DNA of 64,000 nt. It comes from Isoetes taiwanensis. Its lineage: Eukaryota > Streptophyta > Lycopodiopsida > Isoetales > Isoetaceae. Each line of letters opens with the position of its first letter. Position 1 is the first letter of the stretch. The notes under the pieces were generated by a model that worked only from the letters and a program-made list of their open reading frames with translations, searched no databases and had not been told where the DNA came from. The DNA is taken from NCBI GenBank assembly GCA_021234155.1, contig JAJEKV010000033.1:8360635-8424634 (forward strand), in the 5' to 3' direction. The translations under genes and the position numbers were made by a program. This document shows positions 1-64,000 of the stretch, one piece after another.

Positions 1-2161
1 CCCAAAAGTACCTAAAAACAATTAATAGAACTTGTTACAGTTAGTAATGTTTACCACAAAGAAGACGGCGTGATTAAGTACGGTACAAAAGAGTTGGGCG
101 TTAAAGACTTGGTACAACAGTCTTCATTAACATATGCGGTACCTATGTTTGTCGGGAATCTTTGAAGTGCTCTCGTGCGGGGAATTGAACAACATCTCGG
201 GCATTTCTTAAAGGTTTGGAATTTCTTTTCAACATTTCATGGGTGAGTGCTCTCTTTAGAACAGCACCTGCCCCATCATGCTCCCCTGCAAGGTAACAAA
301 CAACTATCTTTAATGTTTTGCAGATTCCAGCCTTAATGAGACATTGGAATTTACCTTTTCCATGATATGATGCAAAGTAGTTCCAATTGAATTGGAATGC
401 GATACCTTATAAAATCTACCAAGAAAATAGAAATTTCTTGCACCCTTGAACTGAGATGAGCAGACCATCGACCACATTATATGGTTGTTGTATTTGACTT
501 CCTTGTTGGCCAAGTAATCGGCATGCTTGTTAAGACAAGTCTTTGGACAAACAAGGTGTCATGCTCCCTATCATCCGAAATGTAAAAGTGTGTCTCCTTG
601 ATGATATTCCTATCACCTTTGCATAATGAATTATCCTCCACCTCTTTTGCGGTTGCATGCCTATAAGTGATGTGCACAAGTATTGTGCATTGGTCATTCT
701 CCAATGTAAGCTTTGGATTTCTTGTTGTATCTTGAAGGTATAGTTTTCAAATGAAATCAATGACCGGATACCACTTGTGTTTTTCGGGAAAGTGCCTAAA
801 CAATCTCGAATTGTTTTGCCCGCCATCTAGCCTCATAATTATGGGGAATGAATTCAGTTAAAATATTTTTAGCATATGACATCACATCTGTTTGTTGAAT
901 TAGTCTTGTATACCAAACTTCACAACAGGGCTTTGGAACCACCTTTGTCCCACCTTTGCCATCGGGTTCTTTTTTTGATTCATAAACCTAAAAGCAAAGC
1001 AATGATTAGTTTAATAAATCACAAAATCAAAAAAGGAAATGCACATCACCCACCCTATCAAAAGTTTTCCAATCTACTAAATGCCCTGTGACCTTGCTTA
1101 ATTCTTTTTGGACACATAGGTAACTTAGATGGGCCACAAAACAAAGTGCATTTCAAAGAACATGCAATTATGAGTATACCACTCATCCGCAATGTCCTTG
1201 GAACATACAATTGACCTCCACAAATCACTTGAAGATTTGTAGGTCTTAGTATTAGCTTCACACTTTGCTCCAAAGACCACAAAGCGAGAACAAGTACAAC
1301 TACAATCGGCACCATGAATCTTTGTATCCAACCTAATCTTGTTCGATGCTTGTCTAACATAATCTAGTCTCATATGATACACACAACAACAAGTCTCCAC
1401 GTCCTTTACTTTTTTCGAACAAATGGAGGTTTCAAATTACCTAAAAGCTGAGAATGAAACTTGAATTTTGGATATTCTTTTAGAAAACTAGCATAAAAGA
1501 ACACTGCATTAAAAGTAACAAGCACATTAGCATTGTAAACAAATGAATTATAAACTTAAAAGAATAAAACCAACCTCAGTTTCTTCCAAGAAGTGTAGAG
1601 CATGCATTATCTTCTTTCCTTTGCCAAGCCTAATCTTAATAACATGTTTCTTGCATGGTGACACTTTCGGTCCGATGAGTCCAAAATCAATTACTAATTT
1701 AGCTGTTTTTACGCTTAGTTTATCGATCCGGTTTCTTTTTGAACATTGACCATAAGCCATCACCAATTTTCTGCTTTTTTCTCCTCACGAGCTGCTGTTG
1801 TCACATATCTTCTATTCAAGTTTAGGCACTTGGAAGTTCCCAAACAATTAGTGCCTGGGACAACAGCATATACCATGGCTGAGGTCCTTGCTGTAAGTAC
1901 ATCAGTAGATCTGGCATGCTTATGGTTTGCAAGAGAATTCTTGAGGTTGTTAACTATCTTTCTCATTGTGTCTACTTCTTTCAATTTTAACATTTCAAAT
2001 TCTGGCAGCAACTTAGCAGCACCTTGAAGAACTTCTTTCCTCTCATTCTTTGAAACTTTATGACATACCTCATTAGCATGGTCTGCAATCAACCTCGACA
2101 GTTGTTGTTTTCTTCTCTTACTGAAAACATTCTCTTCTAATTCTTTGTCTTCTTCCTTCAA
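1..2161 (-). pseudogene. Decayed transposase relic (SDG-x-x-SQFK family), truncated by the window edge
   Basis: Reading the minus strand from 2161 to 310 gives collinear fragments in shifting frames: a basic, coiled-coil-like N-terminal part (2161-1760), a Cys-rich part near 1400-1125 (CCCVYHMR, then CSCTCSRF), and a part at 704-400 with SDDREHDTLF followed by SSQFKGARNF. The same landmarks occur in the same order in the plus-strand relic at 34319-37788 (CCCIYHVR, CSCTYQLC, DDREHDTLF, SQFKATRI), so the two are copies of one transposase family. The SDG/SQFK segment resembles the second catalytic-Asp region of RNase-H-fold transposases; here the Asp-Gly is already altered (MVCSSQFK). Several frameshifts and stops mean it is dead. 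The C-terminal part lies left of the window. Confidence 0.6.
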
Positions 2162-2239
2162 TTCGGCTTCCCTTGCTCTCTTTCTTGCTCTCTAGCGCCT
2201 TCTCTTTTTCGCAGACCGATTTTCCCCAGAGTAACAAAC

Positions 2240-2460
2240 TATCTTCTATCGTGTTTCATATTACGCAAATAGTAAACAATACGAGAATGAAACACTACAT
2301 ATGAAATAAATTAAGCACTACATAAAAGCATTGCTTACAAAAAACTGCACATGAAAGAATGTACCTGCTTCAATCTGTGTTTCATATTCTGCAAATAGTA
2401 AACAATACTCAGAATAAAGCACTACATATGAAATAAATTAAGCACTACATAAAACAGATT
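2240..2460. repeat. Two-copy direct repeat of about 68 bp
   Basis: The stretch beginning GCAAATAGTAAACAATAC and ending in an ACTACATAAAA-type tail occurs near 2266-2334 and again near 2392-2460 with few differences. No coding potential is seen in it. It lies just upstream (on the minus strand) of the transposase relic and may belong to that element's 5' region. Confidence 0.6.
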
Positions 2461-2469
2461 TGCCTAAAA

Positions 2470-4800
2470 AAAGCGCACATGAAACAATGTACTGCTTCCA
2501 TCGAGTCGCGTATGTGCTGATTTTGGATGTCATGTACATAATCAACACAAGTATCATCATATGTAGGAACGTTTGTATCCTCCACTTCTTCTGCAAATTA
2601 GGAAACAGAAATTCAAGAATCAAAATTAAATTCCCATGGCATGCTGAAGAGCTGATTACCAGCAGGGCATTCATAGACAAAAGATTGTTGTATAGGCTGA
2701 GTATATGGAGTCGCCCCATAGACAAAAGATTGTTGTATAGGCTGAGCAATCTTGGAAGCCAGACGACCACATAGCTCCTTGAATTGGTGGGAATTTGCTC
2801 TTGAAGATTATGCAACTGGAGAATAGATTGTTTGGATCAAACAGTACTCCATTCCTTGCAATGGCCAAACGAAAGAGATCTGGCCAATTCGCCTGCATTG
2901 GAAGAATTCTAGAAAAGAAAACAGCAGCTGCATTTTCCCAAACAAAAACATTCCTTGGGAAATTTGCCCGCCAATTCCAAATTCCAAACACCATCCAAGC
3001 AGCTACATACCAGGGATCGCTGACATGGACAACAAATCCGCCGATCTTCCTGAATTGGTTACGGATCGAGCGTTCCGGAGGTTGGGAAATTTTGGCGGGC
3101 CTGGGAAAAACAGTGACGGGCGCGAAAACGTCACGATGAAGGACGGTCAGCGCCCGTTAATCACCCTATGTCGCGACATGCTGAATTGTACACCACCAAT
3201 AAAAAAACACCCCATCTCGATCCCCAATGCCATGCATACCCAAATGACAAATTTGGATCCGATCAAGAAATTGAAGCCATGATTTGGCATCAAATCTATG
3301 CCCTGCTGGCATCTTTCCTGAAAACTTTGCTTTCGCTATGAAGTATGCTATCCTTTTGCATGCACACTTTTCTTGTTCTGATTTTCATGTTGCAACTGAT
3401 AATCTGCCTTATCCATCCTGCCTTTATTGTTAGCCAGCTCTTCTATCCGCAAATCGAAAGTGGGCAAATGAGGGAATGGGTAGCCGGATTGGCACTCACA
3501 GACATTTGCTAAGAAAGGGTTTCAACAGAGCATACCTAGACAATATAACCCTCGAATTATACTGGCAATCATGCCATAAAGAGCATGCAGAACTAATCAA
3601 CTAATCTGATCTTCTGAATAATTATAGGCTACTTCCTTGCTCGCACATGCTTCTTTCCTCCCCGTCTTGCATAAAACAATTGAAGCATGTGTAGACACAC
3701 CAATTGAGATGGGAACCTGATAAATTTAAGAATGTCTATAGTTTAGTTTCCATTCTTTAAAGCATATAAATGTCCCTATATATCTATTTCAGAGAGGAAA
3801 TGAGGACATACTTGTAGAAGGCTGTAGATCCAATATTGTAGACTGCAATTTAATGAGCTGCATAAAATAAATCAATAATAAAATTCTGCCATTGTCAAAC
3901 AACATTTATAGTTGCATGAGCTGCAGAAAAAATAAAGATGCACTAACCTTCAGAACCACTAATACTAAATAGCTGGTCTAGATTAGCCAAAGACGTAAAA
4001 TGTTTTCCATCTCATGTTGCCACAAATGGAGTCCTGAAAGTATAAAACATTCTACTATGTGTAACTTTATGATTAACATCTAGTATCATATCATTTACTG
4101 CAACATCTGGAGGAGCACAAGGATGTTCATCTGCAGTTCCCTCTTCTAGATCTGCAACAAATTAATGCATCTACCAATGTATGTCAAATCAATGTGACTA
4201 ATGAATGAAATAACAAAGCTTCAGTCAGTACCATTCTGGCCACTATTAATACATAGGGGTTGCTTCAAATCATCTTCTTGTAAAACCATTATACCAACAC
4301 TGTAACATTTTAGAGAGTAAGAAGAATCATACAAATGTCATAAGATTCTAGAGAAAAGATTGAAACAATAGTGAAAGATTCAAAAAACCAAAGCGACTTC
4401 AAACACTCCCTCATAGCACATTTGTTCAGCAGTATCTGTGCAAATGGAGAAAGCTAGAAATAAAAAAGCACGGAATTCTAAAGAACACCTAGGGCCAGAC
4501 AAATATGTACACTGAGAGCCAAGAATACCATTGCAATCTCACAAAAAAACTAACAGTAAATAATCTGAATACTCCTTTTCTATTCTTTGGTCCGCAGAAA
4601 ATTGTGGAAAACTAGGCAAATGCAAAAGCTCCCCGACAGCATACGACTGCTCCTCTCATGGCAAGTCTCTACAGCCTGGCAAAACTATGGCTATCCATAA
4701 GACGACTTAGGCACGATTCAACCAAGAAAACACAGGCACGATCAAGCTATGGCTGAGCAAATCCAAGGGGGGTTCACTCAATGGTCACGTACGTACCAAC
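2470..4800. other. No gene recognised; one short direct repeat
   Basis: Only short unconvincing open frames are present. A 30-bp direct repeat sits at 2672-2701 and 2717-2746 (core AGACAAAAGATTGTTGTATA). A GC-rich patch at about 3050-3180 contains AGTGACGGGCG at 3112-3122, also seen at 59773-59783 upstream of another transposon-like gene. The remainder is AT-rich with nothing identifiable. Confidence 0.5.
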
Positions 4801-4920
4801 TGAGTGAACTTTTAGGGGTTTTTTATTGCCTTGGTCGTAGGTATACGGTCGGGAGCTCATACGGGCGGGAAGGAGAGATTCCGTAGATGATCGATTTGGG
4901 GAGCTGATCCATTTGACGGA

Positions 4921-5054
4921 AAAAGGTACAAAGTTGGAAAGGGATTATATAATTTGGCACAAAAGGTACAAAAGTCGGAAAGGGATTATATAATTTGGCA
5001 CGAAGGGTCTTCACAAAAGGTACAAAGTCGGAAAGGGATTATATAATTTGGCAC
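4921..5054. repeat. Three-copy tandem repeat, about 40 bp per unit
   Basis: Units at 4921-4960, 4961-5001 and 5015-5054 each run from AAAAGGTACAAAG to TATATAATTTGGCAC; the second and third are separated by 13 bp. Units differ by one or two bases. It lies about 130 bp upstream of a TATA-like box at 5190-5196. Short minus-strand frames through it are by-products of the repeat. Confidence 0.85.
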
Positions 5055-5189
5055 AATCAATCGTAAATCTACGGATAGGGTCTATATTGTATGTTAGTTC
5101 GAAAAACCGTATGGTATGGGTTTTTCTACTCCAAAAAGCCGTATACAGGGGTTTTTCTATGACCCCTCGAACGCAGATGCCATCTGTCC

Positions 5190-5418
5190 ATATATAGAGG
5201 TGCACCCCCCGGGAGCAAATCTCATCACTTGGCAGTTCCACGAACATCCTGGCAGAAAAAAGTCTCTCCCAAATCCACCTATGGCTCTTCAGAATCCGTC
5301 TGGCCTGTTATTATCCCAACTAAAAAGGATCTATGCTCGATACAACCAAGGGTTTACAATAAAAATGGATCTTCTGGATGAACATATCGCAAAAAGAACG
5401 ACTAGAACGACCGAATAA
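5190..5418 (+). CDS. Possible decayed first exon behind a TATA-like box, function unknown
   Basis: A TATA-like motif (ATATATA) near 5190-5196 is followed about 90 bp later by ATG at 5281, opening a 45-codon frame (begins MALQNPSGLLLSQLKRIYAR) that stops at 5416-5418. The same frame reads on with only scattered stops to about 5700, which suggests an eroded longer ORF. I recognise no domain. It may be a promoter plus first exon of a dead gene or transposon, or chance. Confidence 0.2.
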
Positions 5419-5749
5419 TGGAACCCAGAAGTTCACCTTCTTCTGTTTGTCGATTCCGTGAACCAAATCCACCCAGTGGCAATTAACAATAGCCTGGATT
5501 CTTGTGTTGCTCCAATGGCATTTTCAGTTATCTCAGAGTGAGAAAGGAGCTCCAATGGAGTAACCCAGTTTCAGAAGAGGGTCGATAGCATTTTTAGTTC
5601 TGTCGGAGTGAGGAAGGAGCTTCAATGAGCAACCCAATTGTAGAACAGGCTTAAGCCAAGATTGCGTGCAGAGCAAGAAAGCCACCGTGAGAGATCTCCA
5701 AGATTGGACGGAATCGTGTCGACCATCCAATATTTTGTCTTTTTAAGGT

Positions 5750-8310
5750 TTTAGAAATGGAGAGAAAAATGTACGTGTCAAGCGCTTAGGTTGCTCTCAG
5801 CCCAGAAAAATTACTTCTCTATTTTTTAAGATCAGAAAACATATTGCTTTATATATGGAATGATATGTACAACAACAAATCATCATACTATTCTTACCTT
5901 ATATGGAGTTTGGTAGCATAAAAACATAAGTCCACACCAATATCAGAATAATCAATTACCAATCTAAGCATCATAAACAATACAACTTTATTTATTTGGT
6001 AGGAATCATAGGTGCCTTCTTGTATGGCTATCTCCTCTTCACATTAGTACAAACTTTTTTTTTTTTTGATGAATGAGTATATCCTTTATTTAAGGATCAA
6101 ACTATTATTTCAATTTTTCTCATTATCCAGATGTCTAGAGTCTACAATCAGCACCTTATTCTGCTATATATTGTATAACGTGGAGATGGAGTCTCTGATG
6201 GAGCCTCTGGTTTTCCTATTCAGCTTCAGCTATATTGTAGATACCTGTTCCAAGAATTATCACATTATAATTATGTTATAGAGAGAATTAATGTTGACAA
6301 TGCATATACACAACAATCTTGCTTGATAATTTTGTTTGCTGGCCCAAAGATGTACTAACACATTGGACTAATTTTAAGTTCTGCATTTGAATCCCATTCT
6401 TTTAACTAAAGCATCAAATTCATTTGCAACACAACCTGCTAAATTCCATTGAACATATGCCCTTCTAAGATAATGTGCACTACAACATCTAGTTTGATCT
6501 AGCGTCTCAATGGCATTCAATAGATGAACTGATCTTCAGCTGCTACAACGCCATGTGCATTTTTATGTTGCTCCACTGCAAGAGGGATATAAACAATATG
6601 ATTATTTAAAATAACTTACCTTTTAATCAGAGAGTGTAGAAGTGTAAAAGGCTGACAAAGGCCTTTTCAATGAGAGCTTCATAAACATCTATATATTGCA
6701 AAAGAACGGACATATCTAGAAAGTAGTGGATCACGTTGCTGCTCTTATGGAAATAATCAGAACATCCTAGGACGAGGAAATGTTCTAGAACAAGGACGGT
6801 TGTTTAATGTAAGGAAAACAAAAGATCATATATGTTGACAAAAATTTCAAGAAGATCAACTTTGGTCAAAATATGTACATGTGGAGATGCAAATATATTG
6901 ATGACACAGTTCTTCAAAAAAAAAAAAAGATGCAGCGAGATATTAATACTGCTGGGACATATTTCTCAAGATCGCTGCAAAGATGTGCATATTGCTATCA
7001 AGTGTAGAGTAAATATTAGGCTGCAAATGAATCCAAGCCACACTTATTGTATCAGAGACTTGTAAATATCAATGTACCTCATCTTGTAAACTGGAAATTT
7101 CAGAGGCAGGACATTGACTTGAAGATGAAATGGCAAAGACTATTGCAAATCTTTTAACAACGCACTTTGAGCATCATGGACTCATTACGTGATTGCAAAA
7201 AAATGGATATCGTAACAATAATAGCAGGAAGCATAATCTGGAGGTTTATACAATGCAGCAAAAATGGGAACTAATATGAAAATACCGTATAGCAACTATA
7301 GAATCAATGTTCAAAACATAGCCACAATATAATCTCTAAATGCAATAAAATTTTACCTTGGATTTCGTAGTTCCAATCACGCCAGATGAGAAACAAAGGC
7401 CGCTAGACATTATAGCCACTGGAAAGAAAAACACATCAAACACCAGCCAAAAGTAGATCTAAAAAACAAAGGGCATGCATTCAAAGAAGAGATATAAGGG
7501 CCATAAATGGCATGCATTGAAAAAAAAAACTAGGAAGGAGAATGCATGAAGGGCATGCAAAGCACAGTAGCACCTAATCCTTGAAAGCTGCCTGCACAAG
7601 CCTATCATTACCGCCTTAGAATTAGCAACCTAGAGACATGCCACAAATGCAACAAGCAAATGCTTTCTCATCTAGCTAGCATAAATCAAGCTATCCAATC
7701 TAAAATTGATAGCAAGGTTGTTAATGCTAAGGTGGGTGCCCCGTCATTGGTGACGTCCCCAATATTGGCGTTAAAAAAAAAATATTTTTTGTTAACTCGC
7801 CTCACTTTATTGGTGCAGAGAAATTCCTGAACAGCGAAGGTTATTCTTGGCAAAACCTAAACCTGATATCCTTGATGGCGAACTCTCCCCTCCACGATGG
7901 CAAACCCTTCCTTCCATGATGGCGAACCCTAACCATAGCGATGGCGGCATAAAATTCCGGAGTGGTTAGGCAGCTACCGCTTATGGCACTATTCTTGGCC
8001 TGTATTTTCCTCTTGCAGAACCATGGTATTCCCTTATTTCAGAGTGGTTTATGCACAAATATTTACCCGAGATGCTATTGGAATGCCTGTTCTTTAATTT
8101 CCCTCCAAAAACTCAGAGTTCTTCATGGATTTGGCCTCATCTCTACTGTAGATCATATGGATCGATGACATGCAGCCTCTTTGTCAAGATCCTAGCTGAA
8201 TATGGTATGGATCACTAACCTGGAAGAGTCCAGAACCCTTGATTCTGTGTTGTTGTTCTTGCTTACATCCTTCCATTCGTGCATTCTAATGTGTTTCTTG
8301 TATCATGCAG
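5750..8310. other. No gene recognised
   Basis: AT-rich sequence with only short isolated frames and poly-A/T runs (for example near 6055-6070 and 6917-6930). A GC-richer patch from 7730 to 8280 might hold further exons of whatever gene the exon at 8311-8394 came from, but I could not establish any. Confidence 0.4.
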
Positions 8311-8394
8311 GTATAAATAGGGTAGACAGAGCTAAGGCAAACACTCAAAGATGAAGCTAACAAAGCAGAGGTGAGGTGAAGAAAGCTTCTGGAG
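8311..8394 (+). pseudogene. Exon-like remnant of a host coiled-coil gene next to the transposon
   Basis: An 84-bp block is bounded by a good acceptor (TTTCTTGTATCATGCAG before 8311) and a consensus donor (GGAG|GTAAGT at 8395). One frame reads VDRAKANTQR before a stop, then resumes in a shifted frame, the style of an alanine/lysine-rich coiled-coil exon with a small deletion. Element A begins 24 bp past the donor, so it lies in what would have been the downstream intron. Identity of the host gene is unknown. Confidence 0.3.
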
Positions 8395-8418
8395 GTAAGT
8401 ATATTTTTATAAAGCTAG

Positions 8419-8453
8419 AATGACGTATTTAGGAAAATTTAGACTTATTCAAG
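8419..8453 (+). repeat. Left terminal inverted repeat of element A
   Basis: Begins AATGACGTATTTAGGAAAAT and continues to 8453. It is identical over 35 of 35 bases to the reverse complement of 21789-21823. The outward four bases AGCT also recur two bases outside both ends, so the true terminus could be a few bases further out. Confidence 0.9.
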
Positions 8454-8595
8454 GTTTTTAGACTTGTTCATATTTATAATGATTTGAAACATTGAGTGTT
8501 TGATCTTCTGTTATTTCATAATCGTGCCAATAATAAGTATTAGTATAGAGAAGAAACCATTGCGAAGAAAATGAATTGTACTTTTGCATTTATTA

Positions 8596-11500
8596 TCAAT
8601 CACCAGTACATAATTCCAAATGACTTTGGACAATAGCAACTACATTGTCGGGTATTTTTTCAAGCTGTTTCATGGAAACTGCAGAGGTCTTTGCCTTCCA
8701 ACCATAGATTACTGATTGGACATCCACCCATTGCTGTTGTTCACTTGGATTTGGCTTCCATCTTTTGTAGCAACATCCATTGTATTGATCTTTTAAACTC
8801 TTCCTACCTTTAGTGAGTGGCTTCCACCATTGGATGTGAACTCGAAGACAATCTTTTAGTCCATCCTTTTGTTTAGTCGGTTTAGTCAATGCAGCACCTA
8901 GCCAAAATGGAGTCTCTTTCATATCATCAGGCCTCACAATGAGAAACATACCTTCCATAATGTCTTTTTCAGGTTTAAACTCCTCTTTTGGTTTACCACT
9001 TGCAGGGCCACAATACACCACTTCATGATCTTCTTCCTTCTCCTTGTCAGTCATCATTATAGGAACAACATCTAGATGTTGATGGAGCATCCACTGTGAA
9101 CGAGGCCAAAATCCATCTTGCAACTTGGAATTTCTTATTGGAGATTCCTGTAGTTCTGCTATGACATTTTCCCAATATGAAATAATTGGTCGCACTACTT
9201 CTTGATATTTGGAACCAAAATGTCCATTTAACCCGATTTTCCAAAAATCTATGTATTTTGAAATGCCAGATATGATATTTTCCTCTTCCCTCATATGTTC
9301 ATTAAGGGGCACAGGCTCAGGTTCACCTTTGGGCAATATTTGCCTACCAGCATCATCTTTTTTAAAAAGTTCAATACCATCTTCAGGCTCCCATGCCGCC
9401 TGCTTAGGATGCACCTTATACTGCATTCTAGGATCTCCTTTATCATCTAGATATAATCGAAAATGTAATGGCTTCGTATGTCCCACCAATTTATTGCGGC
9501 CATCTTCTATATAGCCATCCACAAATTTCTTAAAATCAGGGACTTCTTGTATGAGGTATGGAACATTTCTAGCAGATACACATGTTTCATACATCTCAAA
9601 TAATTGTGGCAAAGTGTGTGCATGCCTCTTTCTTAAACTGTCTCCAAATCTGCTAAAGAAGGCATCAATATCTTCATGTGTATGTCCAACCATAAGAAAC
9701 GCCATCACTATCTCTTTAAAATGCCCCCTTGCCACTAACATTGCCAAATATGCCAAGACAAATCGATTCTTGTTCTCAGAGACACAATTGTCAACCTGCA
9801 AGAGTAGAACTTTTGGCAGAGGCTTAAAATCATGATGTTCAACTCGCGTTAATTGCTTGCCATCTGTTCTTGCCAATAATGCTTTATGAAGGGGTTGTGT
9901 TGCTGAGGTGAAAGTTGGAGTTAAATCTCCTCTATCTCCAACGTTGTAACTCTCTAAATTCCGCAAACATTTGGCAATAGAACCTATTGTAAAATTTGGG
10001 TCAATTGACCAATTCCATGTGGCAAAATGACCATATGAAGCAGGACCATGCCCATGAGTGAGGATTCCTGCTAAAGCCATAGGCAATTGCATAGCATTCT
10101 TCGTAGTGTTTGGATTTGGTTTTAACCTAGGAATGCATGTCTTTTTTTGATCCATCTTGTCATGTATCAGACAAAAATTCTTGTGGCCTTCCGAAAGACA
10201 AATATCTCCATGAATAATAAATGTTGCGGCAACTTCGCTGTTCCATATTGTGCCTATCCATTTTATCACGAAGTATATCCCTCTCATGTGGATTTTTTGT
10301 GCTTTCCAACCTGTTCTTTAAATCTGTACATGTTTCACATTTTGAGAAGCTACTATTTTCTCGTGAAATAAGGACATCTTTGAAATCTTCATTCCACAAG
10401 CGGCTAAAGCTAGATTGGGAGATGTGTGGTAGTCCTTGCATGTTTAGAGATTCATTCACTTCCTTTAACATGGACATCATATTGTAGGTAGGTGGCATCA
10501 CCTTTTGATAATCTCTCTCTCCATCACATGTAATTCTACTTCGATGTGGCATCTGATTAGCTGTAACATCTACCAATTGTGTAAGTGCAACCTTTGCAGC
10601 CTCCATTCTTTCTGTACTTCGCTTCACAAGTTTGTTTCCATGCATGCCTTTTTTTGCTCCATTAAGCCACTTGATTCTCCTGTTATAGAAGGTGGCTTTA
10701 CAAATCCCATAAATTGTATACCATCCTTTACAACATACGATTTTTCCATCAAATAACATGCCCTCATATTTTCCATCTTCACCTTTTACACTTGCTGCAA
10801 AGCTATCATATGTGAAAGTTGTCTGATCATCAAATTTTAAAGAATGATATTGGTCCAGGGCGGTTAAGATCTTCTCTCGATTAGCATATTGGCAACAATG
10901 CTTTGGGCAACAATCAATAGATGCAACAATAGCAATATTCTCCATATCACAAGGGTCACTCTTGGCTTTTTTCACTACTAATTTGGCTCTCTTTCTCTTT
11001 ATGAAACGATAAGGACGCTTGTATTTCTTCATTCCTCCCCCCACATTAGTAACTTCTTCGTCAATTACGTGCTTTGCTCCAACCAATGATTCCCCATTGA
11101 GTAACATCAAGTTTTTGATAGGCCACCGCATAAGTTTTCCAATCTCGAATGAATTATCGTCAACCAGCATCTCAAACACTATAATTCCAAGGTCATCTTC
11201 TCCCAAGTAGGCACTATCAACAACTTCGTTTGTGAAGGCCACAACGATAAAAGCAAATCCCAACTTATTGTTCTCTTTATCTAGGACAATCACCCTATTG
11301 CCTGGCCATGTAGATCTATCATCTGGATTGAACTCGTGACCAGTTTGTTTAGGCGAGGTCGTTCCTTTAGGACTGGAAGCATGATTTTCAACATTTGGTG
11401 CACCTGTTAATAGTGGCCTCAAGTCGCTCTTTTTCCATCTCACAAAAGAACCAATATGCTCCAGTAGATAATCACGTGATGAAGTTGTAGGTTTGTCATA

Positions 11501-11738
11501 GACAACCTTTAAAGAAATGGAGACATATCCATCACCTAATATTTGGTTGTGGCAATATCTGTTTGGATCCATGGTGAATATGGTTCCTTGCGCTACATTC
11601 ATATCATTCTCCATGAGTTCAACTTGCATTCCTTCTTGGATTTCCTCGCTCTGTTATTAGCACTTTTGCTTGGTTACATAATACACATAACAATTTCATA
11701 ACTTGAATAAAAGATGACATCCACACCTGAGAAGCCAT
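8596..11738 (-). CDS. DUF7869-type DDE-like transposase of element A, two exons, one frameshift
   Basis: Start: ACCATGG context at 11738 encodes MASQ, then a donor (CAG|GTGTGG) and a 76-nt intron (11651-11726) joining in phase to SEEIQEGMQ. The N-terminal half (to about 10170) is followed, after a one-base frame change near 10165-10200, by the C-terminal half ending at 8596. Landmarks: zinc-ligand-like FSKCETCTDLKNRL; HDKMDQKKTCIPRL; QVDNCVSENKNRFVLAYLAM; MVGHTHEDIDAFFSRF. These are the hallmarks of DUF7869-type proteins; I infer the Asp residues of KMDQ and VDNC plus the acidic HEDID to be an RNase-H-like catalytic set. Combined length is about 1,000 aa. It would bind and cut the element's ends. 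The frameshift lies in a T-rich run, so it may be a mutation, an assembly error or programmed. Confidence 0.75.
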
Positions 11739-14204
11739 GGTGTCTCTATAACGACAAATGCAACGTGCTTAAGCTTCTTGAACCTGATTAGAAAAGTTCC
11801 AACACATGTTGAAGGTTACAAGATAGATAGATAATTAGACGTTGATTGCTCAAATATTTTGAATAAATGAATGGGGGTAACTTACATATTAGCTAAGTCT
11901 ATTTACATTGCCTACTTAACCTAAAACAAGTAGTGTGTACCTTAGAAACCATAACAAAATGTATTGTTGCTCTTTAGCTTCAAACCTGCAATATCAAATA
12001 AGAAATTTAATTTCTTGGAAACTAATAAAATACACAATTGATTTATAGAATAATTAATTGAAAGACATTTGATGTTTGTTTTTTGTTATGGAAGTTATCG
12101 TAGCTAGGTGAAATATTTGCTACCATGTATAAGATTCTTTGAATGTTTTCATTGTCGTATGAGACATGGCTAGGTAAATTGAAACCCCATGTAAAATAAC
12201 AAGGCCTATTAATCGAATGGGGTATCTAGCCATGGTCCTATGAGTTGGCGCTTAGGAAATAAAGTTCCAACATGAGTGAATGGGATATCTAGCCATGGTC
12301 CTATGAGCTGGCGCTTAGGAAATAAAGTTCCAACATGAGTTGGATGTGAGTTAGTTTTAGGATTACAGTAGATGCAAAAAGGAAGTTCAATTAACTAGTC
12401 CAATTGCTGTAGCTTCCACACCTGATTCAAGAGGCTCTAACCAGTATTAAATTCTTTCTTATAGACACCACCATTTTTGGGTGCTTTTTTTAAGGCATGG
12501 TTCTCCTTCCATAAACATTGTATAAAGAAGCTCAAGATGGATGCTCCCTCCGTCAACGTCAACACATGACTAGTTCAAAAAGGCAAATCTCGAATTTAGG
12601 GAAGTTCCAACATGTGTTGGATGGTTTAGGGTTAGGGCAGATGCCACGAAAGCAGACTTCAATGTTAGGGTTAGGGCAAAAGCAAATTTCATTTTGCTAT
12701 TTTGCTGGAACAGAGCAGACATCACGCTCTGCGATTTTTGCTTTCTTTCGATTTCTTTCATGCTCCAAATCGCCGGACCTGCGGGCTTCTTACCCACAAA
12801 AAATCGGCGCCAGAGCAGACATCACGCTCTGCCATTTTTCATTTGCTGTGTTTTCTGCTGTGTTTTGGATTTGCTCCAACTTCTATACCCAGAAGGTCCT
12901 GCCGATTGGCTGTGTTCCCCTTTTTTTCCCCTTCTGAACTGCGACTGCCAGCCCAGATCGTTCTTGCGGGTTCGTTTCTGGAGCCTTCCCAGTCCTTTTG
13001 AATCTGGTGATAGTGCTCTGTAGACCTTCGAAAAGAGCCAAAATACAAGATGGTGCTTTGCATGGATGCCCAACGACCACCAAGAATCGCAGGTCTTCCA
13101 TTTCTTTCTGAGCAGACCGCCAATACCTGGATGCATGCCAAATGGCCGGTCTTCCTTGTATTTCTTTCTGTGGTTTATATGCCAGAGGATCGGTGCTTGC
13201 CCTTTTCCAAAGCAGGGGGGAGGATTCAGCGGCAGAAGCGACTGCAGCTCTGATCCGGGACTTCTGATGTAAAAAAAAATAAAAGATAAGATCTTGTGCC
13301 AGGTTGCAGTAAGGTATGGCCTTGTTTGGCTTTTTCTTCTATGTGCAGTCTCGTTACTGGCAAAGCTGTGGTGCTTGATAAAATCATCAAGCATGTTCAG
13401 AATCTAAAAGGCCAACATGGTTGGATCTGAAGTTAGCAGTAACAGGGTTGACCTCAAAGAAATACAAAAAACATCAGATTAATCTTTTGCTTCTCTCTGC
13501 TAGCTACATTTCATTACCTTGTTATCTTCACAGGCGCAAAAGCTGGTGCAAAAGCTAGCTTCAATGTTCAATCTTCAGGTACAATCAGTTGTAATATCAA
13601 GAAGAAGAACTTCTTGAAAATATAGAATCAAGAAAATGTACAAGAATGTGCAGCAATATCAAATTTCCTGCGTAGGTTCCCCCGAAGAAGTGGGGTAACT
13701 AATTTTTAAATTTTAACACGTGGTCGCTTTTAAGGTGGTCGCTTTTAAGAGGCGTACCATTTTATCGTACCGTTTTATTTTTTAAATGCCCTTTACCTAA
13801 ATTAAATAGCCACGTGTGCATCTTTTAAGAAATAGATACATGCATTCCTTTTTCTTTCCTTTTTTTCCACACAGCGCCCTTCTTCTTTCTCGAGAACAGC
13901 AACGGCGATTATGGCACTGACAGCGACTTGTTTGAAGACTCAGCGACAGCGACTTGTTTGAAGAATCAGCGACTTGTTTGAAGAATCTTCTTTTCTCAAA
14001 ACTGTTTCTCTTTGTTGTTGGTTAAGTAATCAAAGCATTAGCCTGGTTTTAGTTGCTGTAACCAGGCTTTTCCCTGCTAAGGTATTATCCAATATAATTT
14101 TTTGAACACAGATATCTCATTCTCCTCATAAATTTTTTCTTTTTTCCAAGCCCAGGCCTGTTACAAAGATTGTAGGGCACTTTTTGCAGTTCTGTCCAAA
14201 TTTG
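11739..14204. other. Divergent promoter region of element A with short repeats
   Basis: Lies between the transposase start (minus) and the ParB-like start (plus). It holds a 60-bp direct repeat (about 12222-12340, core CCATGGTCCTATGAG), a repeated 25-bp segment (GCAGACATCACGCTCTGC at about 12714 and 12813), a short tandem CAGCGACTTGTTTGAAGA at 13920-13988, and single palindrome-family sites at 11799 (CCAACACATGTTG) and 12607-12620 (CCAACATGTGTTGG). Long overlapping open frames occur on both strands at 12520-13390, but no domain is recognised and they are more likely 5'-UTR or promoter sequence. Confidence 0.4.
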
Positions 14205-14539
14205 ATGGCAACCAAAAGAGGTGTGTTTTTTTAATTTATATCTATTCCATCCATGTCATAATGAGGATGCCAAATTGATATTTAATTGCTTCAACATGGC
14301 TACGTAATTCTCCATGGAATAATGTCATAGATATTTTTTTTTATCAAAGTTATTGTCACAAAATAGTTCTCTATTGTATAGGGTCATACAATAGATAGTT
14401 TATTGGTGTCTCCAGATAGTTTATTGTTGTCTATTTTGCAACAGTCTTCACTTATCTATTTCAAATGTTTCTAAAAAATTTCATCTAAATAATATATGAA
14501 CTTTAATATCTAGCCTCCAACTTTAATATCTAGTTTCTA

Positions 14540-16060
14540 TTGCCTTCCAACATATGTTGGAGGGTTAATGAAATTCCCATGAAGTTTTCTCACATTTTGG
14601 AGGTAGGCCTCCATCCAATTTAATGTCCTCTAATTTAATACTTGACCTTCAACATATGTTGGAGGTTTTTAAACTTGTTTTCAATGTGTTGGCCTAACTT
14701 CCAACATAGGTTGGAGGGTAAATGAAATTCCCATGAAGTTTTTGTCACATTTTTGAGGTAGGCCTCTGTCCAATTTAATGTCCTCTAATTTGATATTTGG
14801 CCTCCAACATATGTTGGAGGTTTTTAAACTTGTTTTTAATGTGTTGGCCTAACTTCCAACATAGGTTGGAAGGTAAATGAAATTCCCATGAAGTTTTCTC
14901 ACATTTTTGAGGTAGGCCTCTGTCCAATTTAATGTCCTCTAATTTGATATTTGGCCTCCAACATATGTTGGAGGTTTTTAAACTTGTTTTTAATGTGTTG
15001 GCCTAACTTCCAACATAGGTTGGAAGGTAAATGAAATTCCCATGAAGTTTTCTCACATTTTTGAGGTAGGCTCTGTCCAATTTAATGTCCTCTAATTTGA
15101 TATTTGGCCTCCAACATATGTTGGAGGTTTTTAAACTTGTTTTTAATGTGTTGGCCTAACTTCCAACATAGGTTGGAGGGTAAATGAAATTCCCATGAAG
15201 TTTTCTCATATTTTTGAGGTAGGCTTCTGTCCAATTTAATGTCCTGTAATTGGATATTTGGCCTCCAACATATGTTGGAGGTTTTTAAACTTGTTTTCAA
15301 TGTATTGGCCTAACTTCCAACATAGGTTGGAGGGTAAATGAAATTCCCATGAAGTTTTCTCATTTTTTGAGGTAGGCCTCATGTCCAATTTAATGTCCTC
15401 TAATTTGATATTTGGCCTCCAACATATGTTGGAGGTTTCAATGTATTGGCCTAACTTCCAACATAGGTTGGAGGGTGAATGAAATTCCCATGAAATTTTC
15501 TCACATTTTTGAGGTAGGCCTCTGTCCAATTTAATGTCCTCTAATTTGATATTTGGCCTCCAACATATGTTGGAGGTTTTTAAACTTGTTTTCAATGTGT
15601 TGGCCTAACTTCCAACATAGGTTGGAGGGTAAATGAAATTCCCATGAAGTTTTCTCACATTTTTGAGGTAGGCCTCTGTCCAATTTAATGTCCTCTAATT
15701 TGATGTGTTGCCTCCAACATATGTTGGAGGTTTTTAAACTTGTTTTCAATGTATTGGCCTAACTTCCAACATAGGTTGGAGGGTAAATGAAATTCCCATG
15801 AAGTTTTTGTCACATTTTTGAGGTAGGCCTCTGTCCAATTTAATGTCCTCTAATTTAATATTTGGCCTCCAACATATGTTGGAGGTTTCAATGTATTGGC
15901 CTAACTTCCAACATAGGTTGGAGGGTAAATGAAATTCCCATGAAATTTTCTCACATTTTTGAGGTAGGCCCTCTGTCCAATTTAATGTCCTCTAATTTGA
16001 TATTTGGCCTCCAACATATGTTGGAGGTTTTTAAACTTGTTTTCAATGTATTGGCCTAAC
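14540..16060. repeat. Tandem array (~154-bp unit, ~10 copies) with nine perfect 20-bp palindromes, inside intron 1
   Basis: CCTCCAACATATGTTGGAGG, a perfect palindrome, begins at 14801, 14955, 15108, 15262, 15417, 15557, 15711, 15867 and 16008. Spacing is 153-156 bp except two 140-141-bp units that lack the TTTTTAAACTTGTTTT segment. Each unit has a second imperfect palindrome (CTTCCAACATAGGTTGGA) about 57 bp later. Earlier degenerate copies lie at 14547-14560 and 14646-14665. The whole array lies in intron 1 (14221-16101) of the ParB-like gene. Minus-strand frames crossing it repeat the same peptide and are products of the repeat, not genes. Confidence 0.95.
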
Positions 16061-17576
16061 TAAGACTTCATAACTAATATTTGTCTCATTGTTTTTCACA
16101 GACAGCAATGCGAGATTTAGAGCAATTTCATTGGAAGACGTCAGTTTTGAAGACTATGATATGAAGCAAGATCTAATAAAGAAGAAATAGTTTTTTGAAG
16201 TGTTACATGGGTATACATCTTTCAACGATGTTTGCTTATTGGATGAAGATCGAAATATTTATGGAATATTATTGAAGCTTCATGATGTGCCTAGTGAAGA
16301 TGGTAATTGTATGCTTGAGGCTTTGGTGGAAAATCCAGGGGAGAACAAAATTTATGGATACTCTCTTTGCTTTGAAAATTTTGATGTTAATAAAATGGTC
16401 CAGACTGAGGAAATTGAAGTTAGTTGCCGACGTTATGGTTGGAAGCTGCCTAATTATAATGACTTGGAAGCAGCCGGTCTGCGTTCTCATGATGACCTTT
16501 ATGACGGGCTTCATATGATTTGTTCAAAATTATCCAGAGAGGATACTGGTTCTCAAGTTTATGCAAAGCTTGCAAACAAGATGCCTAAAGGTACTCAGAG
16601 TTGTTCTAAATTATTGAAGAAGAAAAAAGATGCTCCAAAATGTATGGATGATGGACAAAAAAAAAAAAGGAAGTCTCGGGAAGAAAGTAAGGAGAAAACT
16701 AAAGAGGATTTTAAAAAAAAAATAAGAAAAGAAAATCTCAAGAGGAAGGGAAAGAGAAAGCTTTAGCAAAAAAAGGAAATGATGATGTCAATGCCGTAAA
16801 AATATCAAAGGATAGTGCCATAATTTGCTTAATGGAAGGGTCACCAAAGGATGCTATTGTTGAGAAGTTGCCATTAAAACCTGAAGCGGATGATGGAAAA
16901 AGGTTGTGGGTAGTGCGGGAAGTTCAAGAAGAAGAAGAATAAACAGGAACTTAGCATTGGAGAGGCAGTTAAAGAAGATTCAAAGTATTTTATATTTGGT
17001 TTCCCGCTTCCCATCATGATTAACGTTCATAATTGCATCATTCCTGACCTTAGTAAATCTAAGGAATTTGCACAATGGAACTATCGGAAATTCAATCCAA
17101 GTCATGTTCAGTGGCTGCGAAATGAAATGTTGAGGCATCCTACTAGCACTCGGAGACCCGCTGACCTATTGCCTATAGATGCTACTACATTGCGGCCTCT
17201 TTGTGTAAAGAAATTGGATGAAGTTTGCGGCAGCAAAGATATGAGGTTCGTAGTAATAGCTGGTCAACATTCCATGAGGGCGATGCAGTTACTTTCAAAT
17301 GAATCTCCAGAATACAAGAGAAGGTGGGGCATCGTCGCAGCCGGGATCATTGCTCATGACACACCAATGTTAAAGTTAATGGAAATCTCCCGAGGCAAAC
17401 AAAAAGAATGAAAAAAAAATAAATTTGTCTCACCTTTTCTAGACCAGTTTGAGCAGGCTAGAGCACAATGGGAGATCATGAAGTGCCCTTCAAAACCAAT
17501 TCAAGGAAAGCCGACCAGTACAGAATTTAAGGTGGTTATTTGATTTTGTTATTTTTTGTAGTTTGACATCACACTT

Positions 17577-17640
17577 CCAACATGTGTTGGAAGTGTTTCT
17601 TAATAGCTAAATTTATGATTCAACTTCCAACGAGTGTTGG
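17577..17640. promoter_or_regulatory. Two more palindrome-family sites in intron 2 of the ParB-like gene
   Basis: CCAACATGTGTTGG (17577-17590) and CCAACGAGTGTTGG (17627-17640) fill most of the 142-nt intron 17532-17673. They are near-palindromes with the same half-site CCAAC as the intron-1 array. A further related perfect palindrome, CGAACATATGTTCG, lies at 19713-19726, just past the stop codon. Function is unknown; candidate binding sites for an element-encoded protein. Confidence 0.5.
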
Positions 17641-19990
17641 AGGTTTCTAATAGATATAATTTCTATTATGCAGGAGTTTGCTGAAATTGCAAAAGTCACA
17701 TTTGGAGGGAAGGCTTCAAAGGTCCGTGGATTTACAACCTTTTAACAAAGAGAGAAATATATTTGATAAGTGGAGGAAAGCTATTGATCTGTATAACAAG
17801 GGTGAATTGCCAGATTGGAAAGGGAATACTGGAGGTGCTAGAAGCGGAAAGGAGATAGTATTATCATTGTTTCGTTGCACGCAACAATTAAACATTAGGG
17901 AATTAGAAGATGTTGCGAATGCATTGTTGAAAGGATCAATTACTTGGAAGAGCAAGAAGGCGAATGAACGGGGGCTAGAACATGTGGCAGAGTATGCTGA
18001 TCGGTTGAAAGAATGTCGTATACTAAAACATGGCATGTTAACTCATATGAAAAATTATACGCGGGACCATAACTTGACTTTGTCAAGGTTATTTGTAGAG
18101 AGTCCTACAATCGCTTCATCATGGGAGCAACTTAGAGGCTATTGTTCAGCATGGTGCAAAGAAGTTTTGGATAAGAGTAAAAGTAGTAGGATGCCAAGCC
18201 TCGCCACTGATCAGCTTGAAGCCATGTGGGATACAGATCATGGGCAAGTTAGAATGGACCATAAAGTTATTGTTGTGTACAACATAGGACCAGGGGTCAC
18301 AAAGACTAGAGATGTAAGGGTTTTTGAGAAAGAGAGAACTATAGATTTAATTGTAGTTCACACACAAGAAGGGTGGAAGAAAAAAGATTTTGAAGATATT
18401 ATTAATCTGGTGGCTGATATCAATAAAGAGGTATGTTTTGATAAAGATTTATGGAATACTTCCATATTATTTTTAAATTTATTGAATCTTGGTTTTTTCT
18501 TCATGCAGAGCTCTTATTCTTATCTATTTTTCCTGACACCACATGAGATACATGATTGTACAGAGACCTTAAATGCTATCGAAGGCAAAGTGCAAATTCT
18601 TTTTGGTTATCATGAAAGTAATGCACCAGATAAAGGTGTTCTTGCACTAAAGACTTTTGTCATTCTTGCACGTGTTTCAAAGGATGCAAAAGGATCACTA
18701 GAATCACTATTATACAAGGATTGCTCATTATATTTTCGAACAGAAGATCCAGCTCCAGATTATGATCCAGTTTTACAGGTTGAAGATTCTAAAGAATTGG
18801 ATTTATATCTGAAGCCTATGAGCTATTCAATGGCCAGTGGATTGCAAGGTGGCGGGATTGTAAAAGGTATTATATTGAGAAATGGTATACTTAGGTTTAT
18901 TGATGCTCTCTCTAGGCCAAACCAAACAATAGTGGAGGTCAATTGTGGAGGCAATGTTGCTCGGGAAGCATTGCTACTTGATAGGCAAGTGATTGTCTTA
19001 ACAGATAATGCCATTCAAAAGACTGCAATTGAATCCATTATATCTGAGTTCTCAAAGCTGTCTCTATTTCACATACTCAAGAAAAGGGTGCAGATAAATT
19101 TGGGTATATCATGTGAAGTTCAGGAACTAGAATCTACATCTACAGCTTTTGAGACTGCACAACAAGTCTTGTCTACATCTTCTCCAAAAGAGCTTTCTCA
19201 TAAAGATGTAGAAGATGAAGATGCAGATGTAGATGTGGATGTGGATATGGATGTAGATGTAGATGGGAACATGCATGAAGATGTAGAGGAAGCACAGAAT
19301 GCAGAAGCACATCATCTACCCTTCCAGGAGGAAGGGTTACACTCCCCTGCAAGAAAGGAAGAAGCCTCACCAAAGTCTGGAGAGCATGATATAGAACATC
19401 ATGGTGGTGGAGAAGAACATGAGGAAGAAGCCATACCAACGTCTGGAGAGCATGATATAGAACATCATGGTGGAGAAGAACATGAGGTAGAGTTACAAGA
19501 GGAAGGGTTGCACTCCCCAATGCTTGCAAACAAGGAAGGTGACGAAAATCCAGGTGAAAATCTTTTCTATGTTCCTAAGAGAAATGCATTATGTTTTAGA
19601 GCTTACGGCTCTACAAGTGATTTTGAGGTTAAAAATATGTTAGAAGAGATTCAACTTGATGAATATGGCTCAAATTTGAACCTTGATTTTAATGAAGCAT
19701 AATGTATCACCTCGAACATATGTTCGATGTTTAAACTAATTGTTTTCTTCATTCGTAGGAATATGATGATGGTCGAATGAAGGATCCAGAGCTTTTTTTA
19801 TGAATGTCCAGAACCTCTTTATGTTCAGTATATGTTGTAGATTTCTTGTCATTGGAAAGACAAGAATGATATGGTTTTATAATCGTACAGTTTGTTTATG
19901 TCAATCAATTATAAAATGCTATTTTCATACCCTTTTAAATTGCTCTTTGTGTAAGGAACTAATTGAATAACTCTCAACTTGTTAATAGAT

Positions 19991-20896
19991 ATGGAAGTTG
20001 TACAAGCAACACCAATATTTCAACAAGGCTCGCGGAAACTCATTATTCTTGATATGAATGGAGTTTTATTGAAATGTGTACGTTTGGCAGATAATAAACA
20101 TGAGATCATAGTTAGACCGAACTGCCTTGCTTTTATCGAACACCTTCTAAAGTTTACAGAGGTTGCAATTTGGACAACAATGTCCGAGACAGGTTTATTG
20201 ACTTGTTTGGAAAAGATTGTGCCCAATGACAAGGTCTTCAAATTCTTATGGTGTCAAAGTAAATGCACAAATTTAGGTTATGACGAGCTTTTCCATAAGA
20301 GGCCATTTCTTATCAAAGATCTCAAGAAGGTATGGAGGCAATATCCAGAGTATAGTGTGCATAACACTATTATGGTTGATGATGATTACAGAAAATCATT
20401 TCGAAATCCAAAATATGTTGTCTTGCATCCTTTCCAATACAGGGGGAGTAAGGAAGATAACTTTCTAATGGAAGCTTTATTGCCTTATTTACGAGAAGCA
20501 TGTAATAATGGAAGCACACAAGAGTTTTTGAGATGTAATTTCAAGAAGGAATTTTTTCGTGAAAGATGGGAAGAAAATTCTGATGATGTACAGAAATCTT
20601 TATATTATGCTCAAGAGTATTGGGCACCTAGAGAAAAAATGCCGGATCAGCTCCACGGATCCAAACGAAGACTAATTTCACGCATAAATGATTGTAGTGA
20701 TAGTAAAGGAAGCAATTCTCGTGATATTAGACAACATGAGCAGACTAGAGCTTCTCGTGTTAAAAGGTATACAACTACCAGCAGCCAAGTCAGAATGTCT
20801 AATGCTGCGACAATGTTATTGGCCTTAAATACAGGATATCAAGGTAGACGCATCAATGCAGGCTTAGCAAGACAATATTTGGGATATAAATTGTGA
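19991..20896 (+). CDS. FCP1-homology (NIF-type) HAD phosphatase-like protein carried by element A
   Basis: ATG at 19991 follows an acceptor-like TTGTTAATAG, so an upstream exon is possible; as drawn the protein is 301 aa and open throughout. HAD motifs in order: motif I KLIILDMNGVLLK (nucleophile Asp kept, the usual second Asp is Asn, as in plant DLNG-type FCP1-like proteins); VAIWTTMS (motif II position); the Lys region RPFLIKDLKKVW; motif IV TIMVDDDYRKSF, followed by HPFQYRGSKEDNFLMEALLPYL. These are the signatures of CTD-phosphatase-like HAD proteins. The last 90 residues are basic and Ser/Arg-rich without a known domain. It follows the ParB-like gene on the same strand by about 290 bp. 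It is the least damaged ORF of the element. Substrate is unknown; the missing second Asp leaves activity uncertain. Confidence 0.7.
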   Translation: MEVVQATPIFQQGSRKLIILDMNGVLLKCVRLADNKHEIIVRPNCLAFIEHLLKFTEVAIWTTMSETGLLTCLEKIVPNDKVFKFLWCQSKCTNLGYDELFHKRPFLIKDLKKVWRQYPEYSVHNTIMVDDDYRKSFRNPKYVVLHPFQYRGSKEDNFLMEALLPYLREACNNGSTQEFLRCNFKKEFFRERWEENSDDVQKSLYYAQEYWAPREKMPDQLHGSKRRLISRINDCSDSKGSNSRDIRQHEQTRASRVKRYTTTSSQVRMSNAATMLLALNTGYQGRRINAGLARQYLGYKL

Positions 20897-21788
20897 AAAA
20901 AGGATGGCCGATGTTGGATACTATCTAACCATTCCCATTGTACAACTTTTTCCTAAATGTATATTCTTAAAAGCAATTTGATCATTATACATTCTATTTA
21001 TATGTTTATTATAACATAAATGTCCAATTCGTTTAGAAGAAGAAATATATCCTGAATGTTGTATAATCTTAAGAGCAATTTGACCATTATACATTCTATT
21101 TATATGTTCTTTATAACATAGATGTTGCTCAATAAGAAAAAGAAGTATTTTTGTCGTATCTCGCATTCTATGTTTCTTCTATGTTTCGTATAAAGTGGAC
21201 AATACAAGAACTATAGAGCAACATGTCCAATTCGATAACCAATTAAAGAGGGGGAAAAAAAGTTTTGTTTAAGGTGAATGGTGTAAGACCTATAAAGCAA
21301 TTGTGGTTCCAACTTTACTCCTTTTTTTACTAAGTATATAGACACTTTTGATTAATGGTTGAGAAATAGTTCTTGCTCACTTGCCTAAACTTTTATAAAC
21401 ATAGTTAAAGTTCAATCTCCTCCTCATTGAGATGTCAAATAATGGGTACACTAGATAGTCAATTTAATCCCTTAACATGTTACCCAGATGCATGGGTCCA
21501 ATCTATGAAGAAGGCATTTGATCTTGGGTCTAGTTGGCTCCTATGGCTAATGTACGAGCATCGAAAGCTCCATGTTTTCCATTGCATTTACTCATCCGTG
21601 TGTTATTGATATAGCTCTTACTATATTACTGATGGCTTATAAATATTGGGAGGCATCTTCTTGTGCTTATATAGCTAGTTGATACACTTTCTGGCATTTA
21701 CTCATATTACTGATGGCTTATAAATATTGAGAGGCATCAAGGTTCTTCAAGATTGTGTAGAAAACTATGCAAAGTCACATCAGTTAGA
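20897..21788. other. Right subterminal region of element A, non-coding
   Basis: No gene seen. Direct repeats at about 20968-21021 and 21071-21124 (core CATTATACATTCTATTTATA) and again at about 21630-21655 and 21711-21737 (core ACTGATGGCTTATAAATATT) make this a short-repeat-rich subterminal zone, as is common for large DNA transposons. It is unlike the left end, where the transposase gene nearly reaches the terminus. Confidence 0.5.
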
Positions 21789-21823
21789 CTTGAATAAGTC
21801 TAAATTTTCCTAAATACGTCATT
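21789..21823 (-). repeat. Right terminal inverted repeat of element A
   Basis: Reverse complement is identical over 35 bases to 8419-8453. Read on the plus strand it ends CCTAAATACGTCATT. Flanking AGAGCTGG outside the end resembles AAAGCTAG outside the left end (6 of 8). Confidence 0.9.
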
Positions 21824-23359
21824 AGAGCTGGATGCATGCCATCATCCTCTGTTAACCAGGTTTAGGAAGTTGTCTTGTGTGAGAAATGAATCTTAGAGGG
21901 AACCGTCATATTGCTTTTCCTCTGAACAGCAATCCTGAACTCATTGTTGCTAATCCACCACCTCCTCCTCCTCCTAAAAAGACTAGATCTTCCACACCCC
22001 TCATTTCTGCCCAGAAGAAATCTCAAGCTGGTAAAAAACTTGTTAGAGGACCTGCCAGAGGTTCATGGACTGGAATATGTGCTATGGGCGGGTAGGATTT
22101 GGTCTTGGGCATGGATTGATTGGGTTTGGTTGGACTTTTGGAAGCAGGTCGGTAGTCATAGCCTTTGGTAGAAAACTCCAAGTGCATAAAGGACCCCGGC
22201 AAACCAAAAGCATTGAATAAAGTAACTCGGCATCAGAGCTACCAATTTCCCCCGGCAACCTAAATTAAGTCAGTCAATATATTTGGGGACATCTCAGTGG
22301 TCCCTTCTAAGAGACAAATCCACAATAATTCTCTTATTGATCTGGCATTTGGATATTGCTTCAACACGATGACATTTTTCTCTGATTCAGAATCGCTATA
22401 GGTGGAAGGAAATCAAGGCATACCCCATCTAGAGGAAGGAAAGAACAAGACATTCTATCAGCTTGAGAGATATTGAGCTAATGGCATAAGCATGAGAGAA
22501 CCTGCATATTGCTTTACAGAGAACTTTGAATCTATTTAGATCTGAAGGAGAACTTTGAATCTATTTAGATCTGAAGGAGACATTAGTTCCACTGGATAAA
22601 GGACAGTTCGTTTCATCCATGGCCGCCTTTCAAAAAAACCTCTAAAGGGATCGCCCTGCCTGTAATTTGTCACTAATTTGTCACTGCCTATTTTTCTGTG
22701 ACACAGATTTCTACGTTTGTCACTGCCTATTTTTCTGTGACACAGATTTCTACGTTCTCTCATCTCTGGCATGTTCGCTATCCGTTGTGATCCAATCAGA
22801 TAGCTATGCATAAGCAGAGAAGGCGCTGGTTAATAAGAACAAGATTTCTCACAGACCATTATGATCCTTGGTATCTTTAAGCAAGCATAGGACTAAAATA
22901 CGTGCTGGGATGCCGTCGAATAACTGGACATAAAAGACTGCCTAGTCAAACCTTACACAGATAACTCTCAGGAGCACACAAATCTTAACCAAGTTTTGCC
23001 AAGACCGCTGCTTAAGCTTGGTATAAGCCAGCAACTATCCTTAGCTTGGCTCTTCAAACTTCTGTTAGACTTATAACTGTAAAAAAAGGGGGAATAAAAA
23101 ATCTGTGAATTACATGCAATTGTAAAATATATGCAGTACACCACAACCAAAAAGCCTAGAAAGGTGTCTCATTCCAAATTATCATTCCAGAAGCACACAA
23201 AAATGGTTCACATTTACAAAGGTATATACAGCAACTTAAAACTCTAAAATATGACAACACCAAAAACGCCTATACATATACATGATGATACCACAATTTA
23301 GCATGTCGTTAATAGCTGTGGAAACGCCGATATATACATGGCACAACTTTAGCATGTCC
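21824..23359. other. Intergenic, with a possible exon and two tandem duplications
   Basis: An open frame at 21886-22095 starts MNLRGNRHIAFPLNSNPELI and has a run of seven prolines (CCACCTCCTCCTCCTCCTAA at 21957-21976); it may be an exon of the gene split by element A, but there is no proof. Exact short tandem duplications occur at about 22519-22576 (29-bp unit) and 22678-22755 (39-bp unit, core CACTGCCTATTTTTCTGTGA). Otherwise nothing is recognised. Confidence 0.35.
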
Positions 23360-25317
23360 TTAATAGCCGCGGAGCTGGGAGTCACGACTTGTGAGTGGAA
23401 CATATCTGACAGAACTTGATGACCATTGGTTAAGTTTTCCATCCAGTCCTTTGTCAACCACCATCAGATCCTGAAAAACATCGCCTACAGGGATCACCAT
23501 TCGTCCACCAGGTTTTAACTGCTCCATCAGGGCATGTGGTATTTTTGATGCTGCTGCCCCCACATGAATAGCATCATATGGGGCATGTTCTGGCCACCCT
23601 TCTCGCCCATCTTCACAATATCCACAATGTAAAAAGGTCATATATAAATTTCTTTCGATATATTCTTCATCCATATTCTGTATAGGCTATAAATTTTCTT
23701 ACCTCCTACATGCAAGGACAAGCAACCAGCCTCCAAAAGATGTGCTGCCTTGCTACGTTTGACATTCTTCACTGACAGTGCAACAAGCTCTGGAATGTGC
23801 TCTACACCAACAGCACGCCCTTGCTCACCAACCAACAGAGCAAATGCTGCAGTTAGATAGCCCGTTCCTGTGACAAAAAGAACATCAGATGTCTTTCATG
23901 ACATTCATTGATTCACTTCCTCCCCATTCCCTGCAAAAATTTTATATATGACAATTTTTCAGTCAGCATTTATTTGCACTTATCCTTCCCATTCCCTGCA
24001 AAAATTCTAAATATGACTATTATTCAGTCAGCATTTATTTGCATCTATGCTTTCCATGAATCTAACAGACGACCTTTATAGTAGTCTTTTACTACTACGT
24101 GAAATTAACATTTCCCATTTTCTCGATAATAAAGATGGGCTCTTGTATATTTTAGCTAAAGCATAATTCAGACTCTATGACATCAACTTGCCTGAACCAA
24201 CATCAAGAGCATGCATTCCAGGCTGAAGATGATTCTCTAGCAGCTCAAGACAGGCACCATGCATGTGTGGGGCAGATATTGTTGCATTATATCCAATTGG
24301 CATTGGGCTATCAACATAGGCCATTTCACCCTCTGGAACAAACAAACCTCTATCAACGAACTCCATGATTTCAACCACTTTTCTTGATTTTATAGCCCCA
24401 GTTCGCTGCAGCATCTCGATCAGCCCCTTGTTGTCCTTGGCTTGAGCTCTCCAAAAAAGCTGGAAGACAAAAAAGAGTTAACTCCTATCGAGTGTTGACA
24501 TATAGTAAGGATACGCATACATGATATCTCTATAATAAGTCCATGTTTGTCACCAATAATAAAGCTACAGAAAAAGGCATTACTTAACTGGAAATATAAC
24601 ACCATCAAGCAGGACACAGCAGAAATACCATGTTAAGTTGCATGACGGCTCTACCCATGATCCTTTAGGTGAGGTGATGCATTATGTGAACAAGAATGAG
24701 AGCAGCACTGTACTAATTAGACTTAAAAAAAAAAATCAAAAAACTTACTGGCATAGGTAGAATTTCAAGCTCCACCCTATTTTCTGAGCAGGGGGCAGGA
24801 ACTTGTAGTAAAGAAGTAGCTCTAGAAATATTCAATGATTCGCAAAAACAAATTGATAGAGAAGTGATGAATAATATACATAATCCAGAGAAAAATATGC
24901 GTTGTATGATATTCACAGGATAATACTGATGCGTTCTAATCTACAAACATAAAAGAAAAATATCAGACACTTTATATGATACTAGCTTCACGTACGAATT
25001 TCACAAAGCGAAACCCTACAATTAGATTGACCCCACAGAATTAAGAAAATATGACTAATGTTTCCGGCTATTGTTCTTTTGCTCACAGAGACCAAATAAG
25101 TTCAAAATATACTCAAGGCCAAAATAATTACCTCCATTGAGTGTAAGAACTGAGGTCTGCTGCCAGAGAATCCGGAAGCAAGGGTTTGAGGAACCCGATA
25201 GGAAGGCAAGGAAACCCTAGAATGAAAAACTGGAGAGGGGAAGGATGTAAGGAGGGGGCTTGCGCGACGGAGTCCGACCGAAGAGCATCGAGCAGCTAAC
25301 AATGTGGGTATGCACAT
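23360..25317 (-). CDS. PIMT: Protein-L-isoaspartate O-methyltransferase, four exons, apparently intact
   Basis: The enzyme methylates isoaspartyl residues in damaged proteins using SAM, starting their repair. Exons on the minus strand: 25317-25132, 24459-24192, 23867-23703, 23610-23360, joining in phase. The join gives MELFWRAQAKDNKGLIEMLQ; SAM motif I LDVGSGTGYL spans the exon 2/3 junction; then VGVEHIPELV, YDAIHVGAAA, LKPGGRMVIPVGDVFQDL and SVRYVPLTSRDSQLRGY before the stop. Two in-frame starts exist. From the ATG at 25137 the protein is 229 aa, the usual size of plant and animal enzymes. From the ATG at 25317 it is 289 aa, with a Ser/Arg/Leu-rich, acid-poor N-terminus typical of organelle transit peptides, as known for Arabidopsis PIMT2 isoforms. 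Intron 2 has a GC donor (CAG|GCAAGT). No lesion is seen. Confidence 0.92.
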
Positions 25318-28300
25318 TATTTTGCTCTGGTGTAAGGAAACTTTGCCATGCTCCTTAACATGAACGAAGACAAGTGGCCGAGATATCTAAACATGTACAT
25401 TTCGCATGTGGCACATAGTAGATTTGAAAAAAATTTCAGGCCTAGAATTACATGATTACGGCGATTTTTTAGTTTTGCTATAAATAAATCCTCCTCCGTT
25501 GCTCCGTTGTTTAATTCTGCAACACTTTCATGGAAATCAGAATGGTATGCACTTTCGGAACACACTAAGGGTGACCCGAGGGTAAATGGCTTAAATCATA
25601 CTTCAAACTCATGTTTTTCACAATCAATCAAAATTGCTACTTCAAAACAATACATACTTAATTCTTGTTTTTTTTATGTGCCGCAATTTTGGTGTATGTG
25701 TCCTTGATCAGTATCAAATGCTTTACATATGAATACTTAAATGCTTTATATATGAGTACTTGCATTTGTATCTTATTCCCTCTCGATCACAAAGGGATGG
25801 GCTTCCCTAAAGAAACGGGGAAGAAAAAGCAGTTCTATATGTAGTTTAGTGTCAAATGTAAAGATCAATATTTGCACTTTTTAGAGGACTAGAAAAGATT
25901 TTGTACAAAATATATATTTTTGGAAAAAAACCTAAAATGCTCTTACTTTTGGCTATAGCATTTGGAAATAATATTCTTGTGCAAAAATTATAAATGAGAA
26001 ACTCAAAAGAGCATAAGCTGTGAGCAAAATCTAATTTTAAAGAATTTCATCTATTTGGAGTCAAGTAATTTGATGAGCCACAAAAACAATATTGCCATGT
26101 TTGCTAAACTTGTCGGCATTTTCATAACTTAAACAAAAAGTGAGAAAATGTCCCAGACTACTTGTACCTCATCAAAATTTCATTTTGTGTAACTATCCTC
26201 CAACTCACCCATGACTGTTAAATATCGCTTCTTTCTAGCCTATAAGTTAAGGTTTTGCCACTTAAAATATACAACCTTCATGTTTCAACCATGACAACAT
26301 TTGGTAGTTAATGGGATTAGTTCACGTTTATTACAATATTTTCATTATTATGCATTACACGATAACTAGGAAAACAAGGATACATTACTCGACGTGTTGG
26401 TTTTACTTAATATGTTAAGTGTAAAGTTTTGGGATGACTATGTTACAAAAATCCTAAATACACATGTTGGTTACCAGTTACCAACCACTCAAGCAGATGT
26501 TGTCAACTCTCGATCGTTGCCTTCAATATTTTTGGGATCCCATCTAACCGTTCAAATATCATTTTCCCATTGAAGCATTTTAGATTTGGGGATGCCATAC
26601 TTCTATATCAAACAATTAAGGATTATATACCATTAGTCTATTCTATTGTTGCAGAAACGGAGAACCTATTTCTTTATGTGCAATAACTCCAGAACTTACC
26701 ATGCATTCCATCTAGCTTTGGCCTCCCAAGGCACGAGGTGCATTTGGAGTAAGTCTATAACTGTCCTTATTTATAAACTCAAGTGAATTATTTATAAACT
26801 CAAGTATCCTTAGTTTGTGTGCATCATAGTATCATTTGAGTTAAATTGATTTACATGTCCAATTCAACTCTGGCTTCTCTCTTCACATCGAAGGGATTTG
26901 CCTAGGTGCAGATTCCACGAGTAGAGTAACCAAATGTAAGAAGTTGGCAAAATGACTCACATATGTCCTCGACTAGTACTAGTAAAATTTAGCATCCTGA
27001 AATCATGTCTGACCTGGTCTCAACTTAAGAGAGCTGAAAACCATGTTGAGGGTATGTTCACGAAAGAATATGTGTTCAGTCGAAGATATGTTCTCGTGAC
27101 CATATGCATCCTAGCAGAGTAATATAAAGCTGCATATATGAAGACAAATAAAAAACTTAAAAAACAAACATATAATCAAAATGACTCATGTTCAGAAGGT
27201 AACAACATGAATATTTGCAGCCCCCAGGACTCCATCTTGTCATGGTAAGATGTGAATAAGGAAGGATTAGAAATAGATAATCTAAGATACCTTTGGACAA
27301 CAAAAACAACAAGAACTAGGTTGCCGCATACAATCATGATTGGCCTGCTTGTTCAATTTGCACTAGTAGCTGCTAATAATGTATTTGGCGATGCTCTATT
27401 ATTTGGAAATGCTCTAGCGCATGGTGACTCCTTGCTGCATGTCCAGTAAGCATTTAATCTCCTTCTCGTAGATCATGAGCAGAGAGTGCTGACATAGGTT
27501 TCTTTTTGCCTATATGACATGAAAGTAATGGACTTAATAAACTATACGAAGCACTCATTATGAGAACCAGATCATGGAAAACATTGCCTCAAACCTGCTC
27601 ATTCCCTGTTAAGTTAATGCCTGATATCTTGAGAACTTGAAGCTCCATTCTCGAACTGCAATAAAGATTGCAGAATTCAGCAATAAGAAGGTAACTAACC
27701 AATAGAGTTGGATTTGAAAACATAAATAGATTGTTTGCAATCCATGAAAGTAGAAATGTCCAGGACATTGATTGTCAATCTCAATTGCATGGGATTCATA
27801 TATTACAGTCAAGATTCGATCAACAGTTCTATCAAACAACTTCCCGTCTCAATGTTTCATGCATTTACAAAGCACTAATGACATCAACCCTGTATAAGGC
27901 AGTAACTTCACCTTAAAGATCATTGTTTTCAAATAAAACAAGTACTACCTCTACTTGCGAGAAGTGTCTGATATGCTCATGGTTTGGGTAACTCTGCCAC
28001 AGTAGTTAGTCTGCTAGAGCGAACAAATTCTATGCATTGGGCCGCAGATGAAATGCAACAAAGTCTCAATGTGGATAGCCTCTGAATGACAGAAAATTTT
28101 TTATCCAGCTGCTCATAGCCCCATTGCCATCTGCGATCTATCATCCACTGAAGCAATTTCCATGTTCACCTATCTAGCCCTTTCTGGGGCATGAAATGCA
28201 TTTAAACATGAACCAAAGTAGGAATACAAAAGAGGTATGCACCACATGTGGTCCAGGCCATGTGCCTTCTTTTATGTGCCTCCTGCATCTTTTTAACATA

Positions 28301-28450
28301 ATGTGGGACATTTTTCTCTGTTAGATGTCACATTGAGTTGTCTTTGCATTGTGCTCGTGACTAGTAGACAATCACATCAATTTCCTGTATTCCTAGTATC
28401 AGCATATGTTGCACAATATAGGATAATGGAAGTCTTATAAGCACAAAAAA
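25318..28450. other. No gene recognised
   Basis: The first few hundred bases should include the promoter of the minus-strand methyltransferase, but no clear TATA box was identified. The rest is AT-rich with short isolated frames and no recognisable protein, RNA or repeat structure. Confidence 0.4.
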
Positions 28451-28520
28451 ATGAAAATCTTCCCCAAAAAATGCATGCGATTCGACACCGTCGGATCGCC
28501 ATTTTGGGGAGAGACGAGGC

Positions 28521-28528
28521 TATATATA
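28521..28528 (+). promoter_or_regulatory. TATA box in the repeated 5' segment of the retroelement unit
   Basis: GACGAGGCTATATATACGTT is identical here and at 30659-30666 in unit 2. It sits about 50 bp from each unit start and is followed by a pyrimidine-rich leader (TGCGTCTTTCTCCATTATCG), consistent with a transcription start just downstream. Confidence 0.5.
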
Positions 28529-29679
28529 CGTTGTTGCGTCTTTCTCCATTATCGGCGTCTTCTCACAGCAGTTTTTTTGTCTTTCTTTCGAGCTCTCTTT
28601 CTTTCTGCTCTGTTAGCTCTACAAGTTTTGCTTCCTTCCACGCTTCTCCTACAATAAGTTTTGCTTCCTCCACGCTTCTCCTACCATAGCTTCTCCTACC
28701 ATAACGAATTATTTTTTATTTCTGTGGATATGGTTTTCTATGCAGATCCGTCCAGCCCAGCAGGCGTCAAGGATTTGGTTGTCGGTGCCTTTCAAGCAGC
28801 TTATTCCTTTGTTTTTGGGCACAACGGTTTGCATGGCGAGTTCGTCTTGCACAAAGCTAGGTTTTTCCTCAAAGACATGTTTGCTCTTGTCGGTGGCTTC
28901 TTCATCATCTTTGAGATATGGTTTGACATGGGTTTATTAGATTTTTCTAGTGGATCTGTGATTTCTTTTTTTCTGTTTTCTTGGTTCTTTCAGATTAGGC
29001 CAGCACCTCCATAGCTTTGAGTCTATCTAATTTCTTCCAGTTATTGGGCTCTATCTATTTTCTTCCAGTTACTGGGCCGTTTCACATTGATGATTCTCCA
29101 TGATTAACCGGTCTTACTCAAGCTTCTTTAGATTGGCAGTCAGCTAACATTTTCTACAGAGCTTTGGAATAAATAGTGGCATCTGCAGATCTCTTATGCG
29201 CTTTTACTGCATATGTGTTTTCAAGTTTTTTGCAGATTTATCATTTGGATTGGATATCTGGATACAGTTTTGGAACCATCTATCTCAAGTCTGTGGTGGC
29301 CAGATTTTTGGGCGGCTGCAACCTTGATTATGAACAACCCATCCTTTATAGATCTCTGGTTTTCAACCTGGTACTAGATTTGATCCAAGATCTTCTGGTC
29401 CTTCGATTCCTTGTCCTTATTCTCAATTGCATAATCTGTCTCGGAGCAATCCGAGTAGGGACCGATAGCAGCGTCTATGGAGTGCAGGGCTAGAGCGGCT
29501 GCCGTTTTCTGTAGATTTTGATTCAGGGATTATGGGTCGTCTAACAATGTTATATATTTTATTTGTTTTTTCGAAATTAATACTTTGGTATTGGTTTTGT
29601 GGCTAGGTTATGTGGCTTGCACTGGATTGGTTGCAGGTTCGATTCCGTTCACTGCCAAACAATTTTTGCGTTCAGACGC

Positions 29680-29950
29680 AACAACATTCCTCCATTTTTT
29701 CCTCTTTAAATTTCACATGTCCATTTTTTCTTTTTTCCATGGAGTTTTCTCCTGTGTTGCGCAGTTTCAAACATTATTGTAAGTTATACTTGCTACATTG
29801 TTCCTCTTTAAATTTTCCATGTCCTTGCTTTCATTATTTCCTTTTTCCATGGAGTTTTCTCCTATGTTGCACATTTCCATACTTCATTGTAAGTTACATA
29901 TATGCATGCTACATTTTTTCCTCTTTAAATTTTCGTGCACTTTGCATCCC
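29680..29950 (+). repeat. Imperfect tandem repeat (~110 bp, 2.5 copies) inside retroelement unit 1
   Basis: TTCCTCTTTAAATTT followed by a CCATGGAGTTTTCTCC block recurs at about 29698, 29808 and (first block only) 29918. The sequence is strongly pyrimidine-rich on the plus strand. No coding function is evident. Confidence 0.6.
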
Positions 29951-31302
29951 TTATAAGATAAGTATATGCCTTCGAGTCCATGGTTTCATTTTGTTTTTAG
30001 ATTTTTTCTAGGTGATTGTCACTTAGGTTTTCTTTGCCCTGTGCCCTGTGTTGCTCCTGCTTCTATGTTCCACGTATTTCGCTGTTTCCATGTTCATGCA
30101 TTAGATTTCCATTTATTTTTTGTATCTTGACGAGCTTGCCTACGGGTATTTTTGTGCCCTTCCCTATGCTCCTTTTGTACTTCCTGTTATTTTTACATTC
30201 CTAGGTTTTTTTTTTCGATTCATCCATTTTGTTCTAATTGTCTTGTTTGTCTCATACCTCCTCTCGTTTTATCCCATGTTTAGTATTATCAAGCATCTTT
30301 AAATATCTAGTACTTTATTGTCTAGTGATTCTTTAGTTCCAGTTTTATCATGGTTTTTGGTAGAACCTAAGCCTAGTGTTGACTTTTTTAGCATTTTTCA
30401 TCTTGATGAGTTGTTGTCTTTATTCCCTTTCCTTAATGTATTTCACTCTTCTTTTCTTCGTTTTAGATCCGACCTTACCTATTGTTCTACGCCATCCTCC
30501 TTTTGTGCCAATACTGACTTGATATCCCTGTCTCATCACCCTAGGCTTTGAAATGGAAGTTCTCTTTTGATCGGCCGGTTTTCCCTCTTCAGACGAGTCT
30601 CTCAGCAAAATGCATGCGATCGACACCGTCGGATCGCCATTTTGGGGAGAGACGAGGCTATATATACGTTGTTGCGTCTTTCTCCATTATCGGCGTCTTC
30701 TCACAACAGTTTTTTTGTCTCAGTTCCCTCCCTTCCCACCCTAAGTTGTTTACATTCATGTTTTTTCATTTTGATTTGTGCTTCTATATCGCGTGGCTCG
30801 CGTGACCAGCCCCTCTGTATTTGAGAGGTTATGTTGTGTTAAGATATGATGTTATGTCGCGTGGCTCGCGTGACCAGCCCTTTTTTATTCTTGAGGTATT
30901 TGTTATTTTTCGTGTAAGCCCCTTCTATTATTGAAGGATTGTGATTTGTTATGCCTCCGTGGGGGGTTTCGCCGAGCCGGCGTGATGGCTTATATTTTTG
31001 AGTTACGTGCTTCTTTTTACGTTGTTTCTTTGCAGGCCATCTCATCCAACTGTGGGGAACTCTGAGTTTTTTTTTTTTTGAGTTACTTCCCTCCTATTCT
31101 ATTTTAATGTCTAATGCATTTGGTTCATTTTCTTTTACCTTGAGTTTTTCAGGTGATCATGGCCATTTGTTTCTTTCTTATGGCTCTCATGTTGGGTTCG
31201 AGAGGAATCGTCTTATTTGCGTCCTCGATCTTGTGCTTCCTCGACTTTTTTTATCAATGATCTCCACTTTGATGGCCTGGGCTTTTCATTTGGAGCCGTC
31301 GG

Positions 31303-31377
31303 GCGAAGGTTTATCATTAGGGTTTTCCTCGAAAACCCGAAAGGGCGGGGTTTTTCATCCCGGTGATAAACTTTCGC
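31303..31377 (+). ncRNA. Structured hairpin in retroelement unit 2
   Basis: Arms GCGAAGGTTTATCA (31303-31316) and TGATAAACTTTCGC (31364-31377) pair over 14 bp with one G-U. Inside lies a GNRA-capped helix CCCGAAAGGG (31336-31345) within a C/G-rich core. The same 80-bp module occurs in opposite orientation at 32766-32846 with a stem that differs by a compensating change. It may be an RNA element needed for transposition, translation or 3'-end formation; no ribozyme core was recognised. Confidence 0.5.
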
Positions 31378-32157
31378 ACGTTGCCTCCTATTTGCCTTTC
31401 TTATTTTACGCCATCTTCAAAGGGGCCTGGGTTGTTCCTATGGCAGGTCCCCTTTATTATTATTAGTAGGTAGTCAGACCCAATTGGGGACTACCCTCCA
31501 CCTTAGATATTTTTTTCAAAATGTTTGTACACTGCTGTGATGAAAGATATGCCTATCTATCGGCCGGTTTTCCCTCTTCAGACGAGTCTCTCACCAAAAT
31601 ATGAAAATATTTCCTAAACATTGTTGCAAAAAATATACTCTTAGGATGATATAATTGACATCTGGATATTAGAAAGGAAACAGAAACTAGCAAAATCAGT
31701 AAACTCACAATATAGGATATGTGAATGGAAAGAAGAAGTAGATGACATAAAGCCCAAGAAGCAAACTGCACAACAAAACTAAAAAAATGGAGTCGGTGAT
31801 TCTGCATGTCTAGCCACAGGATTCGCAAGAAGCCTGTTTTCAACAACATACTATAGATGCCGAGGCCATGCTTTTGGATGTCCGATCTATTGCAACAACA
31901 AGTGAAGTAATTTTTTAATACTTTAAGTAAAAAAAATTGTCATAATTTTACACTAAAGAAACTCCATCAGCTTTTTAATGTATCCAATTTAATGTGTGCC
32001 ACTTTTTGGGTTGCCCGAAGGGCAAACCCCTGGGAGGTGGGGCGATGGAAAATATACTATTTGTACTGCTGGATGTGCCGTTTTGACGGTGTGGATGATA
32101 TTCTCCCACAGCATTATGTGAAGTTCTCTCTTGCCTGGGCCGCCGCCAATGCTCGTT

Positions 32158-32381
32158 AGGGCGGCATCCGGCCTTCGAAGAAGTAGTCGAAGGGAAGCGC
32201 ATCTGCAAGGTCTGCACTGCAAAGCACTACAGAAACCTTTCTAGTCACTATGTCTCTAGAAATTCAGGGTGGCATTCGGCCTTCGAAGTAGTAGTCGAAG
32301 GGAAGCATCTTTCCTGGTTCACCTTTGGAATTCACTACAGAAACCTTTCTAGTCATTATGTCTCTGAAAATTCAAATATTC
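32158..32381 (+). repeat. Two-copy tandem repeat, about 110 bp
   Basis: Copies at about 32158-32267 and 32268-32381 share CGGCCTTCGAAG, AGTAGTCGAAGGGAAGC and CACTACAGAAACCTTTCTAG. Each contains a short dyad CTTCGAAG/CTTCGAC. Upstream at about 31999-32030 lies another hairpin-forming stretch (GGGTTGCCCGAAGGGCAAAC). No gene is seen in 31615-32570. Confidence 0.6.
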
Positions 32382-32765
32382 TGCAGGCTATTGACAAATG
32401 CATTTGGATAGGGCACAACCAATTTTGCCACATTTAACTCGATGCAAAATATTATCCTTGAAACGCAATCCCTTCAGGCAAGGTCTTTGGTTGTTTGTTA
32501 TTTTATATCAGGCTTGATCTGGATTTTTTGAAGATGTTAGAATTTGTCTAGTATAATAAGCATTTTCAATTCTAGAATGGGGCTCGCATGAAACCAACAA
32601 ACCGCCCATAGATAGGCTTCTCATTCATCTCAGCAGATTTTCTACAATGGTGGACAGTGGGTAGCCGCACACATGCCAACTACCCACGAAAAATAAAGGG
32701 AAAATCCAATTATATCATTTGGACCCCAAAAAATACAATGCTAATAGATGTGTGGCTGATGTACC

Positions 32766-32846
32766 TGCCGAAGGCTTATCACCGGGATTAAAAAACCCCG
32801 CCCTTTCGGGTTTTCGAGGAAAAACCCTAGTGATAAGCCTTCGGCA
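32766..32846 (-). ncRNA. Hairpin homologous to 31303-31377, perfect 17-bp stem
   Basis: Arms TGCCGAAGGCTTATCAC (32766-32782) and GTGATAAGCCTTCGGCA (32830-32846) are exact complements. The loop contains the same core (CCCGCCCTTTCGGGTTTTCG on the plus strand). Compared with the other copy, the U-A pair after GG has become C-G, and an extra G-C pair is present, so pairing is kept while sequence changes. Confidence 0.55.
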
Positions 32847-33093
32847 AGGGGCTTGGACAAACGTAAGGCATAGAAATCGCTCCCAAAAACCCCCGCATGG
32901 AGAAGTCGAAGCAGATGCCGCTCGCCAACCTGTACCTGCACATCACCAACACAACAAACGAGACAACACAAACATACCAGAGGATAGCATCACCCAAGGG
33001 GTGGAAAAAAAACATCACCCAGCGGGTGGAAGAAAAACATGATAAACAGAAATTTGTGCCAATACAATAAACAAAGAAGGGGGGGAGGGTGGG

Positions 33094-33272
33094 TTCAAAG
33101 AGAATAAGGTACTGCTGAGAGAAGAGGAAGCGCCGATGAGATGTTGATGCAGAACCGCGCCTAAAATAGCGAAACCCTAACTAGAAAGGGCATGCGCCGC
33201 ATGCATGCATGCAAGACATGCATGCTCGCCCCATCCTAGAATGTCGATCCGATGTCTCGGATCGATGCGATT
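33094..33272 (-). repeat. 179-bp direct repeat, copy 1 (copy 2 at 33470-33648)
   Basis: Starts TTCAAAGAGAATAAGGTACT and ends GGATCGATGCGATT on the plus strand. The copy 376 bp to the right shows no difference that I could see. It contains GCATGC-rich palindromic stretches (GCGCCGCATGCATGCATGCA). It is the 5' segment of each unit of the minus-strand dimer. Confidence 0.9.
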
Positions 33273-33648
33273 CTAGAATGGGGCTCGCATGAAACCAACA
33301 AACCGCCCGAATACCAGAGAACTTCCTTATCAAACTAGAATCGAGGACGAAGGTCACAGGATGAAGGCTAAAGAAGGGTCGAGGCCGAGAAAGGACATGC
33401 CACAGCATGATAGAAACGCCAAATGAGCCAAACCAGGCAGGAAGAAGCCCCTCCCCTGCCTGGAAACAATTCAAAGAGAATAAGGTACTGCTGAGAGAAG
33501 AGGAAGCGCCGATGAGATGTTGATGCAGAACCGCGCCTAAAATAGCGAAACCCTAACTAGAAAGGGCATGCGCCGCATGCATGCATGCAAGACATGCATG
33601 CTCGCCCCATCCTAGAATGTCGATCCGATGTCTCGGATCGATGCGATT

Positions 33649-34318
33649 ATGTATATAGTTTTACACACGTGATCTTAGATTTTCTCTTTAGAAGGCGGAA
33701 ATATTACCTTGAGTTTGTTGTGTTTGATATGCACAAAAGTCCATTTTAGCTCGTGCTCAGATCCTTCTACTAGCATTAATTCAAGATTGTCCTATTAAGA
33801 AACATAAATTCTAAAACTACCAGAAACTATATATATATCAACTATAACCAGGTTAGTCCATGTCGGGATTTGGCTAGAATAATGCACAACATTGTACTGT
33901 AATTTGTGTAATGACTGGATGTTATGCACCAAATGAGGTTACCTTTGCCAGTGCCTTAGTGCTTCCTGAAGGTTTTATTTGTGACTTTGTTTATGTATGT
34001 TAATTGTTTTTTCCCATTCTGAATGTTGCTTTTCTATTTTGTCAATTATTTTGTCAACAATTTGTCTACACTTTGCACATCAATGTTTCTTTATTGGTAA
34101 TATGTAGGTTGGGATGAATTAGATCTTTTGCAAGGCATTAACCATGCTAGTCCTTGGCAGGTGGAATTGGTGTCTACTTTACCAACGGGTGAAAGCATGT
34201 TGTAGTGGAACACCCTGGGTGTCCCCCCTAAAAATATGGTGGGAGATATCAAATTTGTGGTGCGATTTTAAATGTTTGTTTGGCGCCTAGTGCATAACTG
34301 CACGGATTCAATCATTTC
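33649..34318. other. No gene recognised
   Basis: AT-rich spacer between the retroelement dimer and transposase relic B. The last 150 bp may contain the terminus of relic B's element (a patch near 34201-34245, AACACCCTGGGTGTCC, is a local palindrome), but no matching inverted copy was found on the right side. Confidence 0.35.
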
Positions 34319-37300
34319 TTGAACTGCAACAACCCGATTCCTACGTCACCCGTCCCATTCCAATTTTCTACGCCACCCGTTCCATTCCAATTTCCACCTA
34401 ACCGATTCCTAAACCCACCCGCGCCTTTCCTAAAGCACACGGCTATGGCGCTTAATCCGGTTGTGGATCAATCCGGTTCATACTTAAAATCATTTAATTT
34501 GGAAGCAAATCTACCTAAAATCTCAAACCGGAGCACAGGTGTGAGAAAGAGAACTCCAGAATAAGAACGGGATCATAAAAGACGCCAAAGGAAAAGAAAA
34601 AGGGAAGCTAAAGAAGAATTAGCAAAAATTGCATCAGCAGAGGGAGGGTCCACCAGAACGGCCTCTACTAGGCGTCGGATGGTGTTGAAATTATTATCTT
34701 CATTTCATAGCACCACTAAAGGCTTACCGACAAGTGATAAGAAAGAGGTTTTACGAGATTTCCGGAAGATGACACAATGGGCGTACTTGGTGAAGAAGTG
34801 AAAGATTTGCAAGCCAAGAGCATTGTGGTCAGCAACCTCAGGGCTTCCATTCAACTTGTGAAGAAGTCTAACAGCAATGACAGTTTAGCAACCAAGAGTA
34901 GTTGCCTTGCTATGGTCGTAAGAGGAAGCATTACCGAAAATGCTAATCCTGTCAGTGCTCGGGGTTTTGGTAAACTGCTGGGTGTTCATCCTAGGAATCT
35001 TACCAAAGCAAAATTGAAGAGGGAAGAGATAGATTGCAAAGGGGGGAAATTGGGTTTTGTACAAAAGCATTAGAAGAGCAAATGCAATTCCCAATTATGT
35101 CATAGAATTTGTGCAGCAATTTTGGACTGAAAACAGTAGGGTCTCTCCAAATGCAAAGGATGTCAAGTTCAGAAGATTGGAGCGAAATATAAGAGAGGAT
35201 CATGCCACTCTATCTGGAAGAATCACAGGTTATTTCATTTCTTCATCTTCACCACATTTTTTATTGTTAATGTGGTATGTGGTTAGTGATTGCTTGTGAT
35301 ATGTGGTTGGTGTGGTTAGTGATTGCTTGTGGTATATAGTGCCTATTAATGCTGTGATATATGATATGTGCTGCCTAGTGTGGTGAGGCACGTGATGTAA
35401 AATAAATGCTGTAAATATATGCTTTGTGGTGCCTAGTGTGGTGAATAACATGGTGTAAAATACATGTTGTAATATATGCTATGTGGTGCCTAGTGTGGTG
35501 AAAAATATGGTGTAAAATAAATGCTCTAAATATACGCTTTGTGGTGCCTAGTGTGGTGAATAACATGGTGTAAAATAAATTTAATAATATATGCTATGTG
35601 GTGCCTAGTGTGGTGAATAAAATGGTGTAAAATAAATGCTGTAATATATGCTATGTGGTGCCTAGTGTGGTGAAAAATATGGTGTAAAATAAATTATGTA
35701 ATATATGCTATGTGGTGCCTAGTGTGGTGAAAAATATGGTGTACAATAAATTATGTAATATATGCTTTGTGGTGCCTAGTGTGGTGAATAACGAGGTGTA
35801 AGATGAATGTCTGTAATATATGCTATGTGGTGTCTAGTGTGGTGGAAAATGTAGTGTGCAATAAATATGCTGATCACCTTGTTATCTTCCTTTGCAGGTT
35901 GCAATTGTTCGGGGGAAATTCAAGACGGAACATCCTAGTGTTATGATCAAGCAGAGGATGTTTGAAAAATTTGAAACCATGGTTTGTTGTAAAATTAAAG
36001 GACTTCAATAGTTGCTGCTGTATATACCATGTTAGAATGCAGATGCTAATAGATGGCTTCAATAGTATGAGAACTAAGCACCCAAAAAGCTGTAGCTGCA
36101 CTTATCAACTTTGCAGGTCAGACATATATGGTGAATGCAGGGCGTCTGAATACAAAATAAGTAGCACAAGAAGTCTGTGGCAGGGAATTTTATGTGAGAA
36201 AACTAGCTTTCAACCTTACCATAAGAGCGAATGCATTTTGGGTGAGTGTAAAGAGTGTGGGATTAAGAAGTTCCCTATCTGCCCACATGAACAATCTAGT
36301 GATAGTGGCATGGTGAAGTGGGAATACCTAGACTATGAAAAAACTATATTCAGAGATGGCAGCAAGAAGTCTAAGCTCGTTCACCAACACAATGAAACTC
36401 CAAGTCTTCCATTGGTGAACAAAATGTTGGAGAAGCTTCCAAAATTTCCTTTACACAACTTCAGATATAGGTGGCAGGCAGGCCAGTACAAAGAACTCCT
36501 TGATAACTTGCCTGGAGATGCTTACCTATCCGTGGTTGACTTCAAGCAGAGAATTATACTTTTAAGGAGCGTAATGAAGTTCACTTCCATGCTACTGGGT
36601 CAACAACCGATAACTATATTTGTTCAAATAACCTACCGGTTGATCCACGACGAACACCATTGAGAAGGAAACACACTACTATGTGCCGGATGATAGGGAA
36701 CATGACACACTTTTTTGTTCAACATTGTTTTATGAAACATTTTGAGTACTTTAAAGCAGAAAAGGCAATGTCCCCAAACAAAGACTATGTATTTTCAGAT
36801 GGTGCCGCATCACAATTCAAAGCAACCCGGATCATTTTATTTTGTTGGAAGGTACGGTTGTGATCTGAGAGGTCAACATGATGTGGAACTTCTTGGGATC
36901 AAACCATGGAAAAGGTGAACGTGATGGAAAGGCAGCAGAATTGAAAAGATGGATAATGAGGTCTACAGACTTAAACATCCCGACATTAAACTAGATAATG
37001 CCCATGATGTGGTGAAAATTGAGAAACAATTTCAATGTGGTACATCCGAGTAGACCGAAAATGGAAGAAAAGTTGAGGAGATACTTCGGGAAATAAAACC
37101 CGAGGATATCAAATGGGAAAAAGGCTTGGGGTGCGAGAGACAATTCCTTAAACCGTGCAAATTCATTCGGTCCATGGATTCAAGACAGAAATCCAACACG
37201 ACTACATACTAGAAAGCTATCATGTTTTTGCAGCAATTGTTTGGATGGAAAATGGGACATGTGTGAGAACAAATTGTATGTAGATGAATGGAACCTTGTA

Positions 37301-37788
37301 GTCGTTGAACCATCCTCCAATGTTCATGCAGATGTGGAAGAGACCCGCAAGTCTACCAGGCCACTATACTCAACCTTGGCAAATGTACTTGCAGAAGCAC
37401 TTAGAGAAGGAGACACAGCTTTGCAGTTGCTGCACCTAAAGGGAACGAGGAGGATTCTGTATTTTGGATGTTGCTATGCACCAAGCCAAAATTTGAAGTT
37501 GAAAATGACTTCAAGCAGAACGGAAACTTGTTTATGAGAGGTGAAACCGTTGTGGAGGGCATTTACTATAGAAAGAAGCCTTGGTCAAAGGTGATGTATG
37601 AGTTGTGCACAAACGAACCAAAGCCACTTGTATTCTCTACTCAAATTTGTGCTATTCGAGTTCCCATGCAGCAGATCAAGAAAGGTGCTCGAACTGTTTA
37701 CAGGCTAGACCAGGCAGATGAGGAAAAGATTCTAGAAAACTTGCCCGAGGTTTTATCTGATGAAGATAGCATATCTGATGAAGAATAG
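34319..37788 (+). pseudogene. Transposase relic B (SDG-x-x-SQFK / HGKGE family), intron-containing, multiply broken
   Basis: A Pro-rich start (MNCNNPIPTSPVPFQF) runs into a basic KRRQRKRKREAKEEL region through an in-frame TAA at 34562-34564. After a frame change, conserved VVRGSITENANPVSARGFGK leads to an exon ending at 35228. Intron 35229-35897 follows. Downstream pieces give CCCIYHVRMQML, CSCTYQLC, CPHEQSSDSGMVKWEYL, DDREHDTLFC, FSDGAASQFKATR, NHGKGERDGKAAELKRW, LSCFCSNCLDGKWDMC, then a C-terminal domain GETVVEGIYYRKKPW to the stop at 37788. I infer a DDE-like set at FSDG and GKGERDG, analogous to VDNC and GHTHEDID of element A. Several frameshifts make it inactive. Confidence 0.65.
35371..35870 (+). 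repeat. Minisatellite, ~57-bp unit, nine copies, inside the intron of relic B
   Basis: GTGCCTAGTGTGGTGAA recurs at about 35371, 35424, 35480, 35540, 35597, 35655, 35713, 35770 and 35827, each followed by a GGTGTAAAATAAAT-like and a TATATGCTATGT-like segment. The core TGTGGTGAA is the reverse complement of the TTCACCACA motif found in arrays at 37980 and 40211, which links the three clusters. Confidence 0.9.
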
Positions 37789-37979
37789 TTGAACACATTC
37801 TTACAATGATTCAGAAATTTTGAATATATGTTGTTGTGTCTTGCCTTGTTTGGGAATAATATAAGAAACTCAATTCCATGCTCAATTGTATTTTGATGTC
37901 CCTTGTTTCAATGTAATATGTTTGCTTTTGATGTAATATGTAATTGTATTTTGATGTCCCTGATGTAACATGCGCCAGG

Positions 37980-38047
37980 TTCACCACATGTTTCACCACA
38001 TGTGTTTCACCACATGTTTCACCACATGTTTCACCACGTGTTTCACT
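37980..38047 (+). repeat. TTTCACCACATG array, six copies
   Basis: Six near-perfect copies of TTTCACCACATG, spaced about 12-14 bp, lie 190 bp past the end of relic B. A sister array (TTTTCACCACAG) is at 40211-40278. Together they bracket the small genes at 38480-40014. Clustered short motifs of this kind are typical of subterminal transposase-binding sites; that role is inferred. Confidence 0.8.
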
Positions 38048-38479
38048 TTCTGTCTCTTCCCCCGAGACAGATAGATCCTTCTGAACAGCTTTTCCACTTT
38101 TGCTTTCCTTTTCCTTAAATTCTCTCGGTCCCATCAATTCCCCTCATCATCCTTTGGCTGACAGCCGTACCCGAAAATCATTATGGGATGGTAAAAATTA
38201 ATGACCTCGGGCAACCCAAAAGGCCCGAGGTGCCATTCTTCTTGCTCCCCGGCCGAAGTTTGATTTATTACATAAATAGTTCGGGAGCAGCTTACGGTTC
38301 TGAGGCGGTGTACTTGGGAAGCGGTTTACGGTTTATAGTTGGGTGGGAAGCGACTTACGGTTCACGGCGGCTACTTCGGTGACATGGCCAACTTCACCTC
38401 TTGGATCTTTGCAAAAGCGATAGAGTGCGGAATGGGACAATGTGACCAGAGAAGAAGAGCCCATAATACCTAGGCGTCT

Positions 38480-39020
38480 TTGTCCCAATTTTCATCCATG
38501 CAGAATGGATGGACATCCCTCGCAACAGAAATTTTTCTATTCACGGATGAGAATATGACCACAAAAATCTTTGAAAGCTCTCACCAGGAGGATGAATTGT
38601 ACACCGAATCTCCTGGACCTCTCAACTTACTCGCTGCCATCGAAATTTTTACACACCAAGCATCTTTGGCCTCTTCCTCATACTATTGACCAGGATCTGC
38701 AAAGGTTGAAACCTTTTCTGCTTAATGGCTACCAAGCCTTTACGCTAGACAGGTTCTGCTTTTGTTATGATAGGTTGTCTACAGAGGACCAATTCCTTCA
38801 CTTCAGGGATATGTTCTATCATCACAAGGCCAAGCAGGATGCACATGGAGAAGCTGCTATTCTGTTTGGTAACACTGCACCATTATGGTTTTTTGCTTTC
38901 CCTCCAGAATGGGATGAAATAGGCTGGCAAGCTGACCCGGTGGCCACTGATCTGGTGATCATAGAAGAGGATGAGGAGGAGCTGGACCGAGATCTCTTTT
39001 TGATAGAAGCACAGGAATGA
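38480..39020 (+). pseudogene. Hypothetical protein fragment between the TTCACCAC arrays
   Basis: Two overlapping frames appear to be one protein split by a frame change near 38.68 kb: the first starts MQNGWTSLATEIFLFTDENM, the second continues DQDLQRLKPFLLNGYQAF to APLWFFAFPPEWDEIGW and an acidic end (IIEEDEEELDRDLFLIEAQE). No family recognised. Upstream, 38150-38400 is GC-richer and holds hairpin-forming CCTCGGGC...GCCCGAGG. Position suggests transposon cargo. Confidence 0.35.
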
Positions 39021-39366
39021 AAGCAAGTGTATATAAAAAGTTTTGTTTCTCATGTAATCTGAAATGTTTAATACAAATCCTCACTTGTAATCTGAAATGT
39101 AACCTTATGTAATCATTTTATATGTTTAATATAAATCTTCACTCTTCAATCTTCACTAATTAATAGACAGGGTGAAATTGACACACAGAAAAATTACATT
39201 AAGGATGAACAGAATGGGACAGGGAAACACATGATGAAACCCACCATTAGAAATCTGTCACATCAAATGCAAGGTCAATCATTCAAAAGCTGGCTGTGCA
39301 GGAAGCATTGGACGGAAACCCTAAATCTAGTTTTGCATGCAGACATTGGCTTATCCCAATCTAGCT

Positions 39367-40014
39367 ATGGCAGAAGAAGACAGAAGGAGAACACGAGCAC
39401 AAACAATTTCTTCAGTTCAACTGCAGTCGCATCTGGTAGGACCTATACTGGAGCAAATAAACCAGGAACAGAGGCAGATATTAGAGGAGCAGAGGATCCA
39501 TGAATTCCGAGGTATTCTAGGCTTAAAACATAGGTTAATTCCTGATAGGCTTAAAGAATTAGAAGCCAAGGCAGTGATAGGCAGTTGCCTTTCTTTGTAG
39601 TAGAATGTGATTTCTATATTACTAATGATATTGTTTTACACAGATGCAGTCAGGAGGCTTAACATAGCTGGTGCAGCCGACAGGGATCTGGGGGTGGCAT
39701 ATGATTCTGATGATGAGTTCGCAGCTCTCTCCCCGAGTGAGCAAGAGGATATGTTCATCCAACTAAAGTATGAAATGATCCATGCTTCAGCCATTAAAAA
39801 AGTGCTCAACAGGCCAGATGCATGGAGACACAACAACCTGAGACAATACTTTATGAATCTGTATCATAAGTGGGAGCAGAAACGAGAAGCTCATGTTTTA
39901 GTGTTGCTGGATTTCACCAACTATTCAGCAGAAAAACTTGATCTCATCTTGAACATACTTGGAAGAAGAAGAGTTACAGATCTCACAATGCAGGATCTGA
40001 TTGAGGCCCAATAA
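39367..40014 (+). CDS. Small two-exon gene of unknown function, 171 aa, apparently intact
   Basis: Exon 1 39367-39511 begins MAEEDRRRTRAQTISSVQLQ and is rich in Gln/Glu (coiled-coil-like EQINQEQRQILEEQRIHEF). A donor GAG|GTATTC and an acceptor TTTTACACAG bound a 132-nt intron (39512-39643). Exon 2 reads in phase (FRDAVRRLNIAGAADRDLG) through an acidic YDSDDEFAALSPSEQEDMF and a helical C-terminus (RPDAWRHNNLRQYFMNLYHK) to TAA at 40012-40014; total 516 nt, 171 aa. I recognise no domain. It lies between two TTCACCAC arrays downstream of relic B, so may be an accessory gene of that transposon. Its intactness contrasts with its neighbours. Confidence 0.45.
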
Positions 40015-40210
40015 CTGTATGTCATCATTAACCTCTTCAAAACAGCTATTATTATATCTCTAATGCATTTTGATAATACTAGAAGCTCAGGTTTATAGTT
40101 TTCCCTTATTTTTCTGCATACTTCATTTCATAAGAAGTATGAACTATTCTACCGGGTATGGTAGATTTCCATATGTATTTTTATTATTTGAAATATAAAA
40201 ACAACGTTTG

Positions 40211-40278
40211 CATCACCACAGCTTCACCACAGTTTTCACCACATTTTTCACCACAGCTTTCACCACAGATTTCACCAT
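40211..40278 (+). repeat. TTTTCACCACAG array, six copies
   Basis: Same family as 37980-38047, same orientation, with AG instead of TG at the unit end. Located 200 bp past the 171-aa gene. It may mark the right subterminal region of the element that relic B belongs to, though no terminal inverted repeat was found. Confidence 0.8.
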
Positions 40279-40284
40279 AATCAA

Positions 40285-41762
40285 CGAGGGGCATTGACCA
40301 TTTTTTGACCCGGTCAGAAAATGGAATGGCTCTCAGATTCCTGACAGTATCTTGACCGATTTTGGTGACAGCAATATATGGATCCCAAATTAGGTCCCTG
40401 AATTGATATGAGGCCAAAATTCATTAAGCTCTGCTTTGTGCAAAGATTCTTGCAGGGCCACTAACTTTTGCTTCAGGGAATTCTGTGTTTTTCTTTTGAA
40501 TTCTATTTCTTTTGAACCCGAGCCACCCATCTCATATTTTCCTATTTGCTGCTGGTTACCATATTTTGTTAGTGTGCAGATCATAGATTCTGCACCTTCA
40601 AATTCCTTGTTTGCATTTTATAATTAATGACAAAAAGTCATTAACTTGAGTTGCAAACTAAATACCAAAAACTTGAGTTGCAAACTAAATACCAAACATG
40701 TCTCTTATATCTGTACTGAAAAGGATAGAAACAGTTCAGCTAACTGAAAGAACAGTGGAAACTCAGAGAATAGTTAAAGCAAAAAAAATAGTCACAATAG
40801 CTGTAGAGAAGAGGAGTTCTGTCATTAATGAAAAAGCTTAACGCATCAAACACAAAGGAAAAAGCACAAAATACAAAGTTAATCTTCAAGTACAATAAAT
40901 TACCATAAATGCGAAAATATATACAAAAAGCACTATGCAAAAAACCACTATCTAATGACTCCAACCCTAAATTCCTAACAAATTTGACCTGGAAATGACT
41001 TTATACTTGAGATATTTCAAAATATCATAGATAGATAGATATTCTAAACGAGGTGCACCTTGGACTATCACAGTCGTTGGATCCGTCGATCCTATGACCT
41101 AAACTGTATGTTGGAGCCTCTGAGCACCTCTCGTTTTGTTTATAGTCATCTATGATTGGGGGCACCTATGATTTTGAAATATGAAATACGCGTTCGCCTA
41201 AGGTTTTCATGGAATATCAAGCCTCTATATGGCTTCGCCTAAGATTTTAAAATATGAAATACGAAGGCTTGAACTTCTACCAAAATAACTCAAAGTCCTA
41301 ATAAGACTATTTTGACCAATATAACAAGTGAGCTAACGTAATTATTTTTTATCTTAAATCCATGTTTTTTTTTATAATAACCATTCAATGTTTTAGGGAT
41401 ATGATCAATGGCTTCAGGAACAGTCATTTTTACATCCATATCAAATCCCCCTGGACCCCCCTGTTATTGTGCTACATATACATAGAACAGAAATAACAAA
41501 CCATCAACAATATTCGAAAACTAATATCCAAGCATATTCTAATATGTAACAACTATTAGGTACCACGTCTCACTAAGATAACTAATCACAATCTAAAATT
41601 CTTTCATAAAATATTGATACTCACAATTTCTAAAGCCTAATGCTTGAAAATATATTATTATCTTATTATTATCTTATTTACATGTGTAGCCTAAACCTGC
41701 TACCAAGCCTTACTTGATTTCACCTTGCTAAAGCCTTCTGGTGTGCCTTTTGCTAGTTTTGT

Positions 41763-41793
<31 letters not shown>
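40285..41793. other. No gene recognised; ends in a 27-base A run
   Basis: Short frames only. A direct repeat AACTTGAGTTGCAAACTAAATACCA-like (about 40643 and 40670) and a repeated AGATTTTAAAATATGAAATACG-type segment (about 41172 and 41236) are present. A homopolymer A run at 41767-41793 abuts the first long direct repeat exactly. Confidence 0.4.
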
Positions 41794-44313
41794 CCAGCCT
41801 GAACTAGAATCCTAGACCAGACATCTGCCTCAGTCAATCCCTTGGCAGTATTATCACTCTACTACTAGCATGAGCCTTTCTAGTATAGTATCATTTTACC
41901 TCTCATAATCAGACCATGTACATGTATTACTAGATCATCTCGATATTCCCATACTAATGTATTCTTTTATGTTAAATGGTAACTGCCTTTAGGGCTTATA
42001 TGACAGTAATTTTCAGACCAGAGACATGAAAAAGCCACAATGTCCCAATTAATATTATCTCCAAAACATGAGAGAATTTAAGTCTTAGACCCAATATCAT
42101 TAGGGAATAGACACCATTTACTTTCATATTTAAAGACCAAAAAGAGACCTTATATCATAAATACATCTGCATTAAAGGTCTGAGATAATTTGAGTATTAT
42201 AACGAGTGCTATTCTGGAACCTTATCCTAACTATGTAGAGCTAAACTTGTAGCTTTATTTAACTTTTATTATTTCGCTCCTTCCACTACATACTTATAGG
42301 CGGGAAGACCATTCTAAGATGTATGTGAATTAATAGTTTTGAACCATCAATGTGATCTCAATCCTATGATTTTCAACCTGTGGTTTTGACTATAGTCTAT
42401 ATGTCAAGTCTAAATGGAATAATATTATCCCCTCATGGTCATCTTACTATATCCAATTAATGGGTGTGGATGTACAAAACTTTTAGCAAACCAGATATAA
42501 TTGCGTAAAACCGGATATAATTCCTTAAAACCATATATAATTGCAGTACAGTTTTCTGCCACTTTTTATCTCCATATATTAAGTTTCACTATATGAGAGT
42601 AAATCATCTATAAAACATATTCATAGATCCTTTTTCCTTTTAACATCAGTAATCCATATACGATCAAACAGACCATACTTCCTAGTCTATATCATTCCTC
42701 ATAATGTATTATAAGCAACCTTGCACTTTTATAAACTTAAAACCAAAAAGAACCCTGTTCGCGTGCTCTGTGGACTGATCAGTGTGTTGTATGAGAACTC
42801 CAGTTGCATTGTTTTTCAAAACTTGATCCATCCTTGTAGCCAAACCACACTTGTAAAGCAAAAGAGACAATGAGAAGAAAACCCCGTACCTGCAGCCAAA
42901 CAATACCCTGTTAGCATAAAAAATGGTATCAGGGCAAGGGCCAAAAGGTACATTGGGGTTTTCAGCTCTTCGCTGATTACCCATTGTTCCTTTTGCCCTA
43001 TTAGTACGCCTTGACTATAAGAATATACTGAAATCAGAGATTAACATTGGTATTTCAGCTGAAACCCATGCTTGTAATTAGATCTAAGGATCACTGCTAT
43101 AGAATAATCCATAATTTCAAACCTGTCACAAATCCTCAAACCTGATTCTTGTTTGTAAGCTTTACCTTATCATCATGTTAAATAGTGAACTGGTTATCAG
43201 CTGAAACATGTAAAAAAGATTTTTTTACTTAACCATTCATATGTAGCCTTATGTATTTCTAATGCATCTCGCCTTGGTCGGAATCCTTATGAGTAAACAA
43301 GCCTCACAAGTTTTCTTATGTGAAGTCAGGCCATCAGCAAATGAATTTATTTATGTGACCTTAACAACCTATCCAACACCTAGATCTATTATGTAATCTG
43401 ATCGAAGTCTGGATAGGACTCTATTGTGTTTTAGAGCAGCAAAAAGCCATTGTTTCTAATGTATAGTGTGAACTTCAGTCTATTAGCTATCAGCCGCCAC
43501 CATTATGGTCATAAAATTTGGACAATATACCTCTATTTGTATCCTTACAGACGTATTCCTAATGCATCTAGCATTCACCTGAATCTTTATGAGCAGACCT
43601 GCTTCATAGTTTTCATCATGTGGAATCAGGAACTACCTTTTGTAAATAAATCTATGCCATTATAGACTCCTATTAAAGCTTGTAAATCCAAATGAAACCT
43701 GATCAAAGTCTGGGTCACCATCAATCTCCTGAGTTTCTTGGATTATTTGTCCATCATGATATTCATCCTGGCGCCTTTTGCCGAAATGCCTGGGACTTTT
43801 TTGATAATATCTATCGTCCCTTTGAAAGCCGCCTCTTCTTTGCCCATAGCCTCCTCTACTGCCTCTAGCATCCATTTCGCGGATCAGACTTAGATAGACG
43901 AACTGTATATGCTTCAAGCTCCCTCTTCAAATCAGAAATATTAAGTATATCATTATCCGAGTCCGATGCCTCATTTTCATCAGAAAAATAGCCCATTATG
44001 TGGGCGTTTGCACCCAAAAACACCCCAGCTACTGAATCCTTGTCATAGATCTTCTGCAAGGTCCACCGGCCTTTACCGCTATTCAAGCACGCATTCACTA
44101 AATGCACCGTTTTAGGGTTTTATTTTTATTCACTACTATAGAATCATATGCAATTAAACTTGGTAGTTTTCATAATAGTTAAACGGCCCTTGCAATACAA
44201 CTTAGACCATTGTATATTTTCTGGAATAACTAGGTCTATATTGTAGCTCTTTCCAAGACATCATACTATGAGTAAAGATTTAGAAGATTCAATAAAAGGT
44301 ACTTCTTGCACTA
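41794..44313 (+). repeat. 2.5-kb direct repeat, copy 1 (left of the reverse transcriptase gene)
   Basis: From CCAGCCTGAACTAGAATCCT to GGTACTTCTTGCACTA this block matches 48634-51146 in the same orientation along its full length with scattered small differences (for example TTATTTCGCTCCTTCC versus TTATTCTGCTCCAGC). Both copies begin and end at A-homopolymers. They flank a 4.3-kb region carrying the reverse transcriptase gene, so the whole 41794-51146 may be one element with long terminal direct repeats, or a head-to-tail tandem with the first copy truncated. Confidence 0.9.
43660..44092 (-). CDS. RGG-rich C-terminal exon candidate of the reverse transcriptase element
   Basis: Reads KGRWTLQKIYDKDSVAGVFL ... 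SDENEASDSDNDILNISDLK, then after a one-base frame change MDARGSRGGYGQRRGGFQRD and RYYQKSPRHFGKRRQDEYHD to a stop at 43660. The arginine/glycine repeats are of the RGG type known to bind RNA. It lies just downstream of the RT exon on the same strand; that exon ends at a good donor (GAG|GTATGA), but I could not find an acceptor that keeps frame, so linkage is inferred. The duplicate at 50497-50814 reads through the frameshift site, so the exon was once continuous. Confidence 0.45.
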
Positions 44314-44483
44314 ATAAAAAAAAAAAAAACCCTTCCACCTACCGTGGAATGAAGTCCAACACTCCTATTCATTTAATCACTCTATGATCATGGGGATGGC
44401 TAACCCCCACTATCATAGTAGGGGTTGAGCCTCATCCCATCTTTATTAGAAAAAAGCATGTGAAATGAAAGTATCTGTCATAC

Positions 44484-46562
44484 CTCGTATTCTAGTGGTT
44501 CAGTGAATTCTAGCAAACATTCATTGTCGCCATCTTGAAGTCCTGGAAAGTCGTTTTTGTACACATACTTGTATACTGCCTTACAAAGTCCCCTGTAATC
44601 AAATCCATTTGTGTCGAAGTTTTTAATAAGCATTTTGATGTCTTTAGCTACCTCCCTGGGACACGAGTTAATGTACATGTATGGCAGGATTTGCGAAATG
44701 ATGACATTTCTAGCTTGATAATATGGTCTACAACTAGCAGCCTGCACATATTTCAGCACCTTGAATGGAAGAATGTCTCTTTTATCATATTTAACTGTCC
44801 TGAAGATACCATTAGCCCTGCTCAATAGCTCAATAGTCACATTAAGAAAATTACCCTTGTATCCAAATGTGGCTATTGGGTCATTTTTGAATTTAAAGGC
44901 AGTCTCTTCTTTGATCCCTAGAAATCTCATGTCATATATCTGTGGCTGCACTTCTTTATCCTGAAAAGCATAACCTAGAAAATTTCTTATATCGGGGCAG
45001 TTAATGGCAAGGAGATCATCCATGTATCTAAATACATATTTGAACATTTCCACCTCCTTGTATCTCCCTTCAGTAGCTAAATTTTTAATAAAGATAGCTT
45101 CATTCCATGCCAGATACAGGTTGCACCAGCATGGGCTGCAGGCAAAGCCCATAGGAATCCCACTAATTTGCAGCCATGTATTATCCCCCTTCATGATAAA
45201 ACAATTAGTTAATAACCATATATTGGCTCTGATAAAGTTATCCTTGGTGATCAGACTCCAACATTTCCCTTTTGGGTCTACCTTAAACCATTTGGTTATG
45301 TAATTCTCATTCCCTTCTCTTTTAATCCATAGCTTATAGTTATGGTGGATATGAGTCATGTGTTCCCAAACTGTATTAATGACTAGTGTAATAACCTGGC
45401 AAATTCCACTATCCCCTGTCAGAGGAATGCTCTCATAGCATTTTGTGATGTCTGCCACAAAAATATCAGTGATTTTAGAGGGAAGATTTAAGATTACATC
45501 GTATACGGATTGAATCATCCAGTTAGGATTGACCTTTCCAGGAAACATATTGCAGAATCTTATGCAAATATTCTTGGCAACGTCTGGCCAAATCTCTATG
45601 ATCATATTCAGACCTGCTGTAATAATGTTTGAAAATTCAGTATAAGCTGTCCCATGTGCATTTGTTATCCATCTATAGTCCTTTTTATGGGCCTTATAGA
45701 TGCCTAGTAAATATGGCAACCTATCACTTGTATATCCAACAAAAGGAAAGATTTGTTCCATTTCTGTTTTGATCTTCCATATAACAGCCACCTGGTCCAT
45801 TGTAATTATTCTGAAATCACTACTATTTAGTCTGTTAATAGCCATTTCAGTGATATGTTTTGGGCAAATAAATGCCGGGTTATTGGTGGCTTTATCTATG
45901 CCAGCAACATAAAGGTACTTATTGAGCCATTCTATGCTTTTGACCACTCTATTGTCGTTCAGGGGGAACCTTCTAGTGTTATCCCTCTTGCAGGCTTTAC
46001 TAACCAAAGCAGCAGTCTTAACTAGGACGATTTTTTCCACTTCCTGTTTAATCCCATCATCAATATTTGGGAATGTATATTTATGTACCTCAAATATGTT
46101 GTTGACCGTGGAACTTAATTCTTTTTTGAACTCATTCCATTTCAAGCATCTATCAGGAATATGGTTCAGACCAAGCTGTAGTAGCTTTCTCACTTGTATG
46201 TTTTGCACTACTCCACGGTCAGTAGTTCTAATGTGTCTTATTGTTGGATCAATAAACCCTTTGAGTTGAGGAATGGAACATGGACATTCAGCTACCCCTC
46301 CTTGTGCAAAAATATAGTATGGCTTGTAGCACAAGTCCCTCATATTCTCAGTATATTTCCATGAGAACATGGTCTCTTTCATAATATCTTCCCCTGTACT
46401 GCCTAGCACCTCTATCATGGCATAATGAAAAATCTTAGGTAGGCACACATTATCCAATATCTTGGATAGAAAAATGCAGTGAACAATTCTTTTTTTCATT
46501 TTGGGAGCATCATCAATTAGGTGCTGTCTTCCAAGGCAATCCTTTAGTAACCGTTTGAAATT
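44484..46562 (-). CDS. Reverse transcriptase, Penelope/telomerase-like lineage, single long open exon
   Basis: A 693-codon open exon lies between an acceptor (TTAAAACAG before NFKRLLKDCLG) and a donor (GAG|GTATGA). RT motifs: fingers LLGIYKAHKKDYRWITNAHG; motif A IFVADITKCYESIP; motif B GIPMGFACSPCWCNLYLAWN; motif C VFRYMDDLLAIN, the catalytic DD; then FLNVTIELL and VKYDKRDILPFKVLKYVQAA with ARNVIISQILPYMY. The K-x-HK and D-x-x-x-CYESIP forms and the post-catalytic Y-DKR/SQ block resemble Penelope-like and related RTs, not LTR or LINE enzymes. No RNase H or endonuclease domain (GIY-YIG) was seen. Likely role is copying the element. There is no internal stop, which is unusual among the transposon genes here. 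Confidence 0.7.
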
Positions 46563-47189
46563 CTGTTTTAATCATATAAAGAAGACTGAAAGTTAGTAAA
46601 CTAGTCTACTATGTATTGGTATGGCTTAAGGAGGAAATCATGGTCGTTATCCATATAGGATTATCCATAACTTCTGGAGCATTATTTAGGCCTTGTGGCA
46701 GTAGTTGGTCCATATCTAATGGGCAACTACTTATTGTTATTATAAAGTTAGTACTTTTCATCCAACATTGACTTAGTCATATATGTAAAGATGCATATTT
46801 GAACATTCAAAAACTTCTTTCATCTAGATCATTTATTTATGAAAATATCATTCAGAACTATCATCATACCTTATGGTCCATATTTGAGAACTTAATGTAC
46901 CATCAACAACATACTGACCTTCTTGTATTACTATCTTTGGTAACGCGAGTTCTCCATAACACTCTCGGGCTGTTCAGCCTTTCAACGAAGGGGTACTATC
47001 GAGTGCTTTCGGCTTTCATTGGGGTACCCGGGTAATAAAGTGTAATTTTGGGGAGCATTTATTTTGAAAGTTGAACCGCTAGATCCGGGCTGATCTACCC
47101 CTGTTTAGATATCTTGTTCTTTGCTAGTACTAGCAAGTGGCAAATGTACCCTTAAGAAAATTGATAGATTTGATCGCCTTTTCACATAC

Positions 47190-48451
47190 ATCCGCCATGA
47201 CTCCCTTTGGGAGTCCAATCTTCGATCGCAAGTGGATTACTAGCAAGCCTCATGGTCATGTCAACTAGCATCTTTCTAACTTCAATGTACCCAATAAATG
47301 CAAGTACTCCAGCCCTCAGTGTGCCTTTAAGACAGTTCCTAAAGGCCACCATCTGACCAGCAAACGACATGTTAGGATATATGATAACAAGGTTATTCAA
47401 CATGTACCATATTGCTTGATCGAACCAGATCATACTCTCATCACACTCAATGGCGCTTTTGCTTTTTACCCCTGTTATCACATATGCATTTGAAATAAGG
47501 GCATAATGTACGCCATAATCTTTTAATGTAGAAATCATCCCTTACAATGTTAGCATATGCCATATGCCCTTTTCGGCATAGAATCATGAGTTCACTCTTC
47601 TTCGCATCTTTTATCAAAGAATCGAAAGTGTCAACTAGCAGTTTTACTTTTGTTAACTTCATCTTCTCCATCCTTAAGGCTGCTGCCTTTGCACTATCTG
47701 CTTCCTCCTTAGAGATATCCCCTAGAATCATCCATGCTTCCTCACTGATAGGAGCCAATGCTCCAAGATTCTTCGTTCGCCACAAAGCCTGGTTACACAG
47801 CAAGCCATGACTCTCCACTAATCTTTCTGATATGATGGGGAATTTGAGACAGTTTCTCAATGTGAATTTGAAGTCTAGGCCCTTGCCTTGTTTATCATGG
47901 ATAGTTCCAGGTTGTTGAAGAACAACCCTATCTTCCTCTGTTAAAAGATCTTCTCCAAATGGATCATCCAAGTTGGTGGATTCTTTAGTGGATGCCACTG
48001 GCATATCAATTCGGATCTGTTCATTCTCTTTCCCATGAGAATTTTTAATACCATTCACGTCCTCCAGAGCAGTAACGCCCAAAATAAAATCTTTTGCACT
48101 TGCATCTTCATTCATGGTACACTCATAGATCATATTGGGTAAGCTGTCATAAAGTTCAGTAATGAATGGATACACTTCTTCCTCCTTATCTGATAGTTTA
48201 TTAATTTTGGGTAATAGTAACAGCCATTGACTGAAACCCAAATGCGTAACTGCTGAAATCTGATCAGGAGATCTCATTGCCTCTTTTTCCAATATCAGTT
48301 CATGTACCTTCATGTTTCTGATACAACAGATAATCGTCTGCACAGCTGTATTAGGGCACTCGATTCTGTTCTTATCGTACCATATATCACAAAGTTGTTT
48401 ATTCCAGGTTGGAGGTACGACTTCATACTCCAACTCATCCTCTGCAACATC
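47190..48451 (-). CDS. N-terminal exon of the reverse transcriptase gene, one frameshift
   Basis: After an acceptor (GTGTGCAG before 48451) the frame reads DVAEDELEYEVVPPTWNKQL and stays open for about 310 codons (acidic, helical; contains DPFGEDLLTEEDRVVLQQPG). At about 47520 the frame changes and continues LKDYGVHYALISNAYVITGV to a donor-like GCGGAT|GTATGT at 47189. No domain is recognised; it probably precedes the RT core on the same transcript. The intron to the RT exon would be 46563-47189. The junction phase does not work without another change, so either the donor is wrong or there is a second lesion. The true 5' exon should lie within 48452-48633 or is lost. Confidence 0.5.
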
Positions 48452-48633
48452 CTGCACACATCATGTGTCATAGGTCATTAATATTGTTAGTGGTGTCCAG
48501 TGGATGTAATCAAGTATTAAATAGTGAATAAACCTAAGTAGCAGCTTAGGTCAACATAAATGCTCAAACCATAGGAGAGAAAGTAAATGACAACACCGGA
48601 TGTCCCCAGTGTAGTGAAGTATCTAAAAAAAAG

Positions 48634-51146
48634 CCAGCCTGAACTAGAATCCTAGACCAGACATCTGCCTCAGTCAATCCCTTGGCAGTATTATCACTCT
48701 ACTACTAGCATGAGCCTTTCTAGTATAGTATCATTTTACCTCTCATAATCAGACCATGTACATGTATTACTAGATCATCTCGATATTCCCATACTAATGT
48801 ATTCTTTTATGTTAAATGGTAACTGCCTTTAGGGCTTATATGACAGTAATTTTCAGACCAGAGACATGAAAAAGCCACAATGTCCCAATTAATATTATCT
48901 CCAAAACATGAGAGAATTTAAGTCTTAGACCCAATATCATTAGGGAATAGACACCATTTACTTTCATATTTAAAGACCAAAAAGAGACCTTATATCATAA
49001 ATACATCTGCATTAAAGGTCTGAGATAATTTGAGTATTATAACGAGTGCTATTCTGGAACCTTATCCTAACTATGTAGAGCTAAACTTGTAGCTTTATTT
49101 AACTTTTATTATTCTGCTCCAGCTACATACTTATAGGCAGGAAGACCATTCTAAGATGTATGTGAATTAATAGTTTTGAACCATCAATGTGATCTCAATC
49201 CTATGATTTTCAACCTGTGGTTTTGACTATAGTCTATATGTCAAGTCTAAATGGAATAATATTATCCCCTCATGGTCATCTTACTATATCCAATTAATGG
49301 GTGTGGATGTACAAAACTTTTAGCAAACCAGATATAATTGCAGAAACCAGATATAATTCCAGAAACCATATATAATTGCAGTACAGTTTTCTGCCACTTT
49401 TTATCTCCATATATTAAGTTTCACTATATGAGAGTAAATCATCTATAAAACATATTCATAGATCCTTTTTCCTTTTAACATCAGTAATCCATATACGATC
49501 AAACAGACCATACTTCCTAGTCTATATCATTCCTCATAATGTATTATAAGCAACCTTGCACTTTTATAAACTTAAAACCAAAAGAACCCTCGCTCAAGGT
49601 GCTCGTGGACTGATCAGTGTGTTGTATGAGAACCCGGTTGCATTGTTTTTCAAAACTTGATCCATCCTTGTAGCCAAACCACACTTGTAAAGCAAAAAGA
49701 GACAATGAGAAGAAACCCCCGCATGCAAGAAATTCCAAACAATACCCTCGTTAACATAAAAATGGTATCGAGGCAAGGGCAAAAAGGTACATTGGGGTTT
49801 TCAGCTCTTCGCTGATTACCCATTGTTCCTTTTGCCCTATTAGTACTTTGACTATAAGAATATATATCTGAAATCGAGATTAACATTGGTATTTCAAATT
49901 GAAACCCATGCTTGTAATTAGATCTAAGGATCACCGCTATAGAATAATCCATAATTTCAAACCCGTCACAAATCCTCAAACCTGATTCTTGTTTGTAAGC
50001 TTTACCTTATCATCATGTTAAATAGTGAACGGTTATCATTTGAAACATGTAAAAAGATTTTTTACTTAACCATTCATATGTAGCCTTATGTATTTCTAAT
50101 GCATCTCGCCTTTGGTCGGAATCCTTATGAGTAAACAAGCCTCACAAGTTTTCTTATGTGAAGTCAGGCCATCAGCAAATGAATTTATTTATGTGACCTT
50201 AACAACCTATACAACACCTAGATCTATTATGTAATCTGATCGAAGTCTGGATAGGACTCTATTGTGTTTTAGAGCAGCAAAAGCCATTGTTTCTAATGTA
50301 TAGTGTGAACTTAGGGTCTATTAGCTATCACCGCCACCATTATGGTCATAAAATTTGGACAATATACCTCTATTTGTATCCTTACAGACGTATTCCTAAT
50401 GCATCTAGCATTCACCTGAATCTTTATGAGCAGACCTGCTTCATAGTTTTCATCATGTGGAATCAGGAACTACCTTTTGTAAATAAATCTATGCCACTAT
50501 AGACTCCTATTAAAGCTTGTAAATCCAAATGAAACCTGATCAAAGTCTGGGTCACCATCAATCTCCTGAGTTTCTTGGATTATTTGTCCATCATGATACT
50601 CATCCTGGCGCCTTTTGCCGAAATGCCTGGGACTTTTTTGATAATATCTATCGTCCCTTTGAAAGCCGCCTCTTCTTTGCCCATAGCCTCCTCTACTGCC
50701 TCTAGCATCCATTCTGTGATCAGACTTAGATAGACGAACTGTATATGCTTCAAGCTCCCTCTTCAAATCAGAAATATTAAGTATCATTATCCGAGTCCGA
50801 TGCCTCATTTTCATCAGAAAAATAGCCCATTATGTATGTTTGCACCAAAAAAATACCCCCACCTATGAATCCTTGTCATAGATCTTCTGCAAGGTCCACC
50901 GGCCTTTACCGCTATTCAAGCACGCATTCACTAAATGCACCATTTTAGGGTTTTATTTTTATTCACTACTATAGAATCATATGCAATTAAACTTGGTAGT
51001 TTTCATAATAGTTAAACGGCCCTTGCAATACAACTTAGACCATTGTATATTTTCTGGAATAACTAGGTCTATATTGTAGCTCTTTCCAAGACATCATACT
51101 ATGAGTAAAGATTTAGAAGATTCAATAAAAGGTACTTCTTGCACTA
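48634..51146 (+). repeat. 2.5-kb direct repeat, copy 2 (right of the reverse transcriptase gene)
   Basis: Collinear with 41794-44313. Left border follows CTAAAAAAAAG; right border runs into an 18-base A run (51147 onward), while copy 1 runs into a similar A run at its right border. It includes a second copy of the RGG exon. Copy differences are mostly short indels. Confidence 0.9.
50497..50814 (-). pseudogene. Second copy of the RGG-rich exon
   Basis: Reads LNISDLKRELEAYTVRLSKS straight into DHRMDARGSRGGYGQRRGGF and on to the same stop, without the frame change of the 43660-44092 copy. However, its 5' part is shifted near 50788-50850 (loss of bases at TTAAGTATCATTATCC). It has no RT exon downstream of it in this copy, so it is an orphan fragment of the tandem or terminal repeat. 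Confidence 0.5.
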
Positions 51147-51690
51147 AAAAAAAAAAAAAAAAAGGGCTAGCAAAAAGGCACGCCAGGGGCTGTTGCCAAG
51201 TTATGCAATGCAATGAAGGTTTTTAAATCATGTTCTTGAATTTTAGGTATCATTAGTTGTTTTATGTGGAGGAAGCCAAAGCCATAATTTACCTTTATTT
51301 CTCAGGCATATTAGTTGTTTTATATGGAGGAAGCCAAAGCCATAATTTACCTTTATTTTCAGGCATATTAGCAATGGAATAGAAGCTTGCTATGTAAATA
51401 AACGTGATCAAAATATCAAGACAAAATCCAATTGAGATTACTGAATACATCAAAATTTGTACATCAATTTTGGAGCATAATGGATTTGGAAGAGTAGCAC
51501 AACTGGTGATGCCAAATTTGTCTGATGGCAAATCCATGATCCCGAAAATAGCAGCATTGCCTTTCCATTTGAAATTGACCAAAATCATAGGCGTTCTGAT
51601 AGATGCCCCAAAAGTTTGGCAACTTTTGTAAATACTGGGGTATTTGACAAATAGCCCAAAATACAAGGCAATTTTAAAGTTCCTTTTTTA

Positions 51691-52282
51691 TTGAAAAAAA
51701 AGAAAGAAATGTCTTTGTTCTTTAATAACAAAGAAAGAAAGGTAAATGTTCTACTTTGGCAGGTGATTCATTGCTCTTTGCGAGTTAATGAGATGGTTCA
51801 TCGCTTTAAGCCGGGAGTAAGCCCACTTAGCCCAATGTGTGAGCGGTGCATTGAAACATTGGAGCACTGTTTATATTTGTGTGCGAAATAGTAGTCTTAG
51901 GTCCTGGCTGCATTCTCTTTTTGGAGTATCTTTGGATAGTCAGCACTTTCTTTTGGGTATTTATCCAAATCAGTGGATTGCTTCTAAAAGGATTGCATTT
52001 CACATGGCAAAGTCTTGGCTAATATGGAGTGTATGGAAGCGAAGGCGAAGAAAGGTCTTTTATGATAAGCGTATTTCTTCTCAGGTGGTGCTTCAAGAAA
52101 TTCGTCAGAAGTTGTATAATTATTTTCAGATCTCCAATTGGCCTGATCGTATTAAAATTCCAATATGGAGTGATCATCTAAAAGTGATTGATGCTTCAGG
52201 GACATTTCTTACTTCTGGAAGTACTTTGTAATATTTTGAGTGTATAATATGAAGTAAAACACGTTCTTCAAAAAAAATTAAA
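51691..52282 (+). mobile_element. 5'-truncated LINE (non-LTR retrotransposon) 3' fragment with RT zinc-binding domain
   Basis: The frame reads VNVLLWQVIHCSLRVNEMVH ... PMCERCIETLEHCLYLCAK, the Cys-x2-Cys...His...Cys pattern of the zinc-binding domain after plant LINE reverse transcriptases. After a small frame change it continues SWLHSLFGVSLDSQHFLLGI to a stop at 52231. The RT core is absent, as expected from 5' truncation during target-primed reverse transcription. The 3' end runs into TTCAAAAAAAATTAAAAAG and then a GAATA microsatellite. It abuts the 3' side of the BRO1 pseudogene. Confidence 0.7.
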
Positions 52283-52312
52283 AAGAATAGAATAGAATAG
52301 AATAGAATAGAA
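52283..52312 (+). repeat. (GAATA)n microsatellite at the LINE tail
   Basis: About five copies of GAATA directly follow the A-rich end of the LINE fragment. Simple repeats often grow from LINE tails. Confidence 0.9.
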
Positions 52313-52337
52313 AGAACTAAACTTAAAATTGAAATTA

Positions 52338-53307
52338 AAACATGGTTCCTAATTGTATCATACAAGGTGTCGATAGAGGCCCCAGTGCACACACCGCCAA
52401 AAGGTAGATTGTCTAGATTTCCTGCTTGAAGACAAGTTTCGCTTCATCTTCATAGAGACGAGTAGTCGCATGCAAAAATCTCTGTTTAATTCAATGGCTT
52501 TCAGAGTCCCATCATTCGAGATCTTGAGAACCAAGGAAACTATAAAGACAATGGCATTCAACTACAAATGGAAGTTCTGCTTACAATGTTGTACGAAGAT
52601 TTCTAAATTTTCGACCGCTACATAATATGACTAGCATATTTTAACGTTGCCTAAGCGAGAGAATTTTTAAGATAGCTTAAATTCAAATCGATATCATCCA
52701 TACATGCAGAATGGCATCTAGCAGAAGTTTTAACTAACCTTGAATTTGTCAGCAACATCATTCCAGTTAGATGCATATTGCTGAAGGTAGCTATTAGCTT
52801 CTTCGAGGATCTGTACAATGCCAAAATGCAGTTTTGAAAGAAGACTATTGCTTGAGCTCTTCTCTTGAGCATTGCATACTGCCACTGCCTGGATTTAAAA
52901 TCATCCAGTCAACAATAAATGTTAAGTAGAAGAGACTAAAAGAATGTTTTGTGATGCATGCAGTATGTTTTTATAAGAAGTATAAGTGCGTAGAAAATGA
53001 AAGCAAAGAACTATTTGAGCACCGACGCAATATGGAAAAGGATTTCTATTTTGTCTGTGTTTCTTTACAACATAGTCCTTTATCCTCTTCCTTACTAAAA
53101 AACAATGACTGTAATGCATAAGAAACTAGAGTTAGTTATCTGTGCTTCTGCCAGGCAGATGGGGTGCATTATTGCTGCCATTGATGGTGTAACTTCAGGT
53201 GGTCTATCATTAGGTAGCTTTGTAATCAATCCTGGTAAATAAGTTTTGTGCTATATGATGGAAAACACCAGCAGCCTTTCTAAGAATTGCAGCCGAAGTA
53301 ACCATAT
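52338..53307 (-). pseudogene. BRO1-domain protein pseudogene (plant endosomal BRO1-like)
   Basis: Three exon pieces on the minus strand. Exon at 53307-53140: VTSAAILRKAAGVFHHIAQ, then after a frame change LPNDRPPEVTPSMAAIMHPI and CLAEAQ. Exon at 52888-52739: AVAVCNAQEKSSSNSLLSKL then HFGIVQILEEANSYLQQYAS. Exon from 52481: RFLHATTRLYEDEAKLVFKQ then EI and an in-frame TAG at 52413-52415. The order and the motifs RKAAGVFHH, RPPE, ICLAEAQ and LAKLH-like match plant BRO1-like proteins, relatives of Bro1/ALIX that act in endosomal sorting. The donor after CLAEAQ reads CAG|ATAACT instead of GTAACT, a G-to-A change. Earlier exons were not found with confidence. The LINE lies at its 3' edge. Confidence 0.6.
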
Positions 53308-55270
53308 CTGCAATTATGAGAAATTCTCATCATTGGACAGGAGAAGGAGGGCTTAGCAGAAGAAAGGAACCTTGCTTACCAAGTGGCAGCATTGATGTTG
53401 CTCCATTATCTCCTCCTGCTTTTGGCAAAACTATGGAAGCATTGCATCAGAAGAAGCATGCACACCTCACATATATAAAACGTTTTGGTTTATCAAGGTA
53501 ATATTCTTCTAGATAGGTTGTTTTGAGGACAAAATATTTTGCAGGAATGCAATTAGAAGATGTCTCCAAGATGTTATGGTTATTTCAAGCTTAACAACCT
53601 GTGTGAAAAAACTTGCTAGGGTTTCACGTTACCAAAAGGCAAATATGGAGAATCAATATTAGGAAAAAAATTTGTGACTAAGCAATGTGAGGATGCCATC
53701 ATACTGATAGAAAATAATAAATGAGACTCTAGACTTTGTTACAGATTAGTCTTCAGCAAGCTCTGTAGACAAAGTAATACCAGTGAGAAATTTAAGGAAA
53801 AAAATCCAACTACATAATAAAACAGTCACAGGCGTTGCTAGTTTTATGCTTGTCTGAAACATCCATGAGTGGCCTCCGCAGAATAGCAGCAATAACCAGG
53901 AATCATGTAACAAAACAACCATGGCAGACTTTATATTATAAAGAAGCACACGAACAAAATGTTGAGGGGATTCTGATAAACCAATGCAAAAGGTGCTCAA
54001 TTCTACATGTCTGGGCATTGAACCCCCTTTCTGGTCAAATACTAAAACAAGAATTACAAGGGAAAAGATAGAGAAAGTACTTAAACCGAACCATGTGCTT
54101 AATCCTTGTGCAAAAATGTTCAGCAATTTGGGCAAAATGTCATATTTCTCTGCAGCAGGACAAAACCAGAAAGCACACTAATAAAACTGTTGTAAAATTG
54201 TCAATAAGGGATAAAGAGATAACAAAGAAACCATGTAGAAAGACAAAGACTATGGAAATACCAAGTTATACTGTCAAGAGATTAAGAAATTGGATGATGT
54301 GAAACCTTAGCCCAAATTATATTATTAAGATACGATGTTGGAGCCAATCTCTGATTAAAAAGATTGCTTTGAAATGCCAATCATGATTGGCGTTTTGCAT
54401 AGAGTCTAGGTTGACAATGTGACCTATGGCAAGTGTATGTTGGATTCAAGCAAGTAGATATTGAAACAACATAGCTTGCTTTAGGTTTGTCTGCAAATAG
54501 TACTAGACAAATCTACTAAGTTGAGAATAATTCTTGAAATGCCATGATTTCTGGTTATCTGCATTACAGACTTGGCAATGCCTTTAGAAGAACATTGTGC
54601 ACAATCAGAAGCACGTAAAGATGTCACTTTTTAAACAAGTCAGAGTCAATCAGAAAGTTAGGTGGCAAACTTAAGTATTATAGTAGCTGCCAACAAGTAT
54701 GAAACTCTCCGATGTCTTCCAGGAAAACACGGTTGAGGAACTTCAGAGAGATTTATGAAGAACCGAACTGGTACTCGTCCTCTTTTGGAGTTGAAATAAG
54801 CAAGTTGTCTTCTTCTAAGCATCGACATAAAAGAGATATGCCTTCTAGTAAAGGCTTTTTTTTTTTCTCATGTCCAATAACTACCCTTCTAGATACTTGC
54901 ATTATTGGGATACTTCAAAGAGAGAACAAAAACTAACCTGAGGTTGTTGTACCATATACCAGTGAGTTGCTTGCAAAACTCTATTAATTTTGAATGACGA
55001 AACTGGTTTTACATAGGCCTGAAAGGCATCCACCATGGTAAAAGACTTTGACCAAAACAAGGAATTCAATATTCTCTTATGGGCAGGGAAGCGTAAACTG
55101 ATCACATGCTCAAGACTGTGATGAACAAGCAGGAGACAACAAGACAATGAATACTCAATAAAGCCAAAATCTTATCTGGAGGATTGGACCTTGCATAAAT
55201 GCTCCTCCTCGCTTTGGTAACTTCTGAGGCTTCTTCTCTTGAGATTAAAATAGAGAATTCGGAAAATAAC
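53308..55270. other. No firm gene; possible remnants of 5' BRO1 exons
   Basis: A minus-strand exon-like block at 53375-53470 has CMLLLMQCFHSFAKSRRR before a donor CTTG|GTAAGC and could be a 5' BRO1 exon, but the similarity is weak. Another block ends at a donor near 54940 (QATHWYMVQQPQ|GTTAGT). Neither can be assigned. The rest is AT-rich. Confidence 0.3.
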
Positions 55271-55513
55271 TTATTCAGGGATGTTCTTTGGAAAAACAAG
55301 TGCGTTTTCGTGCTTGAATTGTATGTTCCAGCGATTGCAGACTTGGTGACAAGCAGCAAGGGTCGGAACATGGGTGATTTCGGAGAAGATGATGCGAAGA
55401 ATATGATCAGGAAGAAACTCAAACGGTTGCCCTATAAACAAGGAAATAAGCCTGGAATAAACGGAAGTAGAAGATTTTTGGCCAGGCACGAGGCACGAAT
55501 GCTCTCGCGACAT
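55271..55513 (-). pseudogene. Possible F-box domain fragment
   Basis: The frame reads FEFLPDHILRIIFSEITHVP followed by TLAACHQVCNRWN, close to the F-box consensus (LPD-hL--Ih--h----L---R-VCKRW). F-box proteins recruit substrates to SCF ubiquitin ligases. It is followed by a stop after 16 more residues, and the other frames carry open sequence downstream, so it is either the first exon of a gene or a fragment. Gene identity unknown. Confidence 0.4.
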
Positions 55514-55887
55514 CCTTTGTATCTCCGTGGAAATTTTAGATTTTTTTCTAATTTCCCTGGCCTTACATCTACATAAATGAAAATCTAATGGTGAATATTA
55601 TGCCACTTCAGACTTTGATGATTTGGAACTGCTACGTGGATAGCCTAGAATTGCAAGGAGGGCTGCAAGCTTGGTTAGGTTGGCGTGCTAAAAAAAAAAC
55701 AAATGGTAAAATTGTATGTTCAAATCCCACATGTTTATGTTCTCATTGTATTGCAATCATAAAATGCATTACAATAGTATCACTAAACTCAGACACATAA
55801 GCCTTATAAAATATCTTATACTCAAAACCAGGTCGGTATGAGTAACGCTGTCTGTGAACTGCAATACTTGTTGATGTCTCTTTGCAG

Positions 55888-56538
55888 GTACTTCTGGTTA
55901 ATTGGAAAGGATGATATTGATAGGACAGGCCGGCTGGACTGTGCCAAGGTGGAAGGGACCAAGGAAATACACAGCATAAGGACATACATGGCCAAATTGA
56001 CCATAAGGGTAGCTCATAGAGGTTTACGTTATTTCTGTGGTAACTGTATGAAGAGAAGCTGGTCATGTTGTGTGAATAGGCACAGGTTGAAGAATTGAAG
56101 GTATGTGACACTGAAGCCTATAAAGTCTACTGGTGAAACACTTGATGACGAAATTGATGAGGCATTTTTTGAAGGTGATGGGGAATAGCTTAGTGGAAAC
56201 ATAGAGGAAGGTGACAACTTTGCAGTTGTAGACGAGGATGGCAATCAAGAGAATGCAGACTTCTATGTGGTGAAGTGTGTTACGTCGATATTCTTGACAA
56301 AATTGTACATGACAGTTGGGGTCAGACTTTCAATGTCGATGAACACGTATTGGCTGGTTTATACTATGCTATCCAACCCGATGGTAGTTGGGAGCTACTT
56401 CAAAACAAAGGTCTTACTTATCAATACAATCACGTCTCAGCAATCAAATTTGAGATGAATCAAATCCTCGGCACCAACAAGTTTTCCCTTGAGGAGGCTA
56501 CCCATCAGATGATCCTTGACAGCCTACCATATGGTTGA
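55888..56538 (+). pseudogene. Element C transposase, C-terminal fragment
   Basis: After an acceptor (CTCTTTGCAG) the frame reads YFWLIGKDDIDRTGRLDCAK, GTKEIHSIRTYMAKL and a Cys-rich YFCGNCMKRSWSCC, then KPIKSTGETLDDEIDEAFFE and ENADFYVVKC. After a frame change it continues ILDKIVHDSWGQTFNVDEHV and LAGLYYAIQPDGSWELL to the stop at 56538. The Cys block and the terminal domain match relic B (LSCFCSNCLDGKWDMC; GETVVEGIYYRKKPW). In-frame TGA at about 56096 (a Trp codon by alignment with relic B) and TAG at about 56187. The N-terminal and catalytic parts are missing upstream. Confidence 0.55.
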
Positions 56539-56713
56539 AAATGATTTGACCTAGTTGTTTCATCATTTCAGCAATTCTTGTGGTCACTCGGTAGCGGTGG
56601 ACCTTTATCTTAAATTTTGATGTTGTATTAGAGACATTACTTGGAATCAATACTCAAGATTACAAAAAGCAAGTCATATATATTATAAAAGGTGTACAAT
56701 GGTATTTTTGGAG

Positions 56714-57350
56714 TCATTGGTCAGAGTGATTGGACTTTTTAGGCATATTGACCAGCAACTGCCTTTGTATCTCTTGTGGAGCATTAAAAACATAATAGGC
56801 CGAGACAAGATAGTTGTTGAGACAGTAATACAATACATCAACTCTCTCCTTCTGCAACCATGCATCAGCGATGTCTAGCTGTGAGATTGTTTCTTCAACT
56901 ATATAGGAAGACAAGTAATCCAATGCTGGACACACAAACTTCTGTAAAAAATTGTCCTCTTCCTGCCCCTTGAAAGGCATAACAGGAAGGGTTGTGTGTG
57001 GAGGGTTTAGAAACCCTTTGTGTGTAGGCTGTCATCTACCAATAAAATCATACCATGATATTCAAGAAAATCATCAAGTACAACCTTCAACTCCTTGAAA
57101 AAATTTGCTTTGTTGTATTGGTTGGATGCTCGCATGCATAGCACTGCTTTTGACCATATACCTTTAAGAATTTGGTCCGCAATTCTGGGAATAATGCATC
57201 CACCATATCCCTTGTATTCCGAAGTAGAAAAGCCCTCCATATCACAATATCAAACCTCTGCAGTGCCCACTCCACAAACTCATGGTACCCTGGTCTACAA
57301 ATGAGGTACTTATTTGCAGTTTCTTTTACAACATGATTCGTATGAGGTGG
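56714..57350 (-). pseudogene. Second FCP1-homology HAD-like gene, broken, facing the element C transposase
   Basis: Minus-strand pieces read KYLICRPGYHEFVEWALQRF, DIVIWRAFLLRNTRDMV (motif II position), KANFFKELKVVLDDFLEYH, MILLVDDSLHTKGF (motif IV, VDDS) and then MPFKGQEEDNFLQKFVCPAL with DYLSSY. Each lines up with the element A phosphatase: VRPNCLAFIEHLL, VAIWTTMS, FLIKDLKKVW, TIMVDDDYRKSF, HPFQYRGSKEDNFL. Two frame changes (near 57.1 and 57.0 kb) disable it. Motif I with the nucleophile was not found upstream, where Ser/Gln repeats intervene; it may be on an unseen exon or lost. The tail (QLDIADAWLQKERVDVLYYC) has no counterpart in element A. Confidence 0.55.
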
Positions 57351-57443
57351 AGGCAAGATTTTTTGGCTGCTTCTCCTCTGTTGTGCTAGTACACCAACTT
57401 CCGTCTGGGTCCCATCCCTCAACGTTTGCACCCACTGTCGAGT

Positions 57444-57590
57444 TGTGCTGGACTGTGCTGGACTGTGCTGCCAGCTGTGCTGGACTGTACTGCCATGCTG
57501 TGCTGGACTGTGCTGCCATGCTGTGCTGGACTGTGCTGCCAAGACATGCTAGACTTTGCTGCAATCTGCTGGATTCTGCTTTAGCTTTGC
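57444..57590 (-). repeat. GTGCTGGACTGTGCTG short repeat cluster
   Basis: About ten copies of TGTGCTG/ACTGTGCTGG variants lie in a frame encoding a Ser/Gln/Ala-rich stretch (STVQHSMAAQSSTAWQ). It is the short-motif cluster of element C, comparable in position, though not sequence, to the palindromes of element A and the TTCACCAC arrays near relic B. Confidence 0.7.
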
Positions 57591-59573
57591 TACCCGATGA
57601 TGGAGAGTGCTGAAACCCATAGTCCGAGATATCATTAGTATCTCCCTGCCCCCAATGTATTGGCGTTTCCTGGCTATCAGTAACCCTTGCAGTAGCCTTC
57701 CGTGCTTCATCCTCCCTTTCATCATTAACAACCTGTCTTGTTCTCCCGCAATAGCAAGGGTGGTGCTCCAATTACCAATTGAAATTTGTAGAGAATGTAC
57801 AAGGTGAAATACAACAGGAAAAAAACCCTAAACCCTAAATCCTAGATGGCACCTTTTGTATACTAGAGGTTGTGCTGGCACTCCATTAGTGGCATTGTCT
57901 TCTTCATCAGATTCACTAAGTATAACCATTGGCTGCCTTCTTTTTCTGCAGACAAGTTTTTACTCAAGCCTAAGTTGAATGAATTAACCAAACAAAATTT
58001 ACACATTCATGGTGGAAGACAACAAACATCAAATATATTAATTGTTTAAACAAAATCCTTTTGGCTGATGGTTGAGGGTTTTCTTGAGCAATCAAAGTTT
58101 GCCTGCCTGAAATACATATGGCAAAATTACATTAGCCTTGTTTTTTTTTTTTTTTTTTCCAAATGCTATTTCTATAAGGACATCTTCATCAAGATCAACT
58201 TCTGACTCACCCTCGCTCTCTTCTTTCACAACCTTCATAGTCCTTGATCGTGTCAATCTGGAGACCTTGAAAACGACTGTAAGAATCTGCTTGTCGACAT
58301 CTTCGCCATCGTTTTCCTTCCCTGCAGCAACCGTGTTAGGGGAGGCCTTTGTAGAGGCAGTTGCAGAATTTGGAACTACAACATAATTGGCAGCATCATT
58401 AGTACTACTTGAATCTCCCTTAGATTCTGCATGGGTTGGTGTCTTTGGCACTATGCTGTCAGGTGCTGCAATGTGCCTCAGCCTGGTGACATTCTGTAAG
58501 TGCTGCTGGGCTTTTGCAAGGAGGGACTCGTTATTGGCAACCTAAGCAGTTAGAGCAGCCACCTGTTGTACGATGATTTCATCCATTGGCCCACCCCCTA
58601 TTTCAAGGAGGGGCTTCAACATATACTCTGCCATATCTTCTCCCTCTCCAAATTCTGAATCTCAGCAGAGGCACCTACATTAGGATCTGAGGGGGCTTGA
58701 AGATGTGCAATATTATCCTTTATGGTCTGCAACTTCTGCTGTGCAGCCGAAAAGAAGGTGCCCTTTGCCTGAGATTGTGCAACTAGTTCCTTCTTGGACA
58801 CCACATCACTCTGTTGCATTTTTAAGGCATCCTGCACACCTTAGATCATGCTTTCCAAGTGGGCAATGTTTTTTCCATAAGCTGAGAATGCTGCTGGGCA
58901 CATTGCAGTACTCCTGAAGGACAACCTCCCTTCTAATTTTACATCAGTGCCTGCTGAGGCTGGCCTTTCAACTATGCTTTCAGGTGCTGTTGTCTGCTGA
59001 GTTTTGCTGGGCTCTGCTATGCTCATGGGGCCGCTAGTACTGGGTCCACATTTAACCTTGCTTGAATAGGCTCTATTTTTTGCTGCCATTGCTGCCCAGT
59101 TAACCTTGAAATTTTCTAGATCCTGCTTGGCCCTCTGGCAGTTGTTGAATGCAAATAAATAGAAAACTTCTCTATTCTTCAAGCCTTCTGGGTATATCTT
59201 GCTCAACAGTTCAATTAAAGTTTCTTCATGCTCTGGCCTTATCTTGTCAATTGAAGTTTTGTTGGGAATGACATCATTAATATCCCAAACCTCATTATAC
59301 TCTGCAGCAGAAATGACATCCGTTCAAAATTGAGAGGGATGTACACCATCGTTTGGTAGACCGCGCATAAGCATGAAAGTCCTCCTCTGTTCGGCAATCA
59401 GCCAGGCCCGGTCTTTGGGGCACATTCCTTCTGGGCTGGAAGAAAGCAAGAAAAACAAATTAACAGGGCACCCTAAGCCCATATCAAAATTGGTAGTGCA
59501 TTTTGCTTACCCTGCGCATGGCATCCGTTAGTATTACTGGCTGAGCTGGTGGATTAACAACCTTCTTCACCAT
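57591..59573 (-). pseudogene. Upstream part of the element C minus-strand gene: coiled-coil/Ser-rich protein of unknown function
   Basis: Likely start ATG at 59573 (MVKKVVNPPAQPVILTDAM) ending at donor AGG|GTAAGC (59510). Next block from 59435: MCPKDRAWLIAEQRRTFMLM, a TGA, then AAEYNEVWDINDVIPNKTSI and SKIYPEGLKNREVFYLFAFN to a stop at 58841. Further open blocks at 58837-58616 (helical, LQTIKDNIAHLQAPSD) and 58451-58092 (Ser/Thr-rich, then acidic SEGESEVDLDEDVL and poly-Lys). No domain known. Orientation and spacing suggest it belongs to the same transcript as the FCP1-like pieces, as cargo of element C. Confidence 0.35.
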
Positions 59574-61235
59574 AGTACGTTTGATTTTTGGAATGCTAGA
59601 GTAGAATGTAGAAATTCTCGATCTTTCTCCGCGGGCTTTTTTGGCCAGAGTAGCGAAAGTTGGGGAACAGACAGTTGCAATTTACAAATTCAAAACTTTG
59701 TTTCCTTTAGGTTCACATTCATTACGGTGGACGGTAAACAAATTATTATTAGAATGGGTACGGTCTATATGAAGTGACGGGCGTCAAATATGTTAGACTG
59801 TAATTAGTGAAGGGTGGAAAATAAAAGTCTGAAGGGTGCTGGTGCTGGGTGCTGACCCCCCTTTTTTATAATCCACCAGCATACTTTTGCCCCACTGTCT
59901 TCGCCGTCGATCTCAGATCTAGATGACCCAGACAGTGACACCTCAAATACTGGACCATTGGATAAGAATGGAGTTTATTCACGCCGTCGATCTCAGATCT
60001 GGACGACCTAGACGGTGCCACCTCAAAATATTGGAACACTGGATACAAGGGGGGTGCTTATATAATTGTGTATATATACAAGTACTTGAGGGAGTGTATC
60101 AAGTCAATTGATCATTTGATAAGTTACATTGACTACCATGTCTATTTTACCCATTATAGAAAGATGCAAAAGCCTTATAGGATGTCAAATCTAATATTGC
60201 ACAATGCAAAGGCTTACTTTCTTCACTCAAAATAGAATAGAATGAGACCCAAGCAGATAATATAGTTTCTTGGCATCAAACTACATTAATTGTTGTTGTG
60301 ACGAATAGAAAAGTTAGCTCAATTGCTCTTAAACCAATAGGGAAGCTTTTCCCAAGCTGTTGAAGTTACAATGACATCTAGCTCTTGAATCAATAGGAGG
60401 AAGCGTTTCACAAGCTGTTGAAGTGACAATGCCATCTAGTTGTTCTTATCAAACAAATATCTAGCATTATAACAGGGGGTTTTTTTTGTGTTTTTGTACC
60501 GTTTTCTCTAAGGTTTTCATATGATTTGGTGGCCGTATTCATCCAGGTGTACTAAATAGTATTTCTAGAGTGCACCCTTTTGTTAGCCGTTGATTTTAGA
60601 AAAAGGGGCAAATCCTGTGGTGAATATCCTCCCATTAGTTTTAGGATTTTTTTAGGGTTGTGTGGATTAGGGTTAGTCTGGTTTATTTTAGGGTTGCTAG
60701 ATCCAAAGTCTGCTGGAATTGAAGCCATATCCAAAGCTTAATACTCATATTTGCAGGTACTCTTAGGCTTCGCTCTGCGACCAAGTGCAAGCTCTGCGAC
60801 CTTGAGAGGCCAAGTTTGGAAGGCGACCATGGTAGCCATATTCAAGTCCACCATTTTCCATACCCTTTTCCTCGAGGAGCAGAGGAGCTGATACTGCCGT
60901 CCCACTTGGTAGATTTGGAACTAGAATTTTGCTGGCTTCTGGGATCCGGGTGTTGAGAAAAGCAGTGTTGATGATAGAACAATCTTATTTTTCTACCATC
61001 CCGGCAGATGCTAGATATTCGGTGCATTGATAGAACAATCTTATTTTTCTACCATCCCGGCAGATGCTAGATATTCGGTGCATTCACAGGTATGCTCCGT
61101 TTACATTCCCTACATGTATATCCTGATCTGTTGGCTATTCCATGCGAAATGGTCCAGTATGCTGTAGAACTAGAATCCCCTTCTGTCGATCCCATTCTTC
61201 ATCCCCTTTTGTTGATCTGTGTATAACCGTTTTTT
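59574..61235. other. Intergenic with duplicated segments; no gene
   Basis: AGTGACGGGCG at 59773-59783. A roughly 75-bp direct duplication at about 59900-60050 (core CGCCGTCGATCTCAGATCT, CACTGGAT end). A 56-bp exact tandem duplication at 60972-61027 and 61028-61083 (GATAGAACAATCTTATTTTT). Nothing coding is recognised before the PPR relic. Confidence 0.5.
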
Positions 61236-62030
61236 TGCCCTCCAGCTCTTCAGAGAAATGCCAGCCCGCAATGTGGTCTCTTGGAATGCTTTGATCACAG
61301 CGTATGTGCAGCAGGGCCATGTTGAAAATGCGCATGATTGGAATTTGTGTAGAAAAGGAATGGCTTATAGAGGCCATCCATTTTTTACAAGAGATGCCAG
61401 TAAAGAATCTCGTGTCCTGGAATTCCATAATTTCAGCCTCTTCCCAGCAGAATCATTTTAAAGAAGCCCTGCAATTATTTCAGCAGATGCAGGAAGATGT
61501 TGCTGAAGCGGATCACATCACCTTTGTGAGCATCCTTGATGGATGTGCTGCAAATTCGTCTCTAGCTGTAGGTAGACGGGTACATACATGCATTGTAAAT
61601 TGTGAATTTGGTTCAGATCTGGCCGTCTGGAATGCCTTGACTAATATGCATACCAAATGTGGAAGCTTGGAGGATGCAACTATTGTATTTGAAAGGATGC
61701 CTCAACGAAATGTTATTTCATGGAGCACTATTATCCAAAGATATGTTCAAGATGGACAAAGCACTGAAGCCCACAAGCTTTTGGATGAAATCAAAAGATG
61801 AGGGCTTGATGGGCTTTCTCGCTACCAGCTATGTAGGCCAGCTTAATGAGGGATGCCACATGTTTGTATCCATGAGTAAAGATTATGGAATCACATCAAT
61901 GTCGATCGATCGCAATCGCATAATTGATCCGCTCTCAAGAACAGGGCACCAAGATGGGGCGTAAGCCTTAATTTGCAACATGCCTTTCCTTCCCACGATG
62001 CTATATCATGGACGGCCATGCTTGGTTGTC
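61236..62030 (+). pseudogene. PLS-class pentatricopeptide repeat (PPR) pseudogene
   Basis: Repeats read LFREMPARNVVSWNALITAY, FLQEMPVKNLVSWNSIISAS, LFQQMQEDVAEADHITFVSI, CAANSSLAVGRRVHTCIVNC, AVWNALTNMHTKCGSLEDAT and FERMPQRNVISWSTIIQRYV, the alternating P, L and S motifs of plant organellar RNA-editing PPR proteins. At least two frame changes (near 61.31 and 61.80 kb), no start exon and no E/DYW end: after HMFVSMSKDYGITS and DAISWTAMLG-like sequence it fades at about 62030. Functional members bind organelle RNA; this fragment cannot. Confidence 0.75.
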
Positions 62031-62049
62031 ATAGAGCTTCTGCATAGAA

Positions 62050-64000
62050 AAAGTTGGCAGTTTAATAGGTCTAGCACAATGTCTGCTCAATGTCTTCGGT
62101 TGGTAAGAGATAATGCTCTCTTGGTGCAATCTAGCAAGTGATAGCGCGCCTGTATGCTCCTACCTTTTGTGGCACTCAAATGCTTTTTATGCTAGTCCGT
62201 TGAGTGAAGGGTTTCATACATAACGACCCCAGCATGATATTGAGGCTGTAAAGATGAAGTACTCTAGGCCTTGACAAAAAGACATTGTAATATCCTTGAG
62301 GCCAGGGTTTATTTCAAGCAGTTGCACTAAACAGTAAGTCCTTCCATTCTAATCTCTTCATACCAACCATCATCTAGATTCAATTTGTTTCGCTATTTCT
62401 GCTAGGCTACCTTCATTTCCAGATTATGTTCATATGATGTTCAAGACAATTTGAGCGCATTGTTACAATGTTGTCATTTTGGAGCCTATAAATTATGCAA
62501 TTTAAAATATATGGTTTGCAATAACACATCAATCATTTTGTACTTTTATTTTATTTTTTTATTTTCTTTTGTGGCCCGAAGGGCCAAAAATTTTTTGTAA
62601 TATAACAACCAACATAACTACTATGAACATTAATTAACACAAACCATTACATTAGACATGTTTAAAATTAAATTCCCCCTTAAACCCCCTTTTGTTTGGG
62701 TGCATATTCACACGAAGGGTGACGTAGGGCAGCGAGAGCCTCTGTAATTATGTTTTGCACGTACAAAATCAACACCATATAGTATATTGCCTGAAATCTT
62801 ATAGTATTTTGCAAATCTTGTTATACAGTATAACAAATTCTATACATCCATACCCCACAAACGAGGAACTTTGTGCACGGTGTAGATTAAGGAATAAGGA
62901 GTGAATATGCCTATTTAACAGCTCTCGTTGCCTGGACCCTAGTCAAATATTTTGTCAAAGGCCTTCTATTCTCTTTTTTGTTTTTGTTAATTGAAAGAAG
63001 ACATCACCTCATAGTGAGAAACATCCAGTACGGTGAGACTTGCACTCACCCACATCTCCCACCTAGCTGTAGTTAGTGCGATTCTTTCTAATGCAATTCA
63101 ACTTTATTTGCAAGTCTTTTTGTTCAATGTGTGTGAAATTGAGCAAATACATGATACTAAGCTCACTCTCAATGTAGTTGACTTAAATGTCTATTACTCT
63201 CGTGTCAACTTCAGTCAAATCCTTCGTCCAAAACCCGATGCAATCCCTAGTCAAGCCCTCGATCAAACACTAGTCAAACCTCAAGCTAAACTCTTAGCCA
63301 TTTTCTTGTAATCTCTCGATCAATTTCTGTTCAACTTCCTACTGCAAAGCTTGGCATCTGGCTATAGAATACATCTACAATCCTTAAAGAATGTTGAGAC
63401 AAACGTACATATGTCCACAAGCTTTTGAAGTTTTAAAATAAGCTTCTAGCATTTGGTAGATGGGTCATTGGTCTCTAGCTTGGAAATGTGCGTTGGTCAT
63501 GAGGATCTTGCTTCGGATGGATCATTGTGATCGTAAGTTCGTCTCGTCTTTATAAATGGTCCTAAAAGATATTTTAAAATTCATATCATTTATAGAAAAT
63601 AATAGAAAGGTAACATATTGCTTAATCTCTAAAATGATCCCAAAAGATATTTTAAAATTCATATCATTCATAGAAAATAATAGAAGTATGCCAGAAGATT
63701 GATCTGAATACAAAGAGTTGCAGACATCTTCCTCTACACCGCTTCTATATGGCCCCTTTCTTAAAATAAATATTCCTAATGCGCTTCAAATCCCTATCTA
63801 CATTCCAGAATATCTACCATTCTAGCTTGCATCATACTTTGCACGAAAAGCAAATCTGGCATTTCATCACCTGGCTGCTAAATAGGAATGGAAAGACTGG
63901 CAAAATTGTTGGATTCTTTCTGGAGGCATAACACCAACTCCAATCTTGTTATTTTGTCTACAGTTAGATCCCTCCTGATTGATGTCACACGAGGTGTTAG
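62050..64000. other. No gene recognised; one direct repeat
   Basis: AT-rich. A 45-bp direct repeat at about 63562-63606 and 63642-63686 (core AAAGATATTTTAAAATTCAT). A GTGGCCCGAAGGGCC hairpin at about 62571-62586. A frame at 63033-63311 has no recognisable similarity. Confidence 0.4.

What the first reader, a model, noticed from the sequence alone, without database searches (positions are those of the whole stretch)
8419..21823. Large DNA transposon pairing a DUF7869-type transposase with ParB-like and FCP1-like genes
35-bp perfect inverted repeats bound a 13.4-kb unit with three genes in divergent layout. DUF7869-type transposases are widespread, but I know of no described element that also carries a ParB-fold protein and a CTD-phosphatase-like HAD protein. 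Some eukaryotic DNA transposons do carry DNA-modifying enzymes (TET/JBP in fungal KDZ elements is the known parallel), so a ParB/methyltransferase-like cargo could be a chromatin or DNA-modification module. The repeats and ORFs are seen; the module idea is inference.
Basis: partly seen in the sequence, partly recalled or inferred. Interest (0 to 1): 0.92.

Follow-up and report, generated by a model that had tools for sequence, protein, structure and literature searches.

The report
Giant plant transposon with self-recognition palindromes
A large family of jumping genes in what is probably a quillwort genome carries, besides its transposase, a conserved ParB-like gene and a phosphatase-like gene plus many copies of a family-specific DNA palindrome, suggesting that the element makes a protein that recognises and manages its own copies.

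Summary
Confirmed and extended. Window 8420-21822 is a DNA transposon: 34-bp perfect TIRs and a TAGA target duplication; 9 of 11 elements seen at both ends have a 4-bp duplication. In 10 of 10 first-fetched copies a DUF7869 transposase lies opposite methyltransferase-like and FCP1/NIF-like genes, 8 with a ParB-like hit. A family with ~36% transposase identity has ParB-like genes at 3 of 3 places, the phosphatase at 1 of 2 read far enough. Between-lineage dN/dS is mostly below 0.3. The first and last have 132 and 4,623 places in the genome, reversed controls 1 and 0. Best reading: the ParB-like protein binds these dyads and regulates or de-silences its own element; binding is inferred. The ParB assignment is weak (best E 0.007), the methyltransferase one weaker. 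ParB+methyltransferase genes are already reported in algal and Ectocarpus transposons: a new variant of a known kind. The window copy is frame-broken.

The parts
8416..8419 (.). left target-site duplication TAGA
8420..8453 (+). left 34-bp terminal inverted repeat
   Evidence: 40 scored matches of the left end in the genome, itself included
8596..11653 (-). DUF7869 transposase gene; two overlapping frames (10160-11653 and 8596-10317), frame-broken in this copy, one 1037-aa frame in copy C1080
11798..12621 (.). three dyad sites at 11798, 12329, 12606, 5' of the transposase gene
14431..16061 (.). tandem array of ~154-bp units; 20 dyad sites between 14546 and 16025 (TCCAACATATGTTGGA or one mismatch), 5' of the ParB-like gene
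16104..16766 (+). N-terminal domain of the ParB-like protein, ending in a lysine-rich linker (16104 is a start that I suggest; the frame of the listed ORF is open from 16191)
16914..17411 (+). ParB-like domain (motif VIAGQHSMRAMQLL); frame lost near 17405 in this copy
17576..17641 (.). two dyad-like sites (17576, 17626) between the ParB-like and the next exon
17660..18430 (+). helical region and first half of the methyltransferase-like domain
18431..18508 (+). probable intron (GT...AG, 78 bp); homologous exons in copies stop and resume here
   Evidence: sequence
18509..19702 (+). second half of the methyltransferase-like domain and acidic C-terminus
19712..19727 (.). dyad TCGAACATATGTTCGA between the two right-hand genes; same dyad in copies C1080, C279, C1043, C1027, C1106
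19967..20896 (+). FCP1/NIF-type phosphatase-like gene, motif DxNG in place of DxD
21789..21822 (-). right 34-bp terminal inverted repeat
   Evidence: 42 match rows of the right end, itself included
21823..21826 (.). right target-site duplication TAGA

Best explanation
A cut-and-paste-type DNA transposon family (34-bp TIRs, 4-bp duplications, DUF7869 transposase) whose right half is a conserved accessory module, not passenger cargo. The module is a ParB-like protein with a degenerate methyltransferase-like domain, an FCP1-like phosphatase, and a set of family-specific palindromic sites spread over the element's non-coding DNA, in the window 5' of each gene and in introns. Most likely mechanism: the ParB-like protein binds the palindromes as a dimer and thereby recognises its own element, keeping it transcribed or free of host silencing, with the phosphatase acting at RNA polymerase II or chromatin there. 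Shown: ends, duplications, layout, co-occurrence, purifying selection, dyads and their family specificity. Inferred: that the exons form one protein, who binds the dyads, the anti-silencing effect, the phosphatase role.
For: Ends and duplications: (4-bp match in 9 of 11). Same layout in 10 of 10 first-fetched copies (C941 without ParB hit, C1030 without N-domain and ParB hits). Distant family C: transposase and ParB-like exon at 3 of 3 places (DUF7869 E 8e-44 and NIF phosphatase E 3e-10 at C907). Genome-wide co-occurrence. dN/dS mostly below 0.3 between lineages for all genes. Dyads: 27 sites at up to 3 mismatches inside the 13.4-kb element, 0 in the other 50.6 kb of the window; 132 exact places against 1 control, of the 50 listed 38 within 25 kb of a family hit (36, 2 more); 160 of 160 sites (up to 1 mismatch) outside homologous coding stretches in 21 loci, where these are 37% of the bases. 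Clade-specific symmetrical change CAT|ATG to CAC|GTG in clade B and a different dyad in family C, 4,623 places against 0. Family-specific non-coding binding motifs in tandem arrays that evolve with an element-encoded anti-silencing protein are the documented behaviour of VANC in Arabidopsis VANDALs (PMC5735166, passages).
Against: No binding data. ParB assignment weak (no ParB match; 133, 136: sub-threshold). Both AlphaFold2 models poor (mean pLDDT 40 and 35), so no fold test. At the second family C place read far to the right (C1056, about 8.7 kb beyond the ParB exon) no methyltransferase-like or phosphatase match was found; a retroelement frame lies there. Dyad counts vary: 0 in 4 of 21 loci (C1030, C1106, C1037, C1034b; the last three were fetched only in part). 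Some clade A copies also hold one ACACGTGT-core dyad (C1068, C1034, C1027). Half-site covariation exceeds independence only at outer pairs (27 against 14.5, 17 against 4.3, 5 against 1.9), not at inner pairs (centre 18 against 19.0), and the sites are related by descent. 12 of 50 listed dyads have no typed family hit within 25 kb; I could not fetch them.
Confidence: 0.5

Rival explanations
1. The accessory protein is an active DNA methyltransferase that binds and marks its own transposon (the idea published for Ectocarpus Sola1-1_Ec32).
For: Same two domain kinds and strand layout as reported there. Low-confidence model gives strand-helix alternation of the Rossmann kind. PF01555 hit in 1 of 25 sequence pieces at E 0.15.
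Against: No recognisable catalytic motif: where I place motif IV the family reads HTQEGW or HTDGGW instead of (D/N/S)PP(Y/F/W), and motif I reads VNCGGN (alignments; placement by eye, motifs recalled). Unrelated families score better; no methyltransferase match.
Confidence: 0.12
2. The dyads are binding sites of the transposase or of a host factor (subterminal or promoter repeats), and the ParB-like protein does something else, for example acts as a transposase partner.
For: Most sites lie in the region between the two divergent genes (115 of 160), where promoters are. Transposases commonly use repeated internal sites (recalled).
Against: Sites lie far from the ends and also in the non-coding parts of the ParB-like gene region (24 of 160). 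In C1068 and C1034 the transposase half is 0.89-0.91 identical to the window's while the accessory half is 0.48-0.65; their dyad is the window's, which if anything fits this rival.
Confidence: 0.2
3. The palindromes are by-products of tandem-repeat expansion or RNA hairpins or terminators, with no protein partner.
For: In the window 20 of 27 sites sit in one ~154-bp tandem array.
Against: In C961, C941 and family C the sites are also found away from the intergenic region. Symmetry is kept while the sequence changes between clades. 160 of 160 avoid coding stretches.
Confidence: 0.13
4. The right-hand genes are captured host genes without function for the element.
For: Plants have host FCP1/NIF proteins; capture by transposons is common (recalled).
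Against: ParB-like gene in the same place in lineages whose transposases are only about 36% identical, the phosphatase at one such place; purifying selection; genome-wide co-occurrence.
Confidence: 0.05

Closest known systems
Sola1-1_Ec32 of the brown alga Ectocarpus (PMC12477816; passages, outline and part of the reference list seen)
   Same: Giant DNA transposon (21.5 kb) with a ParB-like plus methyltransferase gene on the strand opposite the transposase; green and red algal relatives are mentioned there.
   Different: No FCP1-like gene or palindromes are mentioned in the passages that I read; the methyltransferase domain is predicted there to make 4mC or 6mA, whereas here the motifs look degenerate. 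Homology of the transposases was not testable (no Sola sequence at hand).
VANDAL transposons with VANC anti-silencing proteins, Arabidopsis (PMC5735166; passages read)
   Same: Element-encoded protein plus short family-specific motifs accumulated in tandem arrays in non-coding parts of the same element; motifs change between related families.
   Different: No sequence relation was sought; VANDALs are MULEs (recalled) and the VANC21 motif is a 9-bp YAGTATTAY, while here the site is a perfect dyad and the protein ParB-like.
Bacterial ParB-parS (recalled)
   Same: ParB-like motif and clustered palindromic sites near the gene that encodes the protein.
   Different: No ParA or SMC partner seen in the element; no Pfam ParB match; sites 16-22 bp, many per element. 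CTP use unknown.
Fungal KDZ transposons with TET/JBP
   Same: DNA transposon with a putative epigenetic accessory gene.
   Different: Different accessory enzyme; relation of the transposases not tested.

Membership tests
TIR DNA transposon (class II) | terminal inverted repeats, fixed-length target duplication, transposase gene, dispersed copies | tested here: met
   34-bp TIR, 4-bp duplication in 9 of 11 elements; an empty site was not obtained
DUF7869 (PF25273) | Pfam domain above gathering score | tested here: met
   163.6 bits against 26; family C 149.9 bits
Sola superfamily | 4-bp target duplication (recalled) | tested here: met
Sola superfamily | transposase homologous to Sola1-3 | not testable with these tools
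   no Sola sequence was at hand and no scan named one
En/Spm-CACTA | TIR starting CACTA/G, 3-bp or shorter duplication (recalled) | tested here: not met
   TIR starts ATGAC, 4-bp duplication; Transposase_23 (TNP1/EN/SPM) only 16.6 bits against 21, E 0.0074
ParB/Spo0J N-terminal domain (PF02195) | profile match | tested here: inconclusive
   Pfam ParB none; PHROG ParB-like E 0.0074 in 3 of 8 members; DGQHR E 0.067 in 3 of 8
ParB/Spo0J | palindromic target sites in cis | tested here: inconclusive
   dyads present; binding untested
N6/N4 amino-methyltransferase (PF01555) | profile match and (D/N/S)PP(Y/F/W) motif (motif recalled) | tested here: not met
   one of 25 pieces at E 0.15; HTQEGW/HTDGGW at the place judged equivalent by eye
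FCP1/NIF phosphatase (PF03031) | profile match | tested here: met
   69.3 bits against 21.8; family C 40.5 bits; UBLCP1 structure 3shq E 1.4e-5
FCP1/NIF phosphatase (PF03031) | catalytic DxDx(T/V) motif (recalled) | tested here: not met
   DxNG in the rows that cover it (C1068 reads YxNG) and at the family C place; activity unknown
VANC-type anti-silencing system | element-encoded protein binds the motif and causes loss of DNA methylation | not tested
   works-like proposal only

The most novel reading that the evidence does not exclude
A eukaryotic ParB-parS-like self-recognition system of transposons: the ParB-fold protein loads as a clamp at element-specific palindromes, spreads over the transposon, and with its FCP1-like phosphatase keeps Pol II active and host silencing out; protein and palindrome co-diverge so that each family addresses only itself.
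Probability: 0.15. Interest if true: 0.93.

Novelty: new variant of a known kind. Interest (0 to 1): 0.74.

Why it matters
Transposon-encoded ParB-like/methyltransferase-like proteins have been noted in algae, with the suggestion that they bind their own transposon. Here the probable target is visible: perfect dyads, family-specific, in the distant family thousands of copies, avoiding the coding parts of the elements read. That makes the published suggestion directly testable, puts it in what is probably a land plant, and adds an FCP1-like partner. It would be a second kind of sequence-specific transposon self-recognition beside VANC.

Tried and rejected
Homologue search of the methyltransferase-like frame: none among 7,999 scored candidates (the database appears poor in plant proteins); of the phosphatase: 4 weak NIF proteins; of the ParB-like alignment A6: none at E <= 1. 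Solved structures by sequence for ParB-like and methyltransferase-like: nothing useful. Phage tblastn with family C ParB: only E 2. AlphaFold2 on 15- and 13-row alignments: mean pLDDT 40 and 35; no fold search was run on such models. Alignment A1 misaligned the second exon; A4 replaced it for folding, while A1 was still used for the Pfam scan of its ungapped members. In some searches the second methyltransferase-like exon was read one base out of frame; corrected from then on. Considered and rejected: host-gene passengers; CACTA membership; naming the second half an active methyltransferase.

Not obtained: empty site; genome count of the clade B dyad (not completed); letters around 14 of the 50 listed dyads (two of these 14 later proved to lie near phosphatase hits).
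Full report
OBSERVATION. The inverted repeats are real. The element runs 8420-21822 with 34-bp perfect TIRs and the 4-bp duplication TAGA on both sides. Its ends have 40 (left) and 42 (right) match rows in the same genome, itself included; both are lower bounds. Eleven elements were seen at both ends. Nine show an identical 4-bp duplication: window TAGA, C961 AATT, C279 AATT, C1043 TTTT, C1068 GTTT, C1034 ATAT, C1046 AATA, C907 (37.7 Mb) AATG, C907 (50.6 Mb) ATAT. Two (C1030, C1082) do not. Three of the nine span 37-45 kb, presumably through nested insertions.

HOST. The genome that holds the window has 1,658,258,908 bases in 1110 contigs. Isoetes taiwanensis is published with 1658.30 Mb in 204 scaffolds plus 909 contigs (PMC8566536, passages). 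I infer that species; no tool named it.

GENES. On the - strand, 8596-11653 encodes a DUF7869 transposase, in two overlapping frames in this copy where copy C1080 has one 1037-aa frame. On the + strand lie an N-terminal domain with a lysine-rich linker (frame to 16766), a ParB-like domain (16914-17411), a helical and methyltransferase-like part (17660-19702, with a probable 78-bp intron 18431-18508), and an FCP1/NIF-like gene (19967-20896). In copies C1043, C1080 and C961 the N-terminal and ParB-like parts share one open frame of 511, 540 and 482 aa, so they are one protein; that the methyltransferase-like exons belong to the same protein is likely from exon order but not shown by a transcript. 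The window copy has lost frame in the transposase and near 17405 (compare), so it is a decayed copy.

CO-OCCURRENCE. All 10 copies first fetched carry the transposase on one side and the methyltransferase-like and phosphatase-like genes on the other (no ParB hit in C941, no N-domain or ParB hit in C1030). I chose those copies because searches pointed to them. A genome-wide count is freer of that bias, but it rests on rows typed by hand: 71 of 134 phosphatase rows, 50 of 92 methyltransferase-like rows, 60 of 150 ParB rows, 52 of 85 transposase rows and 78 of 82 end rows; left out were further exons of the same loci, weaker fragments and the distant family. Of 46 methyltransferase-like loci 38 have ParB, 37 FCP1, 27 an end, 18 a transposase hit within 30 kb; of 67 FCP1 loci 37 have the methyltransferase-like gene, 34 ParB, 32 an end, 20 a transposase; of 51 transposase loci 22 have ParB, 20 FCP1, 18 the methyltransferase-like gene, 33 an end. 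Chance is about 0.1-0.2 each. So many loci lack one part or another, and the lists are capped, but the association is far beyond chance.

DISTANT FAMILY C. A search with the ParB exon returned 150 scored hits out of 1541 candidates: the window family at about 47-93% identity, and a second large set mostly at 31-41%. Some of the latter lie beside DUF7869 transposases of 37-41% identity. Three such places were read, and all three have transposase and ParB-like exon in the same divergent layout. Two were fetched further to the right. One (C907, 9.78-9.80 Mb) continues with a frame in the position of the methyltransferase-like exon (no Pfam match; homology by pattern only; the start of the same frame appears at the edge of the C1075 place, E 3e-9) and an NIF phosphatase gene (E 2.9e-10; 28% identity to the window's). 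The other (C1056) shows neither within about 8.7 kb beyond its ParB exon, where a retroelement frame lies. Transposase identity to the window is about 0.35-0.36. The ParB-like partner is therefore old relative to these families; for the phosphatase this rests on one place.

SELECTION. Nei-Gojobori dN/dS between lineages is mostly 0.05-0.31 for N-domain, ParB-like, methyltransferase-like, phosphatase and transposase alike. Higher values: phosphatase window/C1043 0.39, C1068/C1102 1.0 (dS 0.007); methyltransferase-like C996b/C1026 0.44; transposase window/C1067 0.45. Many between-clade dS values are saturated, so ratios there are not given. Pieces were chosen without internal stops, which favours intact sequence. 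Pairwise distances of the five genes correlate (r 0.68-0.96; at most 7 of 2000 permutations reach them). Exception: C1068 and C1034 have a window-like transposase (0.89-0.91) but an accessory half only 0.48-0.65 identical, as if halves had been exchanged; the accessory half then moved as one block.

PALINDROMES. The element holds 10 exact and 27 near (up to 3 mismatches) copies of TCCAACAT|ATGTTGGA; the remaining 50.6 kb of the window holds none. Twenty lie in a ~154-bp tandem array at 14.5-16.0 kb, three 5' of the transposase, two after the ParB exon, one between the two right-hand genes; one 3-mismatch match (20407) lies in coding sequence. Perfect dyads of 16 bp or more number 12 (11 of this kind, one unrelated at 9073 in the transposase gene) against 0.15 expected. 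In the genome the exact 16-mer has 132 places, its reversed control 1. Of the 50 places listed 38 lie within 25 kb of a typed family hit (36, two more) and 12 do not. Clade B copies (C961, C941, C996b, C1026, C179) have CAC|GTG in the centre in all 12 of their perfect dyads; family C has the core CTCG|CGAG in 13 of 15 perfect dyads in L058-L060, and TCGACTCG|CGAGTCGA has 4,623 places against 0 for the control. Against a simple picture: clade A copies C1068, C1034 and C1027 also have one ACACGTGT-core dyad each, C279 has one TCCAACTTAAGTTGGA, C1034b a different dyad, C1037 only an unrelated one, and C1067 and C1030 have no perfect one. In 21 loci 160 of 160 sites (up to 1 mismatch) fall outside stretches homologous to the proteins, which make up 37% of the bases; 115 lie between the divergent genes, 24 downstream in the ParB-like gene region, 21 are unclassified; 4 loci have none. 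Covariation of half-sites within the family is clear only at outer pairs.

WHAT THE PROTEINS ARE. The phosphatase-like protein is secure as a NIF/HAD protein but reads DxNG where FCP1/SCP enzymes have DxD (motif recalled), so activity is open. The ParB assignment rests on the GQH motif, weak PHROG hits (7 families; the 3 with a description all say ParB-like partition protein), a weak DGQHR hit, and the published parallel; Pfam PF02195 finds nothing in the genome, while it rings in 11 of 14 control genomes. The methyltransferase-like assignment is weaker still: one piece of 25 at E 0.15, with unrelated families scoring better, and no recognisable catalytic motif. Two AlphaFold2 models are too poor to use.

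MECHANISM. Symmetry suggests a dimeric reader; avoidance of coding DNA and placement near the genes suggest a regulatory role; a symmetrical change between clades and a wholly different dyad in family C suggest a reader that diverges with its element. The element-encoded protein conserved with the dyads and of a DNA-site-binding kind is the ParB-like one (the transposase is the other candidate). The nearest documented behaviour is VANC of Arabidopsis VANDALs: family-specific motifs in tandem arrays in introns and intergenic parts, binding by an element-encoded protein, loss of methylation (PMC5735166, passages). I propose an analogous self-recognition and anti-silencing role, with ParB-like chemistry and an FCP1-like helper. 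This is a 'works like' proposal, not membership.

NOVELTY. A ParB plus methyltransferase accessory gene opposite the transposase is in print for Ectocarpus Sola1-1_Ec32, with green and red algal precedents cited (PMC12477816, passages and part of the reference list; the cited Iyer 2011 was not looked up, Petroll 2025 is not held). DUF7869 occurs in no held paper. I found no held paper that joins such elements with an FCP1-like gene or with palindromes (searches; listings only, and of the 184 papers only 6 were listed). Hence a new variant of a known kind, with the palindromes as the new and testable part.

On rereading the calls I corrected the account of family C (two places, not one, were read far to the right, and one of them lacks the phosphatase and methyltransferase-like gene), the identity range of the chimeric copies, the dN/dS range, and the description of the typed lists.

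Noticed in passing
window 41785-51148: Two ~2.5-kb direct repeats (95-100% identical blocks, 6.84 kb apart) around a 697-aa reverse-transcriptase-looking frame (44478-46571, - strand) and a 337-aa frame; looks like a Penelope-like or similar retroelement by eye. No family search was run.
   Followed up: no
window 35299-35866: Tandem array of ~57-bp units.
   Followed up: no
L017/L018 (C1068) and L019/L020 (C1034): Apparently chimeric copies: transposase half like the window's (0.89-0.91), accessory half much more distant (0.48-0.65).
   Followed up: partly
L032 (C1046) and L046 (C1104): Element left ends with the same 16-bp flank sequence, so one of the two may be a segmental copy, not an independent insertion.
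   Followed up: no
L058, L059, L060: Family C: abundant ParB-like/DUF7869 elements with their own 22-bp dyad TTCTCGACTCG|CGAGTCGAGAA, 4,623 exact 16-mer cores in the genome.
   Followed up: partly
L057 (C1034, 12.96 Mb): A family member with a different perfect dyad, TGTATTCC|GGAATACA, twice; possibly another specificity.
   Followed up: no
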